NCBI GenBank assembly: GCA_037783545.1
Contig: JBBELK010000162.1
Location: forward strand, 1,860,001-1,924,000
Reading direction: 5' to 3'
Length of the DNA stretch: 64,000 bases
Source of the DNA: Henricia sp. BOLD:AAB3569
Lineage: Eukaryota > Echinodermata > Asteroidea > Spinulosida > Echinasteridae
The notes beneath the pieces are model-generated. The model saw only the letters and a program-made list of their open reading frames with translations. It had not been told where the DNA came from and did not search any database. Positions 1 through 64,000 of the stretch are shown in pieces; position 1 is the first letter of the stretch; each line of letters begins with the position of its first letter. A program made the position numbers and the translations under genes.

Positions 1-357
1 CCCTGGAGTGCATTAATCACCAAGGTTTGAGTAAACATACAGTTGTTGTCCATCTACATAGATGGGTGTTTTTCCGCAAAGAGTTGGACAGAAGTAGGCC
101 CATTCAGAAGAAAATACAACTGTAACATATCCGGATATCCTTTGTTTTCTTCAAGGATTTTCTCGCCTTTTTAACGAGTGTTATTAGCGCAGTCAGATTT
201 GTTTTTGTTAGCTCGTATGATACACATTCACCACCACCCTCCCAACGGTCCACATATCCTGGATCTGTACAAATCCATTTTATCAGTGTGGAACAAATGC
301 CAACACCGTGTTTCGATACCACCATTTGGTTTCATAGCTCCATTGGTACGTCAAGCA
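1..357. other. Left flank with split tRNA-like sequence
   Basis: No gene is visible. A Pol III A-box-like stretch (TAGCTCCATTGGTA, 335-348) lies just before the TIR element that starts at 358. A B-box-like stretch (GGTTCGAATCC, 2831-2841) lies just after that element ends. Removing the element brings the two boxes to roughly tRNA spacing, so the element probably landed in a tRNA-like or SINE sequence. The sequence is too degenerate to call a functional tRNA. Confidence 0.35.
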
Positions 358-709
358 CACTCTCAGAACGCTGGTTAAAATATCACTGGTTAAAAATTTT
401 TCTTTAACCAGGGGTTGGTTAAGAAATATACTGCTTTCTGGTTGGGTAAACTGCGGGTTGTGTAAAATATAAGATCAGAGGGCTGTATTTTAACCAACTG
501 TGGTTATAATTCATACCCCCCACAAAGCGAAAGTTGGTTAAAAAATTCGCCCAACCATGTCACGTGGTGTCCAGTGAAAGCTACCATTGGTTAGTGACTA
601 GATTGTCTGCAGAAAAGCAGCAGCGATAAAATGCCAACGCGCGCGCGTTCGTTTCGTGTGTGTGCCTTGTACGTGTAAAACTATACACAAACGTATACAG
701 GACTGTGTC

Positions 710-782
710 ATGGCGGATGTGTTGACGGCAAATTTGCAAAATGTAGTCGTGTTTCCGAGCCGAAACAACTAATTTAAGGTAA
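710..782 (+). pseudogene. Degenerate first exon carried by TIR element copy 1
   Basis: An ATG at 710 opens a frame related to the intact short exon at 53168-53237 of copy 2. Here a single-base change in length shifts the frame into a stop just before the donor-like AAGGTAAGTTCTG at about 777. The matching second exon near 1431 has lost the copy 2 acceptor (CACACAG is now CACAAAG). The gene-like unit of this copy is therefore dead by sequence. Confidence 0.4.
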
Positions 783-1029
783 GTTCTGCCTCGTTAATTG
801 TCTGGTCTGATCGGTGAATGGTGGGGAGACATTTTAGTGGTTGCTAGCGGTCGGTTTTGGAAACCTTTCTCGAAAATTTAAGCCGAAAGTGTTATTTTTT
901 ACCCGTACGGGTTGTCACGAGTATAACGTTACTTACACGTTGTAGGCCGTGTGCACGTGCAGCGAGTGCGGGCCGCGCTACAAACTACATCGTACACCAT
1001 ACTCGCTACGCACGGCCTATATACGTGTA

Positions 1030-1250
1030 ACCTTTCCCCACCACTCCCGCCGGGCTGCCCCACCCATAGAGGAAGGAAAGACTCCTTCCTCCATGCACCA
1101 TTTGGGTTACAAACTCCCCACCCATGGGGCAAAAGATGCACGTTTTGCTCCCTGTGCGCTGACAATTTGATTTCCATGCGTTTAAGTCCCACCCTGGGGC
1201 ACGGAAATCGTCAGGCCAAATCCCCACCTCGCACGGGGGAGGGGTAGGGG
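1030..1250. repeat. C/G-rich interspersed repeat, copy A
   Basis: Blocks such as CCCCACCCTGGGGCA and GCCAAATCCCCACCT alternate with short spacers. The same pattern recurs at 56810-57060. The open frames here are by-products of low stop-codon density. No coding signal is supported. Confidence 0.45.
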
Positions 1251-1649
1251 CAGTGATAGGTGCAATATTAATAATAATAATGAATATTTGTAATGCGCCG
1301 GTACGGTATCCATCAGAAAGATTATCAGATGCTATTAGTTTAATAGTAGTACCGGTATGAATGGATGGGTCACATATACCGCCTTTGGATCTTACATAGT
1401 CCTTGTTTCATTTTGTTTATCCACAAAGGAGGGGATGATCGGATCGGATTTGGCATCTTGGCAGCAACTGTTACTCGGCAACAACTATGACAGCAGAAGC
1501 CAAGGCGGCATAACCACTCATCGTGCACATCAGTTGATCTGACTAGGCCACTGCTAAGCAAGGCTTCGGCGTGAACCACGTCTTCTTGATCAAAGCTGCA
1601 TTTTGACCACTTTTTCGACACAACTACAGCTTGAGTAAAAAAAACTATA

Positions 1650-2071
1650 CACTTTTAAAATTACTTGTTTTGTTTCAGTGTATAAATATTTATTTGGGAT
1701 GTTTTGACGACCTGTATTTTAGATAAGTTCTGCTGTGTTATTTGGTAGCAGTTCAATTAAATTATGTTTCATGCATGACCGCACATGAGGCAAATAAGGG
1801 TGTCGGGTGGAACACGACTTGCGCCAATTCAGTATGGCTAGGAAAAAGAAAAGGATTTGAACCAGTGCAGAGCTGCCATCCGTCCCGGATTTTGCAACAG
1901 GTTCTTCGGAAAATAATTAATTTGTGTTCCACCTGACACCCTTATTTGCCTCATGTGCGATCATGCATGAAACATAATTTAAAGGACACAGGAGAACCTA
2001 TCCAAAATACATGTCAGAACATCTCATATAAATATTGGTACACTAAAACACAATAAGTAATTTTAAAAGTG
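1650..2071. mobile_element. Foldback MITE nested in TIR element copy 1
   Basis: Both ends read CACTTTTAAAATTACTT in inverted orientation and TA flanks each side (1648-1649, 2072-2073). The arms are long, about 200 bp each, and meet around a non-repeated centre at about 1810-1930. Copy 2 of the host element lacks this sequence at the equivalent point, after TTTTTCGACACA at 53583, which supports a later insertion. The TA target duplication suggests mobilisation by a Tc1/mariner-type transposase. Confidence 0.75.
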
Positions 2072-2823
2072 TACTTATACATGTAGTTTTGTTTACTCAC
2101 ACTGTAGAACGAACTTGCCATTGTAATTGCAACTCGGCAAGTGTTATTTCCTAATCTGAATTTAACCTTTCTTTGGCTGTGTAAACCACAAAAATAAAAG
2201 TACGCTCTTCTCTGACTTCATATAGTGCAGCTGAGCTAAACGTCACACAAGCATTCTCGAACTCATTGTTAACACAGTGTGATGTGAAACATTTAAAGAT
2301 GAAAATGTTTGAAGGAAGCCGAACACTTTCATTTAGAAAATACCAGTATATATTTGGCCTACACCTGCTGCTAAAGTATATAGGGATGTACATCAAATAT
2401 CACAAAATAAATAAAATACAAAAATTGTAGAACTGTCAAGTCCATCGTGTGGTGTTTGCCTTTATTTAGTGTCCTTTATACCCAAATATATTTTTTTTAA
2501 AACTTTTAACATAATAAATTAACCAACTGTTGGTAAAATATTGCCCAATTACTGTGAACAGCATTTCAGTAAAATGCCCAACCATTCGGGTATAACCAAC
2601 TGAATGGTTAAAATTTGCCCAACTCAGCATTAACCAACAGATTGGTTAAAATAAAATTAACCAATAATTGGTTAAAAAGTTTAACCAACCACGTATTAAA
2701 ATTTAACCAACCTGGGTTGGTTAAGGTTTTAACCAACTGTTGGGATGTTCACCTGGTAATACATGGTTGGTTAAAATTTTAACCAAGTTGGTTAAAATTT
2801 TTAACCAACGTTCTGAGAGTGCA

Positions 2824-5800
2824 GGTCTACGGTTCGAATCCAGATGGAACAAAGTTTTTTTGTCAAAGCAGAATTCATATTCCCCATCCAAACTTGTGGA
2901 CATTTGTCTGTACATTTCTATCCAATATAAAAATCATACAAAAAATAATCTGGCACAGAATCAGTTGGTGCTGTGTCGTTTATTTTAACCATTCACACAA
3001 TCGTCGTGAAGTATGTGTTATCGGTTTACAAACATGAAAAAAATACAACAAAATTGTAACTTTTCAAACTGCAAATTAGTCTATAAACCATTTAAAATCA
3101 CAGTGCACTGCATGCTAACACATTCGTGAAAAGTCCGGAAATCATCTATCGATTTTTAACAATGGACGGTTAACCACCGTTAGAAGTAGGCCTAGCCAAC
3201 AATTTCCCTCAAATTAAACAAATTTAATGAATTCTCAGACATACTTAAGTGCACCGATAAACACGTCTATGGATTACAAAATATGTCATCTGGAGAAAGA
3301 GCTGGCAACTAGACAATATATATATATATAGGCCTATGTATACACATATTTGTTTTGCTTTTCCGGCATCCATTAACACAAACCTTTAAACATTTTCAGT
3401 GTAACTTACAACATTATATGTACATGTACGTTTTACAGTATTTGCTGTGAAACACCTTTAAAGGACATCTTCAGTTAAATGAGTTAGTTGGCAGATGTCC
3501 CATAAAAATCATATCTGCCTACCTATTCCAACTCAAACCAGAAGATGTAATTGCGCCGATCTTCTGTAAAAACGCAAAATAGTGCGCGTAAAAGCATCTC
3601 TTGGGCGCCGCCATCTCGCATTGGTCTATTTCGATCAACCAATCACATCGCGCATTAGTATTTACTTCGTGAAACTGATGACATCACGTTGCGCAACTGC
3701 CTGAATCACCAGCAAGCAAAATGCCGAAATTTGCGGATTTCGCATGTGCAAATAATTCCGGGCATGCTCAATTACGAGAACAGGATGAAACTTGGGATGA
3801 GAACAGGATGTTTAGCAATTATATTATGCGCCAAATGTTATAGCATAGATTTCATTGATAAAAATACGATTTCAGGCCCTTTAAGTCGGTTACCTGACGA
3901 TAACATAAGCGGTCGTAGAAAAAGGAGGAATGGCCGATGTTCTTTTTGTCTCATTTTGCTCGCTAGTGTAAAGAAGCCAGAAATACTCACACACAAAAAA
4001 CGCCTTTTTAAGTTTGTGAACGTGTCGAAACAGCGGAGTCTGGTTCTATTCCCGATATCTAGCGTAATGGCATGGTGCAGGGATAAGACACCGCGCTATA
4101 CACGAGCCTAACAAAATTACGTGCATAAAATATTGTCGTTGCTTCATACAGGGATTATATATCGATGGCGTCAAAACACTGGGGGTGTGGCTATCGCTGT
4201 GCGCACGCATCTGCTGTGCATAAATTTGGATAAGGTGAGGTCGCTGGTCACATCGGCTTTGGATTTTAATGCCTCTGACGTCATTCCCCATGCAAACTAA
4301 TGCAAAGCATGATGCGTGCGCACAACGGCATAGCAGGCAAGTTTTGAATAGAGGTGCTTTAGATGTAAACAAACATAATTAATTTTCCAAGGCGTCGAGT
4401 TGTTGGATCCGCGGTGTTAATAAAACAGATGCTCTGACAACAGATGCTCTGACTTTAACAAAATCACCACAAAAAGGTAAAACACGTCACCACCGCTCCA
4501 TTTTCGTAAGACGAGCGTCTACACCTTCTGCCTGAATGGTTTCAATTTGAAATTCTGCAGTACTGTGGTACCCGCATATACGTCAACACCCTGGGGAAGT
4601 TTGGGTTGTGTTGAGGTGGGGTGCGTTGGGTTGTGGTGGGGTAGGGTGGGGTTGGGGTAGGACGTTGCTTGTGATGAGGACACTGATGCGGAGTATCTCC
4701 AACAGTTCGGCAATGTGCATGTGCATTAGCCTTTTGCGTGTGCGACGTGAGTAGCGTCTGGTGTGTTGACGTACTTCCTTTTACATGCACAGTATCGACT
4801 TGTTCCCCTACTTGGCTGTCAGCGCCGAGATTATGGCGTCAAGATGGCTAACCAATTCTCCTAACTCCTCTTCTTTCTAAGGGAAGATTTAAAAAGAACG
4901 GCAAATTTCAAACATTTTCATTAAACAGCTAAATTGAAAGCTATAGAGGGTACAGTTTTCATGTCAGGAAAGAGGTTTTTCCCCGGGCTAGGCATTGCAG
5001 TTACCCAAAATTTGGGGTTGACAAGAAAAACCAGACCACAAGTGTTGATAACAATGGTAACATGCAAACACCACATCATTTTTCCCGTGTAAAATAGTAG
5101 CTTTGTTGGAGAAATTGTCAACTAAAAGTGCTTTAAGAAAAATCGTTTACAAACGATTTTTTAACATTCAATTCAACACCAAAACCGTGCATGGATTTTT
5201 AAGGTTTTTTTGAAGTATTACTTCATCTATATGTGGCTGAAATTTCTACAAGGCAGTCTATCAACAGCATTCTTCAGTTATGTAATGTTGTTGTTCCTGT
5301 TTTTATAAGTTTTCAAATCATGGAATCGGTCTTTCATTTGGCATGTAGTTTGAATGCATATGTGTGGAATTTGGTTTGTAATTTTTTTCCAGGCGCCTCC
5401 TGCATGCTGTAAAATGCAACAGCATATTTTGCCTATTTGTGTATGTGCACTTTCATTTAATCATAGCTATTATTTCACGGTTTGCAGAAATAAGTATTGC
5501 ATGTACATCATTCTAGTTTGTGTTCTCATCACTTGAAGGGACTTGAAAGCAATATGCATACACAAATTTCCATTGGTGTCACAGGGAAATAAATCTCTCT
5601 TGCAAACCATTTTGACGCCAAGGAAATAACACCAGTATTTTGTGCATATTGCAGTTGGCAGCATGCATGATATCGCGATTTTTCTCACGAATATGCACTT
5701 GGCCAAAAATATATCATTTTTTTGAAATCTTACCATAAAAAATCGGGTAAAAATCGCGTGTAAAAATAATGCATTGCAAATGACGTGTTGTTACTTTCCA

Positions 5801-6203
5801 GGAAAATGGGATCTTAAAATAATTTTTTAGCGATTGTCGGCAGACCGTCGTCAAAAAAAGCCTATTTTTAGTGTTGTTTTCAAGCTAGCTGCTCTGTGAC
5901 CCGGCAAATATTAATTGCTGGTTAGAAAATATACAACACGGAACAATATTGTTGACAATAGCCGTTGACAATGGTGATTTTAGTGTAGGTCCAACAGCTA
6001 TGTGCAATATACTATCAACGACAACCATGAGCAAGTTCGATTCACGACTAGAGTCAACCACTGATCGAACGTCATCCTGGCAACACACATGCGCATTAAC
6101 GTGCAGGTCCGAACGCCTTTGGTTGGTCAGTTGGTTCCGCGCAAAACACTGCATCAACTCTATACGCGATGGGTACGAGTGACCAGCGCAACCGTGCCTT
6201 GTG
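2824..6203. other. Gene-poor stretch
   Basis: No exon was found on either strand, including no recognisable cytoplasmic-tail exon of the receptor gene. Visible items are a short (TA)n at about 3320, a run with inverted CCAAT motifs near 3625-3650, and a G-rich block at 4605-4668. A 20-bp hairpin lies at 5140-5160. The open frames here show no family motifs. Confidence 0.5.
4605..4668 (+). repeat. G-rich tract, possible G-quadruplex
   Basis: At least four runs of three to four G in about 60 bp (GGGGTGGG-like units separated by T) satisfy the usual G-quadruplex pattern on the plus strand. Function is not implied. Confidence 0.4.
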
Positions 6204-6492
6204 GGCATCGATATATATACACTGGATGAAGCAACGACGTCTAAAATTGAAGCCACCGTCCGCCATTGTACCCCACCAAATACAATGCCTTGCCTATAGA
6301 CTGGTCATACTGTCTTCACTAGTCTACATCATAGTCTACATGTGTTAAGTGGAATGCAAGCGATCGCATAGACCGGGGAGCAGTCTAGGCCAAGCATTGT
6401 TCGTGGGGTACAATGGCGGCCGGCGCGTGGCTTCAATTCTCGTATAGCCAACTGCTATTGCATACTTCATCCAGTGTATATATATCGATGCC
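6204..6492. mobile_element. MITE with CACTGGATGAAG termini, copy 1
   Basis: The ends are inverted copies of GGCATCGATATATATACACT followed by GGATGAAG. Inside, inverted blocks carry GTCCGCCATTGTACCCCA and its reverse. A second copy in opposite orientation is at 12649-13358. The alternating TA at the ends suggests TA target sites. Confidence 0.75.
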
Positions 6493-6929
6493 TGTGGGCT
6501 GGTTCCAAATGGTCGACCAGACACGACTTACCATCGTTGACTAGACTGCGTTCGGTTGGAAATAGTCGAACTATGGTTAACTTTGGTCGTGAATCATACT
6601 TGCTCCAGATATGAAAGTGGTGGTAGTTGAGTAGACATGCCAAAACACTAAGCTTACTCTTTGGAGTTTCTCTCGTAGTTTTACACTCGATCCAGTGGCA
6701 CCTTCGGCGAACGTCGTCATTGAGCCGCTTGACGCATATTTGGACATCATGCTGATTTGGAAGTCCTTTCGGCCGGTAGAGTAGTACAAAAGATATATCT
6801 ATAATCAAGGGGAATTATGCCTTTAATCTTTGTACCTTAAATTCCATTCTAGGATTCCAAAGGTGGCTATCGTTAAACAAAACTTATAATAATGGAGTAA
6901 AATTGCAAGGGCCTTATCGGGATTACCAT

Positions 6930-7345
6930 ACCAGATGTGTTCGTTACTTTTCCCATGAAGTCGCGCTCCCATGCAACACCGAGAGAAACATTTGGTTCAC
7001 AGGAGAAACATGTGGGAGTATACTACTGTGCCTTTTAGCTCAGCTGGTAGAGCATTTGCCCGGTGAGTCAGAGGTCTTGGGTCGACTCTCGACAAGACCC
7101 TCATGATTTGTCTCTCATCCCAAGTTTTGCTGTTTCATTTCAATGGTGATTAGGCACCATCAGATGTGTTCGTTACTTTGCCCAGTTGCTCTCTCATGTA
7201 ATACCGAGAGAGAAATTGGGTTCATAGGGAAAACGTGAGAGAGTATACCACTGTGCCGTATATAGCTCAGCTGGTAGAGAATTTGGCCGGTGAGTCGGGT
7301 TCGAATCCCGATAAGGCCCTTATGATTTCCCTCTCATCCTAAATT
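6930..7345 (+). repeat. Two tandem tRNA-derived repeat units
   Basis: Two units of about 200 bp (6935-7130 and 7160-7345) share a leader beginning CAGATGTGTTCGTTACTTT and a tRNA-like module. The module has an A box, TAGCTCAGCTGGTAGAG, at 7037 and 7264, and a B box in the second unit, GGTTCGAATCCCG, at about 7298. The first unit's B box is damaged. They resemble a tRNA-derived SINE duplicated locally. Neither folds into a convincing cloverleaf with a proper acceptor stem, so no tRNA gene is called. Confidence 0.55.
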
Positions 7346-7498
7346 TAGGTGAATTGTCGGGACTGAAATGAGACTATCACGTGTTTCGGGTACAAACAAT
7401 TGGTCACAAGGACTCTCAGACGCCTTAATGCGTCTACAATATAGCCAAAAGGGAAGGAATAATCGTGTATTACAGCTTTGGCTAACACAATGTATTAC

Positions 7499-7668
7499 CT
7501 TTGGAAGAAAAACGAGACACAGAACAGTTGTTGTAGTGATAAAGATGACAGACGTTAACACGACAAAATTTATGGTAACGTTCTGGCGAACCACATCCAG
7601 ACTAAGCGTTGGCAAGCCTACGGCAAGCAATATGGCGACCGTGTAAATAGACATCGCGATGTATTTAC
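7499..7668 (-). CDS. GABA-B-like receptor, exon j (TM6-TM7)
   Basis: Exon of 170 nt, phase 1 to 0, with acceptor TTATTTCCCAG and donor AAGGTAATA. It opens KYIAMSIYTVAILLAVG (TM6), crosses a short loop, VRQNVTINFVVL, and ends TTTTVLCLVFLPK, matching the T-x-x-x-L-V-F-V/L-P-K end of TM7. The next exon should encode the cytoplasmic tail. Nothing convincing appears between 7498 and 1, so it probably lies outside the window. Confidence 0.9.
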
Positions 7669-10600
7669 CTGGGAAATAAATATACGAAACATTTGTCTTG
7701 AAATTTCAAGGCAGGTTGCTCCCTGGCGATTTTCAGAAACAAAATTTAGCAAAGAGTTATCTATCGAGACACTTATATTTTCGTGATTTCATGCAGACAG
7801 GAAAATATATATGATAGTTCACAGATTGTGCTTTATCACGATAGTGGAATGACATCGTTTCATTAAACTTGCCATGTAACATGTAGTCGTTTCGCACTCC
7901 ACAAGCTCGTGCGCATTTTAGGGATAGTAGAGGGGGTTGGACGACCCATCCTAAATGGACCGGAGTCCACTGTAAGTGACATATGTGTTTTACGGAGATA
8001 TGCATGTGTGCATAATAAATAATTCTGTGGTGATGCATGACAAGGCCCACTTAATGGTAAAATAGACTATATTCCTATCCACACGGGCTAGCTACGGTCT
8101 TAGTAGGGTATCCAGTACATCCAGTTGGCGTGTAGACGTATGTATAGGCGATTTGACGAAATATTCACTAATGATTTTATCGAGAAAAACCGTATTATGA
8201 CTTATGCGGTATTTCGTCGAGCACTCGCAAATTTTCAAAACACTGGACTCCCCAAGCAGCGACTGACTTCTGCAACAAAAGCCTTCCGTTTCTGAGGATG
8301 CGCCAGAAGTGCAGTTTTATAAAAACCGACGAAAGCATTGCAGACGATGTTGTTAGAACAAACTTGAACCATTAAAGGTTTGACTTACTGTCATTGAGCG
8401 AAGACACAGTAATACCTCTCGTTTCCCACGCCAAAAATATTCCGAAGGTAAGTAGGATTCCCTTGGTTAAGTAGATTGTCCCCGTGAGGTAGGTCAGATA
8501 CTCGGACGTACAGTAAGATATGACGTAGACAACGTAGGTCTCTTGTTCAGACACGTCCAGCTGTATCCGAGGCAAATTTGGGATATTATATTAAATTATC
8601 ATACGTAATGTAGTATCACAGATTTGTGCATCAATTTGCAAATTCGTAAACAAAAGAAAAACAACTTGATTTTAACCTCCAAACATTTTTAAAATATGTT
8701 TTTTTTTACTGTATTAACTGAATGGAGAAGTTGCAAAGTATACGTTTCAATAATATAAATTCCAGTATGTATGGATACCATTCAGAAATAGTACAAACCG
8801 TAATACCATTTTCTGAATCAAGAACCTTTTTATAGATGTGTGTAAATTGGCTAAAAATTGCTACAAATTGTGACGACAGCCTGCAATGACAGTCAGTAAA
8901 GATGTCCATGCTTTCAAAGCTTCAAACAACGGAAACAAACTTCAAATTTCACAACAAACAAATTTACCAACAGTAGAAACTCAGCATGGACAAACCCATT
9001 TTTATCCCTTGGAAACAAAGATTTGTGACGTCATACATGTGCACATATAACGTGTACGTCCATTGTTTATAAGTTTTGATAGGATGCTAACAGGCAAGCA
9101 CTGCACTACGCACGCACACACACACGCTAGCCAAAAGTAAAAAAGCAGAGCCACAAATGACAATATTTTTTGGCACAATCGACCATTAACGAGAAGCGCA
9201 TGCATACGTATCCGCTTATACGCCATTGAACTTAGTCGAAGCAGAGAGCTCTCGCATGCGTCAAGCTAAAGTAACTCACCACTGCATCCGACTCTGTTTC
9301 ATCTAAGTACATCTGACCCAATGATATCCACACTGCAAATACTAAGAAGTCAACGGTCACAGCAAATGCGACACCCAAGATTAATTTGTAGTTGGGAAGG
9401 TCCTGGACGTTTGTGGGAAAAAAAAGTAAAATACTTTAAAGAAATATTTTCAAACTGGGCATTCACAAGAAGCATGGCCTACACAAAAAACCGAAACATG
9501 AACTATTACGACTGTAGAAAAGTTTGTATCGTATACACACAACGTAACTCCATAAATATTCATTCTTTGTTGGTAGTACAGTTTTTTTCCAATCGCTTAC
9601 ACACAGTGTGCGAGGTAATATTTCGATGTACTAAAAACCTATAACACGCGTCGATAAATAATTTATACGAACACCTAAACGAATAACGTTGATGTAAACA
9701 ACAACAATAATATTGGATTCAAAATTCAAAACAGATCGTTCAAAAGCACACACTTCGGCCAAATGTGCACATGCACTTCTCATTCTAGACGGGTAAATAT
9801 AGCACGCTACCCCAAAAAATACAACGAAGGGTTTTTCAATGGTATCTGGTCCTACTGAATGTGGTGAATAACAGGAAAAAGTCTACACAAATCAAGCCAC
9901 CGGAACTTCCGGTGGCTTGATTTTTTTCCCGTGGGTTTATACGCACTTATCGTGTGTAAGCGATTGCAAAGAAAAATGTAAGATGGCGCACACTGACTTC
10001 ACTGAGGAAGCTGACAAGTTACGTCCACATATACGATCGCTTGATCGACTCACTGATAACGAAATGCTTCAAAAATACAATATTTGGTTCTTGTCTTCAT
10101 TTCATAAAGATCTGCGTACTCACCACTCTTTTTAATTTCTCCACAGCTCTGCTAAAAATAGCATGAATCCGGTATGTCTTCATGAAGAGGGCGCCAAAAC
10201 CCATTGAAATCCCAACACATACGAGACAAAGCTTCAGCTGTACGAAGAAAATACAGGAAATAAGGGATACGGTGTTAATTTCTGCAAAACGCAGCATTTT
10301 ATTTGCGTGCCTAATTAAAGGGAGTTTTCTGGTATAAGTACACTGTAAACAATTCTTGTAATTTTACATATAAATCTTGACTGTTTTCAGAGGTTAATTT
10401 TTTTATTTGTAAAAATACATTTTGCTGTAATTCATCTCTTAATTATAAAAAAGAAGAGGATTATAGCAATAAAACACAAGGTATGTATTTTAACGAAAAT
10501 GCGTGTATTACAAGAAAGCAGGGAGTTTTTGTTTTTGCTTTTATTAACCCAACAATTGCGTTTGTTAAAATACAGCACACTGTAAATAACTGTAAGTTGT

Positions 10601-13600
10601 ATTTTTACATAATTGTGACTGTAAGATTAATGTCGGGTTGACTGTGTCAGTTTTGGGGTTATGAACCAAATTGTGAATATTCATTAAGACTTAGGTGATG
10701 TCATTAATTTGCATTTTATTTTGCATACAGGGCTTTTTGGGGTTTGACTGTAGAACAGGTATGGGATAACACAATGGGAAAGGAATTCAGCAGTTGGGTG
10801 GGTCCCTATTCCGGTGCATTGAGGTGTGGTCTTGGGTGTGCACAGTGTGGGCTGAGTGTGTGAGGATGGTAATAAGTTTATGCCCTGGGTCAGTTGTTGC
10901 TCTGCTTCAAACCTGTTAACATCACTGGTGGCCTAAGCTCTCTTGCTGTCTTCTGTTGTGATTTGACTGTTTTTGTTCAATTAAATTTGCTTGCGGAGAG
11001 CCTTATGTACTTCAACTTTTGGCCTAGTGGATGGACCCCAAAACCCCAAAAGCCCTTCTTTTTATACCTAAGTCACAATTAAAGCGGAGGCCGGGCGGCG
11101 TGTGCGATTTATAGGCATCGGCCGGCGTGTAGAGGTCGGCGAAAGATCGCGCGATAGGGCGGTCACAGTCACAATTAAAAGTGCCCCGCACGCTGCCATG
11201 ACGGGGCCCGGGGTGTCGCCGGCCGGCGATCGGCCGACCTTCCTGGAAATGGAGTCGGATTCTTGGCCCGTTTATCGGCCGGTGTCCGGCAAGCACTCGT
11301 TGGCGGCCGGACGGGCGGCCGGACGGGCATCTGCAGTGTGCCTGTCGAGTGGCCAGCGATCAACGGCCGCGATCTGGCGGCCGTTTGTCAATTTGGGGGT
11401 GAGGTATATATAGCGGCGCTCCTCTGACCTTCTTTATTCACTTCGACCTTTCTCTAGGAGCACTGTACGAGACGAAGAAACAAGAAGACAAAGACGAAAA
11501 TGCCGTTAATACCTCCACAGCGCTTGCGGCCACATCCACAGCGCTTTTGGGCACCTGCGAGCCCCAGTGGCTGGTCGGCCAGACGCCGGCCGGGCGCCGC
11601 CAAGTCGCCTGGACGCCGGGAGGTGCCCGGCCGGCGTCTGAGCGGCGTCTGGGCGGCGCCTGGCCGATATATGGATTGTCTGGGTTGTCCAAATATTGGC
11701 CCGGCGCCCGCCCGATGTGTGCGATGCCCTGCCGGACATCAGTCAGGCATCGACCGATTTAGAGGCGATCAGTTTGCGATGCGAAACGCCGCACCAGGTT
11801 TACAATCCGATTTAAAAGTAACTCGATGCCCGCCCGATGCCCAAAAATGACCCGGCAGCCGCAAGGAGTCCCGTGGGGCGCCGGCCGAAAATGCCTAAAA
11901 ATCCGTCGCAAACTACTCGCAAACCCACCGCAAGCTAATTGTGACTGGGGTATTACCGAGTGAAAGTTTTGATGTAGGACTCTCGCTTGATCTGAACCGA
12001 TGTGCCAAGTGTTGTGACATGACTGAGGCAAGGTTGTGGTGATCGGCTTGATGAATATCCTGCACACGCTTGGACAAGATCGATGGGTTTCAATTAAATT
12101 TACCATAAGTATTTTTACGGTATTAAAAAGTAATTTAGATTGGTCTTGGTGGCACTCTTCAAATTGGCCTTTGTGGCAATTTTGAGATTGGCCTTTGTGG
12201 CACTTTAACGAGATTGGCCTTTGTGGCACTTTTACGAGATTGGCCTTTGTGGCACTTTTACGAGATTGGCCTTGGTGGCACTTTGAGATTGGCCTTTGTG
12301 GCACTTTTTTCGAGATTGGCCTTGGTGGCACTTGAGATTGGCCTGAATCAACCGAACCATGTGAACACTTGTGAACCTTGACTTCGGAAACTTCCAAGAC
12401 TTTGAACAACAGAATTTCTAGTCTGACTCCTGTTCTAAACCATCCGAGCGTGGATCTTTTGAGTGTGCCCTCCATGTTTTAACTTTCAAAGACATGTCTT
12501 ACATCTCCGTGTACCAGGCGCCAAGCATCCACGCACCAAGCATCCACGCACCATATGCCTACATACTGGACTAGCTTTCAATCTGTATCGCCTTTCGGAA
12601 TTGGACTCCGACGCCGCATGGACCTATCGGGACATTCAATTTTGGAACCATCGATATGTATACACTGGATAAAGTATGCAATAGCAGTTGGCTATACGAG
12701 AATTGAAGCCTTGCGCCGGCCGCCATTGTACCCCACGAACAATGCTTGGCCTAGACTGCTCCCCGGTCCATGCGATCGCTTGCATTCCACTTAACACATG
12801 TAGACTATGATGTAGACTAGTGGAGACAGTACGACCAGTCTAGGGAAGGCATTGTATTTGGTGGGATACAATGGCGGACGGTGGCTTTAATTTTAGACGT
12901 CGTTGCTTCATCCAGTGTATATATATATGGGTCTGTCCACAGTAATGGGGTACATTTGAAAAATGTAAGTCAATAATTCCTTTCAGATGTCTTTAGTTTA
13001 TCTCAGAATTAAAGAAATGTCCTTGTTTTGTTCTCAGGAGATAGCTTTTGCCCAAAAAGGTAAAACATTTCTGCCACAACATACATTTTTGAAAAGCTTG
13101 TGTACAAATTTTCCTATTACGTAGGTAACGTGGACAGACCATTTTGTGACATTTTTTTCCGTCTTTTGTGCACGGGGTTTTCAGAAATGTATGTTGTAGG
13201 ACTATTTTTCTTACTCCTTGGTGAAAAAGTTATTTCCTCAGTTTAGCTTGATAATTTAAAGATAAAATTAAGACATTTGAAGTGAACACGGACCTAAGAT
13301 CTTGAATGTTACAGAAATGTACCCCATTACTGTGGACAGACCCATATATATATCGATGCTTGGAACTTTGAACTAGCGATAATTCAAACGCGGTGAACCA
13401 GTATTGTTACAATTGTTTATCACCTACATTTGTGTAGCCCATAATTTATACAATTTTCCTCATTACATTAATGTGGACTCCAGGAAGCGTAATTGTACAA
13501 TGGGAATTTGACACCATTATTAGTCTATATATCCGTGTGGTCTAGTGGGTATGAAGTGGGACTTCCAATCAGAGGTTGTGGGTTCAAGCCCCACTATGAC

Positions 13601-16600
13601 CAACGTGTCTGTGTCCCTGGGCAAGGCACTTAATCCCAGTTGCCTCGTCAACCCAAGCGATATTTGGGAAGCCGTTAGGGGGAATGCCACAATATAACTG
13701 CTGATAGGGTTGAGCGCCTGGCCAGCAGCCACCTAGTTGAAGCGAAATGGTTCTGGTGATTCCATGATGGCAGCGGTAATAATGGCAACAGCGCCAGGAG
13801 CACCCCGCGGGGTGGACATATGCGCAATATAAGAATGCACCATTATTATTATCATTACCCACTCTGTAGCATAGTTTGCTACAAATGCAATGAACTTACG
13901 TGACATATTCTGACAATGTCGTCATCTGAAAATTTGGAATCGTCAACGCCAAAAACAAAGACAGACGCGTACAGCATCACGCTCCCGAGGACAATCAGAT
14001 TGTTGAGAGGAGGGGTTGATATCTTGATGGCTCTGTCAAACAAGGGTACAAAATATGTACAAATATGATATATTTATCTAAAACAAGGAGCTTTTTCTTC
14101 TTCCACAAATATTCCAAAAACAATAAACCGTTTCCATACCACAGAAAAGTTGGATAGTTCATGGTCTGTCCGACAACAAAAAATGAAATGTTCATTGTAA
14201 AATCACCGCGTGCCCCGCCATTTAAAAAGAGGCTTTGTGCACTCGTCATGTTGCACGACATCCTGAGATATCAGGGAATTTCCACTCTGCAAAGCGACGT
14301 AACAATACCCTGAGGAAACACACGCAAATATGTGGAGTGAGCCGGCTGTTGTCTTGAGCCAACTCACGCCCGAGTCATTTTGATGTAATTTAATCAATTC
14401 GGTCATGTTATGCCGAAAAGAAACGATTTATATACTTTCCAGAAATTGTATTGGGTTCCGTTCCTTATGACTGTCCCATTCCTACTAAACTTTCAAACGA
14501 CGATCTTAATTTACTCCACAGTTTTTCAAATTAATAACAGGGATGCATGCTGAAGAATGTAATGGAACGGATTTCCCAGTATGCTTTAAATAGCAGCCAA
14601 TCGCCGACGCGGACAACAGCCAGCATTACCGAGTACATGTATCACATGCATGCACGGTGTTTACAATCTGCGCGCGTTACATTTGAATGCCTGCAATTAT
14701 GCTGAAATGCACTGCCAAGCGTCCTGATTGGTCCAGCAGAGGCGACAAGATTTCTGTCGCTAGTCCCACCGCGAAATGGGGCCTTTTTTTCAACAGGGCC
14801 ACTGTACGCAGGAGTTAGGGAGTGCGTTAAAGGGGCACTGTTGCAAGAGGATGGTTGCACGATGGATCGTCAGAAAGCCGAGACCACATCCGTAAAAAGT
14901 CAGCGTTCAATTATTTAATATAAAATTTAATATAAAGTGCGACTAACAGGATAAAGGTACAGGGTGTTCCGAGGTGCAGCACCATTGGACGAACTAAAAG
15001 GAGGACTGATCATAAGCCTTTGTAGCGGAAAACTTCACATCAAGTCCTGTCTGATTGAGTATCTCACCCGCTATAGCATCTTTCGATGTTGGGCGACAAC
15101 CGCTTTTGATATCTAACAGCAATAGAGCACTAAAATGAAAACGTCGCCCTTTGTGTGTTGATAAGATTATGCCTCTAACCATCAAACTGTTTTCCTGTGC
15201 CTTAGCGACGGACGTTTTAAAGGCAGAGGCTCGTCATTGCGCGCGTGAGGCCAAATTCGTGCCACGAAATACGCAGCTCCATAGCAAAGGCATGGAGCTG
15301 CGTATTTCGTGGCACGAATTTAGCCTCACGCGCGCATTGACGAGCCTCTGCCTTTAAATTACCAGCTATTGTTTGGACGAATCAGTTACCCTGTAGTCTT
15401 TACCTACATGTAAAGTTTAGTCTTTACCGATAGCGAAGACTATCGATCACTTAATCTCCGACACTACTGGTATCGGAGCATGGGCACCGAATATCGCCCA
15501 ATAGACCGTATCGAATAGCCGCCATTTCTTGGAGCAATTTCTTTGTTCCTTGAGGACATGCATCGTTGCACATATTGTGCTTCCATTGTTGAACGGTTTA
15601 AGTAACAAAAGATGCTCCACGAAATGGCGGCTATTCGATACGGTCTATACTACGCGGGGCTTTACCTTTGTCTTCTGAATTTCACGTTGATTGCGAGGAA
15701 TGTCAAAGCCAGAAGGATGCCTGATGATGCTAGAACGAACAACGCCACCCGAATTGGCGGGCTAATAGTTTGGTGCTGGCGTCGCAGTGTCCTCCCATCA
15801 ACGGGCGGCGATCCACCTGGACAAAAACCAGGTTAAGTGATTTACTTTTCTGGATGTAAACCTACCCGACCAATTTTTACTTTACTTGCAGACAGCTATA
15901 TTTTTTCCCGTGAACTTTTTGGCAATCATCATGCTGCACTTTCAGAAAGAACCGATCGATTTACGTGTCACAGGCTTACAACAGTACACAGTATTTGGCG
16001 GAATCTTCAACCTGTGCTTATATAATTTCAGCTCAATCACGACTAACGTACAAGAATCGCATCACCGGGGTGCTTACAATCCTACGTTGATGGCTGTTTT
16101 TACTTAAAATATTTCGTGAAAATTAGACATGCACTTTTCACGAAGTGATAAGAAATTTATTTGAACCAATCGTCTGTAGGAAGCAGGGGCCGCTTAAGTT
16201 TCGATCAACAATTGTTTGGCTTTTGACGAGTACCACAATGGTTTTTGGACACAATGGACGTTGGAAGTAATGTTATCTGGGTCATTCGATGAAGTTGAGT
16301 ACATAAAGTAATTGGTGCAACTTCTAATCATGAAATTAGTTTTGCTGGTTCTACCAAAGCATGTTTCTTAAATATTCTGATTTGAAATTGTACAGTATTT
16401 AAAAGACTGTCAAATGATACCAAACTTTAAAGAACTGGATGAAGTTTACATGTTCATCTTGAGCAAAAACATACAAAAATGATTAAAGGCATGCACAGGC
16501 TCGTCAGCAATGCGCGCGCGGCAAATTCGTGCCACGAAATACGCAGCTCCACGCCTTTGCTATGGAGCTGCGTATTTCCTAGCACTAATTTAGGACGCGC

Positions 16601-19600
16601 GCATTGCTGACGAGCCTGTGCCTTTAAGTGTGACACTGTGTAAGTGTTTAACAAATAGTAATTTTAAACATTTTATTTACACTTAACTAATACCTATTAG
16701 TAGATCTCACTGATTGTTAATGGTCTCACTGATGTTTTGGTCTCACTGTATAAGCTGAATGCAAAAATGGGTTTCACGCTGTAACATTTGGTGTCCGCAA
16801 AATCATGTTACAGTGTGACATGTTAAAGGTAGAACACATGATGGGTATCTCGAAAATCATAAATGTTCACAGATTTACACATAACTGACACAATATAAAC
16901 ATGACGGTGGTAGAAAATTTTCCCTGAAATGGTTTTGTCTGAAGTGCTATATTCTTTAAGAAATGAGTAAAACAATTAATTTTTGTCTCATTAGACGAAA
17001 ATTCACTTCGCCCTGGACCACTTCGCTCTGAAACACTTCGCCCAAAAACCACTTCGTATACAGGCCGTGGTTCAGTGCGAAGTAGTGCAGGGCGAAGTGG
17101 TTTTTGGACGAAGTGACTGGATAGCCTTTTAGGTGTTCGGTCTCGACCCGATCACCTATTGTTATTGCTTTTTTCCCGGTTTGTTCATGTCTTCTTTTCT
17201 GATTAAGATTTTTGCTGATACCCATATTACATATATCAATAATTGTTGTGTCATTTTATATCTTCTTTCGTGTTCTTTCCACCAACACACAGTTATTATT
17301 GAAAATATATTTATTTGTATTGCTTTTTGTAACGTACTTATACTTTATTCATGGATAAACTGCTTGTTTTCTTCGCGTGTGATCATCCCAAGCATGAATC
17401 GCGAGCACTATAATGTAACTGATCTCGCGGCTCTCCGATTGGCGCCAAGTGGCCATGCCAAATGTGTTACCTGCGTTCACACGACATTTGCCAGGGAAAG
17501 GTGCCTATATGCATAATTGTGCGTACAAAAAGCTTGTGAAGACGCACCTGCCGAAATAATCCAAGAAAGTCAGGGTGGCTTTGAACATGAATGAAGGCCC
17601 GCTGCGTCTAAGAAAAATGTGAGTTGCCAACTGCCTTTAGTAAAAGCCTCATATTATGGTTTTCTCCCGAGTGTATTCGAATAAAATCCTTTTCAATGCT
17701 GTGTAAGTATTTTGTAATACAAGCAAAATCTGCCTCGTAGAATTTTATTGGAAATGCACCGGCAGTGATTTAAGATTATGGCACATCTCAGGTAAGATTA
17801 AGTATGTTTCAGATGTTGTTGTGCCACACAGACACTTTGCTGTCGTTGTGAGCTCGTCAATAGCCCTTATGTCGGAGCAAAGGTCAAAATGAGAACAACC
17901 TAACATCGCAGGGCGTTCGCACTATCGCGGAAAAATTGCTTTGCGCGCGCCTGTGCCATTGGTTTGTACATAAACTGGTTTGCCACTTGTGCGCGGCTTA
18001 TCGCGACGCGCAAGACGGTGCGCAGACCTTTCCAACGCGCAGCCAATGAGGTATAAGAGAAGCCCCAAGTTACCGGAGTTGAATTTTCTATTTTGGAGAG
18101 ATCGACGCTTGGGACCGCATGCAACGCGGTGAGCGCAGCGTGGCAGTGTGATTTTTCTGCGATAGTGTGAACCCCGCTTTAATTAGTTTCCGGTTTGCAA
18201 GTATCCTTTATAAATTACAGTCGCAGACCTGGGACCAATTTCATAAAGCTGTTTAGCAACAAAATTTGCTTAATCCAAAATTTGTTTGCTTCATAAAAAT
18301 GGGTTTTCAGCAAAATCTTATGTAATGTAAATTACAATTGACTAGTGTTCTGCTATTCTTGCTAAAAAAATAAGTTGATATACAATTTTGACGATTAACC
18401 TATTTTTATAAAGCAAACAAATTTTGGATTAAGCAATTTCTTTTTCTAAACAGCTTTATGAAATTGGCCTCTGGTGCATCTCAGAAATATTAACGCGGCT
18501 AAACAAATATCCGGTTTTAACGTCGACTTGAACGTTCACTTCTGTTAAAGGAGCGTGACCAGAGTTTCTGGAAAATAGTTTTCGATGTAACTTACCAATA
18601 TTATCAAGTAACTCCCATACACACCTCCCATGTCCCAAAACCCCGAAAACATTCGCAATTTCCAGTAAAAAATTGAACAAAACTATCGAGTATGCTTTCA
18701 GCGGATAAACGTTGATACTGGAAAATTAGTTTACAAATAATCGGTGGATTTTCGACGATATCCTCGGAAATATGCGGCCTAGAAGCGCGGGAGTTTCAGT
18801 TTCGTAATCAGAAAAATATAACGGATGTTATGATTTAAAAATCTCATGACCCATAAGGTAAGTCCCGGGGAGTTATGGGTAAAAAAAAGTGATCTGGTCA
18901 CACTCCTTTAAGAGCAAATAAAACCTCCAACAAAAATCTAAACAAATAAAGCACACACGACCAGGACAGAAAATCGAAAAAGACCGTCTGAAGCCGAATC
19001 AAGTAATTTTTAAAACGGCCATAATGCATCGTATTCGCGCCAAAACACTGGCGTCTAATTTATCTCATTTTAAAGTGGATCCCAATTGTTTCGTAAAACT
19101 GCTTATTTTGACGTGGAGCCAAAATGGTACCGGAAAAAAATGAATCTCGCAGCGTACCGCAAGTTCTCGAGGTCAACTTACACGGTCTATAACAGAAAGT
19201 GAAGTTGATCCCTCGCAAATATTGGTATAGTTTGTCACCTAGTCGTTCATTTATATAAATTAAATCGTTAAATAAAACCTTACAAGCTAACTCAACCGGT
19301 TAAACGACCAATAAAGTTTTTCCCCCGCTACATCATTATCACGAGGCATCTTCAAATGGAATCAGCATCTGGGGTTTTCAAATTATAGCGGCCATCGCAT
19401 AGTCCGGCTGGGACATTCGTCTGTAATTGGGAAGTGGGAACATTATTAGTTAATACGTAACATTATTTTCGTGAGTATTGCAATACCAAAGTAAACACTC
19501 ACGCGCGCATGTTGCCGCATGGTTCATGTTGCCGCATGAACCATGCGGCGTGGTTCATGTTGCCGCATGGTTCATGTTGCCGCATGGTTCATGTTGCCGC

Positions 19601-22600
19601 ATGGTTCATGTTGCCGCATGGTTCATGTTGCCGCATGGTTCATGTTGCCGCATGGTTCGTGTTGCCGCATGGTTCGTGTTGCCGCATGGTTCGTGTTGCC
19701 GCATGGTTCATGTTGCCGCATGGTTCATGTTGCCGCATGGTTCATGTTGCCGCATGGTTCATGTTGCCGCTACTCTAGACCCTAGACGTTGTTATTGTTT
19801 CGTTTTGAACGTCCGTCCCGAAAACCGATCGCCGCGAGACAGTCAATAACAACGTCTTGGGAATCTCGTAGTGACAGCGCCGTGCGCGCGCACCTGTTAT
19901 GCATAATGTTATGCAGAGCGCACTGTCGCCTGCTTACTATGCATGCATGCACGATGTCTAGTCCCCTGTGTCCTCACATCGTGGCATTACTGCACGGGAA
20001 AGCCGCGGGCTGGGAACATCGTAATGCCCTCGGCAAACCTTACGATTTCGACACGGCAATTTATAGATTTTGTTGGAAATACAATTGTATAGGACATTGC
20101 AAATGATAGGTACTGTTCCACAGATAATCGAGGCCACAGTTGAACCTATTTGCCAGTTCAAAAACCCGCCGGTTCGGGAAAATAATCTTTCAAGCTGTAC
20201 ATTTTTTTTGGAATGAAAAAAAAAACCGGGTGAAAATAAAACACTGCTTGTGGCCGTAGCTTGATCGTGTGTTGAACAGTTTATTGGCCTAAATCTCTAT
20301 GGCTCAGAAATCTTCGGAAATAATCTGGAATATTTGACAGATACACATTTCATTTTACCATCCCATAACAGAGAAAATCGCTCACACCATGGAGCTATAA
20401 ATAGCTCCATGCTCGACGAAATCTGGAAGAAAGGAACTCGCAAAAAGCAAATACTGCACACCGGGCGACTCGTGCGGGCACAAAAACATAGGATCGACAA
20501 GAGAGAAACATTTTTTCGTGACATAAATTCCCCTTCCCTCCCAGTGGGTTTTCTAAATGTCAACTTAAAACCAACAATAGCACTGTCATAAGATAAATCC
20601 TTAGGCCCATGCTAGGGACTTGGAAATCCGTGACATCATCAGTCGTGCAGTCGCGACACTATTACTTCAACTTGGTCAAATCCGTAACCGAAGTTTGCAA
20701 GCTTGATAGACTGCTGCATGAAATTGCACTTTAGTTTCTGTCATTTAATCTGCCAGGCTGATTTATTTTTGGTACAGGCCTATTGGGGCTGGTTTTCTTT
20801 GTATTTGTGCCAAATATCACGCAAATCCACCTGTGCAGTGATGAGATTTTCCGCCCCAAAATATCACCAAAATCACATCACAATTGTTAAAGTTGCTGTC
20901 TATTCATTTTTATTGACGATTCCGCACGTAAATTTGGCACATTTTAACAAGCATAAAACAGGAACTGCTTGATGAATTTTTGCAACAAAAGTATTTTTGA
21001 TAGCTGTTGCAACTTGTCTGTTGTGTGAAAATGGTTTTAACTCAAAATAGAAATGTTTAATTTTTATTTCAAGTCGCTACCCAGGCCATTGACTTAGTGT
21101 ACGGAGTCTCAACTGCCAAACTATGGTATTTTTTTCCGTTGGGCTCTCACTGTGTATCGGGCCGGTATATAATTTATAATTTTTTTGAAAATCCTTTTTG
21201 TTTTTAGTCGGGCTTTATACTCTATGCAAAATTCAAAACTCGTGCGGTCTAGATGGATTTTTCCCTAAGTATTTTTTCCCGGGGTATTTTTCAGACCGAC
21301 CGAAGCCTAACCGCCAACGTCGGCCAGGTTCTGTTACTTCGCCACCCGTCCGTTGCAAAGAGTCTTCGCCTACCCTTGCAACCGCGCGAGCCACCCGGCG
21401 AAATCAACGCGTACCGGTCAAATCAACCACGGCGCGTACAAAACAACAAGAAACTTTCAAATCAACACGATATAAGCGCCGAACGTACATGTACGGTGCA
21501 TGTACCAGGCTATTTGCTCTTAAGTGCGCGTGCGTTAAGAAAAATCTACCCGTATCTGCATACAAAACTAACGCATGCGCACTAATTTCCCCCCTGTTTC
21601 GGGGGGAAAATTTACGGATTTCCCTAGACGGTCATTTAAAAAAAAGAAGATATGGTGATAGGACTACGAACGAGTCTATCGCGTGATTACGCCCTCTTGC
21701 GGCAGTCGGGTATCCAACACATAATGACCGTCTAGGGCCTAGACTATGTTGCCGCATGTTCATGTTGCCGCATGTCCATGTTGCCGCATGTTCATGTTGC
21801 CGCATGTTCATGTTGCCGCATGTCCATGTTGCCGCATGTCCATGTTGCCGCATGTCCATGTTGCCGCATGTTCATGTTGCCGCATGTTCATGTTGCCGCA
21901 TGTCCATGTTGCCGCATGTCCATGTTGCCGCATGTCCATGTTGCCGCATGTTCATGTTGCCGCATGTCCATGTTGCCGCATGTCCATGTTGCCGCATGTC
22001 CATGTTGCCGCATGTCCATGTTGCCGCATGTCCATGTTGCCGCATGTTCATGTTGCCGCATGTCCATGTTGCCGCATGTCCATGTTGCCGCATGTCCATG
22101 TTGCCGCATGTCCATGTTGCCGCATGTTCATGTTGCCGCATGTCCATGTTGCCGCATGTCCATGTTGCCGCATGTCCATGTTGCCGCATGTCCATGTTGC
22201 CGCATGTTCATGTTGCCGCATGTTCATGTTGCCGCATGTCCATGTTGCCGCATGTCCATGTTTCCGCATGTTCATGTTGCCGCATGTTGCCGCATGTTCA
22301 TGTTGCCGCATGTTGCCGCATGTTCATGTTGCCGCATGTTCATGTTGCTTCTGTAATAGACCGTATAAGTTGACCTCGAGAACTTGCAGTACGCTGCGAG
22401 ATTCATCGACTTCCGGGAACTCGAAATGAAATATGGTAGTCCGGTGTACATGCATTATTTCAAATTCCGTCAACGGAAATGTGTTTAAATTTTACTTGTT
22501 GTCAGGCCTAGCAGCTCATTTCGTCAGTATGTTTTGGAAGTTCCCTCGGCGTATTTCTCACGAAAAGTGGAGAAAGGGCCAAATCAGATGCGTAGCTGAT

Positions 22601-23640
22601 TATGACCATTGAAATGATGTTTGAATTATAATGTTTTGATCTCAATATGCACTTAACTAATGGAGACCCAAAACCGTTTAAAAAAACGAAGGCATATAAA
22701 TGGAATTGACCGTTTGTTTGCCGAATTTGGCCTAGACGTGGCTTTTGGACTGTTAAAGTTTGCAACAGGATTACTGGGTTTGTTTCTGGACCACGTCCTG
22801 TCAAACCCGAAAAAATAACAAGTATCTATATAAATGTGCACGCACTTTCAATTCCTTAAAATGTCTTGTAAAATTCATACCAACCTGACCAACGGAAAGC
22901 CATTCCCTTTAGATTCTCGAAGGACTTTAAGCGATTGTTGAATTCGGCTATTTCCCACATCTTACCATCTGGAAAACGTTAAAAGAGAATCATGGGCTTT
23001 TGCACCGAATATAAAAATTGATGTGATTAATTTTAAACACAATGGCATTTCATTCTAGACTTCTAAATCTAACACCTGATGACGTCATCATGACATCACT
23101 TTGTATCGTGCTTACCCATGGTGCCACATTTTACTTCACTGCCAAGTTGAAAGAAGATCCAATGTTGCCTCCTGTGCGGTTTTTAAAAAGTCACTTTGAG
23201 CATGTTTAGATAAAGTGCTTCAATCTTTATGATTTTCTTTAAGCCTTTTTGATATCTCGCGCGCGCAAGGAATTGTGGGATTGAATGTGGATAAACAAGC
23301 CCACGGCGTGGCGCACTTGTCTAAGCCGCGAATCGCGGTCTTGTATGTGGAAACTTACCAACGTATCGAGGACGCCTTGCGAATCGAGGACGTCCTCGAT
23401 TTGTGATTACTACAGAAATGGCAAGTATGTTTTCACTACACAGTGTTACATGTATGGGTGGGGAGCGGGCCTTTCATAGTTATCATAAACACCATCCTCG
23501 CTTCTTTGTCGAATGTTACATAAATTAATGAGCCAATCTCGACCCCTTCCATTGAAGGTATGTAGTATGTTAGATTTGGAAAATACATGTGGTTATTGAA
23601 TGTCAAAACGCCCCACTGGACAAGCCTCCAACGGTTAACC

Positions 23641-23679
<39 letters not shown>

Positions 23680-26600
23680 TCCGTTCGGCGGTAAACCGTT
23701 GGATAAGACCGTGACAACGGATCGCGTTGTCAGTATGACCACAATAAAAAAAAAAACATTTTCAGCTTCACAATTCATAAATTGTCCAACATTTCATTTT
23801 TTTTCGTTTGATAACGTCTGCCCGGGTTGATTTTGTGGGTAAATTGGATGCAACCCACCACGCGCCTCCCCCCTCCAACCCTTTCCCAGTCGACCTAGTC
23901 TGGTACCCGGACCAACAATTCTTTGACTAGACTGAATTTAAGGTCCGGCAGCCGCCAATTCCGCCATTTTGAAACAGGAGGAATTCCTCCTTTTCCGAAG
24001 GTTCCTGAAGTTACCCGAATGCACGTCCGGTCGTCCGGACGTTACCGTTAATCATCGGGTACAATTCGTCATTGTTTCGAGAATTTGAATTGACGTCGCG
24101 TGCACGCACGTACGTACGCGTGCCGCTGCGTGGTGATGCCACGGATTTAAAACTACGCAGTGGCTGTAGTTACGGTACGGTAGGAGCTCCTTGGGTGATG
24201 CAGACAAGGTTTGAATTTTCTTTTTGATGCTAGCCTACATGTATATTAAAATGGGAATATTTAATATTTTAAGGTTAATATATTAAATTTGTATTGGTCA
24301 AATAAGGAATAACCCCTTTCAAATTGTTGTACACTCATGCCATATAGCGCGCAGCGCGCTTTGAAAATTAACGGTTATATGTGCTCCTAAAAATAAATGC
24401 ATGACGTAATGCTTAAAGTGCTATTTTAAACACGACAGTAGCCGGTCCTCATATTCAGTCGTTGTATGTGGAATATGTGGAGCGGGAACCAGTCTACAGT
24501 CGACCGAGACACTTTACCAGCCTCTGTCAAACAGTTATGTCAGGTTCATCTAAATAACGCATTTTAAATAACCATCATATGGATAATCACATTCAGCAGA
24601 CGACTTTGGTATTCTTATTTCTCCTAAATCGTTTCAAGCAGAGGATTATATACCGCAACTGATGAATGACTCGCAACTCCCTCAACTATAACCCCCCAAC
24701 CCCCGGAGCGACTTTGTGGGGACTCGCACTGGCAAAACCCCTCCCTAAAAAAATCCAGGTGTTTTTCTGTTGAAAAACTCAAAATCGAACTGTAACTTTT
24801 GACTGTTTTTGGAATTTGTTGTTATTGCACAATATTCTTCCGTCTGTGTGCATTTTAAAAATATGTTTCTGGTTGATTACAGACGATTTGCTGTTAAATT
24901 ACAGGTTTGTTCAGGAACAAGACACTTTTAATCTTCACCTGTTAAAATACAGCCATGTTACCGTTCAGAAACGGAGAATCTTCTGTTATCCCGTCGATGT
25001 TCCCTGGTATGCGGCAGCAATTACGCGGCGTTGATATAGCGAGTACCAGTACGTTGCATGCTGGGAAATCACTGCAGTAATTTCAAATGACAGCTTTTGG
25101 CCGGCGTTATGTGTCGACATATGTACTGGAGACTGTTCAGTGCAGTGCCGACTTGAACGGGAAGTAGCTGCTCTACATGTCGTGAAAGGCGAGTTGGCAT
25201 TTTCTAACTAATTTTTTGGTTTTTATTTGCGTGTTATTTGTGGTTCAATACTGCCTGCAGTGGAGGTATACGGGAGCAAGTAACCTGCCTCATAGTGCGG
25301 GAATACAATAGATTCAGGCTGGAATTGCCCCTGAATTTATCGTATTTCTGTATACTGTACGCCCTGTTGAACCTCCTCTACACCCCGACATGCAAATAAA
25401 AGCTAGGAAATTGAGCATAAGTGCAGACTGTCAATCCACACTCAAACGGACAACAAGAAACAGTCGTCAATAACCTGGACTGCTTCGTTCAGTTACATAG
25501 AATTGTTTCTGTAGGCTACAGATTAGTCAGGGAAAATTATCTGACATCTGGCAAATCTAGGAACTAAATCCTTACCAAATAATGTCTACACCAATTTGTT
25601 ACTGAAGGTGTCTACTAACACCCCTTGAAAAGTTGAAATTCAATTCCCATAGGAAAGCCCGGGACAGCTTCTTAAAAATGCAGTACAGACTTAAAAATGT
25701 AAAAACTTAAAAATGCATTACAGACAACAGCCGTTGGCAAAGTGCCGATTTGTTTTGAATGGCGTATACGCTGGGTCAGACGGCTGTTTTGTGTTTCATC
25801 TGGCGCAAATGCCGGCAGCGCTGTGATTAGATCCTGTGTGTAGTTCTCCGGCCATGGGATTGCAAAAATAGTGTCACATAATTTGAATAGGAAATAGGCC
25901 ATGGGATGATCATGCAAAAGGCTTTCAGAAATCAAAATCTGTGATCTATCCCCCAGAAACTACCTGAAATGTTTATCAATGTATAGCTTTGATACCCCTG
26001 AACAAAAATATCAATGTCGCCAGTGTCAAAAACTGCACACTAATTAGTAAAATTCAATAAAAAATTCACGTTTGAAAATAGCGCCCTCTATTGGTCATTT
26101 TTAGAGAGTCGTGTACAAATGTATGGTAGTCAAAATTGCACACAAACCAATGTTGGAAATTTGTCAGTAATTTTTTGTTTTCAACAACTGACTGGTGCAT
26201 CAGGGACTTTGTTATTGTTTGAGTTGCATTCTTTCTATTTCTGCTTTCTCAATTATTTCCAAAGAAAGACATTTGTATAAAGTCATATGAAAGCATCCCT
26301 TTTAATTATTTTCTTAGATGTGTTCCTGTTTATGGTTTGAAATCATTCCTGCATCCCTACCTCCCCTTGCATTTTGTATGCTTAAATACTGATTATAGAT
26401 GTATTTGTTCTTTTTATTCATCAATTACATTTCTGTTGGGAGATTCTTATCAGGATAAAAGTTAACATATACAGCAAATTTTCAGAGTTTTCACAAAAAC
26501 GTTTTATTTTTTACTCCTCATCCATTCGGAATTGTAATTTCTTAGCCAGCCACATGTTAATGGACCTACTAGTGCAAAGTATCATTAAAAGTGTAACTTA

Positions 26601-29600
26601 GCTCCGTTGTCATCAGGTGCATATGTGACGATCTTCATAAAATATCTGAACATCGGAAATGTATGGATACATTTACATGTAATAGGTTAATCTTAAACAG
26701 TTGCTATCATACAACAGCATTACTTTGTTATTCATAAAATTGTACATTCATTTATTGCATCTAACATTTTCAAATTCTACACTGTTACAATATAAACAAT
26801 GTACACCATCTTTTTCATTTGAGGCTTTGTGAAAACGGTTTGTTGTATTAAATATCACGTGTGTAACTCTTACAAGTGTAAGCAGTTCTGAGAGTTCTTG
26901 AAGGAGATGTTCACCTGCAAATCTTAACCTTTTCAATATAAACCTGGCATAAAGTCATCTTAAAAATGCTACTGGTATGTTGTCTCTTTATTTACATATA
27001 ACTTTCATGTCCACATAGTTAGCTCAATGCAAGAGCCAGTCACACATATACATGTAATTAAAAGTTAAGCAACGTTTACTGCGTGGAGTACTTGGAGGGG
27101 AAACCATATCAATTTTTGTTCGCAGTTGAGTGGCTGACTGAGATCAATGCGACATTAGTCCCAGGCATATACAAGGTCTCTTTGTATAAATGCTGTGTTA
27201 TTATTATGTTCATTGTTTATGATTTAAACTTTAAAGTCGGCATCCCTGATTGTTATTGTACACGTATTGACATCTCTTGCAAATCATGCTTGAATGCAAT
27301 TGCTTAAAATAGCCACTTTATCAATGATCCATGTTTTCTTGCACCCTTCAAAAATGACTTCAACATCAATGTCAAGTAAAAGCCGCTCGTCTTGCCTAAT
27401 TTTAGCAGCTTTCAACAATTTACCACCTTGGATTGTTTCACAGTTTATTAGCCTCTCAACGTTTCGTTTTTTTGTGGCTCGTTCCTTGGTGTATTTCGTA
27501 CTCCTACAGATGATGCACTGAAGGGGGAGAACATGATGTCTTCCAGGTAAAGGTTGCGCTTGTTGGTCACTGGATGTCACAGAGCGAAGTAGTCGCTTAG
27601 TTGGTGGCCCATCATCTCCAAGTTCCGCTGAAACATCCACAGGATCAACTGAGGACACCGCCATGCTTTCTGCAAATTAACACAATAAAATAATAAATAA
27701 TGAGAAAATCTGCAAACCAGACTAGTTTTAAACTGCAAAAATGTTAATTTGTGGCAAATAGACAGTATCAGGTTTCAATTCTACATGCACCTTGCGCCTC
27801 ACTGCAGACCTGCATGGTATTGTTTTTTTCCCGCATACTAATTTTAAAGGAAAAGATGTTTAGGAAATATAACTATCGAAATTGCAAGGTAAATGCCACA
27901 GTTCAATTCACTGCTGTAATTTGTAAACATTATTTAAATTACGGACTGGAAATTTGGGGGTAGGGACCTAGAATAATACATGAAGAGTTAAATGCAGGGC
28001 ACATCTAATGTACATTGTATTTGGAACTGCACATCTACTTCAGTCGTATAAAACATTCTGTGAAAATTTGTTTCAAAAAGATGGTATCATTTTTGAGATA
28101 TTGGTAAACATTTTGAGCAGCTGTTTCCACTCTGAAGGATCCGAAAATGCTGAACTTGTATATTTTTCATTACATGAGAAATGTACTTCTCGCTAACACT
28201 ACTGTGTCAAAAATATTACACAAAAAAAACTTATTTCTTCACACTTTGAAAGCATAAAAATATACAGATGACGACTGTATACAGGCTATCAATTATACTT
28301 TGCCTTTAGTTTTGGATTTTGGTGCATTTGTCATGGGTTGTCGCGGGTTGTTATTGGTTTGTTGGTAATTAGTAGGACCTCCTTTAAACCATAGTAACAG
28401 TACCAAATCCTCCATTTTGTACACAATTTTGCATAGGACCAAGGGGTTAGTGTTAAGAAAATGATGAACATGCACCACTAGTTGAATTGTATTCTGCTCT
28501 AGGAAAGGCCTATTAGAAATTTTGTTTTACCTTGTTCTTTCTTCTCTCTGTCCTCTGCCTTCCTCTGTCTGTCCTCTGCCCGTTTGATTTTGGAGTTGTT
28601 ACAGTAGTAGCGATAACACTCCATGTGATACCCCGGATTACCGCTGCGTCTTCTGTCAAACAAACATTGTGACAAAGTTCAGTACATAATTTAGCTGTTG
28701 TAGCATAGCAGTTTGCTATGCAGTTTTGCACTCTCTGCTATGCATTTTCTCAATACATAGCACTAAATTACTATGCTACATGTATTACAGAAAAAAAAAC
28801 CAGAACCAATTGATCAAATGAAATAATATAGATTGATACAATTGGGGGCGGCGTGGAGGAGGTGTTAGCGATGAGGGTGGGGTGCAGTGGTTCAACTGAC
28901 AGAAACAATTCCCTGAACAAATGAAATTACCCATATCATATATGGGTTCGGGCAACGCCAACGCCGTTTTATGATTTATATTTTTTTTCAAGAGACAAAT
29001 CACTAATGTAGACATGTTAGGTAAAGAAACAGCTGTATGTCGGGACGCGCAGAAAAGTACCGTTAGGTTTACACGTGGGAGACAATTTTTGCTTGGAAAA
29101 GTGTGTTGTAACTTGTAAGTATTCTTTTTGTCATTTTTTTCCAATCATGGACATCGAAAAACACTAGAGCACACAACCAGCTGGAATTTTGTGTGTAGTG
29201 TCAGTCCAATTTCGAGGACAAATGAACAATAACCACTATTTGATGAGGGTGTTCACAAGCTAGTGTTCGAGTAGCGTGACTTTATGCACATCTTTTTCAA
29301 ACTTTCTATCATTTTAACAGATCACCGGAGTGAGGCCAACCGCCAAGAATGATGGTTTCATTCTCTGGACTCAGACTGGGGGCTAGTTGTTAACTGTAAC
29401 CCTATCGACGTTCGCAATGCATCATGGTATTGGATGACAAAATTGCCCGGCTATTTGTGCATAAACCTATGGGGCGGACGCGAACTCGGCAACTTTTTTG
29501 CTCATTTTCATGAAAACCAAAAAGAGTTCAAGAACCAACCTCCCACCACTTTATCTTCAATACATATCAAACATACTGACAAACATGTCCCGAAACAAAA

Positions 29601-32600
29601 ATGTTGCAAATGCGAGAAATCATCGGGGATTCCCTTCGTAGTGGGGGAGTCCGTGTACCGCGCTCGCAGCTCGGTATGCGCAATGCAACACGCGCCGTAT
29701 AGCCACGGCGTGGTTGGATTGAGTGTTCTGCGAGTGTTACACAGACTCGCCAGCCACGAAGGGAATCCCCGATGATTTATGCAACATTTTCGTTTCGGGA
29801 CATGTTTGTCAGTATGTTTGATATGTAGGCCCCTATTGAAGATAAAGTGGCGGGAGGTTGGTTCTTGAACTCTTTTTGGTTCTCGTGAAAATGAGCAAAA
29901 AAGTTATACCATGATGCATTGCGAAGGTCGATAAGGTTTATTAATGGTAAGACCATGGAGGTACCTCCATGGTAAGACTAAGTTTTGGCTGACAATAAAC
30001 ATTGGATTATAGAGTAGTTTTATGAAGCCCACCTTCCTCTGACACGTCCAAGACGTCCCGGTGTAGAACTAGTACTAGTTGTTGTACTAGTACTAGCGAC
30101 AGCCATTTCGCCAACGCCATGTTCAGCCTCCTGTTTTACGCGCCGAGGAGCGTGGTCGTCATGGTCGTGGAAATCCAGCGGTATCGCTGCCGCGATGACA
30201 CTTTCCGGGCAGTTTAACTCACGCCATCGGTTGCTACAATCCCTAAATTTTGCAAAACTTTTCTCACTGAATTTCACTACTTTAGATTTGACATCAGTTA
30301 CGTGCATACAACAGTAAAAAGGGCATTCCTCGTCTTCTTCATCCTCGGCAAAATTTGGGTCAGCGGTGTCGGACGAAGACGCCATGTTGTTGTGGCACGT
30401 GCACGTACCGAAAGACCTGTAGAACACGCTATGCCATTGGACGGTGCATTATGAGAGGCGCGTTGTGATTGGACAGCGATTTATTTATTTTAGAAAAAAT
30501 AAGTGTAATTTTTCGTCTTGTTCATAAAAATGTGCAACTTTTGGGCTTGGCGAGTTTGGGGTTATTGATAAGCATAATTTTCCACGATTTTCAAACCTAA
30601 AATGAAGTAGTTTCTGGAGGGAGATCACAAAACTAACGAATTTGCGTGATCATCCCATGGCCTGGCTGCGTTCCACTTAACCAAATGCTGCCGACGTTCG
30701 CCACTGGTTACAGTACATTTGTGCACTCGTCTATGGAAAGTCGGGCACCCCTTATGGCCAACCTTTGCAAACTTTTGCGTATGTGGAACATAACAGCAGC
30801 GTAGCCAGATTGTTTTCACTGGGGGTGGGGTTCGGGTGGGGTGGGGTGGGGTGGGGCACAGATCAAAATTGCTTTTTAGTGAGGAGGAGGGGGTGCATGT
30901 ATAACCATACAGCAGTATCAGCAGACATATCCAGTCAGTTACAGGTAGGTATATCGTTTCCACTTTTCCATGCCTTTTTAAGGGCAATACAAAAAACACG
31001 CATTGGGATTTTTCCGCGGGGGCGGGGGAAGGGGGGGGGGTGGTGTGCACCTTAGGGGGCACTGAAAATGTGTGGGGGAGTACATGCCCCCCGCCCTCAC
31101 CCCTCCCCCACCCCCACCCCAGGTCCCCGTATAGCTACGCCGCTGATGTGGAGCGCAGCTCCGGTCCCACATGCATGGCTGCCGGTTGAAAGGCTCTATA
31201 CTATGCTTGGGCGATTCCACGCCGGAATCGGGTAGAATCTATCCCAGTCTAGAAATCGGAATCGCGAATCCAGATTTTTGAGGAATCGATTCCCAGTAGA
31301 AATATATTTCCTTTCATTTAGATTGGCAAAACTCCACCTTTTGTAAGAATATTTAGCCTCTGATCATGTCCACATTGTTAAGAAAGTGTGTGTGTGGTAC
31401 ATACAGGCCAGCATCATTTCGGGGACGTTTAGTGCCACTCAGTGCCAATAATAGACCAGTTGCGTGATAGATTTGCACTAAATTCTAGAGTCACGCCATA
31501 TATTTGCATAAATGCTACTAGAGTCCCGCCTTCGCGATATATGGCGCTCGCGTACGAGTGAGTCAAGCACCATGCTATACCTGGCAAATCTAGCTGTTTC
31601 CAGGTGGTGCACGCTGGGTAAAAAGGCAAGTTCTTGGAAATGACCCCGACCCCCAGCCTAATCACGTGACCCTGACCTTTCATCGTTATAAAAGCCTCGG
31701 AATTTGATTCAGCACCATGGAAAACCATAGTATCAACACCAGGATCTTTAAAATCGGCCGACTCTAGGTACCTACACCTGACGCTGCCTACACCTGGCAC
31801 CTGTTAATTTCAATGGCGGCCATCTTGGAAATGGCCCTGATCCTCAGCTTAATCACGTGACCCTGACCTCTAATGTTGGTGGAAGAGGGCCGAGCATATG
31901 GCCCTAATCCTCCTGCCAGACTATGTATATGCCAAGACTCCCCTGCCCACTCCACTGCCCCGCCCCATCATAGGGTGTGGGTTCAGGATTTAAGCTTTGT
32001 ACCCAAAATATTCATGTTCTTTATGAAAAACCGGTCCAGAAAAACCACATGAGATTAACTAACTATCCAGGTGATACTTAGCTCCGCATTTTCAGCCTGG
32101 TCTATTTTACATAAATCCGAATGTTTGCGTATTTTATATTATTTTATAGACTAAATATTTTTAAAATGGTTTGCAAATACACTCTCATAGCGACAACTGT
32201 CCTGTCCGTCATTTGCGATGTTGTAACAAACACAATGTACGGAAAATTCCCTTTGTGGTTTCTGTGTGCATGAAATTTAGAATGCTCGGTGGTAAAAAGA
32301 ATGGACATACAAGAATGGTCAAACTGCCATTTCGGCGTATTTATATAGGTCTTTTCAACCAGCAGCGATGTCAGGGACGAAGTTTTCTTAATCAAATGAT
32401 CTAACAATAAAACTATTTTAACATCCCAGTACCGGGAAATTGCGCTCCGAATCCAATCTCAGCGCTGCCCGCATTTGCGCCAGATGAAACACAAAACAGT
32501 CGTCTGCTTAGGCGCACACCATTCAAAACAAATGGGCGCTTTGTCAACGGCTGTTGTCTGTACTGCATTTTTAAGGTAAAACTTTTAGAAGCTGTCAGAC

Positions 32601-35600
32601 ACGTGGTTTCCTAGGAGAATTTAATTTGAACTTTTTAAGAGGTGTTAGTAGACACCTTCACTAACACATTGGTGAAGAAATTATTTGGTAAGGATTTAGT
32701 TCCCAGGTTTCAGCAACATTCCCTGACTAAGAAGGCTTTGTTAAAGAACAAACTGTGCACAAAACGAACACTTAGTCGTCTGTTGAAAAACAGAAGAATC
32801 TTCTGTAAATTTACAATTCCAAATAACAGTAGAGTCTACTGTATGCAGACAGAGAAAACAAAAAAGTAGAATGTACTGTTCAAAAACAGTACGCTATGTA
32901 ATGCCAAATGACATATGAACGTACTGTAAATTAACAGAGATTTTTTTAAACAGTGCATGAACTTTGAATTTGTAAGTGTGGTCAAGTACTAAATTCTTTT
33001 GATAGAGATTTTCTTTTTTCAAATCACTATTCTTTTCCTTGTACCTGCAAAAAAAGCATTCAAAAATCCCCATATTGAAAATAATTTAGGACTCGACCCT
33101 CGCCCTAGACTCTGTGTACAAAACATAGAAGACTGATCAATCAGGTTTTTCTTGTGAAGACTGATCAATCAGGTTTTTCTTGTGAAAACATTTAAAATTT
33201 CATCCAAAACTGTGCAGTTTGTCATACCAAACATGTGAACTATGACAGTTTACAAGACTTGTATAGTAATCCATACAACGTTTATGAATGTTCAAAATAT
33301 TGACAGAATTGAACTGGAAGCCGGTAAGCCGAATACATGTATGCCGACGGCTTGCCTTCGACTCGGCGCAGCGGAAAGCCGGTCAGCTAGACGTACAGGT
33401 CTGGAGCGCTTCTGGTCGCTTAAGGTAGTATCTCACTGGGCTGCGACAGCTCGCGACTAGTTGGAAACACAAAATTGCGAGAAAATACGCGAATTAGCGA
33501 CAATTTTCACTTGGAATCACACTGAATTGGTACTAACGAAGACGTTTGCGTATGTCGCACGAATGTTGCACGAATGTCGCACGAACTCCCAGCGAAGTTT
33601 GTTGCAAAAATCGCCGGGAGTCCGCGACATTCGCGCGACATTCGCGCGACAAAATTGCGGAATTTTGGCACTTGCGACTGTCGCACGCCCGGAATGTCAG
33701 ATTCTCATTTTTGTCTCCAATCAGTCACAATTTAGTTTCATAGGTCGCCGCTCCCTTGCAAAGTTGTCTCACATTTCTCGCATTTTCTGACTCACGGAAA
33801 CTAAATTGATAAGGGTTCGAGACGGGTTCGAGACACCCGCGACGACTCTGTGACTATTTTGAGAGAAAATTTGTCGCGCGAATTTTTGGAAATTCCAGCG
33901 ACACGAGAGCGAGGCACTGCGACTCACGCGAGGAAATTGAGAACCCCCGCGAACGTTTCGAGACATTTTGAAAACTCCCTTACGAATGTCGTTCGCAATT
34001 TGTCGCCAACAGTCGCAGCCCAGTGAAATAGGGGCTTTAAAACTACGTGGGAAGATGCACGATAAAGTCTGTATCCCACTAGGGTTGCGACTGTTTGGCG
34101 ACATCGCGACTGTCATTCTGCAGAATGTCTGCAGAATTTATGTCTGTTTCTGGAGGTCGTCATGATGTCGCGGGAATTTTGAACGTGTTCAAAAATTTGT
34201 TTGCGACAGCTGTGGTCGCCAAGGTTTTGAAATGTGCACCAAATTGTCTTCAGAATGTCTAAAAAATGTCATCAGACATTTATAAGACATTTTGAAGACT
34301 TTTTGCATAATTCCCGCCCATTCTGTGCATGCGCAGTCAGTACTGCCATCTTGACAACATCAGACACGAGAGTACATGCCAAGACAAATCTGTTGTATTT
34401 GATTCAGTGGGACTGCAACTATGTTCGCGTACTTTGTCTTGAAACAGTCGCCAATTTCAAGTCTGCAAACAGTCTCGAACTATCGCAGCCCAGTGGGATA
34501 CAGGCTTAAGGGCGGGTTCCCACTGCACTATTTTAATCCGTCGGACGTACGTATACATCCGTTGTCTGTCCGTCCGTCGTGTAGCCACACGTCAAAACGG
34601 ATGAGTTGAATTTGTTCCAGATTCTGTCCGTTTACGTACGTCTTCACCAGCGGTTCACACTATCGACGCATCCAACCGCATGAAGGAGCTGAACAAAACA
34701 CACGGGAAGCACGCATCGCGCCATCTTCATTCGTTCCTTTCGCGAGCAAAGCTAGCTCAGCGATCCAGCTGCCCGAGTTCAACCACACATTCGAAAACAA
34801 AGAATACATCTACCACAGGATTGTTTCCAAACAAACCGCTTAAGAAAATCATCCTGTGGTGGACGTATTTTAGTCGCACTGTTGAACGTACAACGGACTT
34901 GACGTATGAAAAATCGAAGGACAAGAAGACCTCGGATTAACTCTTCCGTCATCCGTCAATTCGACGTATGAAACGTTCGGATACGTTGAGTTTTCGACTC
35001 GACGTACGTATAAAATGAAGCTGATCTTTCAGACGGTTCACATTGAAAACGCATCAACGGACCAAGAACTGACGGACCGGAGACGACAAAATTAGTGCAG
35101 TGTGAACCCGCACTAGTTTTCTATCGAACACTGAAACCGTGCAATGAATTTTATTTCAGTTTTCACTGAAACTTTTGAGTTTCCCAGAATAAGTAAAGTG
35201 TGTCCAATACGCACGCGATATGTCTTTCCGTACCACATATTTGCTATGGGGCTCCATCGAGGTTTCTGATTGGTTGCAATGGATATGAATATTGATATTC
35301 TCTATATAGCGCCTGAGGAGTTGTTAAATAAAGCGATACAAGGAAGAAAATGAGAAGGTTTAGCGAGTTGCTTGGTAGTCTAGTGGTAAAGCGTAGGACT
35401 ATCAATCAAGACTGGGGGCCATCCACTGCCATGAACTGGGCGCTTTGTCTTGTTGTTAAATCGAACAGCGCACAACGCGTACGCGTACACAGGCTTCGCA
35501 AGCAAATAATCGCGCAAAATTGTTCGAAGTGACAACATAATGTAACAGCATATCATCAACACAAAACCCACAGTTCATGGCACTGGATGGCCCCCAGCTA

Positions 35601-38600
35601 TTAGCCTCTGTCACACACTCAAGCGTGACCGACTAAAGCGGACAATTGTCAACATGGCGGCCGAACACAAACGCTAAACCCTTTGTTCCATTCGCCATAT
35701 TGACATTTGTCCGCTCTCGGTCCTCAATGCGCAAGCGCACTGGTCACGCTTGAGTGATATGACATAGGCTAATGGCGGACGTACACGGACTATGACTTTG
35801 CAAACACCTCGAAACTCTCGAAACACAACGTAGAGTTGTCCGAAGAAATGTCAGCTTTGTCAAATGTACCACGTTTAAAAAACCCATGAAAATCCATATG
35901 CGTTTTCCTGGTCTTGAAGGGGTGTTTCAAATATTCGTTCTCAGTTGATCGGGTACTATGGGGAGAGGCTATAAGCCAGGCACTCCGTGCATGACGTAAG
36001 GTTTCCCGTGCACAGCCCGTGTACAAACCATCATGGTATGGAAGGAAATGTACCCAATTGATGTTTACGTCATGCACGGGAGTGCCTGGCTTATAGCCTC
36101 TCCCGGGTACTATGTGGCTTGCGTCATGCACTCTGTGGCGATCCATAAAAATGCATCGCGTTGGAACACGCACGCGGAGTTCACAGCGCCCATGCATTTT
36201 GGACCGCGTAGATGCGAACCAAAAATAAGGAAATCGTTTGCAAACGATCTAAATAATTTTATCTTGAAGGATTATTTTCTGGTAAAATTATATCATTTTG
36301 AGCGAAAACCTTTCATTGGATAGTTGCTATTAATTCAATCTTTACTTTCAGAACTTTCCCCCTGTAAACTCGTCGATTACTTTTTGGGGTCATTGCAAAT
36401 GATACACTGGGCCTTTAAGTGAATGCTATCAACAAAAACATCAGTATGCAACATATGCATGAGGTTAAACCAATCAGAAGCAGTGTTCGCCTAACTTAGG
36501 TACATGCAATACCACAATTCCTTGCGCTTGCGAGATATCGAAAAGGCTATTTAATTATTTTCCACTTCAATTTGTCTGTAGAGCCAAAGTGTTTTGACGT
36601 ACATTTTCTGTGTTCAAGGTCGGTTACATCTTTAAAAATAAATGTTAATCGTATATATGAGTGGGGTTCGTACCTTGAAATTGCGCGATAAAGAAACGCA
36701 CTTTGCTCTCCGATCGGAAGCCGCCGTCTTCGATTACAACTAGTCCCTGTCGGCATAACATTGAGATAAAAAGAGGAAAATGTTTTCGGAAGAAAGACAA
36801 TTTAATTATTGCAAACCACAGGCTTTCCTGGCCGATTTCCATGTATTAATTCTATTTGACACAGCAAATACTCAATTTCGCATGAATTCTCCAAATTTCA
36901 ATTTCAAGTACATGTAGATTGCATGCTATTTGTTGAAACATCTGCACAATTTGCTGCCACAGTCACTTAATTTTAAAAAAAAACACCTCACCCCCTGTCA
37001 CTTACGTTGCATGATATTTTTCATCGTACTAAATTCTTGGGCCACGATGTTGGGGTGCGCTCTTACGATGCTAAAAGCATTGTGGGATTGCGCGTTACTA
37101 AAAAGATTTTCCTTGTATAGATAGTGATTTTCTTCAATTTTCAGTTGTTCTGCTTTTTGTTAGTTTTTTGCTGGGAAAAGATGCAAAATTGACAGTTGTT
37201 GGGTACAACAGATGAGCAACTAATAGTAAATTTAATTTTAGTAGATGTGTGCAACCGTGGGCTATATACACGATGTAAGCCTACATTGAGTATAAATAGA
37301 AGTTGCTTTGCTAAATGTGTATTGTAGTTGAGCCACCGACCTTACAGGAATCAGCAGATAAAAGTACTGCAAGGGGTAATTAGCGAGAGTACTAGAGAAG
37401 TACGGGGAAAGCACCGTCAAAATACGGGTATAACGGGACAACCGTTAAAACATTTACGGGATAACCGTTAAAATTATGGTAGAAAGGTGGAAACTCGCTG
37501 CACACCTTTCGACCGTAAAATTGACGGGCAGTTGTTTACAATGTATAGTAAACTTATTTTAACCCACCGTTGGTCCGGTAAATCGAGTTTCATAAACGCT
37601 CTCCAAAAGGACCGCCGCCATTTCTGTGTCCGAGTAGGTAAAGTCGTGTAGCGCCCTCGGAGGGTCGAGTCGCGCCAGTTTCTCCAAGGAGCGATTCAGC
37701 GCCATCGCCATGGTGATGAGAACATCGTACGATTCGATGTGCTCAAGTCTGTCAACTCCCTCCCGGTCCAGGAGACCACGGATGAATTGTAGTTGGTCCT
37801 CTGGCGGTTTCTAAAATAACGATTAAAAGGCAGCACTGCAGTAAAAATCTTCGCATTAACAACGATAAATATACTAGTCTACTCATAATGATATCTATCC
37901 TGAGTGATACTCATGGCACTTAACAACATCATTATCCTATGCTCAATTGGGCACAACTCCCTGGGGAGTATGCAGCACCGGCAGCCTGCTCACACAAGCG
38001 CTCAAAGGCTGCAACCCTTGCAGGTAACCATTTATTCCTGGGTGGAGAGAGGCAACGTATGACAAAGGGCCTTGCCAAAGGGCACACGCACCTTGGACGC
38101 GGCGGGGAATCGAAATCACGATCGTAAAATTAGGCACGGCGTTGAGTTCAATGCGCCAAACCATTCGGCCATGGTACGTACTCTATGAGCGCCTACCGAG
38201 CCTGAAACATGACGATGATACGGTTTATTTACATGTGTGTTTTCCTGTTTGTTGCCACGTACCCAGAGACTCTCATACAGTTGTACGCATGTAAACAGAA
38301 CGTGAGGTGATTATGCTTTATAGGGCTCTTGGCTCCACAAGTACATTATACAGCCACCACCACGCATTAATTAAACGACCCTGAACCAGTCTATAGCCAT
38401 GTTCAGACGGGCACTACCTTCCAAAGTGAAGTTAACAACGACAGTCCCACCAACAACGACGTATGTCCACACGGTGCTTTAACAACGACGCGCAAGCATG
38501 CACACGGCCCTTATTGCAATGGTGCGCGCTCGTAAGTAGCGCGCTATTCATAAGATTTCTCGTTGTTAAATCGTCGTTGTTAACTTGTAAGTAAGTGCGT

Positions 38601-39308
38601 CCACACGGTCACTACTTACGAGCTTACTCACGAGTGCCCACTAACAACGACTTAACTTTAAGTTAACAACCATCGTCTGAACGCACTTTATAGCTTAAGT
38701 CGTTTTGGACCACAATGATGGCATGTTTGGCAGCATCTCAGACACACATGTACATGTAAGTCCTGATCATTTTATAAAACGAACAGAAGTGGGGTTTCGA
38801 TTGCACATGTTTAGCCAATACAACATTTTAATGATTTTTGCGTCATTACTGTACTTGAGGCGCACGTTTCAAGTTGCGGCATTTCGTCAGCACTGATAGC
38901 AATCCCCTTGCACCTTAAGCCGACCTCATAGGTGGTTTTTGCCACGAACTTCCCACAACATGGTATTTTTTTTAAAGATTACCTGAGGCTATGTATAGAC
39001 TCTACAGACAGTATCCGGTAATATCAACAGATCCTGCAGGAAAACTGCAGCAAAAATCGCACATTGGACCGGCTTTATACCAAAAGAATATCCTCAACAA
39101 AGGCAACCACACTTACGATATCGTTGTACTGGATTTGCTTGACGTCATCCACGGAACGCCAGGCAGGCACGGAGAGGTGATACTGCAGGGCCTCCTCTAG
39201 CTGATCGGCCGTACACTCCCCATTGCCAACCTGTTCCCACCATCTCTCGGGGTACCAACCAACCACGATCCACACGTACTTGGCACCGAACATTTCAAAT
39301 TGATAAAT
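7499..39308 (-). CDS. GABA-B-type metabotropic receptor, partial gene (10 exons)
   Basis: Ten minus-strand exons (39308-39117, 37810-37568, 36746-36674, 18682-18596, 15816-15666, 14032-13900, 10237-10124, 9402-9280, 8560-8389, 7668-7499) join in consistent phase into 486 codons. In order they give the second half of the extracellular Venus-flytrap domain, a short linker (GGSPP), and seven membrane helices of a class C GPCR. Motifs match GABA-B receptors, which are plasma-membrane heterodimers coupling to Gi/o. KYVWIVVGWYPERWWEQV and NDSKYIAMSIY resemble subunit 2 more than subunit 1. A conserved cysteine pair is kept: ICH before TM3 and SYC in the second outer loop. Exons upstream of residue IYQFEMFG and the coiled-coil tail after LVFLPK are not in view. 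The coordinates include introns. Whether it binds GABA cannot be judged without the N-terminal lobe. Confidence 0.88.
8389..8560 (-). CDS. GABA-B-like receptor, exon i (outer loop 2, TM5)
   Basis: Exon of 172 nt, phase 0 to 1, with acceptor GGATACAG and donor ACAGTAAGT. It carries the loop cysteine (SYCTSEYLT) and KGILLTFGIFLAWETR, a near match to the Y-K-G-L-L-x-L-x-G-x-F-L-A-W/Y-E-T signature of TM5 and the third cytoplasmic loop. It ends in SSLNDS. W rather than Y before ET matches subunit 2. Confidence 0.9.
9280..9402 (-). CDS. GABA-B-like receptor, exon h (TM4)
   Basis: Exon of 123 nt, phase 0 to 0, with acceptor AAACGTCCAG and donor GTGGTGAGT. It encodes LPNYKLILGVAFAVTVDFLV then FAVWISLGQMYLDETESDAV. 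The W-x-x-x-x-Q resembles the family's I-W/C-W-Q-x-V-D-P end of TM4, but the D-P pair is not kept. Confidence 0.82.
9892..9919. repeat. Near-perfect short palindrome
   Basis: The arms AAGCCACCGGAA and TTCCGGTGGCTT abut, giving a 24-bp inverted repeat followed by a T run (9919-9927). On the plus strand it looks like a bacterial-style hairpin and T run, but in this eukaryotic setting it is simply a strong hairpin within a receptor intron. Confidence 0.6.
9983..10135 (+). other. Short unrecognised plus-strand ORF
   Basis: An ATG at 9983 opens a 50-codon frame (MAHTDFTEEADKLRPHIRSL and onward) that runs into the antisense of receptor exon g. Its composition is protein-like, but no family is recognised and no splice site extends it. 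It may be a chance frame or a retrocopied first exon. Confidence 0.18.
10124..10237 (-). CDS. GABA-B-like receptor, exon g (TM3)
   Basis: Exon of 114 nt, phase 0 to 0, with acceptor TTCTTCGTACAG and donor GTGGTGAGT. It encodes GISMGFGALFMKTYRIHAIF, the family's G-x-x-F-x-K-T/I-W/Y-R-V/I-H end of TM3 and second cytoplasmic loop, followed by SRAVEKLKRV. Confidence 0.88.
10240..11070. other. Intron sequence without recognised genes
   Basis: AT-rich receptor intron with scattered CTGTAAAAATACA-like motifs (for example 10342-10620). No exon or complete element can be delimited. Confidence 0.4.
11071..11947. mobile_element. GC-rich TIR element with TATA-like promoter
   Basis: The ends are inverted copies of AGTCACAATTA (11071-11081 and 11937-11947). 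The left terminal motif recurs at 11166-11180. The interior is very GC-rich and full of GCCGGC-type words, unlike the AT-rich flanks. A TATATATA box at 11405-11412 lies about 90 bp before an ATG at 11500, which opens a 116-codon frame rich in Arg and Pro with no recognised domain. That frame may be a product of the GC-rich composition. The element lies in a receptor intron. Confidence 0.5.
12138..12345. repeat. Tandem repeat of about 26 bp
   Basis: About eight copies of a unit containing GATTGGCCTTTGTGGCACTT with variable 3-6-bp spacers. The minus-strand open frame across it translates to repeats of QRPIS-like residues and is attributed to the array, not to a gene. Confidence 0.8.
12649..13358. 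mobile_element. MITE with CACTGGATGAAG termini, copy 2, interrupted
   Basis: Reverse-orientation relative of 6204-6492, with CATCGATATGTATACACTGG at the left and CATCCAGTGTATATATAT at the right. The right terminus is split by a second element (12928-13344), after which ATATATATCGATG resumes at 13346. This gives a clear order of insertion: this MITE first, the nested one later. Confidence 0.75.
12928..13344. mobile_element. Nested MITE with TGGGTCTGTCCACAGTAATG termini
   Basis: Perfect or near-perfect inverted termini begin TGGGTCTGTCCACAGTAATG and continue to GGGTACATTT on each side. It is inserted in the alternating TA end of the surrounding MITE, so the target duplication is probably TA. 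The interior of about 360 bp has no ORF of note. Confidence 0.8.
13528..13861 (+). repeat. tRNA-derived SINE, nearly full length
   Basis: It starts with a tRNA-like head (A box GTGTGGTCTAGTGGGTA near 13535, B box GGTTCAAGCCCCA near 13582). A conserved SINE-type core follows (CCCTGGGCAAGGCACTTAAT near 13616), and it ends in an ATT-rich simple tail (TTATTATTATCATT near 13845). The order of head, core and tail is diagnostic of a Pol III-transcribed SINE mobilised by LINE machinery. A core fragment of the same family is at 51083-51178. Confidence 0.75.
13900..14032 (-). CDS. GABA-B-like receptor, exon f (TM2)
   Basis: Exon of 133 nt, phase 2 to 0, with acceptor TTTGACAG and donor CACGTAAGT. It encodes KISTPPLNNLIVLGSVMLYA, matching the S-x-P-x-x-N-N-L start of TM2, then FVFGVDDSKFSDDDIVRICH. 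The final Cys is the conserved extracellular residue that pairs with the second outer loop in class C receptors. Confidence 0.87.
15221..15353. mobile_element. Palindromic MITE with TTAA target, copy 1
   Basis: The two arms (AGGCAGAGGCTCGTCA and inverse, continuing through CGTGCCACGAAATACGCAGC) pair along nearly the whole 133 bp with a loop of only about 10 bp. TTAA flanks both sides (15217-15220, 15354-15357), the piggyBac-type target. A relative lies at 16487-16623. Confidence 0.8.
15504..15645. mobile_element. Short MITE with GACCGTATCGAATAGCCGCC termini
   Basis: Inverted termini of about 25 bp flanked by TA (15502-15503, 15646-15647). It lies 20 bp downstream of the donor of receptor exon e, so it is inside the intron very near a splice site. 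Confidence 0.7.
15666..15816 (-). CDS. GABA-B-like receptor, exon e (TM1)
   Basis: Exon of 151 nt, phase 1 to 2, with acceptor TTTTTGTCCAG and donor AAGGTAAAG. It begins GSPPVDGRTLRRQ and continues into the first membrane helix, VALFVLASSGILLALTFLAI, then NVKFRRQR at the first cytoplasmic loop. A short MITE (15504-15645) sits 20 bp beyond the donor. Confidence 0.85.
16487..16623. mobile_element. Palindromic MITE with TTAA target, copy 2
   Basis: Relative of 15221-15353 with the same arm sequence (CGTGCCACGAAATACGCAGC) and TTAA flanks at 16483-16486 and 16624-16627. The arms differ more from each other than in copy 1, so this insertion is probably older. Confidence 0.78.
17004..17117. repeat. 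Inverted CACTTCG-rich repeat
   Basis: Four CACTTCG words in the left half and three CGAAGTG or CGAAGTAG words in the right half form an imperfect palindrome (CCCAAAAACCACTTCG facing CGAAGTGGTTTTTGG). Probably a small foldback element; no clear target duplication was found. Confidence 0.55.
17120..18229. other. Intron sequence without recognised genes
   Basis: Read on both strands without finding a supported exon. A frame at 17133-17516 (plus) is hydrophobic and AT-rich, with no family motif. The section at 17900-18170 is richer in GC and CpG. Confidence 0.4.
18230..18472. mobile_element. MITE with GGGACCAATTTCATAAAG termini
   Basis: The inverted arms of about 80 bp read GGGACCAATTTCATAAAG, then a TTAATCCAAAATTTGTTTGC block, on each side. 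Similar termini are, from memory, common in marine invertebrate genomes, but no search was made. It ends 124 bp from the donor of receptor exon d. Confidence 0.7.
18596..18682 (-). CDS. GABA-B-like receptor, exon d (end of flytrap and linker)
   Basis: Exon of 87 nt, phase 1 to 1, with a good donor (ATTGGTAAGT). Across the junction with the next exon it reads CVWELLDNIGGSPP, matching the x-W-x-x-x-x-x-W/I-G-G-S-P-P linker of the family. The acceptor is uncertain: AG at 18683-18684 gives this start. AG at 18695-18696 gives 18694, 99 nt and the same phase. Neither has a strong pyrimidine tract. Confidence 0.65.
19506..19771. repeat. Minisatellite, 17-bp unit
   Basis: About 15 copies of CATGTTGCCGCATGGTT with C/T-type point variants. 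Near the left end one unit is inverted (CATGAACCATGCGGCG). All three plus-strand frames stay open because the unit contains no stop, so the apparent 80-123-residue proteins are artefacts of the array. Confidence 0.9.
19780..19861. mobile_element. Small inverted-repeat element, CCCTAGACG type
   Basis: Termini CCCTAGACGTTGTTATTG and its inverse (right copy CAATAACAACGTCTTGGG) enclose about 45 bp. It abuts the right edge of the 17-bp minisatellite. Confidence 0.5.
19862..21621. other. Unassigned sequence between minisatellites
   Basis: No gene is supported. A 24-bp palindrome (ATGGAGCT and inverse) lies at 20388-20411. The frames at 21198-21686 have an even codon composition but no recognised motif. 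Confidence 0.35.
21622..21737. mobile_element. Small inverted-repeat element, CCCTAGACG type
   Basis: Termini CCCTAGACGGTCATT and AATGACCGTCTAGGG are perfect inverted repeats enclosing about 86 bp. It abuts the left edge of the 16-bp minisatellite, the mirror image of the arrangement at 19780-19861. Confidence 0.6.
21747..22348. repeat. Minisatellite, 16-bp unit
   Basis: About 37 copies of CATGTTGCCGCATGTC, with a single C/T position distinguishing two unit types that alternate irregularly. Near the right end truncated units (GCATGTTGCCGCATG) appear. The core TGTTGCCGCATG is shared with the 17-bp array 2 kb away. The long open frames on both strands result from the stop-free unit. Confidence 0.92.
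22410..25520. other. Intron sequence with little structure
   Basis: No supported exon. A (TA)n microsatellite lies at 23652-23679. A CpG-rich stretch with CCGCCATTTTG and palindromic CGT words (about 23950-24190) could be a regulatory or promoter-like patch, but no transcript start or ORF supports it. A minus-strand frame at 23436-23550 was considered as a receptor exon and rejected. Confidence 0.35.
25523..25880. repeat. Left arm of inverted repeat flanking nested gene
   Basis: It begins TTAGTCAGGGAA and includes TAAATCCTTACCAAATAAT, GGTGTCTACTAACACC and TTTCATCTGGCGCAAATG. The same sequence, by eye 80-85 percent identical, lies at 32420-32730 in opposite orientation. Both copies begin at the same TTAGTCAGGG word on the side away from the nested gene. 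Confidence 0.65.
25885..27283. other. AT-rich 3' flank of nested gene
   Basis: No exon is supported. It probably holds the 3' untranslated region of the nested gene just left of its stop at 27284. No unambiguous AATAAA was assigned on the minus strand. Confidence 0.3.
27284..27669 (-). CDS. Nested gene, exon 3 and stop
   Basis: Acceptor AATTTGCAG, 386 nt to a TGA at 27284-27286. It encodes CIICRSTKYTKERATKKRN and a C-terminal helix, LLKAAKIRQDERLLLDIDVE, ending VAILSNCIQA. A weaker possibility is splicing at a GGGTGCAAG donor 15 codons before the stop. Confidence 0.58.
27284..30385 (-). CDS. Nested three-exon gene, Cys/His-rich protein of unknown function
   Basis: Exons 30385-30033, 28652-28531 and 27669-27284 join in phase (2/1, then 1/2) to a protein of about 286 residues. 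From N to C it has an acidic start (MASSSDTADPNF) and a short Cys cluster, CPFYCCMHV. Next come VVKFSEKSFAKFRD, a GYHMECYRYYCNNSK motif followed by a charged helix, and CIICRSTKY with NCETIQGGKLLKAAKIRQDE. The spaced C/H pairs suggest zinc binding. The GYHxxCY plus CxxC-K-Y layout recalls uncharacterised proteins, often associated with transposons, that I remember from corals and lancelets. No function is known to me. It lies inside a receptor intron, on the same strand, between inverted repeats. The last exon could instead splice onward at GAAGGGTGCAAG. Confidence 0.6.
28531..28652 (-). CDS. Nested gene, exon 2
   Basis: Exon of 122 nt, acceptor TTTGACAG and donor CAAGGTAAAA. It encodes GYHMECYRYYCNNSKIK and a Lys/Glu/Arg-rich helix. 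The phase with both neighbours is exact, and the H-x-x-C...C spacing supports a metal-binding knuckle. Confidence 0.62.
29398..29938. mobile_element. Foldback element in intron 1 of the nested gene
   Basis: Inverted arms of about 200 bp start AACCCTATCGACGTTCGC on the left and end GGTCGATAAGGTT on the right. They share TTTGCTCATTTTCATGA, TTCAAGAACCAACCTCCC, AACATGTCCCGAAAC and ATCATCGGGGATTCCC blocks. The centre is GC-rich. The 113-residue plus-strand frame over it is not considered a gene. Confidence 0.75.
30033..30385 (-). CDS. Nested gene, exon 1
   Basis: The ATG (complement of 30383-30385) opens MASSSDTADPNF; the donor is AGGAAGGTGGGC. The next upstream in-frame Met (complement near 30427) would add 14 residues with no support. 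Reading 5' from the ATG, two CCAAT boxes (complement near 30435 and 30468) are consistent with a promoter. The C-terminal part is low-complexity Ser/Thr, then GRLGRVRGR. Confidence 0.6.
30386..30500 (-). promoter_or_regulatory. Candidate promoter of nested gene
   Basis: On the minus strand two CCAAT motifs lie about 50 and 85 bp upstream of the ATG, followed by CpG-containing sequence with GTGCACGTGCC (an E-box-like palindrome). No TATA box was seen. This arrangement is typical of a TATA-less promoter, but it is inferred only from motifs. Confidence 0.35.
30501..32419. other. Intron sequence with G- and C-rich patches
   Basis: G-rich plus-strand runs at 30820-30860 and 31015-31045, and C-rich runs at 31085-31125, could form quadruplexes. 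A segment of about 50 bp ending in TTAATCACGTGACCCTGACC occurs twice (31632-31682 and 31815-31866). No exon is supported. Confidence 0.4.
32420..32730. repeat. Right arm of inverted repeat flanking nested gene
   Basis: Inverted relative of 25523-25880, ending CCCTGACTAA on its outer side. Between this outer end and the left arm's outer end lie 7.2 kb containing the three-exon gene. Confidence 0.65.
32731..33419. other. Short spacer with a small direct repeat
   Basis: A unit of about 28 bp containing ACTGATCAATCAGG is tandemly doubled at 33128-33184. Several CTGTAAATT/AACAG-type words occur at 32810-32955. No gene is supported. Confidence 0.4.
33424..34036. mobile_element. Foldback element A (TTAA target)
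   Basis: Termini CTCACTGGGCTGCGAC and GTCGCAGCCCAGTGA are inverted, with TTAA at 33420-33423 and 34037-34040. The interior is packed with TCGCGACA/TGTCGCG-type words in both orientations. Plus-strand frames here are compositional. Confidence 0.6.
34066..34507. mobile_element. Foldback element B
   Basis: Termini AGTCTGTATCCCACT and AGTGGGATACAGGCTT are inverted and resemble those of element A (GCGACTG, GCAGCCCAGTGG). It begins 25 bp after A ends. Internal ATGTC/GACAT words are frequent. Confidence 0.6.
34512..35111. mobile_element. Foldback element C
   Basis: Termini GCGGGTTCCCACTGCACTA and TAGTGCAGTGTGAACCCGC are inverted. The interior is rich in CGGACGTACGT and CCGTCCGT words. It follows element B by about 5 bp. 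Confidence 0.65.
35412..35597. mobile_element. MITE with CTGGGGGCCATCCA termini
   Basis: Inverted termini CTGGGGGCCATCCACTGCC and GGCACTGGATGGCCCCCAG. It interrupts a tRNA-like head whose A box (AGTCTAGTGGTAAAGCG) is at about 35379. An identical copy lies 7,046 bp downstream. Confidence 0.7.
35601..35772. mobile_element. MITE with TAGCCTCTGTCACAC termini
   Basis: Inverted termini contain TCAAGCGTGACC and GGTCACGCTTGA. The interior has ACATGGCGGCCG and TCGCCATATTGAC. An identical copy lies 7,046 bp downstream. Confidence 0.7.
35961..36104. mobile_element. MITE with 10-bp target duplication
   Basis: Inverted termini GGGAGAGGCTATAAGCCAGG and inverse are flanked by the direct repeat GGGTACTATG (35951-35960, 36105-36114). 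A 9-10-bp duplication is typical of Mutator-like elements. No transposase is present. An identical copy lies 7,046 bp downstream. Confidence 0.82.
36674..36746 (-). CDS. GABA-B-like receptor, exon c (ligand-binding domain)
   Basis: Exon of 73 nt, phase 0 to 1, with acceptor TGCCGACAG and donor AAGGTACGA. It encodes GLVVIEDGGF and VRFFIAQFQ, matching the G-x-V-V-F...G and I-x-x-F-Q strands that close the flytrap domain. Together exons a to c total 508 nt, which is not a multiple of three. Duplicated at 43720-43792. Confidence 0.85.
37568..37810 (-). CDS. GABA-B-like receptor, exon b (ligand-binding domain)
   Basis: Exon of 243 nt, phase 0 to 0, with acceptor TTATTTTAG and donor GTGGGT. It contains YDVLITMAMALNRS, equivalent to the Y-D-x-I/V-x-x-x-A-x-A-L helix of GABA-B receptors, and LHDFTYSDTEMA, equivalent to the D-F-N-Y segment. 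It ends in TRFTGPT, which continues into exon c. Duplicated at 44614-44856. Confidence 0.85.
37935..38170. repeat. SINE-like fragment
   Basis: Contains a core reminiscent of SINEs (GGGCCTTGCCAAAGGGCACA near 38068) and a B-box-like GGGAATCGAAAT on the plus strand. Boundaries are uncertain. Part of the duplicated unit. Confidence 0.4.
38401..38683. mobile_element. MITE with GTTCAGACG termini, copy 1
   Basis: Inverted termini GTTCAGACG and CGTCTGAAC. The interior has repeated AACAACGAC and TACTTACGAG words and their complements. Further copies are at 45447-45729 (by duplication) and, inverted, at 52258-52540. Confidence 0.7.
39117..39308 (-). CDS. GABA-B-like receptor, exon a (ligand-binding domain)
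   Basis: Exon of 192 nt, phase 0 to 0, with acceptor TTGCTTCAG and donor GTAAGTG. It encodes IYQFEMFGAKYVWIV-VGWYPERWWEQV and following residues, the strand-loop segment of the flytrap domain that contains the family's GWY and W-x-E-Q motif. This exon is present again, apparently unchanged, at 46163-46354 because of the 7-kb tandem duplication. Confidence 0.85.
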
Positions 39309-42300
39309 CTGAAGCAAACAAGGAGATTGGGATCACGGGGAAATTGTAATATACACAACTCAATCTTCAGTGTAGCTGACACCATTTTCAAAGAGTCAAG
39401 TGAGTTAGATGCAAAACGTATAACAAAACTTGGGTATGGAGGGGAACGTTACAGAACAGTTACATTTTCCTGTTCTTCAAGCATATAAAAATGGCCCCCG
39501 CCACACCCCACTTTGCAAAGTCTGGCGACGTCACTGCGCGAATGGGGTTATCGAAGTGATTATTACATTGGGCGTTGAAGTGAATATGATCGAATAGGGT
39601 CGAATATTTACTATACAACACCAAGCGGCGTTAAGAGGACTGGAGTTCGAGCAACGATTATATGGTCAGCTTTTGCTTAAACAGCTAGAATCCCCCCTTC
39701 CACGTTTTTTTTGTTTTCTGTTTATCATGGAGGTGTATGTGTCTACAACACCATCACAATTTGTTTTTCACAAACAAATCGTCAGGCTTTTGCTTAAAAC
39801 GTAAAGCAGTTCCGACCCTCTTCACCCGAAATTCTGAAACGCTCGAGGTCACTTGGCTTGTTTATCAACAGGGTTTTGACGTCATCCTGAGAAACATACA
39901 AAACGGCCTGTGCAGTATTGAATGGAATATACACGAAGTGAATGTTTATCATGCCTGTTTTGTCCTTGTAATTCAAAATACAAACATGAAAAACACTTCA
40001 TGTAATATGAAAGCTCTTTTGAAGTAAATACTGGTGCATTGCGACGGGTGGTTTTGTCACGGAACGAACGGCATTCACATCGGTCTGTGTACAGCATAGG
40101 ACGGTTCACTGCGGGGGAAGTTCCCACGTGTTTGAACATCGCCCGGTACAAGTTAGAATGAGCGACTCATTTTTCTCTCTCTTGGTAATAGAAAATAAAA
40201 TCTTTCTGCTCTTTTTTTTTTATAGTGTCTGGTAAAACATACAACTACGCAGCTACTGGGCATATCTCTGGCTTCTTGGACCAACAAAATTCTTCAAAAA
40301 ACACCATCTAACAGAGACGGTTTTCCAAGTTGTTTGCGTGTTAACGTATGGAGCTAACAATCGTGTTGACTTCTATTTCTCAGGATTGCGTCACGGGGTC
40401 ACGCGCATATCATGAATACCTAATGAGCGTTTCAGAAATCGCGAAAATCTCATTTTCGAAAAGCGCACTTTTGCTTGCAATTTATCTACTTAAAACCGAC
40501 AATTAAAAAATAATAAAAATCCACGTCGGCAAGAGGGATGTTTGGACTATCGAAAAAAGCCTAAATGCTGGATTTTCGTCAAGGGGATTCTTCCTCTTTA
40601 ACTAGAGTTCCTTCAACGACGATAATTATAAGTCTGGTCAATTTACGGGAAAATTGTGCTTGACCTAGAACTAATTACAATATAATGCATTCCAACACTG
40701 GCTGGTGTATAAAAAAATCACTCATTAACATACTGAAAATGTAATATTTTCTTAATGAGTGGAAATGTGATTTTTTGGGGGTGCTAATTCGCAGTAAGTT
40801 TTGTAAGTTTTCTTAAAACATTACACTGAGGGCGCTATTTCGTCTGTTACATATCAGGAATATCAGTTACATTATGTAACATTCGTCGGGAGACACGACT
40901 ACTCGTAGCAGACGAAATATTTCCGTCGTCTGCTATTTAAAGATGAGGCATTATGAACGAAACAGACATGTTTTTTTCACATTTCTGGGATTTTGTTTAG
41001 TTAATGGTCAAAAAATTCCCTGTTCGTTATTCCTTCTTGTAAATTGGTTTGTAATAATTATGTTGACAAAATAGCACAGTGTTGTATTTTATTTTATATC
41101 ATTGTTAATTTAAATTTGTTTTGAATTGTTTTTATTTCCCAGTCATTGGCCGTGAATACGCGTTTAGAATGAATGACCGACTTGACTTTGCTTGGCCACT
41201 AAGTGACCGCAGCGGCCAACTCCCTGAAAGAAAAATGTCTTTGGGTCACTTAATCTGAACAAGTGTCAGTTGTAAACTCTACCCGCTTCTAAAATTTTGA
41301 AGGATTATTTGCCAACTCCTACCCATTGCAAATTTAACCAACCACGTATTAAAATTTAACAAACCTGGGTTGGTTAAGGTTTTAAGAGTGAGGGACTGTT
41401 AATATCGAGAATCGGATGGCCACGGTCAAAAATAGATTTGTTTTCATACTTTCATATTTGACGGACCTTTGCCCCAAACTAACAAATTTGGTAAAATGTT
41501 TGAACAAAATAACTTTGTTGCCATGGCAACAGCCAAATTACGTTTTTAGGCTAGTTTTGCATTTTTTTCACGTTTTGGAGAGTGAAATTTGCATATTTTC
41601 AAAACTGCTTCACCATTAAACAAGATATAGAAAATTATTTTCTTTAACAGTTGTGGATAGGTGGGTCCTTGGAGGCTGCACTGCATGTATTAAAATAATC
41701 ACCAGGTATTTGGGTGGGTAATACCATTTATTTCAAATAGGGGTGTTTTTTTTACTTGAAAAGTATGAAAATATACCATTGTTTGACAGCTCATAACCCA
41801 TATGGTAGTGCTCCAATTTGAACATCGGCCACATATTGTTAAGATGAGACATTGGTCTTGTGGAATATAAAAAGAATAGCTGGGGTAAAATATTTTATTT
41901 TTCGCAGTGTTGCCAGACATTTCCCCATTTTTTCAAATGTTGGTGGAAGGCTAAGTAGAATAGGCGACATTTCAAAAAGGTGGCAGAAAGAGGATTTTTT
42001 TAGTAGAAGGTTGAAACATGTTTATTTGACCTAATTTTGTGGTGGTGAATCCACAAATGATGGTTACGAAGCTGTATTTTACGTTAAAGGGGTATTTTTT
42101 TGCAAAAAAGTATAACAATTAGTTGAAAAACAAGGCTTTGTTTTTACAGAAAAACCCTTTTCCTCAAATAGCACATGGTAACATGCCACTCTTACTTAAT
42201 TTGGGGTGCTGAATCCAAAAATAGCGGTGTCCAAATAAGTAAAGTGTGTCCAATACGCACGCGATATGTCTTTCCGTACCACATATTTGCTATGGGGCTC

Positions 42301-43719
42301 CATCGAGGTTTCTGATTGGTTGCAATGGATATGAATATTGATATTCTCTATATAGCGCCTGAGGAGTTGTTAAATAAAGCGATACAAGGAAGAAAATGAG
42401 AAGGTTTAGCGAGTTGCTTGGTAGTCTAGTGGTAAAGCGTAGGACTATCAATCAAGACTGGGGGCCATCCACTGCCATGAACTGGGCGCTTTGTCTTGTT
42501 GTTAAATCGAACAGCGCACAACGCGTACGCGTACACAGGCTTCGCAAGCAAATAATCGCGCAAAATTGTTCGAAGTGACAACATAATGTAACAGCATATC
42601 ATCAACACAAAACCCACAGTTCATGGCACTGGATGGCCCCCAGCTATTAGCCTCTGTCACACACTCAAGCGTGACCGACTAAAGCGGACAATTGTCAACA
42701 TGGCGGCCGAACACAAACGCTAAACCCTTTGTTCCATTCGCCATATTGACATTTGTCCGCTCTCGGTCCTCAATGCGCAAGCGCACTGGTCACGCTTGAG
42801 TGATATGACATAGGCTAATGGCGGACGTACACGGACTATGACTTTGCAAACACCTCGAAACTCTCGAAACACAACGTAGAGTTGTCCGAAGAAATGTCAG
42901 CTTTGTCAAATGTACCACGTTTAAAAAACCCATGAAAATCCATATGCGTTTTCCTGGTCTTGAAGGGGTGTTTCAAATATTCGTTCTCAGTTGATCGGGT
43001 ACTATGGGGAGAGGCTATAAGCCAGGCACTCCGTGCATGACGTAAGGTTTCCCGTGCACAGCCCGTGTACAAACCATCATGGTATGGAAGGAAATGTACC
43101 CAATTGATGTTTACGTCATGCACGGGAGTGCCTGGCTTATAGCCTCTCCCGGGTACTATGTGGCTTGCGTCATGCACTCTGTGGCGATCCATAAAAATGC
43201 ATCGCGTTGGAACACGCACGCGGAGTTCACAGCGCCCATGCATTTTGGACCGCGTAGATGCGAACCAAAAATAAGGAAATCGTTTGCAAACGATCTAAAT
43301 AATTTTATCTTGAAGGATTATTTTCTGGTAAAATTATATCATTTTGAGCGAAAACCTTTCATTGGATAGTTGCTATTAATTCAATCTTTACTTTCAGAAC
43401 TTTCCCCCTGTAAACTCGTCGATTACTTTTTGGGGTCATTGCAAATGATACACTGGGCCTTTAAGTGAATGCTATCAACAAAAACATCAGTATGCAACAT
43501 ATGCATGAGGTTAAACCAATCAGAAGCAGTGTTCGCCTAACTTAGGTACATGCAATACCACAATTCCTTGCGCTTGCGAGATATCGAAAAGGCTATTTAA
43601 TTATTTTCCACTTCAATTTGTCTGTAGAGCCAAAGTGTTTTGACGTACATTTTCTGTGTTCAAGGTCGGTTACATCTTTAAAAATAAATGTTAATCGTAT
43701 ATATGAGTGGGGTTCGTAC

Positions 43720-43792
43720 CTTGAAATTGCGCGATAAAGAAACGCACTTTGCTCTCCGATCGGAAGCCGCCGTCTTCGATTACAACTAGTCC
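43720..43792 (-). CDS. GABA-B-like receptor, exon c, duplicate
   Basis: Identical in translation to 36674-36746. It ends in phase 1. Joining it to exon a of the other copy (phase 0) shifts the frame, while joining it to exon d (phase 1) is correct. Confidence 0.75.
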
Positions 43793-44613
43793 CTGTCGGC
43801 ATAACATTGAGATAAAAAGAGGAAAATGTTTTCGGAAGAAAGACAATTTAATTATTGCAAACCACAGGCTTTCCTGGCCGATTTCCATGTATTAATTCTA
43901 TTTGACACAGCAAATACTCAATTTCGCATGAATTCTCCAAATTTCAATTTCAAGTACATGTAGATTGCATGCTATTTGTTGAAACATCTGCACAATTTGC
44001 TGCCACAGTCACTTAATTTTAAAAAAAAACACCTCACCCCCTGTCACTTACGTTGCATGATATTTTTCATCGTACTAAATTCTTGGGCCACGATGTTGGG
44101 GTGCGCTCTTACGATGCTAAAAGCATTGTGGGATTGCGCGTTACTAAAAAGATTTTCCTTGTATAGATAGTGATTTTCTTCAATTTTCAGTTGTTCTGCT
44201 TTTTGTTAGTTTTTTGCTGGGAAAAGATGCAAAATTGACAGTTGTTGGGTACAACAGATGAGCAACTAATAGTAAATTTAATTTTAGTAGATGTGTGCAA
44301 CCGTGGGCTATATACACGATGTAAGCCTACATTGAGTATAAATAGAAGTTGCTTTGCTAAATGTGTATTGTAGTTGAGCCACCGACCTTACAGGAATCAG
44401 CAGATAAAAGTACTGCAAGGGGTAATTAGCGAGAGTACTAGAGAAGTACGGGGAAAGCACCGTCAAAATACGGGTATAACGGGACAACCGTTAAAACATT
44501 TACGGGATAACCGTTAAAATTATGGTAGAAAGGTGGAAACTCGCTGCACACCTTTCGACCGTAAAATTGACGGGCAGTTGTTTACAATGTATAGTAAACT
44601 TATTTTAACCCAC

Positions 44614-44856
44614 CGTTGGTCCGGTAAATCGAGTTTCATAAACGCTCTCCAAAAGGACCGCCGCCATTTCTGTGTCCGAGTAGGTAAAGTCGTGTAGCGC
44701 CCTCGGAGGGTCGAGTCGCGCCAGTTTCTCCAAGGAGCGATTCAGCGCCATCGCCATGGTGATGAGAACATCGTACGATTCGATGTGCTCAAGTCTGTCA
44801 ACTCCCTCCCGGTCCAGGAGACCACGGATGAATTGTAGTTGGTCCTCTGGCGGTTT
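44614..44856 (-). CDS. GABA-B-like receptor, exon b, duplicate
   Basis: Identical in translation to 37568-37810, splice signals intact. No sign of decay, as expected for a very recent duplication or an assembly artefact. Confidence 0.75.
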
Positions 44857-46162
44857 CTAAAATAACGATTAAAAGGCAGCACTGCAGTAAAAATCTTCGC
44901 ATTAACAACGATAAATATACTAGTCTACTCATAATGATATCTATCCTGAGTGATACTCATGGCACTTAACAACATCATTATCCTATGCTCAATTGGGCAC
45001 AACTCCCTGGGGAGTATGCAGCACCGGCAGCCTGCTCACACAAGCGCTCAAAGGCTGCAACCCTTGCAGGTAACCATTTATTCCTGGGTGGAGAGAGGCA
45101 ACGTATGACAAAGGGCCTTGCCAAAGGGCACACGCACCTTGGACGCGGCGGGGAATCGAAATCACGATCGTAAAATTAGGCACGGCGTTGAGTTCAATGC
45201 GCCAAACCATTCGGCCATGGTACGTACTCTATGAGCGCCTACCGAGCCTGAAACATGACGATGATACGGTTTATTTACATGTGTGTTTTCCTGTTTGTTG
45301 CCACGTACCCAGAGACTCTCATACAGTTGTACGCATGTAAACAGAACGTGAGGTGATTATGCTTTATAGGGCTCTTGGCTCCACAAGTACATTATACAGC
45401 CACCACCACGCATTAATTAAACGACCCTGAACCAGTCTATAGCCATGTTCAGACGGGCACTACCTTCCAAAGTGAAGTTAACAACGACAGTCCCACCAAC
45501 AACGACGTATGTCCACACGGTGCTTTAACAACGACGCGCAAGCATGCACACGGCCCTTATTGCAATGGTGCGCGCTCGTAAGTAGCGCGCTATTCATAAG
45601 ATTTCTCGTTGTTAAATCGTCGTTGTTAACTTGTAAGTAAGTGCGTCCACACGGTCACTACTTACGAGCTTACTCACGAGTGCCCACTAACAACGACTTA
45701 ACTTTAAGTTAACAACCATCGTCTGAACGCACTTTATAGCTTAAGTCGTTTTGGACCACAATGATGGCATGTTTGGCAGCATCTCAGACACACATGTACA
45801 TGTAAGTCCTGATCATTTTATAAAACGAACAGAAGTGGGGTTTCGATTGCACATGTTTAGCCAATACAACATTTTAATGATTTTTGCGTCATTACTGTAC
45901 TTGAGGCGCACGTTTCAAGTTGCGGCATTTCGTCAGCACTGATAGCAATCCCCTTGCACCTTAAGCCGACCTCATAGGTGGTTTTTGCCACGAACTTCCC
46001 ACAACATGGTATTTTTTTTAAAGATTACCTGAGGCTATGTATAGACTCTACAGACAGTATCCGGTAATATCAACAGATCCTGCAGGAAAACTGCAGCAAA
46101 AATCGCACATTGGACCGGCTTTATACCAAAAGAATATCCTCAACAAAGGCAACCACACTTAC

Positions 46163-46354
46163 GATATCGTTGTACTGGATTTGCTTGACGTCATCCACGG
46201 AACGCCAGGCAGGCACGGAGAGGTGATACTGCAGGGCCTCCTCTAGCTGATCGGCCGTACACTCCCCATTGCCAACCTGTTCCCACCATCTCTCGGGGTA
46301 CCAACCAACCACGATCCACACGTACTTGGCACCGAACATTTCAAATTGATAAAT
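46163..46354 (-). CDS. GABA-B-like receptor, exon a, duplicate
   Basis: Identical in translation to 39117-39308, with the same splice signals. If exons a-b-c of both copies were spliced in series, the second set would be read out of frame, so only one set can serve a full-length receptor. Confidence 0.75.
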
Positions 46355-49300
46355 CTGAAGCAAACAAGGAGATTGGGATCACGGGGAAATTGTAATATAC
46401 ACAACTCAATCTTCAGTGTAGCTGACACCATTTTCAAAGAGTCAAGTGAGTTAGATGCAAAACGTATAACAAAACTTGGGTATGGAGGGGAACGTTACAG
46501 AACAGTTACATTTTCCTGTTCTTCAAGCATATAAAAATGGCCCCCGCCACACCCCACTTTGCAAAGTCTGGCGACGTCACTGCGCGAATGGGGTTATCGA
46601 AGTGATTATTACATTGGGCGTTGAAGTGAATATGATCGAATAGGGTCGAATATTTACTATACAACACCAAGCGGCGTTAAGAGGACTGGAGTTCGAGCAA
46701 CGATTATATGGTCAGCTTTTGCTTAAACAGCTAGAATCCCCCCTTCCACGTTTTTTTTGTTTTCTGTTTATCATGGAGGTGTATGTGTCTACAACACCAT
46801 CACAATTTGTTTTTCACAAACAAATCGTCAGGCTTTTGCTTAAAACGTAAAGCAGTTCCGACCCTCTTCACCCGAAATTCTGAAACGCTCGAGGTCACTT
46901 GGCTTGTTTATCAACAGGGTTTTGACGTCATCCTGAGAAACATACAAAACGGCCTGTGCAGTATTGAATGGAATATACACGAAGTGAATGTTTATCATGC
47001 CTGTTTTGTCCTTGTAATTCAAAATACAAACATGAAAAACACTTCATGTAATATGAAAGCTCTTTTGAAGTAAATACTGGTGCATTGCGACGGGTGGTTT
47101 TGTCACGGAACGAACGGCATTCACATCGGTCTGTGTACAGCATAGGACGGTTCACTGCGGGGGAAGTTCCCACGTGTTTGAACATCGCCCGGTACAAGTT
47201 AGAATGAGCGACTCATTTTTCTCTCTCTTGGTAATAGAAAATAAAATCTTTCTGCTCTTTTTTTTTTATAGTGTCTGGTAAAACATACAACTACGCAGCT
47301 ACTGGGCATATCTCTGGCTTCTTGGACCAACAAAATTCTTCAAAAAACACCATCTAACAGAGACGGTTTTCCAAGTTGTTTGCGTGTAAACGTATGGAGC
47401 TAACAATCGTGTTGACTTCTATTTCTCAGGATTGCGTCACGGGGTCACGCGCATATCATGAATACCTAATGAGCGTTTCAGAAATCGCGAAAATCTCATT
47501 TTCGAAAAGCGCACTTTTGCTTGCAATTTATCTACTTAAAACCGACAATTAAAAAATAATAAAAATCCACGTCGGCAAGAGGGATGTTTGGACTATCGAA
47601 AAAAGCCTAAATGCTGGATTTTCGTCAAGGGGATTCTTCCTCTTTAACTAGAGTTCCTTCAACGACGATAATTATAAGTCTGGTCAATTTACGGGAAAAT
47701 TGTGCTTGACCTAGAACTAATTACAATATAATGCATTCCAACACTGGCTGGTGTATAAAAAAATCACTCATTAACATACTGAAAATGTAATATTTTCTTA
47801 ATGAGTGGAAATGTGATTTTTTGGGGGTGCTAATTCGCAGTAAGTTTTGTAAGTTTTCTTAAAACATTACACTGAGGGCGCTATTTCGTCTGTTACATAT
47901 CAGGAATATCAGTTACATTATGTAACATTCGTCGGGAGACACGACTACTCGTAGCAGACGAAATATTTCCGTCGTCTGCTATTTAAAGATGAGGCATTAT
48001 GAACGAAACAGACATGTTTTTTTCACATTTCTGGGATTTTGTTTAGTTAATGGTCAAAAAATTCCCTGTTCGTTATTCCTTCTTGTAAATTGGTTTGTAA
48101 TAATTATGTTGACAAAATAGCACAGTGTTGTATTTTATTTTATATCATTGTTAATTTAAATTTGTTTTGAATTGTTTTTATTTCCCAGTCATTGGCCGTG
48201 AATACGCGTTTAGAATGAATGACCGACTTGACTTTGCTTGGCCACTAAGTGACCGCAGCGGCCAACTCCCTGAAAGAAAAATGTCTTTGGGTCACTTAAT
48301 CTGAACAAGTGTCAGTTGTAAACTCTACCCGCTTCTAAAATTTTGAAGGATTATTTGCCAACTCCTACCCATTGCAAATTTAACCAACCACGTATTAAAA
48401 TTTAACAAACCTGGGTTGGTTAAGGTTTTAAGAGTGAGGGACTGTTAATATCGAGAATCGGATGGCCACGGTCAAAAATAGATTTGTTTTCATACTTTCA
48501 TATTTGACGGACCTTTGCCCCAAACTAACAAATTTGGTAAAATGTTTGAACAAAATAACTTTGTTGCCATGGCAACAGCCAAATTACGTTTTTAGGCTAG
48601 TTTTGCATTTTTTTCACGTTTTGGAGAGTGAAATTTGCATATTTTCAAAACTGCTTCACCATTAAACAAGATATAGAAAATTATTTTCTTTAACAGTTGT
48701 GGATAGGTGGGTCCTTGGAGGCTGCACTGCATGTATTAAAATAATCACCAGGTATTTGGGTGGGTAATACCATTTATTTCAAATAGGGGTGTTTTTTTTA
48801 CTTGAAAAGTATGAAAATATACCATTGTTTGACAGCTCATAACCCATATGGTAGTGCTCCAATTTGAACATCGGCCACATATTGTTAAGATGAGACATTG
48901 GTCTTGTGGAATATAAAAAGAATAGCTGGGGTAAAATATTTTATTTTTCGCAGTGTTGCCAGACATTTCCCCATTTTTTCAAATGTTGGTGGAAGGCTAA
49001 GTAGAATAGGCGACATTTCAAAAAGGTGGCAGAAAGAGGATTTTTTTAGTAGAAGGTTGAAACATGTTTATTTGACCTAATTTTGTGGTGGTGAATCCAC
49101 AAATGATGGTTACGAAGCTGTATTTTACGTTAAAGGGGTATTTTTTTGCAAAAAAGTATAACAATTAGTTGAAAAACAAGGCTTTGTTTTTACAGAAAAA
49201 CCCTTTTCCTCAAATAGCACATGGTAACATGCCACTCTTACTTAATTTGGGGTGCTGAATCCAAAAATAGCGGTGTCCAAGATGTATTTTGAGGGCAAAG

Positions 49301-49424
49301 GTTCTTTTGGGGAAACAAAATCTAAATGTTATAATTAAAAACAGTTTAAAATCATGTTGCAGTAAAAACAACAACAAATGTACAGTGATCATCGTTGTTC
49401 TCTTAATCCATCATGGCGGACTTA

Positions 49425-49473
49425 CACTGCAAAAACTGTGGTGTTAAATTAACACCAGTGGTGTTGTCTTATA
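49425..49473. mobile_element. Detached terminal repeat of the 57966-62714 element
   Basis: It reads CACTGCAAAAACTGTGGTG and on to GTTGTCTTATA, almost the same as the terminus starting at 57966. It is preceded by TA (49423-49424). It breaks off at the TA where the Tc1-like element begins. The continuation of this terminus is found inverted at 62714 and leftward, which is evidence for the inversion described in the findings. Confidence 0.75.
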
Positions 49474-49475
49474 TA

Positions 49476-50789
49476 CACTCAAGGAAAAAGAAACGCACCA
49501 CGTAAAATGTAAAGGAAATAGGACCGGCATTGTAAAAATGGTACATGTTCTAGATTTTGAGCAATTTAGAGATAAACGTCGATCTTTATTTATCTCGTTA
49601 CGGCTGAGTGATTTGGGTGAATTCCAAAAGCTGTGTTTTTGCATTTTATGCTAATGGTCACACATGAGAGAATCCTAGAGATGAGTTTGACTACTCCTGT
49701 CCTGAACACAACCCTTGCCTATAAAAAGACACCAAAATGATGCCAAAACACTTGTTACCCATGATGCAACGACTGTCACAACCTGAGAGAGACCGAGCCA
49801 TTGGCATGCTCCAAGCCGGAAGGAACCGACAGGGAGTGGGCAGGTTGTTCGGGGTCCACCACTCGACTGTTGTGCGTCTTGAACAGCGTACAACACTACT
49901 GGCACCTCCGCGGATCGTCCCCGAGCTGGCAGGCCGCGGGTCACGACCGCTGCACAAGACCGCGCCAACCGGCTGTCACACCTCCATGACAGGTTCCAGC
50001 CGGGTGATACTATATACCGGAAAACACCGGAAAATACCGGAAAACACCGGAAAACACCGGAAAACATACTAAATACCGGAAAACACTAAATACCGGAAAA
50101 CACCGAAAAACACCGGAAAACATACTAAATACCGGAAAACACACTAAATACCGGAAAACACCGGAAAACACACTAAATACCGGAAAACACCGGAAAACAT
50201 ACTAAATACCGGAAAACACACTAAATACCGGAAAACACCCGAAAGCACTTAATAACACCACCCCCACTACCTGCAGAAGACACCATAAAATACTGTTTTC
50301 CGGTGTTTTCCGGTATTTAGTATGTTTTCCGGTATTTAGTATGTTTTCCGGTGTTTTCCGGTAAATAGTACTACCGTTCCAGCCCGCTACACGCACTGCC
50401 GCTGAGACCATAGGGACACACCACAGGCCAGTGAGTGCAAGAACCATTAGAAATCGTCTCCGGGCCGACGGGATCAGACCATATCGACCATACGTGGGCT
50501 CAGTGCTGACACGCCGACATCGCCAGGCTCGGGTCCAGTGGTGCACAGCACACCGCCGCTGGACATTGCAGAGATGGTCGCAGGTGGTCTTCAGTGACGA
50601 AAAGAGGTTCAAGTGCTTCAGGGCCGATGGCAGGGAGCGGGTGTACAGGAGACGCCACGAGCGTTACGCGACGCTTGTGTCCGCCAAGTCAACTGGTGGG
50701 GTGGCCCAAGCGTGATGATTTGGGCTGGCATATCGGCCAATCAACGCACTGACTTGGTTTTCATCGAAAGAAACCTCAATGCTGCCCGT
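49476..50789 (+). pseudogene. Tc1-like transposase, 5' part, broken and interrupted
   Basis: A terminal repeat CACTCAAGGAAAAAGAAACG after TA is followed by a leader and an ATG at 49737. The frame encodes the helix-turn-helix region (RLSQPERDRAIGMLQAG, GRLFGVHHSTVVRL). It then shifts frame (GTSADRPRAGRPRVTT is in another frame) and is interrupted by a 374-bp element. Reading resumes with SARTIRNRLRADGIRPYRPY and TLQRWSQVVFSDEKRF, which contains the first catalytic Asp of the DDE domain. It shifts again before WAGISANQRTDLVF and stops matching the family after NLNAAR. The second catalytic Asp and the Glu are not here; they are in the minus-strand fragment at 62846-63388. Non-functional. Confidence 0.85.
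50002..50375. mobile_element. Small element with tandem ACCGGAAAACAC arms inside Tc1
   Basis: Flanked by the 9-bp direct repeat GTTCCAGCC (49993-50001 and 50376-50384), which rejoins the transposase reading when removed. Its ends are inverted: GGGTGATACTATATACCGG on the left and, on the opposite strand, GGTAGTACTATTTACCGG on the right. The left arm is about 230 bp of tandem ACCGGAAAACAC with TAAAT/CTAAATACCGG variants. The right arm is about 75 bp of the inverse. A unique core of about 55 bp (CACCCCCACTACCTGCAG) separates them. A 9-bp duplication is consistent with Mutator-like mobilisation. Confidence 0.8.
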
Positions 50790-51082
50790 AACTCAGAGAG
50801 TTTATGAATAGCGCTAATTACTAACTTAGCACTTTTACACAGCACGGTAAATCCATGTGTTTTATAATTTTTACTATAGCAATTAGCTGGGATTATTTTA
50901 CTTTCTTGGCTTCAATAATTTGTGTTTGAAACTGACCGCAATCACGTCCAACCGAAAACGGTTATCAATTAGCCTTTTAAAAGTGTGGCGGAACAAAAGG
51001 GGAGGGCGCTATTTAATTTTAATAGGTATGATTGTTTTTTGATAATTGTATTTCTTTCCAAAAATGTGTTTGTGTACGTGGC
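50790..51082. other. Spacer after inversion breakpoint
   Basis: AT-rich, no gene. It begins at the point where the Tc1 coding match stops (CCCGT then AACTCAGAG). Confidence 0.4.
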
Positions 51083-51178
51083 CTCGTCAACCCAAGCGAT
51101 ATTTGGGAAGCTATTAGGGGAGAATGCCACAATCTAACTGCTGATAGAGTTTCGCGCCTTGGCCAGGCTGACGGCCTA
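51083..51178 (+). repeat. SINE core fragment
   Basis: Matches the middle of the SINE at 13528-13861 (CCTCGTCAACCCAAGCGATA, then TTTGGGAAG and AACTGCTGATAG), without tRNA head or tail. Confidence 0.65.
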
Positions 51179-51384
51179 TAGTAGATCGGCAGCCCAGAGA
51201 GTTTTGGTTAAACGAACGCTGGGGACCCCGAAAGGGGGCAAAAAATAGCGCTGGGTCAAACATTCGAGGTACCACATGAAACTAAATTTAGATGATAGAG
51301 CACATCACACAGAGTACGGAATGGCCCTCGCCAGACGAATTTTCTGCTGCAAAAGTTCCGCCAGACGCCCGCCAAAATTTCGCT

Positions 51385-51545
51385 ACTTGGCAACAAATTA
51401 TCTCACCAAGTCGACGTATTGATTTCAGGAAGGCGACTTGACGAAATAAATATCTCGCCAAGTCGACTTATTAAATCTAGGATGTCGACTTGGCAACATA
51501 AATTATCTCGCTGGGTTGACTTAGCATCTCGCCAAGTCGTCATAA
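51385..51545. repeat. Scattered CTCGCCAAGTCGAC motifs
   Basis: Five or more copies of ATCTCGCCAAGTCGACTTA-like words, some inverted (GTCGACTTGGC), are spaced 25-40 bp apart. Possibly the remains of a palindromic repeat; no termini were identified. Confidence 0.5.
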
Positions 51546-51932
51546 TCCACGTTATAAGTAAACTTGGTTAGACAAAGGATGGCACTCACAGAGCGCCGTA
51601 CTTTTGCTTTGAAAGTGAAAGTGGAAAAAAATGGGAACACCACTCGACATATGTCAGATAGTATACGCGAACAAATAGACGTTGCCGGTCGTGAGAACAA
51701 ATAGACTTACAAAGAAGAAGGCGGTTGCATATGCATTAGTATTCGCGTTGCGTACATTTCGGATCGTGACATTGTCAGGGTACGAGGACACTAATGTGTA
51801 ACATCTCGGGTTGGTTAATATAGTATTTCAGAGACACCTTGCGGTTCAAGAAGCATTGTGGTACTCCAAATGCCGACATGCGCAGTGGTGCAGATCTGTG
51901 TACGTATGGAACGTACACTATAAGTCTTAATT

Positions 51933-52087
51933 GGGGATTAAAAGTAGGTCTGTCCAGTCTTAAACATACGTTTAAAACCGGCTAGGGTCCTGAGCGCTGA
52001 TAATGGCCCTCGCCTGGCGGCTTGGCCCATGCCCCTAGCCGGTTTTAAACGGATTGTTTAAGACGGGCCGAACCTACTTTTAATCCC
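51933..52087. mobile_element. MITE with GGGATTAAAAGTAGG termini
   Basis: Inverted arms include GGGATTAAAAGTAGGTC, TTTAAAACCGGCTAGGG and their complements, nearly meeting in the centre. No clear target duplication. Confidence 0.65.
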
Positions 52088-52257
52088 ATTCATAAAAACC
52101 TTTTTGTGTAAATCAGTAAAACTCACCAAAATTAGCATGAATTCACTTTCTACCGCGTTCGTATGAACTGCTGCTGTGCGTCGAATTTTTGTTGTTCATA
52201 ATACAAGCGTGTTGTCCGCGCACGCACACATACGACCGGGTACTTGTCACAAGGTGC

Positions 52258-52540
52258 GTTCAGACGATCGTTGTTAACTTACAAGTATAGTCGTTGGTAG
52301 TGGGCACTCGTGAGTAAGCTCGTAAGTAGTGACCGTGTGGACGCACTTACTTACAAGTTACCAACTACTTACCCACGAGAAATATTATGAGTAGCGCGCT
52401 ACTTACGAGCGCGCACCGTTGGTATATAGGCCGTGTGCATGCTTGCGCGTGGTTGTTAAAGCACCGTGTGGACACGCGTCGTTGGTAGTGGGACTGTCGT
52501 TGTTATAACTTTACCTTCGAAGGTAGTGCACGTCTGAACA
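52258..52540. mobile_element. MITE with GTTCAGACG termini, inverted copy
   Basis: Same family as 38401-38683 in opposite orientation, with visible divergence (for example GTTGGTAGT in place of GTTGTTAGT words), so it is an independent insertion. Confidence 0.7.
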
Positions 52541-52771
52541 TGACTTCAGCCAGCGCACGTCCACACCTTGCTTTCGGGAGCGTACGGTTTGCATGTGCGT
52601 GTGCGTGTTCCATACGCGCTGACCAGGGCGAGGGCGCGGCTGTGAGCCAGGCTCAAAAGTGTTTAAGACTGATAGGGCATGTGTCGCTCGTTTAAAAATG
52701 CCCACGTGATGTGCTATCAGCCAATAGGGATGCGTAAACTGTCTAAGGTATTCATGAATGGAGTATAACTA

Positions 52772-54305
52772 CACTCTCAGAATGCTGGTTAAAATATCAC
52801 TGGTTAAAAATCAGTTGGTTAAAAATCTCCCAATGTTGGTTAAATTCTATGAGTTGGGTAAATTTTTCTTTAACCAGGGGTTGGTTAAGAAATATTCTGC
52901 TTTCTGGTTGGGTAAACTGCGGGTTGTGTAAAATATAAGATCAGAGGGCTGTATTTTAACCAACTCTGGTTATAATATTTACCACTCGCGAATCGATGTT
53001 GGTTAAAAAAAATCGCCCAACCATGTCACGTGGTGTCCAGTGAAAGCTACCATTGGTTAGTGACTCGTTTGTCTGCAAAATAGCAGCAGTGACAAAATGC
53101 CCACGCGCGCTGTGTGTACGTGTCTGTGTACATTGTACGTGTAAAACTATACTCAAACGTACGGTAGATGGCGAATGTGTTGACGTCAAATTTGCAAAAT
53201 GTAGTGGTGCTTTCCGAGCTGAAACAACTATTTCAAGGTAAGTTCTGCCTCGTTATTTGTCTGGGTCGGTGGATGGCAACAATTGATAGGTACATTAGTT
53301 TAATAATAGTATGAATGGATGGGTCACATATACCGCCTTTGGATCTTACTGTTAATAGTCCTTGTTTCATTGTGTTTATCCACACAGGAGGGGCTGATCG
53401 GATCGGATTTGGCATCTTGGCAGCAACTGTTACTCGACAACAACCGCGACTTACAGCAGAAGCCAAGGCCACAACCACTCATCATGCACATCACAGTTGA
53501 TCTGACTAGGCTACTGCTAAGCAAGGCTTCGGCGTGAACCACGTCTTCTTGATCAAAGCTGCATTTTGACCACTTTTTCGACACAGAACGAACTTCCCGT
53601 AGTAATATAATGGCAACTCGGAAAGTTTGCAAGTGTTATTTCCCAATCTGAATTTAACAATTGTTTTGGCTGTGTAAACCACAAAAATAAAAATACGCTC
53701 TTTTCTGACTTTATATAGTGCAGCTGAGCTAAACGTCACACAAGCAATCTCGAACTCATTGTTAACACAGTGTGATGTGAAACATTTAAATATGAACATG
53801 TTTGAAGGAAGCTAAACTCTTTCATTTAGAAAATACCAGTATATATTTGGCCTACACCTGCTGCTAAAGTATATACATGTACATCAAATATACATCCCCC
53901 CCCCAAAAAAAAATAAACAAATAAACAATGTAAAACTGTCAAGTCCATCGTGTGGTGTTTGCCTTTATTTAGTGTCCTTTATACCCAAATATCTTTTTTT
54001 TAAAACTTTTAACATAATAAATTAACCAATTGTTGGTAAAATATTGCCCAATTGTGAACAGCATTTCAGTAAAATGCCCAACCATTCGGGTATAACCAAC
54101 TGCATACTCGCCATTAACCAACAGATTGGTTAAAATAAAATTAACCAATAATTGGTTAAAATGTTTAACCAACCACGTATTAAAATGTAACCAACCTTGG
54201 TTGGTTAATGTTTTAACCAACTGTTGGGATGTTCACCTGGTAATACATGGTTGGTTAAAATTTTAACCAAGTTGGTTAAAAATTTTAACCAACGTTCTGA
54301 GAGTG
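52772..54305. mobile_element. TIR DNA element, copy 2 (CACTCTCAGAACG family)
   Basis: Termini CACTCTCAGAATG and CGTTCTGAGAGTG with TA on both sides (52770-52771, 54306-54307). Dense GGTTAAAA/TTAACCAAC subterminal words. It lacks the nested MITE and C-rich block of copy 1. Inside it keeps a short gene-like unit with intact splice signals (53168-53500). Confidence 0.78.
53168..53500 (+). CDS. Putative two-exon mini-gene inside TIR element copy 2
   Basis: Exon 1 (53168-53237, MANVLTSNLQNVVVLSEL and five more residues) ends in phase 1 at a strong donor, CAAGGTAAGT. Exon 2 (53388-53500) begins after GTTTATCCACACAG and reads GGADRIGFGILAATVTRQ to a stop, total about 60 residues. A longer alternative frame of exon 2 (EGLIGSDLASWQQLL) would need a different exon 1 phase. 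No family is recognised. The element may have captured the 5' end of a host gene with its promoter. The upstream sequence (53095-53165) has GC-rich and GTACGTGT words but no TATA box. Confidence 0.35.
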
Positions 54306-54309
54306 TAGT

Positions 54310-54880
54310 GTATATTCATTACATATTTCCATGTGCATTTTACTACCTATAGTATACAGCATTTACATCCCTATAACACCATAAATATAAAAAGGAACTC
54401 CATATTCAATTAACAACTGAAAAATCCCAATCCACATCCTTATACCCAGCGGGATTCGAGCCAGGGCCTCACAGGTGCAATTAACAACGTCTGCACTGAA
54501 CAACATTTGCATGTTTCAAACATTTTCGGATAAATACGTTTCTCTTTTTTTGTAGACATCGGGCGAAAATGATTAAAATTATAATAATAAAAGAAAAGTC
54601 AACACAATTTTATTTGGTTACCACATTGAGTAACGTAATTTTTTTTACACAAATATGCACTCAATCACGTACAGCACATGTATACACAAAAGTGTCTTCA
54701 ATAGTTGATTTTTTGTATTATTCTTTCAGAGCGTATGGCGTCACACATTAAGCACAAATTAATTTACGGAGCACTTGACATATGCGCCAGTTGTACTGCC
54801 CACTAATATTGCAGCTAAATCATCCTTTCACTGTAACGGGAATATTATTTTTTTGCGCTTCAATTTGATTGCAACCCATT
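54310..54880. other. AT-rich spacer
   Basis: No gene. A minus-strand B-box-like GGCTCGAATCCCG lies at about 54450, an isolated tRNA-like remnant. Confidence 0.35.
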
Positions 54881-56110
54881 TATTATAAACTAACAAATGT
54901 GGTAAAAGTTTTGAAAAAAAATACCTTTGTTGCTATGGCAACAGCCAAATTTAGATTGTTTCACTTTTTTCACTTTTTTAAGAGTGAAATTTGCATATTT
55001 TCAAAACTGCGTCACCATTAAACAAGATATAGAAAATAATTTTCTTTAAAAGTTAATGATAGGTAGGTCCTTGGAGACTGCACTGCATGTATAAAAATAG
55101 TCACCAGGTATTTGGGTTGGTTATACCATTTATTTCAAATAGGGGTGTTTTTTCTCTTTTTTTTAGTATGAAAATATACAATTTTTTGACAGCTCATAAC
55201 CCATGTGGTAGTGCTCCAATTTCAACATCGACCACATATTGTTGAGATGAGACATTGGTCTTGTAGAATATTTTAAAAACAGTTGGGGGAAAAAACTTTA
55301 TAGTTCGCAGTGTTGCCAGACATTTTCAAATTTTGGTGCAAGGCTAAGTAATAGGCGACATTTTTAAAAAGTGACTAAAAAAGGGACATTTTTAAGTAGA
55401 AGGTCGTAACATTTATTTATTTATTTATTCACCACATCCAACAGCGGAGGGACCGCCAATTACAGGAATGGGAGCAAGTGTGGTTGAGTGCCTTGCTCAA
55501 GGGCACAGGTGCCACAACCCGTCGCGGCCCGGGATCGAACCTACATTCTAGTACTAACATGTCGATTTAATCTCATTTTGGGGTGCTGAATCCAAACATG
55601 ACAGTTATCAAGTTGTATTTTAAGTTAAAGGGGTATTTGTGGCCCAAAAATGCCAAACATTTGTTAAAAAAACACCAGTTTTTGTGCAAAAAAACCCACT
55701 GTTTTCTCAAATAGAACATGGTTACATGCCATAACATGCCACTCTTTCTAAATCCATAAATGACAGTGTCCAAGTTGTATTTTGAGGGCAAAGGTGCTTC
55801 TCTGGGGTAAAACATAAAAAAGTTTATAAACACTAGTTTTGGGTAAAAACCAAAAAAAAGGAGAAAAGAGATGTAGCCTAATTGACAAGAAGAGGTTTTT
55901 TTTAGTAGAAGGTCGTTACTCGTTACTTTTACCTAATTTTGGAGTGCTGAATCCAAAAATGGTTGCCAAGCTGTATTTTAAGTTAAAGTTAAAAATATAC
56001 TCAAAATATTTTTGAAAACGTTGAGTTTTTTGTTAAAAAAACAAACAAATGTCTGCGTAGAACATGGTAACATGCCACTACTTAATTTGTGGTGCTGAAT
56101 CCACATGACT
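54880..56110. repeat. Diverged repeat related to 41450-42233
   Basis: Shares order and wording with the right end of the duplicated unit: TTGCTATGGCAACAGCCAAA, CATTAAACAAGATATAGAAA, GGTCCTTGGAG, TTGACAGCTCATAACCCAT, then several repeats of TTTGGGGTGCTGAATCCA. Similarity is roughly 80-85 percent by eye, so it is an old interspersed repeat, unlike the 7-kb duplication. A SINE-like insertion (55405-55560) interrupts it. Confidence 0.65.
55405..55560. repeat. SINE-like insertion
   Basis: A TTTATTTATTTATT tract is followed by CCTTGCTCAAGGGCACAGGT and a B-box-like GGATCGAACC. Core and promoter words in this order suggest a SINE; boundaries are approximate. Confidence 0.5.
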
Positions 56111-56805
56111 TTACCAGCAAGCTGTATTTTGATGGTCAAAGGGTTTTTTTGTTGACAAAAAGCATAAAAGCAATTTTTAAATTCCTAAATCTAAACAATA
56201 CTGTTACTATAAAGCTATTGTTTGGTATTGAAGCGATCCTATTGAACCACAACCACATAGCATGGCTCAAAATTATTATACATGTATACAAAGCAGGTAT
56301 TTCCATAATGAAAATTAACCAATGCATGAAAAGGAAATAATCTTATCATATCAGTTTTACAGTGGAATATGAATATATTGAACTTGAAGTGTGCAAAATA
56401 CACATTACTAGGAGTGTTAAAATCTCTTTGCTCAAGGTAATATGAGACAACGGCCTATAATTTTAAAGTGGTAATAAGAGAAGGATGGGGTGAATTTAGT
56501 TGTAAACCTGTACATTATAATTAAAAAGTGAGAAAATTTATTGGATTAGAGATGCTTGTTTTAGTACAAAACAAATATTTTAAAGATAAATCGGGAACAT
56601 GCCAATCCTAGCTTTTCATCCATTTCGTCCTAAAACAAAGTGGTCGAAAATTATGTCTTTGCTTGCAACTTTTTTATGTTTTTGGTTTTTTTTTCTGTTT
56701 GTTTCTCGGATACACTTCTCCTTAAAACAAATACAAAAATTTGGTTGGATTCAGCTTCGACAAGACTTTTGTCTGGTCACCAACACCACAATAATGCACC
56801 TATCA
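56110..56805. other. AT-rich sequence without recognised genes
   Basis: No supported exon or element boundary. Confidence 0.35.
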
Positions 56806-57110
56806 ATTGTTTCCCCCGCCCCTCACCCCCGGACTGCCCCACATAAGAGGTTGGGATTGTCACTTTTCTTGCGAGACAAAATCCCCACCCTTGGGGAAAA
56901 ATTTAGATGACAAAGACCCCCACCGTCGGGTGCAAAACATGTACATTTTGCTATCAGATGCATAGAAATGTGTATTTCAATGCGACAAGATCCCCACCCT
57001 GGGGCATGAACAATTTAGCCAAATCCCCACCTAAGGGGGGCGGCAGCCCGGGAGAGGGGGGTGGGGGGGGGGGGGGGTACCCCGGGAGGGGGGAGGGGGT
57101 GGGAACGAAT
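56806..57110. repeat. C/G-rich interspersed repeat, copy B, with poly-G tract
   Basis: Same CCCCACCCTGGGGCA and GCCAAATCCCCACCT words as 1030-1250. It ends in a long interrupted G run (57030-57105) likely to form quadruplex structure. The 204-codon plus frame that crosses it has no family motif and a Gly/Pro-rich artefactual section. Confidence 0.5.
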
Positions 57111-57495
57111 GATATGTGCATACGAAGACGTCACCCTCTCTTTGGCCATATTGACTGCTACCAGATGACATGCCAGCTCATGGCACCCTTAACTAAGCTG
57201 CGCATCAACATTGAAGGGGGACCGGGACTCCATATTCTGACGTTGCGTGAAGAAGACCCAGGGACCGCCCAAGCACCACCTGGGCTGCTTTCGAGCGCTC
57301 GTCCCTGGTGCTCCCAGGTGGTGGAAACGTTACGTCACACACATGCTTACACACGCTTTCTGGCGAGCACCATAGAGCACCATGGAGCACCTGGTGCCGC
57401 GCTCGAAAGCTGCCCTGGGTGTGCTACCTGGAAGCTGACCACCGGACACGAGTACAACAGCTGTGACAGTCTGCATCTCGTTTTGATCTGGGCAG

Positions 57496-57954
57496 TACGA
57501 AGACCCAGAGGGGACATTTAAGTATTATGCTTTTTTTATTTTTAATACGTACGTACGTGATAATAGTACGTACGTACGTGATAATAATAAGTACGTACGT
57601 ACTATTATCACGTACGTACGTGATAACAATACGTACGTACGTGATAATACTACGTACGTACGTGATAATTTATTACGTACGTACGTGATGATACTACGTA
57701 CGTACGTGATAATACTACGTACGTACGTATTATTATCACGTACGTACGTGATAATACTACGTACGTACTTAATATTATCACGTACGTACGTATTAAATTA
57801 TCACGTACGTACGTGATAAATTATCACGTACGTACGTATTAAATTATCACGAACAAACGTACTATTATCACGTACGTACGTAGTATTATCACGTACGTAC
57901 GTATTAAAAAAATAAAAAAGGAAAATACTTAAATGTCCCCTCTGGGTCTTCGTA
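57496..57954. mobile_element. Foldback element with ACGTACGT array core
   Basis: Inverted termini TACGAAGACCCAGAGGGGAC and onward through ATTTAAGTA on each side, with TA at the outer edge of each. The core (57545-57905) is about 16 copies of the self-complementary word TACGTACGTACGTGATAATA, in either orientation, giving nested palindromes. No ORF is expected to be real. Confidence 0.8.
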
Positions 57955-57999
57955 GTGCAGCTCTACACTGCAAAAACTGTGGTGTTAAATAACACCAAC

Positions 58000-60344
58000 T
58001 GTTGTCTTATAGTGTTGTTTCGTACGCGCGCGTTGTTGCCGAGGCCGCCATGACATATGACACTTGTGTAAACAGCACGTGCGTCCCTGACGCATGCCTG
58101 TAGCTAGCTATGTGCAGACAACGCGGGATTATGCAGCAATATGATCGGAACATATTCATCATGGCCGGTGGATAGATCCAGTTTTTATCATAGTCTCGGC
58201 TCGTGTAAGTGATCGTGATCGTGGACGCGGTGATCAAGTCCCAATTTAGTCTTTTGCCAAGGTTTGCTAGCTTTACAACTTAGGTGTTCACAATCACCGC
58301 TCGCGCCCGGCCTGGTGTTTTTTTTTTTACACCGCAGATGTACGTACCCCAGTTTTTCCAATGACTGATAGGCCTACTTCTCAAGTGACAATCTTGGAAG
58401 TACAGTAGTCAAAACTCTCACTATTATTATATTTCGAAAATCCCAAACGACACTGATATTTGAACCAAGGGACCTTATGATTGCAAGTCGAGCTCTTTTC
58501 TAACCAACCTTAACCCTATACTTTAACCTAGTATTATATAGTCTCCTTTTAAGAAGCTAAACAGGTACAAACCCCCCTCGTTTTCCCTTCGCAGTGACGT
58601 AAAAAAGCGCCCTCTGAGTGGTACTGGTACGGGAAAATCCGCTAGACTTGACTAAGTCCGACTTCAATGTAACCGCCTCTTTGACACTGATGAGACTTGT
58701 CCCAAGTCTTATTGTGTGAGCGAGGCCGAGGCTGAATAACCACAACTTGGTTTCTAAGTAAAAGGCCACCAGTGAGAAATGCATGCACATGGATGATTTT
58801 AAAGGCCCAACAATATATCATTTAAAAGATGAAACTTTTTTTACAGACTATAGTGCAATAACATCAATCAAGAATGTTGGTGAATTACGGTAGCCCACAA
58901 AAATTTCAGCCATAAAATTCCTGCATTTAACAAAATATTGAGTGCACTACCACCTTGCAGAAAGTACCACCTTGGACAGAAATACATTATAAAATGTGGT
59001 TGTTGTTATTGCTGTCAACATTGTTAACTAAGGTAAACAACTTTGGGTCATTGCAAATGATGGGCTACAAAAACCTTTAAGTTGATTTGCATTAGAATTG
59101 CGAGAAAAAAGCGGCAATAAACATACACAGACAATGGAAAGTCCAACATTTGTATATTTTGCAATATTTTATTCAAATTCATTAGTCAAAAAGTGACAAT
59201 TGTTTTCAATAAAACTGAATACATTTGTACTATAGTAAGCATTCCTTGGTCCACAATACACATACACTCCTAAGAATAGTGGAACTTGTTATACTGATCG
59301 AATAAAAATTACAAAGATACAGGAATTTTTTGTTACTATGTTAAAAAGTGTTCCTAAAATTGAGCATGACATGCTTGAGTGTTTTTCTTTTGAACTGCCC
59401 AATTTGACCTTTCTGCTGAAAATCATTTTCTTTTGACTTTCAGTATAGTAAGAGGTCCTACTTTGCAGATTTCCTGAAAAAATTAACCTGAAAAAATGCA
59501 AAACAAAGGGTTTAGACCTACAAATGTCCTTGCTATGAACAGAATGCCTTATATTATCCATGTTTGTCTGTGGTACTTTGTACCTGTAGTTGTGTAACAC
59601 TGCATATTTTTAATGGTCTGACTTCTACAAATTAACTGCTAAGGGTGGGTTCATCACACTGTGCCTTTTCGTGCTTAAATTTGATGTGGGTCCTGTTGAC
59701 AAAAAGTGGTGTGACTATGTAGATAATTTGGAGTGAAATGACAACCGAAAATTACAGAATCACAAAACACCTTTATCCCGAGTTTATTGTGTCGTTTTTA
59801 GTGTGTCGTTCCACTCCATGTTGCTTTTTTTTCCACACCACACATATCAAATTTATACGCAAAAAGGGGCAGTACAGCCCACAAAAACAAACAAAAATTA
59901 ACCCGGTCAATTAGCTGCTGCTTTGGTATTTAATATCTGGCATCCAAGCACAACACGCCCCTTTACCATAAACCCACTCCCCTATTCACCCACTCCCCAA
60001 TCCACCCCTGCTGCCTCTTGCTCCGCCCCCATATTATTAAAGAAATATACCCAAGACACAGACATTGTGTACCTTCTTGTTACACAAAAGAAAAGTAAAA
60101 CAACCCACTGAAAGCGAAAATGAACAAATAATGGCAGTTGCAGTGATGCCTCGTAATGCGAGTGCTGCAATTTTTTCCAAAACTGGGTGAAAAATGTCTT
60201 TTCGCATACAGTCCAGTTTTCGGACAAAATGGCGGTGCCCATACAACAAGGCAATGCCATTTGTTTATATCTGCTTTTCATCATTTGATCATTTTCTTTT
60301 TCTTTGCACAAGAACAATGTATGAGTTGCACTTTTGGTCTAGCA
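58000..60344. other. Transposon interior without resolved genes
   Basis: Between the left terminus and the two exons, no convincing exon was read on either strand. Frames at 59289-59600 and 59982-60317 (minus) lack recognisable motifs and splice support. Confidence 0.35.
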
Positions 60345-61172
60345 CTACAGGCCATATGGCTGTTTCTTGAGTATAAACACTTTTCTTTTAAGGAGCACTA
60401 AGAGGAAATAATACTGCGAGCTTAATTGTACTGTTAACAATGGCACAGGTCTAGGCAGAACTTTATTCTGTGACAACCGACTCACACGTTTGTCAACCCA
60501 CAGCAAATGTGTTTTTTTCATTTCATTAATTTCCATTTCCATCTGCATAATATTATAACTAGTTAAGTCTGTCTGATAACCTTTTGTTGTCTCATTCTTC
60601 TCAGTTGATGGATGCATCTGGTAATGTCTCTCTCTTGGCTTTTTCCTCCTCTTTTTCAAAAGGTGCCGTTTCTTGGTGGAACGGTCCTTGGCTCTGTCAT
60701 ATCTTGTTTTACCTGAAATGAAACAAATCAAATCATGAGAAACTAACTATACATGTACAGGGAATGTAATTTAATTAGTTAAATTTAATGCGATACTGGG
60801 TTTTTAGAAGTCCTGAAAAATGTAGCAACAAGTGAAAAGAAAGTCCAAATAAAAAGTAGAACCTACCCAAAGCCCTTTTTATGTTAAGAGAAGTCAAGAA
60901 AATAGGTGTACCTGTATGCAAGGTGAATTTTGACAAAATGGGGATTTCAACATTCCAGTTTTACATTTTAACATTTCTGTGATTTTTAGTGTGTAAAAAA
61001 GGAGCTAAAACACCACACACCGTTAATACTGGGTCTAAGTGCCATTCTGAATGAACTAAACTGGAAAAGTACCTTGGCCATTATGCAGAATGGATGGAAG
61101 ACAGGGTATGCCTTCAGTTGGTGCTTCAATGTCATTGCTTGGAGGCACTTCAATCATCACCTCAACAGCAGC
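60345..61172 (-). CDS. Putative transposon-encoded protein, two exons, partial
   Basis: Exon 61172-61073 (acceptor TTCAGTAG, donor CAAGGTACTT) reads AAVEVMIEVPPSNDIEAPTE then GIPCLPSILHNGQ. Exon 60712-60345 (acceptor ATTTCAG) continues in phase with GKTRYDRAKDRSTKKRHLL. It then runs through a Lys/Arg-rich segment, the phrase KGYQTDLTSYNIMQMEMEIN, and a helical stretch to a stop. A Q-T-D-x-T phrase followed by a short coiled coil recalls the linker between the THAP domain and the DDE domain of some eukaryotic transposases, but no zinc or catalytic motif is visible here. Upstream exons probably exist between 61173 and 62670 and were not resolved. Confidence 0.35.
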
Positions 61173-61438
61173 CTACTGAACAGGAAAACATGAGTAGGTG
61201 TGGTCTACTTCATCTGGTCTTAACATCAGTAGTTTTCTTGACACTTGATGTACATCTGTCAGCAGAACTTGGTCGCTGCAAATATTAAAGAAATATTTAT
61301 TTCAACACAAAAAACAGTAACAGAAACAGCATTTTCAACAGTTGCTTGTTTTTTCCTAGTTTGTTTTTCCCCATGATAGTGGAAAACTTCCCCTTAAATG
61401 GTTTGGGTCTGAAGTGCTATAGTCTTTCAGTGAAACAT

Positions 61439-61632
61439 TAGACCTTTTGGGGGTTTTCCGCAAACAATGGAATTAGCACAAATTGGTACAGCGGACCTTT
61501 GACATGTAGGCCTATAGGTAGATGGCATTCCGCAATTAGTGATAGGATCGGGAACCAGTTTATACATGTCAAAGGTCCACTGTACCAATCATGCTATTTC
61601 CGTTCTTAGCAGAAAATCCCAAAAAATGTCTA
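61439..61632. mobile_element. MITE inside the 4.8-kb transposon
   Basis: Inverted termini TAGACCTTTTGGGGGTTTTC versus GAAAATCCCAAAAAATGTC, with an inner inverted pair around GGTACAGCGGACCTTTGACA and TGTCAAAGGTCCACTGTACC. Confidence 0.6.
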
Positions 61633-62714
61633 TTATTTCAAATCAAATCAAAGTTGATCATATTTTTTTTAATAACACATCTAGCATAGGTAAGTGCAGA
61701 TTTGATGGAAAAACCTAAACTTTTTAGTGAGAAATATGTTTTGCACATAAGATCTAAAGCCATGATCAACTGCTAATTTTTTTTTCTGGACAGATACGTA
61801 TAATTAGTGGCGTACATAATGCTCTCATTAAAAAATATATGCCTGAAAATTTGGTACAAATATCGTACACGTTCGCCACTAATTCGTCCTAATAAAATAT
61901 GACATATAATGCCCCAAAACGTGCAAATTTGGTTAGAGGTATGAATTCCGTTTACAGAACAGGGCAGAACAAGTTAAGTATTTTCAAGGAAAATGGTAAA
62001 TGTTTTTCACTCCTAAAATCACTCCTCATTAAAATATTAACACGTTTTTGTGGTTAATGTTTTGTGGTAAATAAGTCAATAAAGAGAATAAGTGGCGACC
62101 ACTAAACGGAATTATTTCCTAGTTAGGAAATATGATTTTAGCAATGAGAAAATATCAAGTCGTTTCATTGAAAACACATGGTATGCGAACAAACGTGTCG
62201 ACCTAGTTTTTTTCACCTAAAAAATCCCCTTCCCCTCCCCTAAGCAACTTCGGCTTGCATGGCCTCCCCCTCGGCAATTTTCCCAGTACATGTAGGCCTA
62301 TATCCCTAGCTGCATATGCAATGCCTACCTAATGCCAGGCTTGCCAGACCTGCTGGCTGGAAGGCAGTTGGCCCGACCACTTTGTTTGCAGAGCCGGCCG
62401 TGCAGTCATAGCTACAGCCTGGGCCTATAGGTTGAAAACCCACACATTTCTGTCACTCCGGGCCTCCACCGCCGGTTGTGGCAGCTCGAAACGGCACAAA
62501 TCTTGAGGCATCGCCGGTACAGCAGCTAGCACCAACACGAGAAAACCTTCTTAAAACTAGGCCTTGTTGGCTGGGACTGAGATTTATGCGAATCGACGAC
62601 AGCGTCCGATTTTCCGTCTCGCAGTACACTTTGTCCCGTTTGTTTACGCGTTGCTGTGCATACACAGCTGTCATATGTCATGGCCGCCACCAAAATGCGC
62701 AACTACACTATATA

Positions 62715-62843
62715 GATACCAAGCCTGGTGTTAAATTTTAACACCACAAGTATTAGTTTTAACACCGAGGGTGTTAACAATAATGCATTTATTCCAAGTG
62801 TGGTATTAAAATTAACACCTATGTAGATACCAGGCTTGGTATC
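62715..62843. mobile_element. Small MITE with GATACCAAGCCTGG termini
   Basis: Inverted termini GATACCAAGCCTGG and CCAGGCTTGGTATC with TA on each side (62713-62714, 62844-62845). The interior is GGTGTTAA/TTAACACC palindromic words. It lies exactly between the truncated end of the 4.8-kb transposon and the Tc1 3' end. Confidence 0.7.
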
Positions 62844-62845
62844 TA

Positions 62846-63388
62846 CACTCAAGGAAAAAAGAAACGCACCACTGATTTTTTAAAAGGTTTTTGCCTGAAT
62901 TTTGTGAAATCAAATGTATGTGTTTGAATCCACATATGTCCTTGACATTTGAGCCAAGTAATGTAATGTTTATTTCATTGTTAACAACAACAACAAAAAC
63001 AAAACATGTTAGCACCACCGCTCACAAAAGTGGCATTTACAGTTCAATAATTAACATGACCTCCATTCGTCGCCGCATGGATCGACAGTAGCTGGTCCTG
63101 TGGGATAGCCGCCCACTCTTCCTCCAGTGCCGCTCTCAGCTGCTGTTGTGTCTCTGGGGGATGAGCTCGTTGTCGGATGCGACAACTGAGCAAGTCCCAC
63201 ACATTCTCAATGGGGTTCAAATCCGGACTGAGAGCTGGCCATGGCAACACCTAGACATCGTTCTCCTCCAGGAAGTCGGCGCACACACGAGCCACATGGG
63301 GACGGGCGTTGTCCTGCTGAAACACAGCACGACCCCCAACTTGCTCCAAAAAGGGCAGCACAATTGGGTCCAGGATCTCGTCGCGGTA
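62846..63388 (-). pseudogene. Tc1-like transposase, 3' part, broken
   Basis: The terminal repeat CACTCAAGGAAAAAAGAAAC at the left end matches that of the plus-strand half at 49476. Reading leftward from 63388, the minus strand starts at YRDEILDPIVLPFLEQV and continues through VFQQDNARPH (second catalytic Asp). A stop (TAG) follows ADFLEENDV, then WPALSPDLNPIENVWD, with the catalytic Glu, and HAATNGGHV at the end. It begins at precisely the residue after which the plus-strand half (ending NLNAAR) fails. Non-functional. Confidence 0.85.
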
Positions 63389-64000
63389 AACACGAACGAG
63401 ATAATTGGTCTCGGCCCATCATGATGTCTGACTATAGTACATGTACATACTAACACGAGACCGGTATTGGTCTGAGACTTAGGTTAGTTCCAAATTTTCT
63501 CGGTGCTTATCCAGTGTTTATTTGTTTACATGCATGCGCACGTACATCAGATCTTTACTGTGGCTATTGTTATGGCATACGTAATTGTAGCTTTAAAAAC
63601 TGTACTTACGTCACTACAAGGATTCATTGATTTAAATATTAACTAATTTTGCACGCAGGAAGTAGGTTGATATTTTCGAGTCGAAGAGTAAGTAATGGCG
63701 TTATTCGTCGTTTACATGCACGTTTTTCTGCATCAGCATCAGGATAACAGGTTTATTGGAACTCCATAAGAACATGCGCAGGTTAACAAAGAGCGACGTC
63801 GTTTGCTTGGGACGTTGTGCACGTGCGTTTTCCATTCTGCCCATTGTAAGTCGCCATATTTATTTTTTTGATGCGCTTGTTTGTTGGCTATTTCTTTGCT
63901 CGCATTTTAGCTGCGAGCATGCGCATTCCTAATTGTGAACACCACTGCGGACCAACTTCGAACTGGAATTAAATTCGACACGGCAAAAGCACGACGTTTG
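63389..64000. other. Right flank without recognised genes
   Basis: No ORF with family motifs, splice pair or repeat could be supported. CpG-containing words are scattered. Confidence 0.4.

Follow-up and report, generated by a model that had tools for sequence, protein, structure and literature searches.

The DNA considered here, a window of 64,000 nucleotides from the sea star Henricia sp. (contig JBBELK010000162.1, positions 1,860,001 to 1,924,000), contains a left half of a Tc1-like transposon on the plus strand and a right half of a Tc1-like transposon on the minus strand, which raises the question of whether a single transposon was cut in two and, if so, by what kind of event. A two-break inversion of the 12,599-bp segment from 50790 to 63388 (about 12.6 kb) very probably explains the cutting of a single copy. 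The features on which this reading draws are given below in the coordinates of the window; residue numbers are those of P0001, a protein of 340 amino acids that is the closest intact relative among the matches listed.

49425 to 49473, plus strand: terminal segment of a larger, TA-flanked outer element with the tip CACTGCAAAAACTG, apparently left outside the inversion; 44 of 46 bases match 57966 to 58011.
49476 to 50789, plus strand: left Tc1-like half, comprising the end repeat, the DNA-binding region and the beginning of the catalytic domain; degenerate, with frameshifts; ends at P0001 residue 216.
50002 to 50376, plus strand: short element, with ACTAAATACCGGAAAACAC units forming a palindromic tandem array in its interior, within the left Tc1 half and flanked by an 8-bp target duplication.
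50789/50790, no strand: first proposed inversion junction, from the direct in-frame fusion and breakpoint enumeration, with a 1-bp ambiguity.
50790 to 57965, minus strand: putative flank on the right side of the outer element, inverted at present, as deduced from the flip; contains repeats.
57966 to 62713, minus strand: outer element, its body together with the intact right end, inverted, 4748 bp; 92 of 101 bases match between the ends after rejoining.
62714 to 62843, minus strand: small TA-flanked element of 130 bp, bounded by GATACCAAGCCTGG ends and situated between the Tc1 half and the body of the outer element; its arms match at 32 of 34 bases, with two gaps (10 bp and 1 bp).
62846 to 63388, minus strand: right Tc1-like half, running from YRDEIL as far as the end repeat; it has one stop and some small indels, and its first residue corresponds to P0001 residue 217.
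63388/63389, no strand: second proposed inversion junction, from the direct in-frame fusion and breakpoint enumeration, with a 1-bp ambiguity.

The last reading frame of the left half terminates in VFIERNLNAAR at 50789, and the minus-strand reading of the right half opens, at 63388, with YRDEILDPIV; direct fusion of NLNAAR to YRDEIL keeps a single reading frame, and P0001 reads NLNAARYRDEIL uninterrupted across the join. A search with the conceptual protein gave 2102 relatives, of which the 120 listed were used for a half-by-half alignment, with 138 left-half and 100 right-half residues aligned separately to each relative. The gap between the projected edges of the two halves is 0 residues in 118 of these 120 listed relatives, and the gaps of 153 and 184 residues in the remaining two probably stem from misplaced local matches. 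For each half, the best match among the 120 listed is P0001 (132/138 residues on the left and 96/100 on the right), and the same six relatives head both rankings in slightly different order. Across the listed relatives, the score of one half shows no correlation with that of the other (Spearman −0.05, p 0.58), a result that is read as uninformative because the listed identities below the closest few are mostly 45–52% and nearly flat. The outer end repeats of the two halves are identical over all of the aligned bases (26/26), apart from a single extra base. The exact tip CACTCAAGG has two copies in the window when both strands are searched, at 49476 and 62846, both on the plus strand and both preceded by TA; the end repeats are therefore direct repeats at present, and a flip of 50790 to 63388 makes them inverted. 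BLASTN with either half at an E value of 0.001 found no other Tc1 match in the window. The original prediction had the left half ending at NLNAAR and the right half starting at YRDEIL, the two abutting without gap or overlap, belonging to the same Tc1 family and carrying the same terminal repeat, and it withstands these comparisons on every one of these points, its coordinates being right to within the 1-bp ambiguity at the breaks. As far as sequence goes, the alignments show the pieces to be complementary parts of one family member that abut exactly.

The assignment to the Tc1-like group draws on both halves. The conceptual protein across the join exceeds the Pfam cut-off for both PF13358 (50.2 bits) and PF01498 (33.2 bits); the left part alone matches PF01498 at 34.7 bits, also above the cut-off, and the right half alone matches PF13358 at 39.2 bits, whereas the match of the left half to HTH_38 is weak and below threshold (20 bits versus a cut-off of 27). 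The spacing from the second D to the E, counted inside the right half alone, is 34 residues, which we take to be the catalytic DD34E signature. The copy thus resembles the DD34E Tc1-like members of the Tc1/mariner superfamily in its DDE_3 and Tc3-type helix-turn-helix (HTH_Tnp_Tc3_2) domains, in the 34-residue spacing, and in having TAs and repeats at its ends, the repeats being inverted after the flip only, but it differs from them in being degenerate (frameshifts and a stop), in carrying an inserted element and in being split in two. Judged by its reading frames, the element is dead, the left half changing frame at P0001 residues 43/44 and 176/177 and the right half containing the stop and small indels. 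A scan of viral contigs based on P0001 gave no DNA relative.

When the breakpoints were enumerated under the condition that an arginine codon (CGN) be followed by TAC at the restored join, a single solution was obtained, with a 1-bp slide and with zero bases gained or lost. Both of the reciprocal junctions expected of one reversed segment are present within the window, which is free of N. Comparison of the junction flanks with each other by BLASTN, at E values up to 0.1, gave zero matches over spans of 300 and 1000 bases, and over a 3000-base span it gave two matches, both on the same strand and neither inverted; to the right of 63388 these spans were limited to the 612 bases that the window holds. 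No extended homology was thus found at the junctions, and the breaks are consistent, at this level, with a conservative two-break inversion. The junctions without gain or loss of bases, their 1-bp positional ambiguity and the lack of a detected inverted repeat flanking both point to probable repair by end joining. The starting state would have been a Tc1-like transposon located within one end of the larger TA-flanked element; two double-strand breaks, one in the Tc1 coding region and the other about 7.2 kb past the far end of the outer element, would have been followed by rejoining with the intervening 12,599 bp in reverse. At the other restored site, where 50790, reversed, meets 63389, no repeat match within the window spans the join and open frames across it reach about 45 residues at most, so this site gives the inversion no independent confirmation.

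To the left of these features, a 7046-bp stretch is present twice in tandem, head to tail and without a spacer (35188 to 42234 and 42234 to 49280); the two copies differ by one mismatch, at 40342, and overlap by 1 bp where they meet. This duplication is either very recent or an assembly fault.

The explanation that competes best with an inversion is an error of assembly or haplotype merging, the segment being uninverted in the real chromosome. The second of the 7046-bp tandem copies ends 145 bp left of the outer tip, and this near-perfect duplication may itself be such a fault. False inversions, however, are usually located on long inverted repeats, and no inverted match was found between the junction flanks at any of the three spans, to the extent of the 612 bases on the right; in addition, both reciprocal junctions lie in one N-free window. 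The lack of any inverted repeat detected at the junctions makes an assembly error unlikely.

Evidence for the two-break inversion also comes from the outer element. Its exact tip CACTGCAAAAA has two copies in the window (both strands searched), at 49425 and 57966 and both on the plus strand; these tips are direct now, and flipping 50790 to 63388 makes them inverted and produces an element of about 4.8 kb. The body read inward from 62713 on the minus strand matches the outer right end at 41 of 47 bases. In a control with 5000 random stretches of the window away from these sites, the best score was 32 against the 70 observed for the tip segment, and 24 against the 45 observed for the continuation of the body. 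After trimming of three overlapping bases (62711 to 62713), the rejoined outer end aligns with the other end at 92/101 bases. It should be noted, however, that the present arrangement, which includes the small element past 62713, already matches the outer right end at 79/89 bases, because a palindromic GGTGTTAAA..TTAACACC module is common to the small element and the outer ends. The rejoined end scores 100 under strict scoring as opposed to 66 for the present order, and under softer scoring the values are 97/106 (score 128) and 88/99 (score 98), respectively. Because the present order aligns at 79/89, a truncation of the body at 62713 is not evident, and what the outer element offers is support for the inversion, not a second proof of it. 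The pairing of the terminus at 49425 to 49473 with the end at 57966, which had been predicted, is borne out by the 44/46 match. For what had been called a truncated body at 62714, the continuation stands at 41/47 but the word truncated is too strong. Similarly, the proposal that one flip restores both transposons is upheld for Tc1, with inverted ends and a zero-residue join, and for the outer element in the orientation of its tips and its length of about 4.8 kb, but the outer evidence is weaker than had been stated on account of the module common with the small element. The presence of this module near the ends of both suggests that the small and outer elements may have related transposases. 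Pfam searches with 6 of the 19 stop-free fragments of the outer body (at least 60 amino acids each) gave no match, and a homologue search at an E value of 0.001 with three outer-body fragments strung together found none.

The order of insertion can be read in part. A perfect 8-bp target duplication, TTCCAGCC, lies at 49994 to 50001 and 50377 to 50384, and these are its only copies in the window on the plus strand, the strand searched; the array element was therefore inserted after Tc1, as the original prediction held. That prediction had also placed the small element in the sequence of events, but the small element and Tc1 meet at one TA used by both, and either order of these two is possible. 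Another short element that contains an array is found at 57492 to 57958, within 10 bp of the right tip of the outer element; it has 52-bp inverted arms (90%) and is full of a palindromic TACGTACGTACGTGATAATA array.

The array element in the left Tc1 half sits about 410 bp from the break. Hairpin extrusion by this element might cause repeated breakage, making the inversion recent, polymorphic and one of several local rearrangements, with which the 7046-bp duplication may be compared; this is a doubtful proposal, rated marginally below an assembly error. The transposons at this locus are markers of the inversion and not its demonstrated cause.

It is more improbable still that two separate Tc1 copies inserted in opposite directions with respect to a broken outer element and were each truncated independently. 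Truncated transposon copies are common, and the small element that separates Tc1 from the outer body makes the flanks of the Tc1 halves look unlike, but the pieces abut with no residue missing or repeated, a coincidence estimated at roughly 1 in 1500 if two cuts fall at random in about 1474 bp, and the flanks also continue each other. Two independent truncations were rejected on the basis of the exact abutment.

Aberrant transposition joins at element ends. The least credible alternative attributes the inversion to alternative transposition, carried out by the transposition machinery, or to recombination of two opposite transposon copies. Both routes are documented (Galileo in Drosophila, PMC2775673; maize, PMC8225341), but the Tc1 break lies within the coding region, which speaks against breaks made at transposon ends, no Tc1 match was detected at the second break when the window was searched at an E value of 0.001, and the locus holds one left half and one right half that are complementary, without the two chimeric flanking copies expected of recombination between two Tc1 copies.

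The conservative two-break inversion can be compared with inversions described in other organisms. PMC2775673 and PMC6278893 describe Drosophila inversions formed through breakage and non-homologous end joining, and the locus resembles these in its two breaks, its reversed segment and the lack of a detected inverted repeat common to the junctions; it differs in being read from one chromosome, and solely through the transposon that it cut. In PMC2775673, the Galileo transposon is reported to have generated inversions in Drosophila buzzatii, and transposon sequence is present at both breakpoints there as it is here. Recombination between transposon copies is expected, according to that text, to leave two chimeric flanking copies with exchanged target duplications, and the Galileo inversions have two such recombined copies, whereas the present locus has two complementary halves of one copy. 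Alternative transposition is reported as a route to inversions in maize in PMC8225341. The inversion at this locus is a real-looking, well-preserved rearrangement of an ordinary kind. A literature search with general terms found no title or abstract opening describing such a locus. One cut transposon here records both the breakpoints and the earlier order without a second genome, which makes this a nearly self-proving case, and a scan of single assemblies for transposons whose complementary halves lie in opposite orientation could reveal other small inversions.

Some further features of the window are recorded here. A search against Rfam gave no family at the gathering score, and the open reading frame at 27284 to 27664 has only 3 matching proteins. 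Arrays of related 16–17-bp units (CATGTTGCCGCATG..) are present at 19508 to 19770 and 21746 to 22348, with 15.6 and 37.4 copies, respectively. The segments 394 to 821, 1334 to 1622 and 2106 to 2824 are 86–90% alike to 52860 to 53276, 53294 to 53585 and 53585 to 54308, in the same order and on the same strand.
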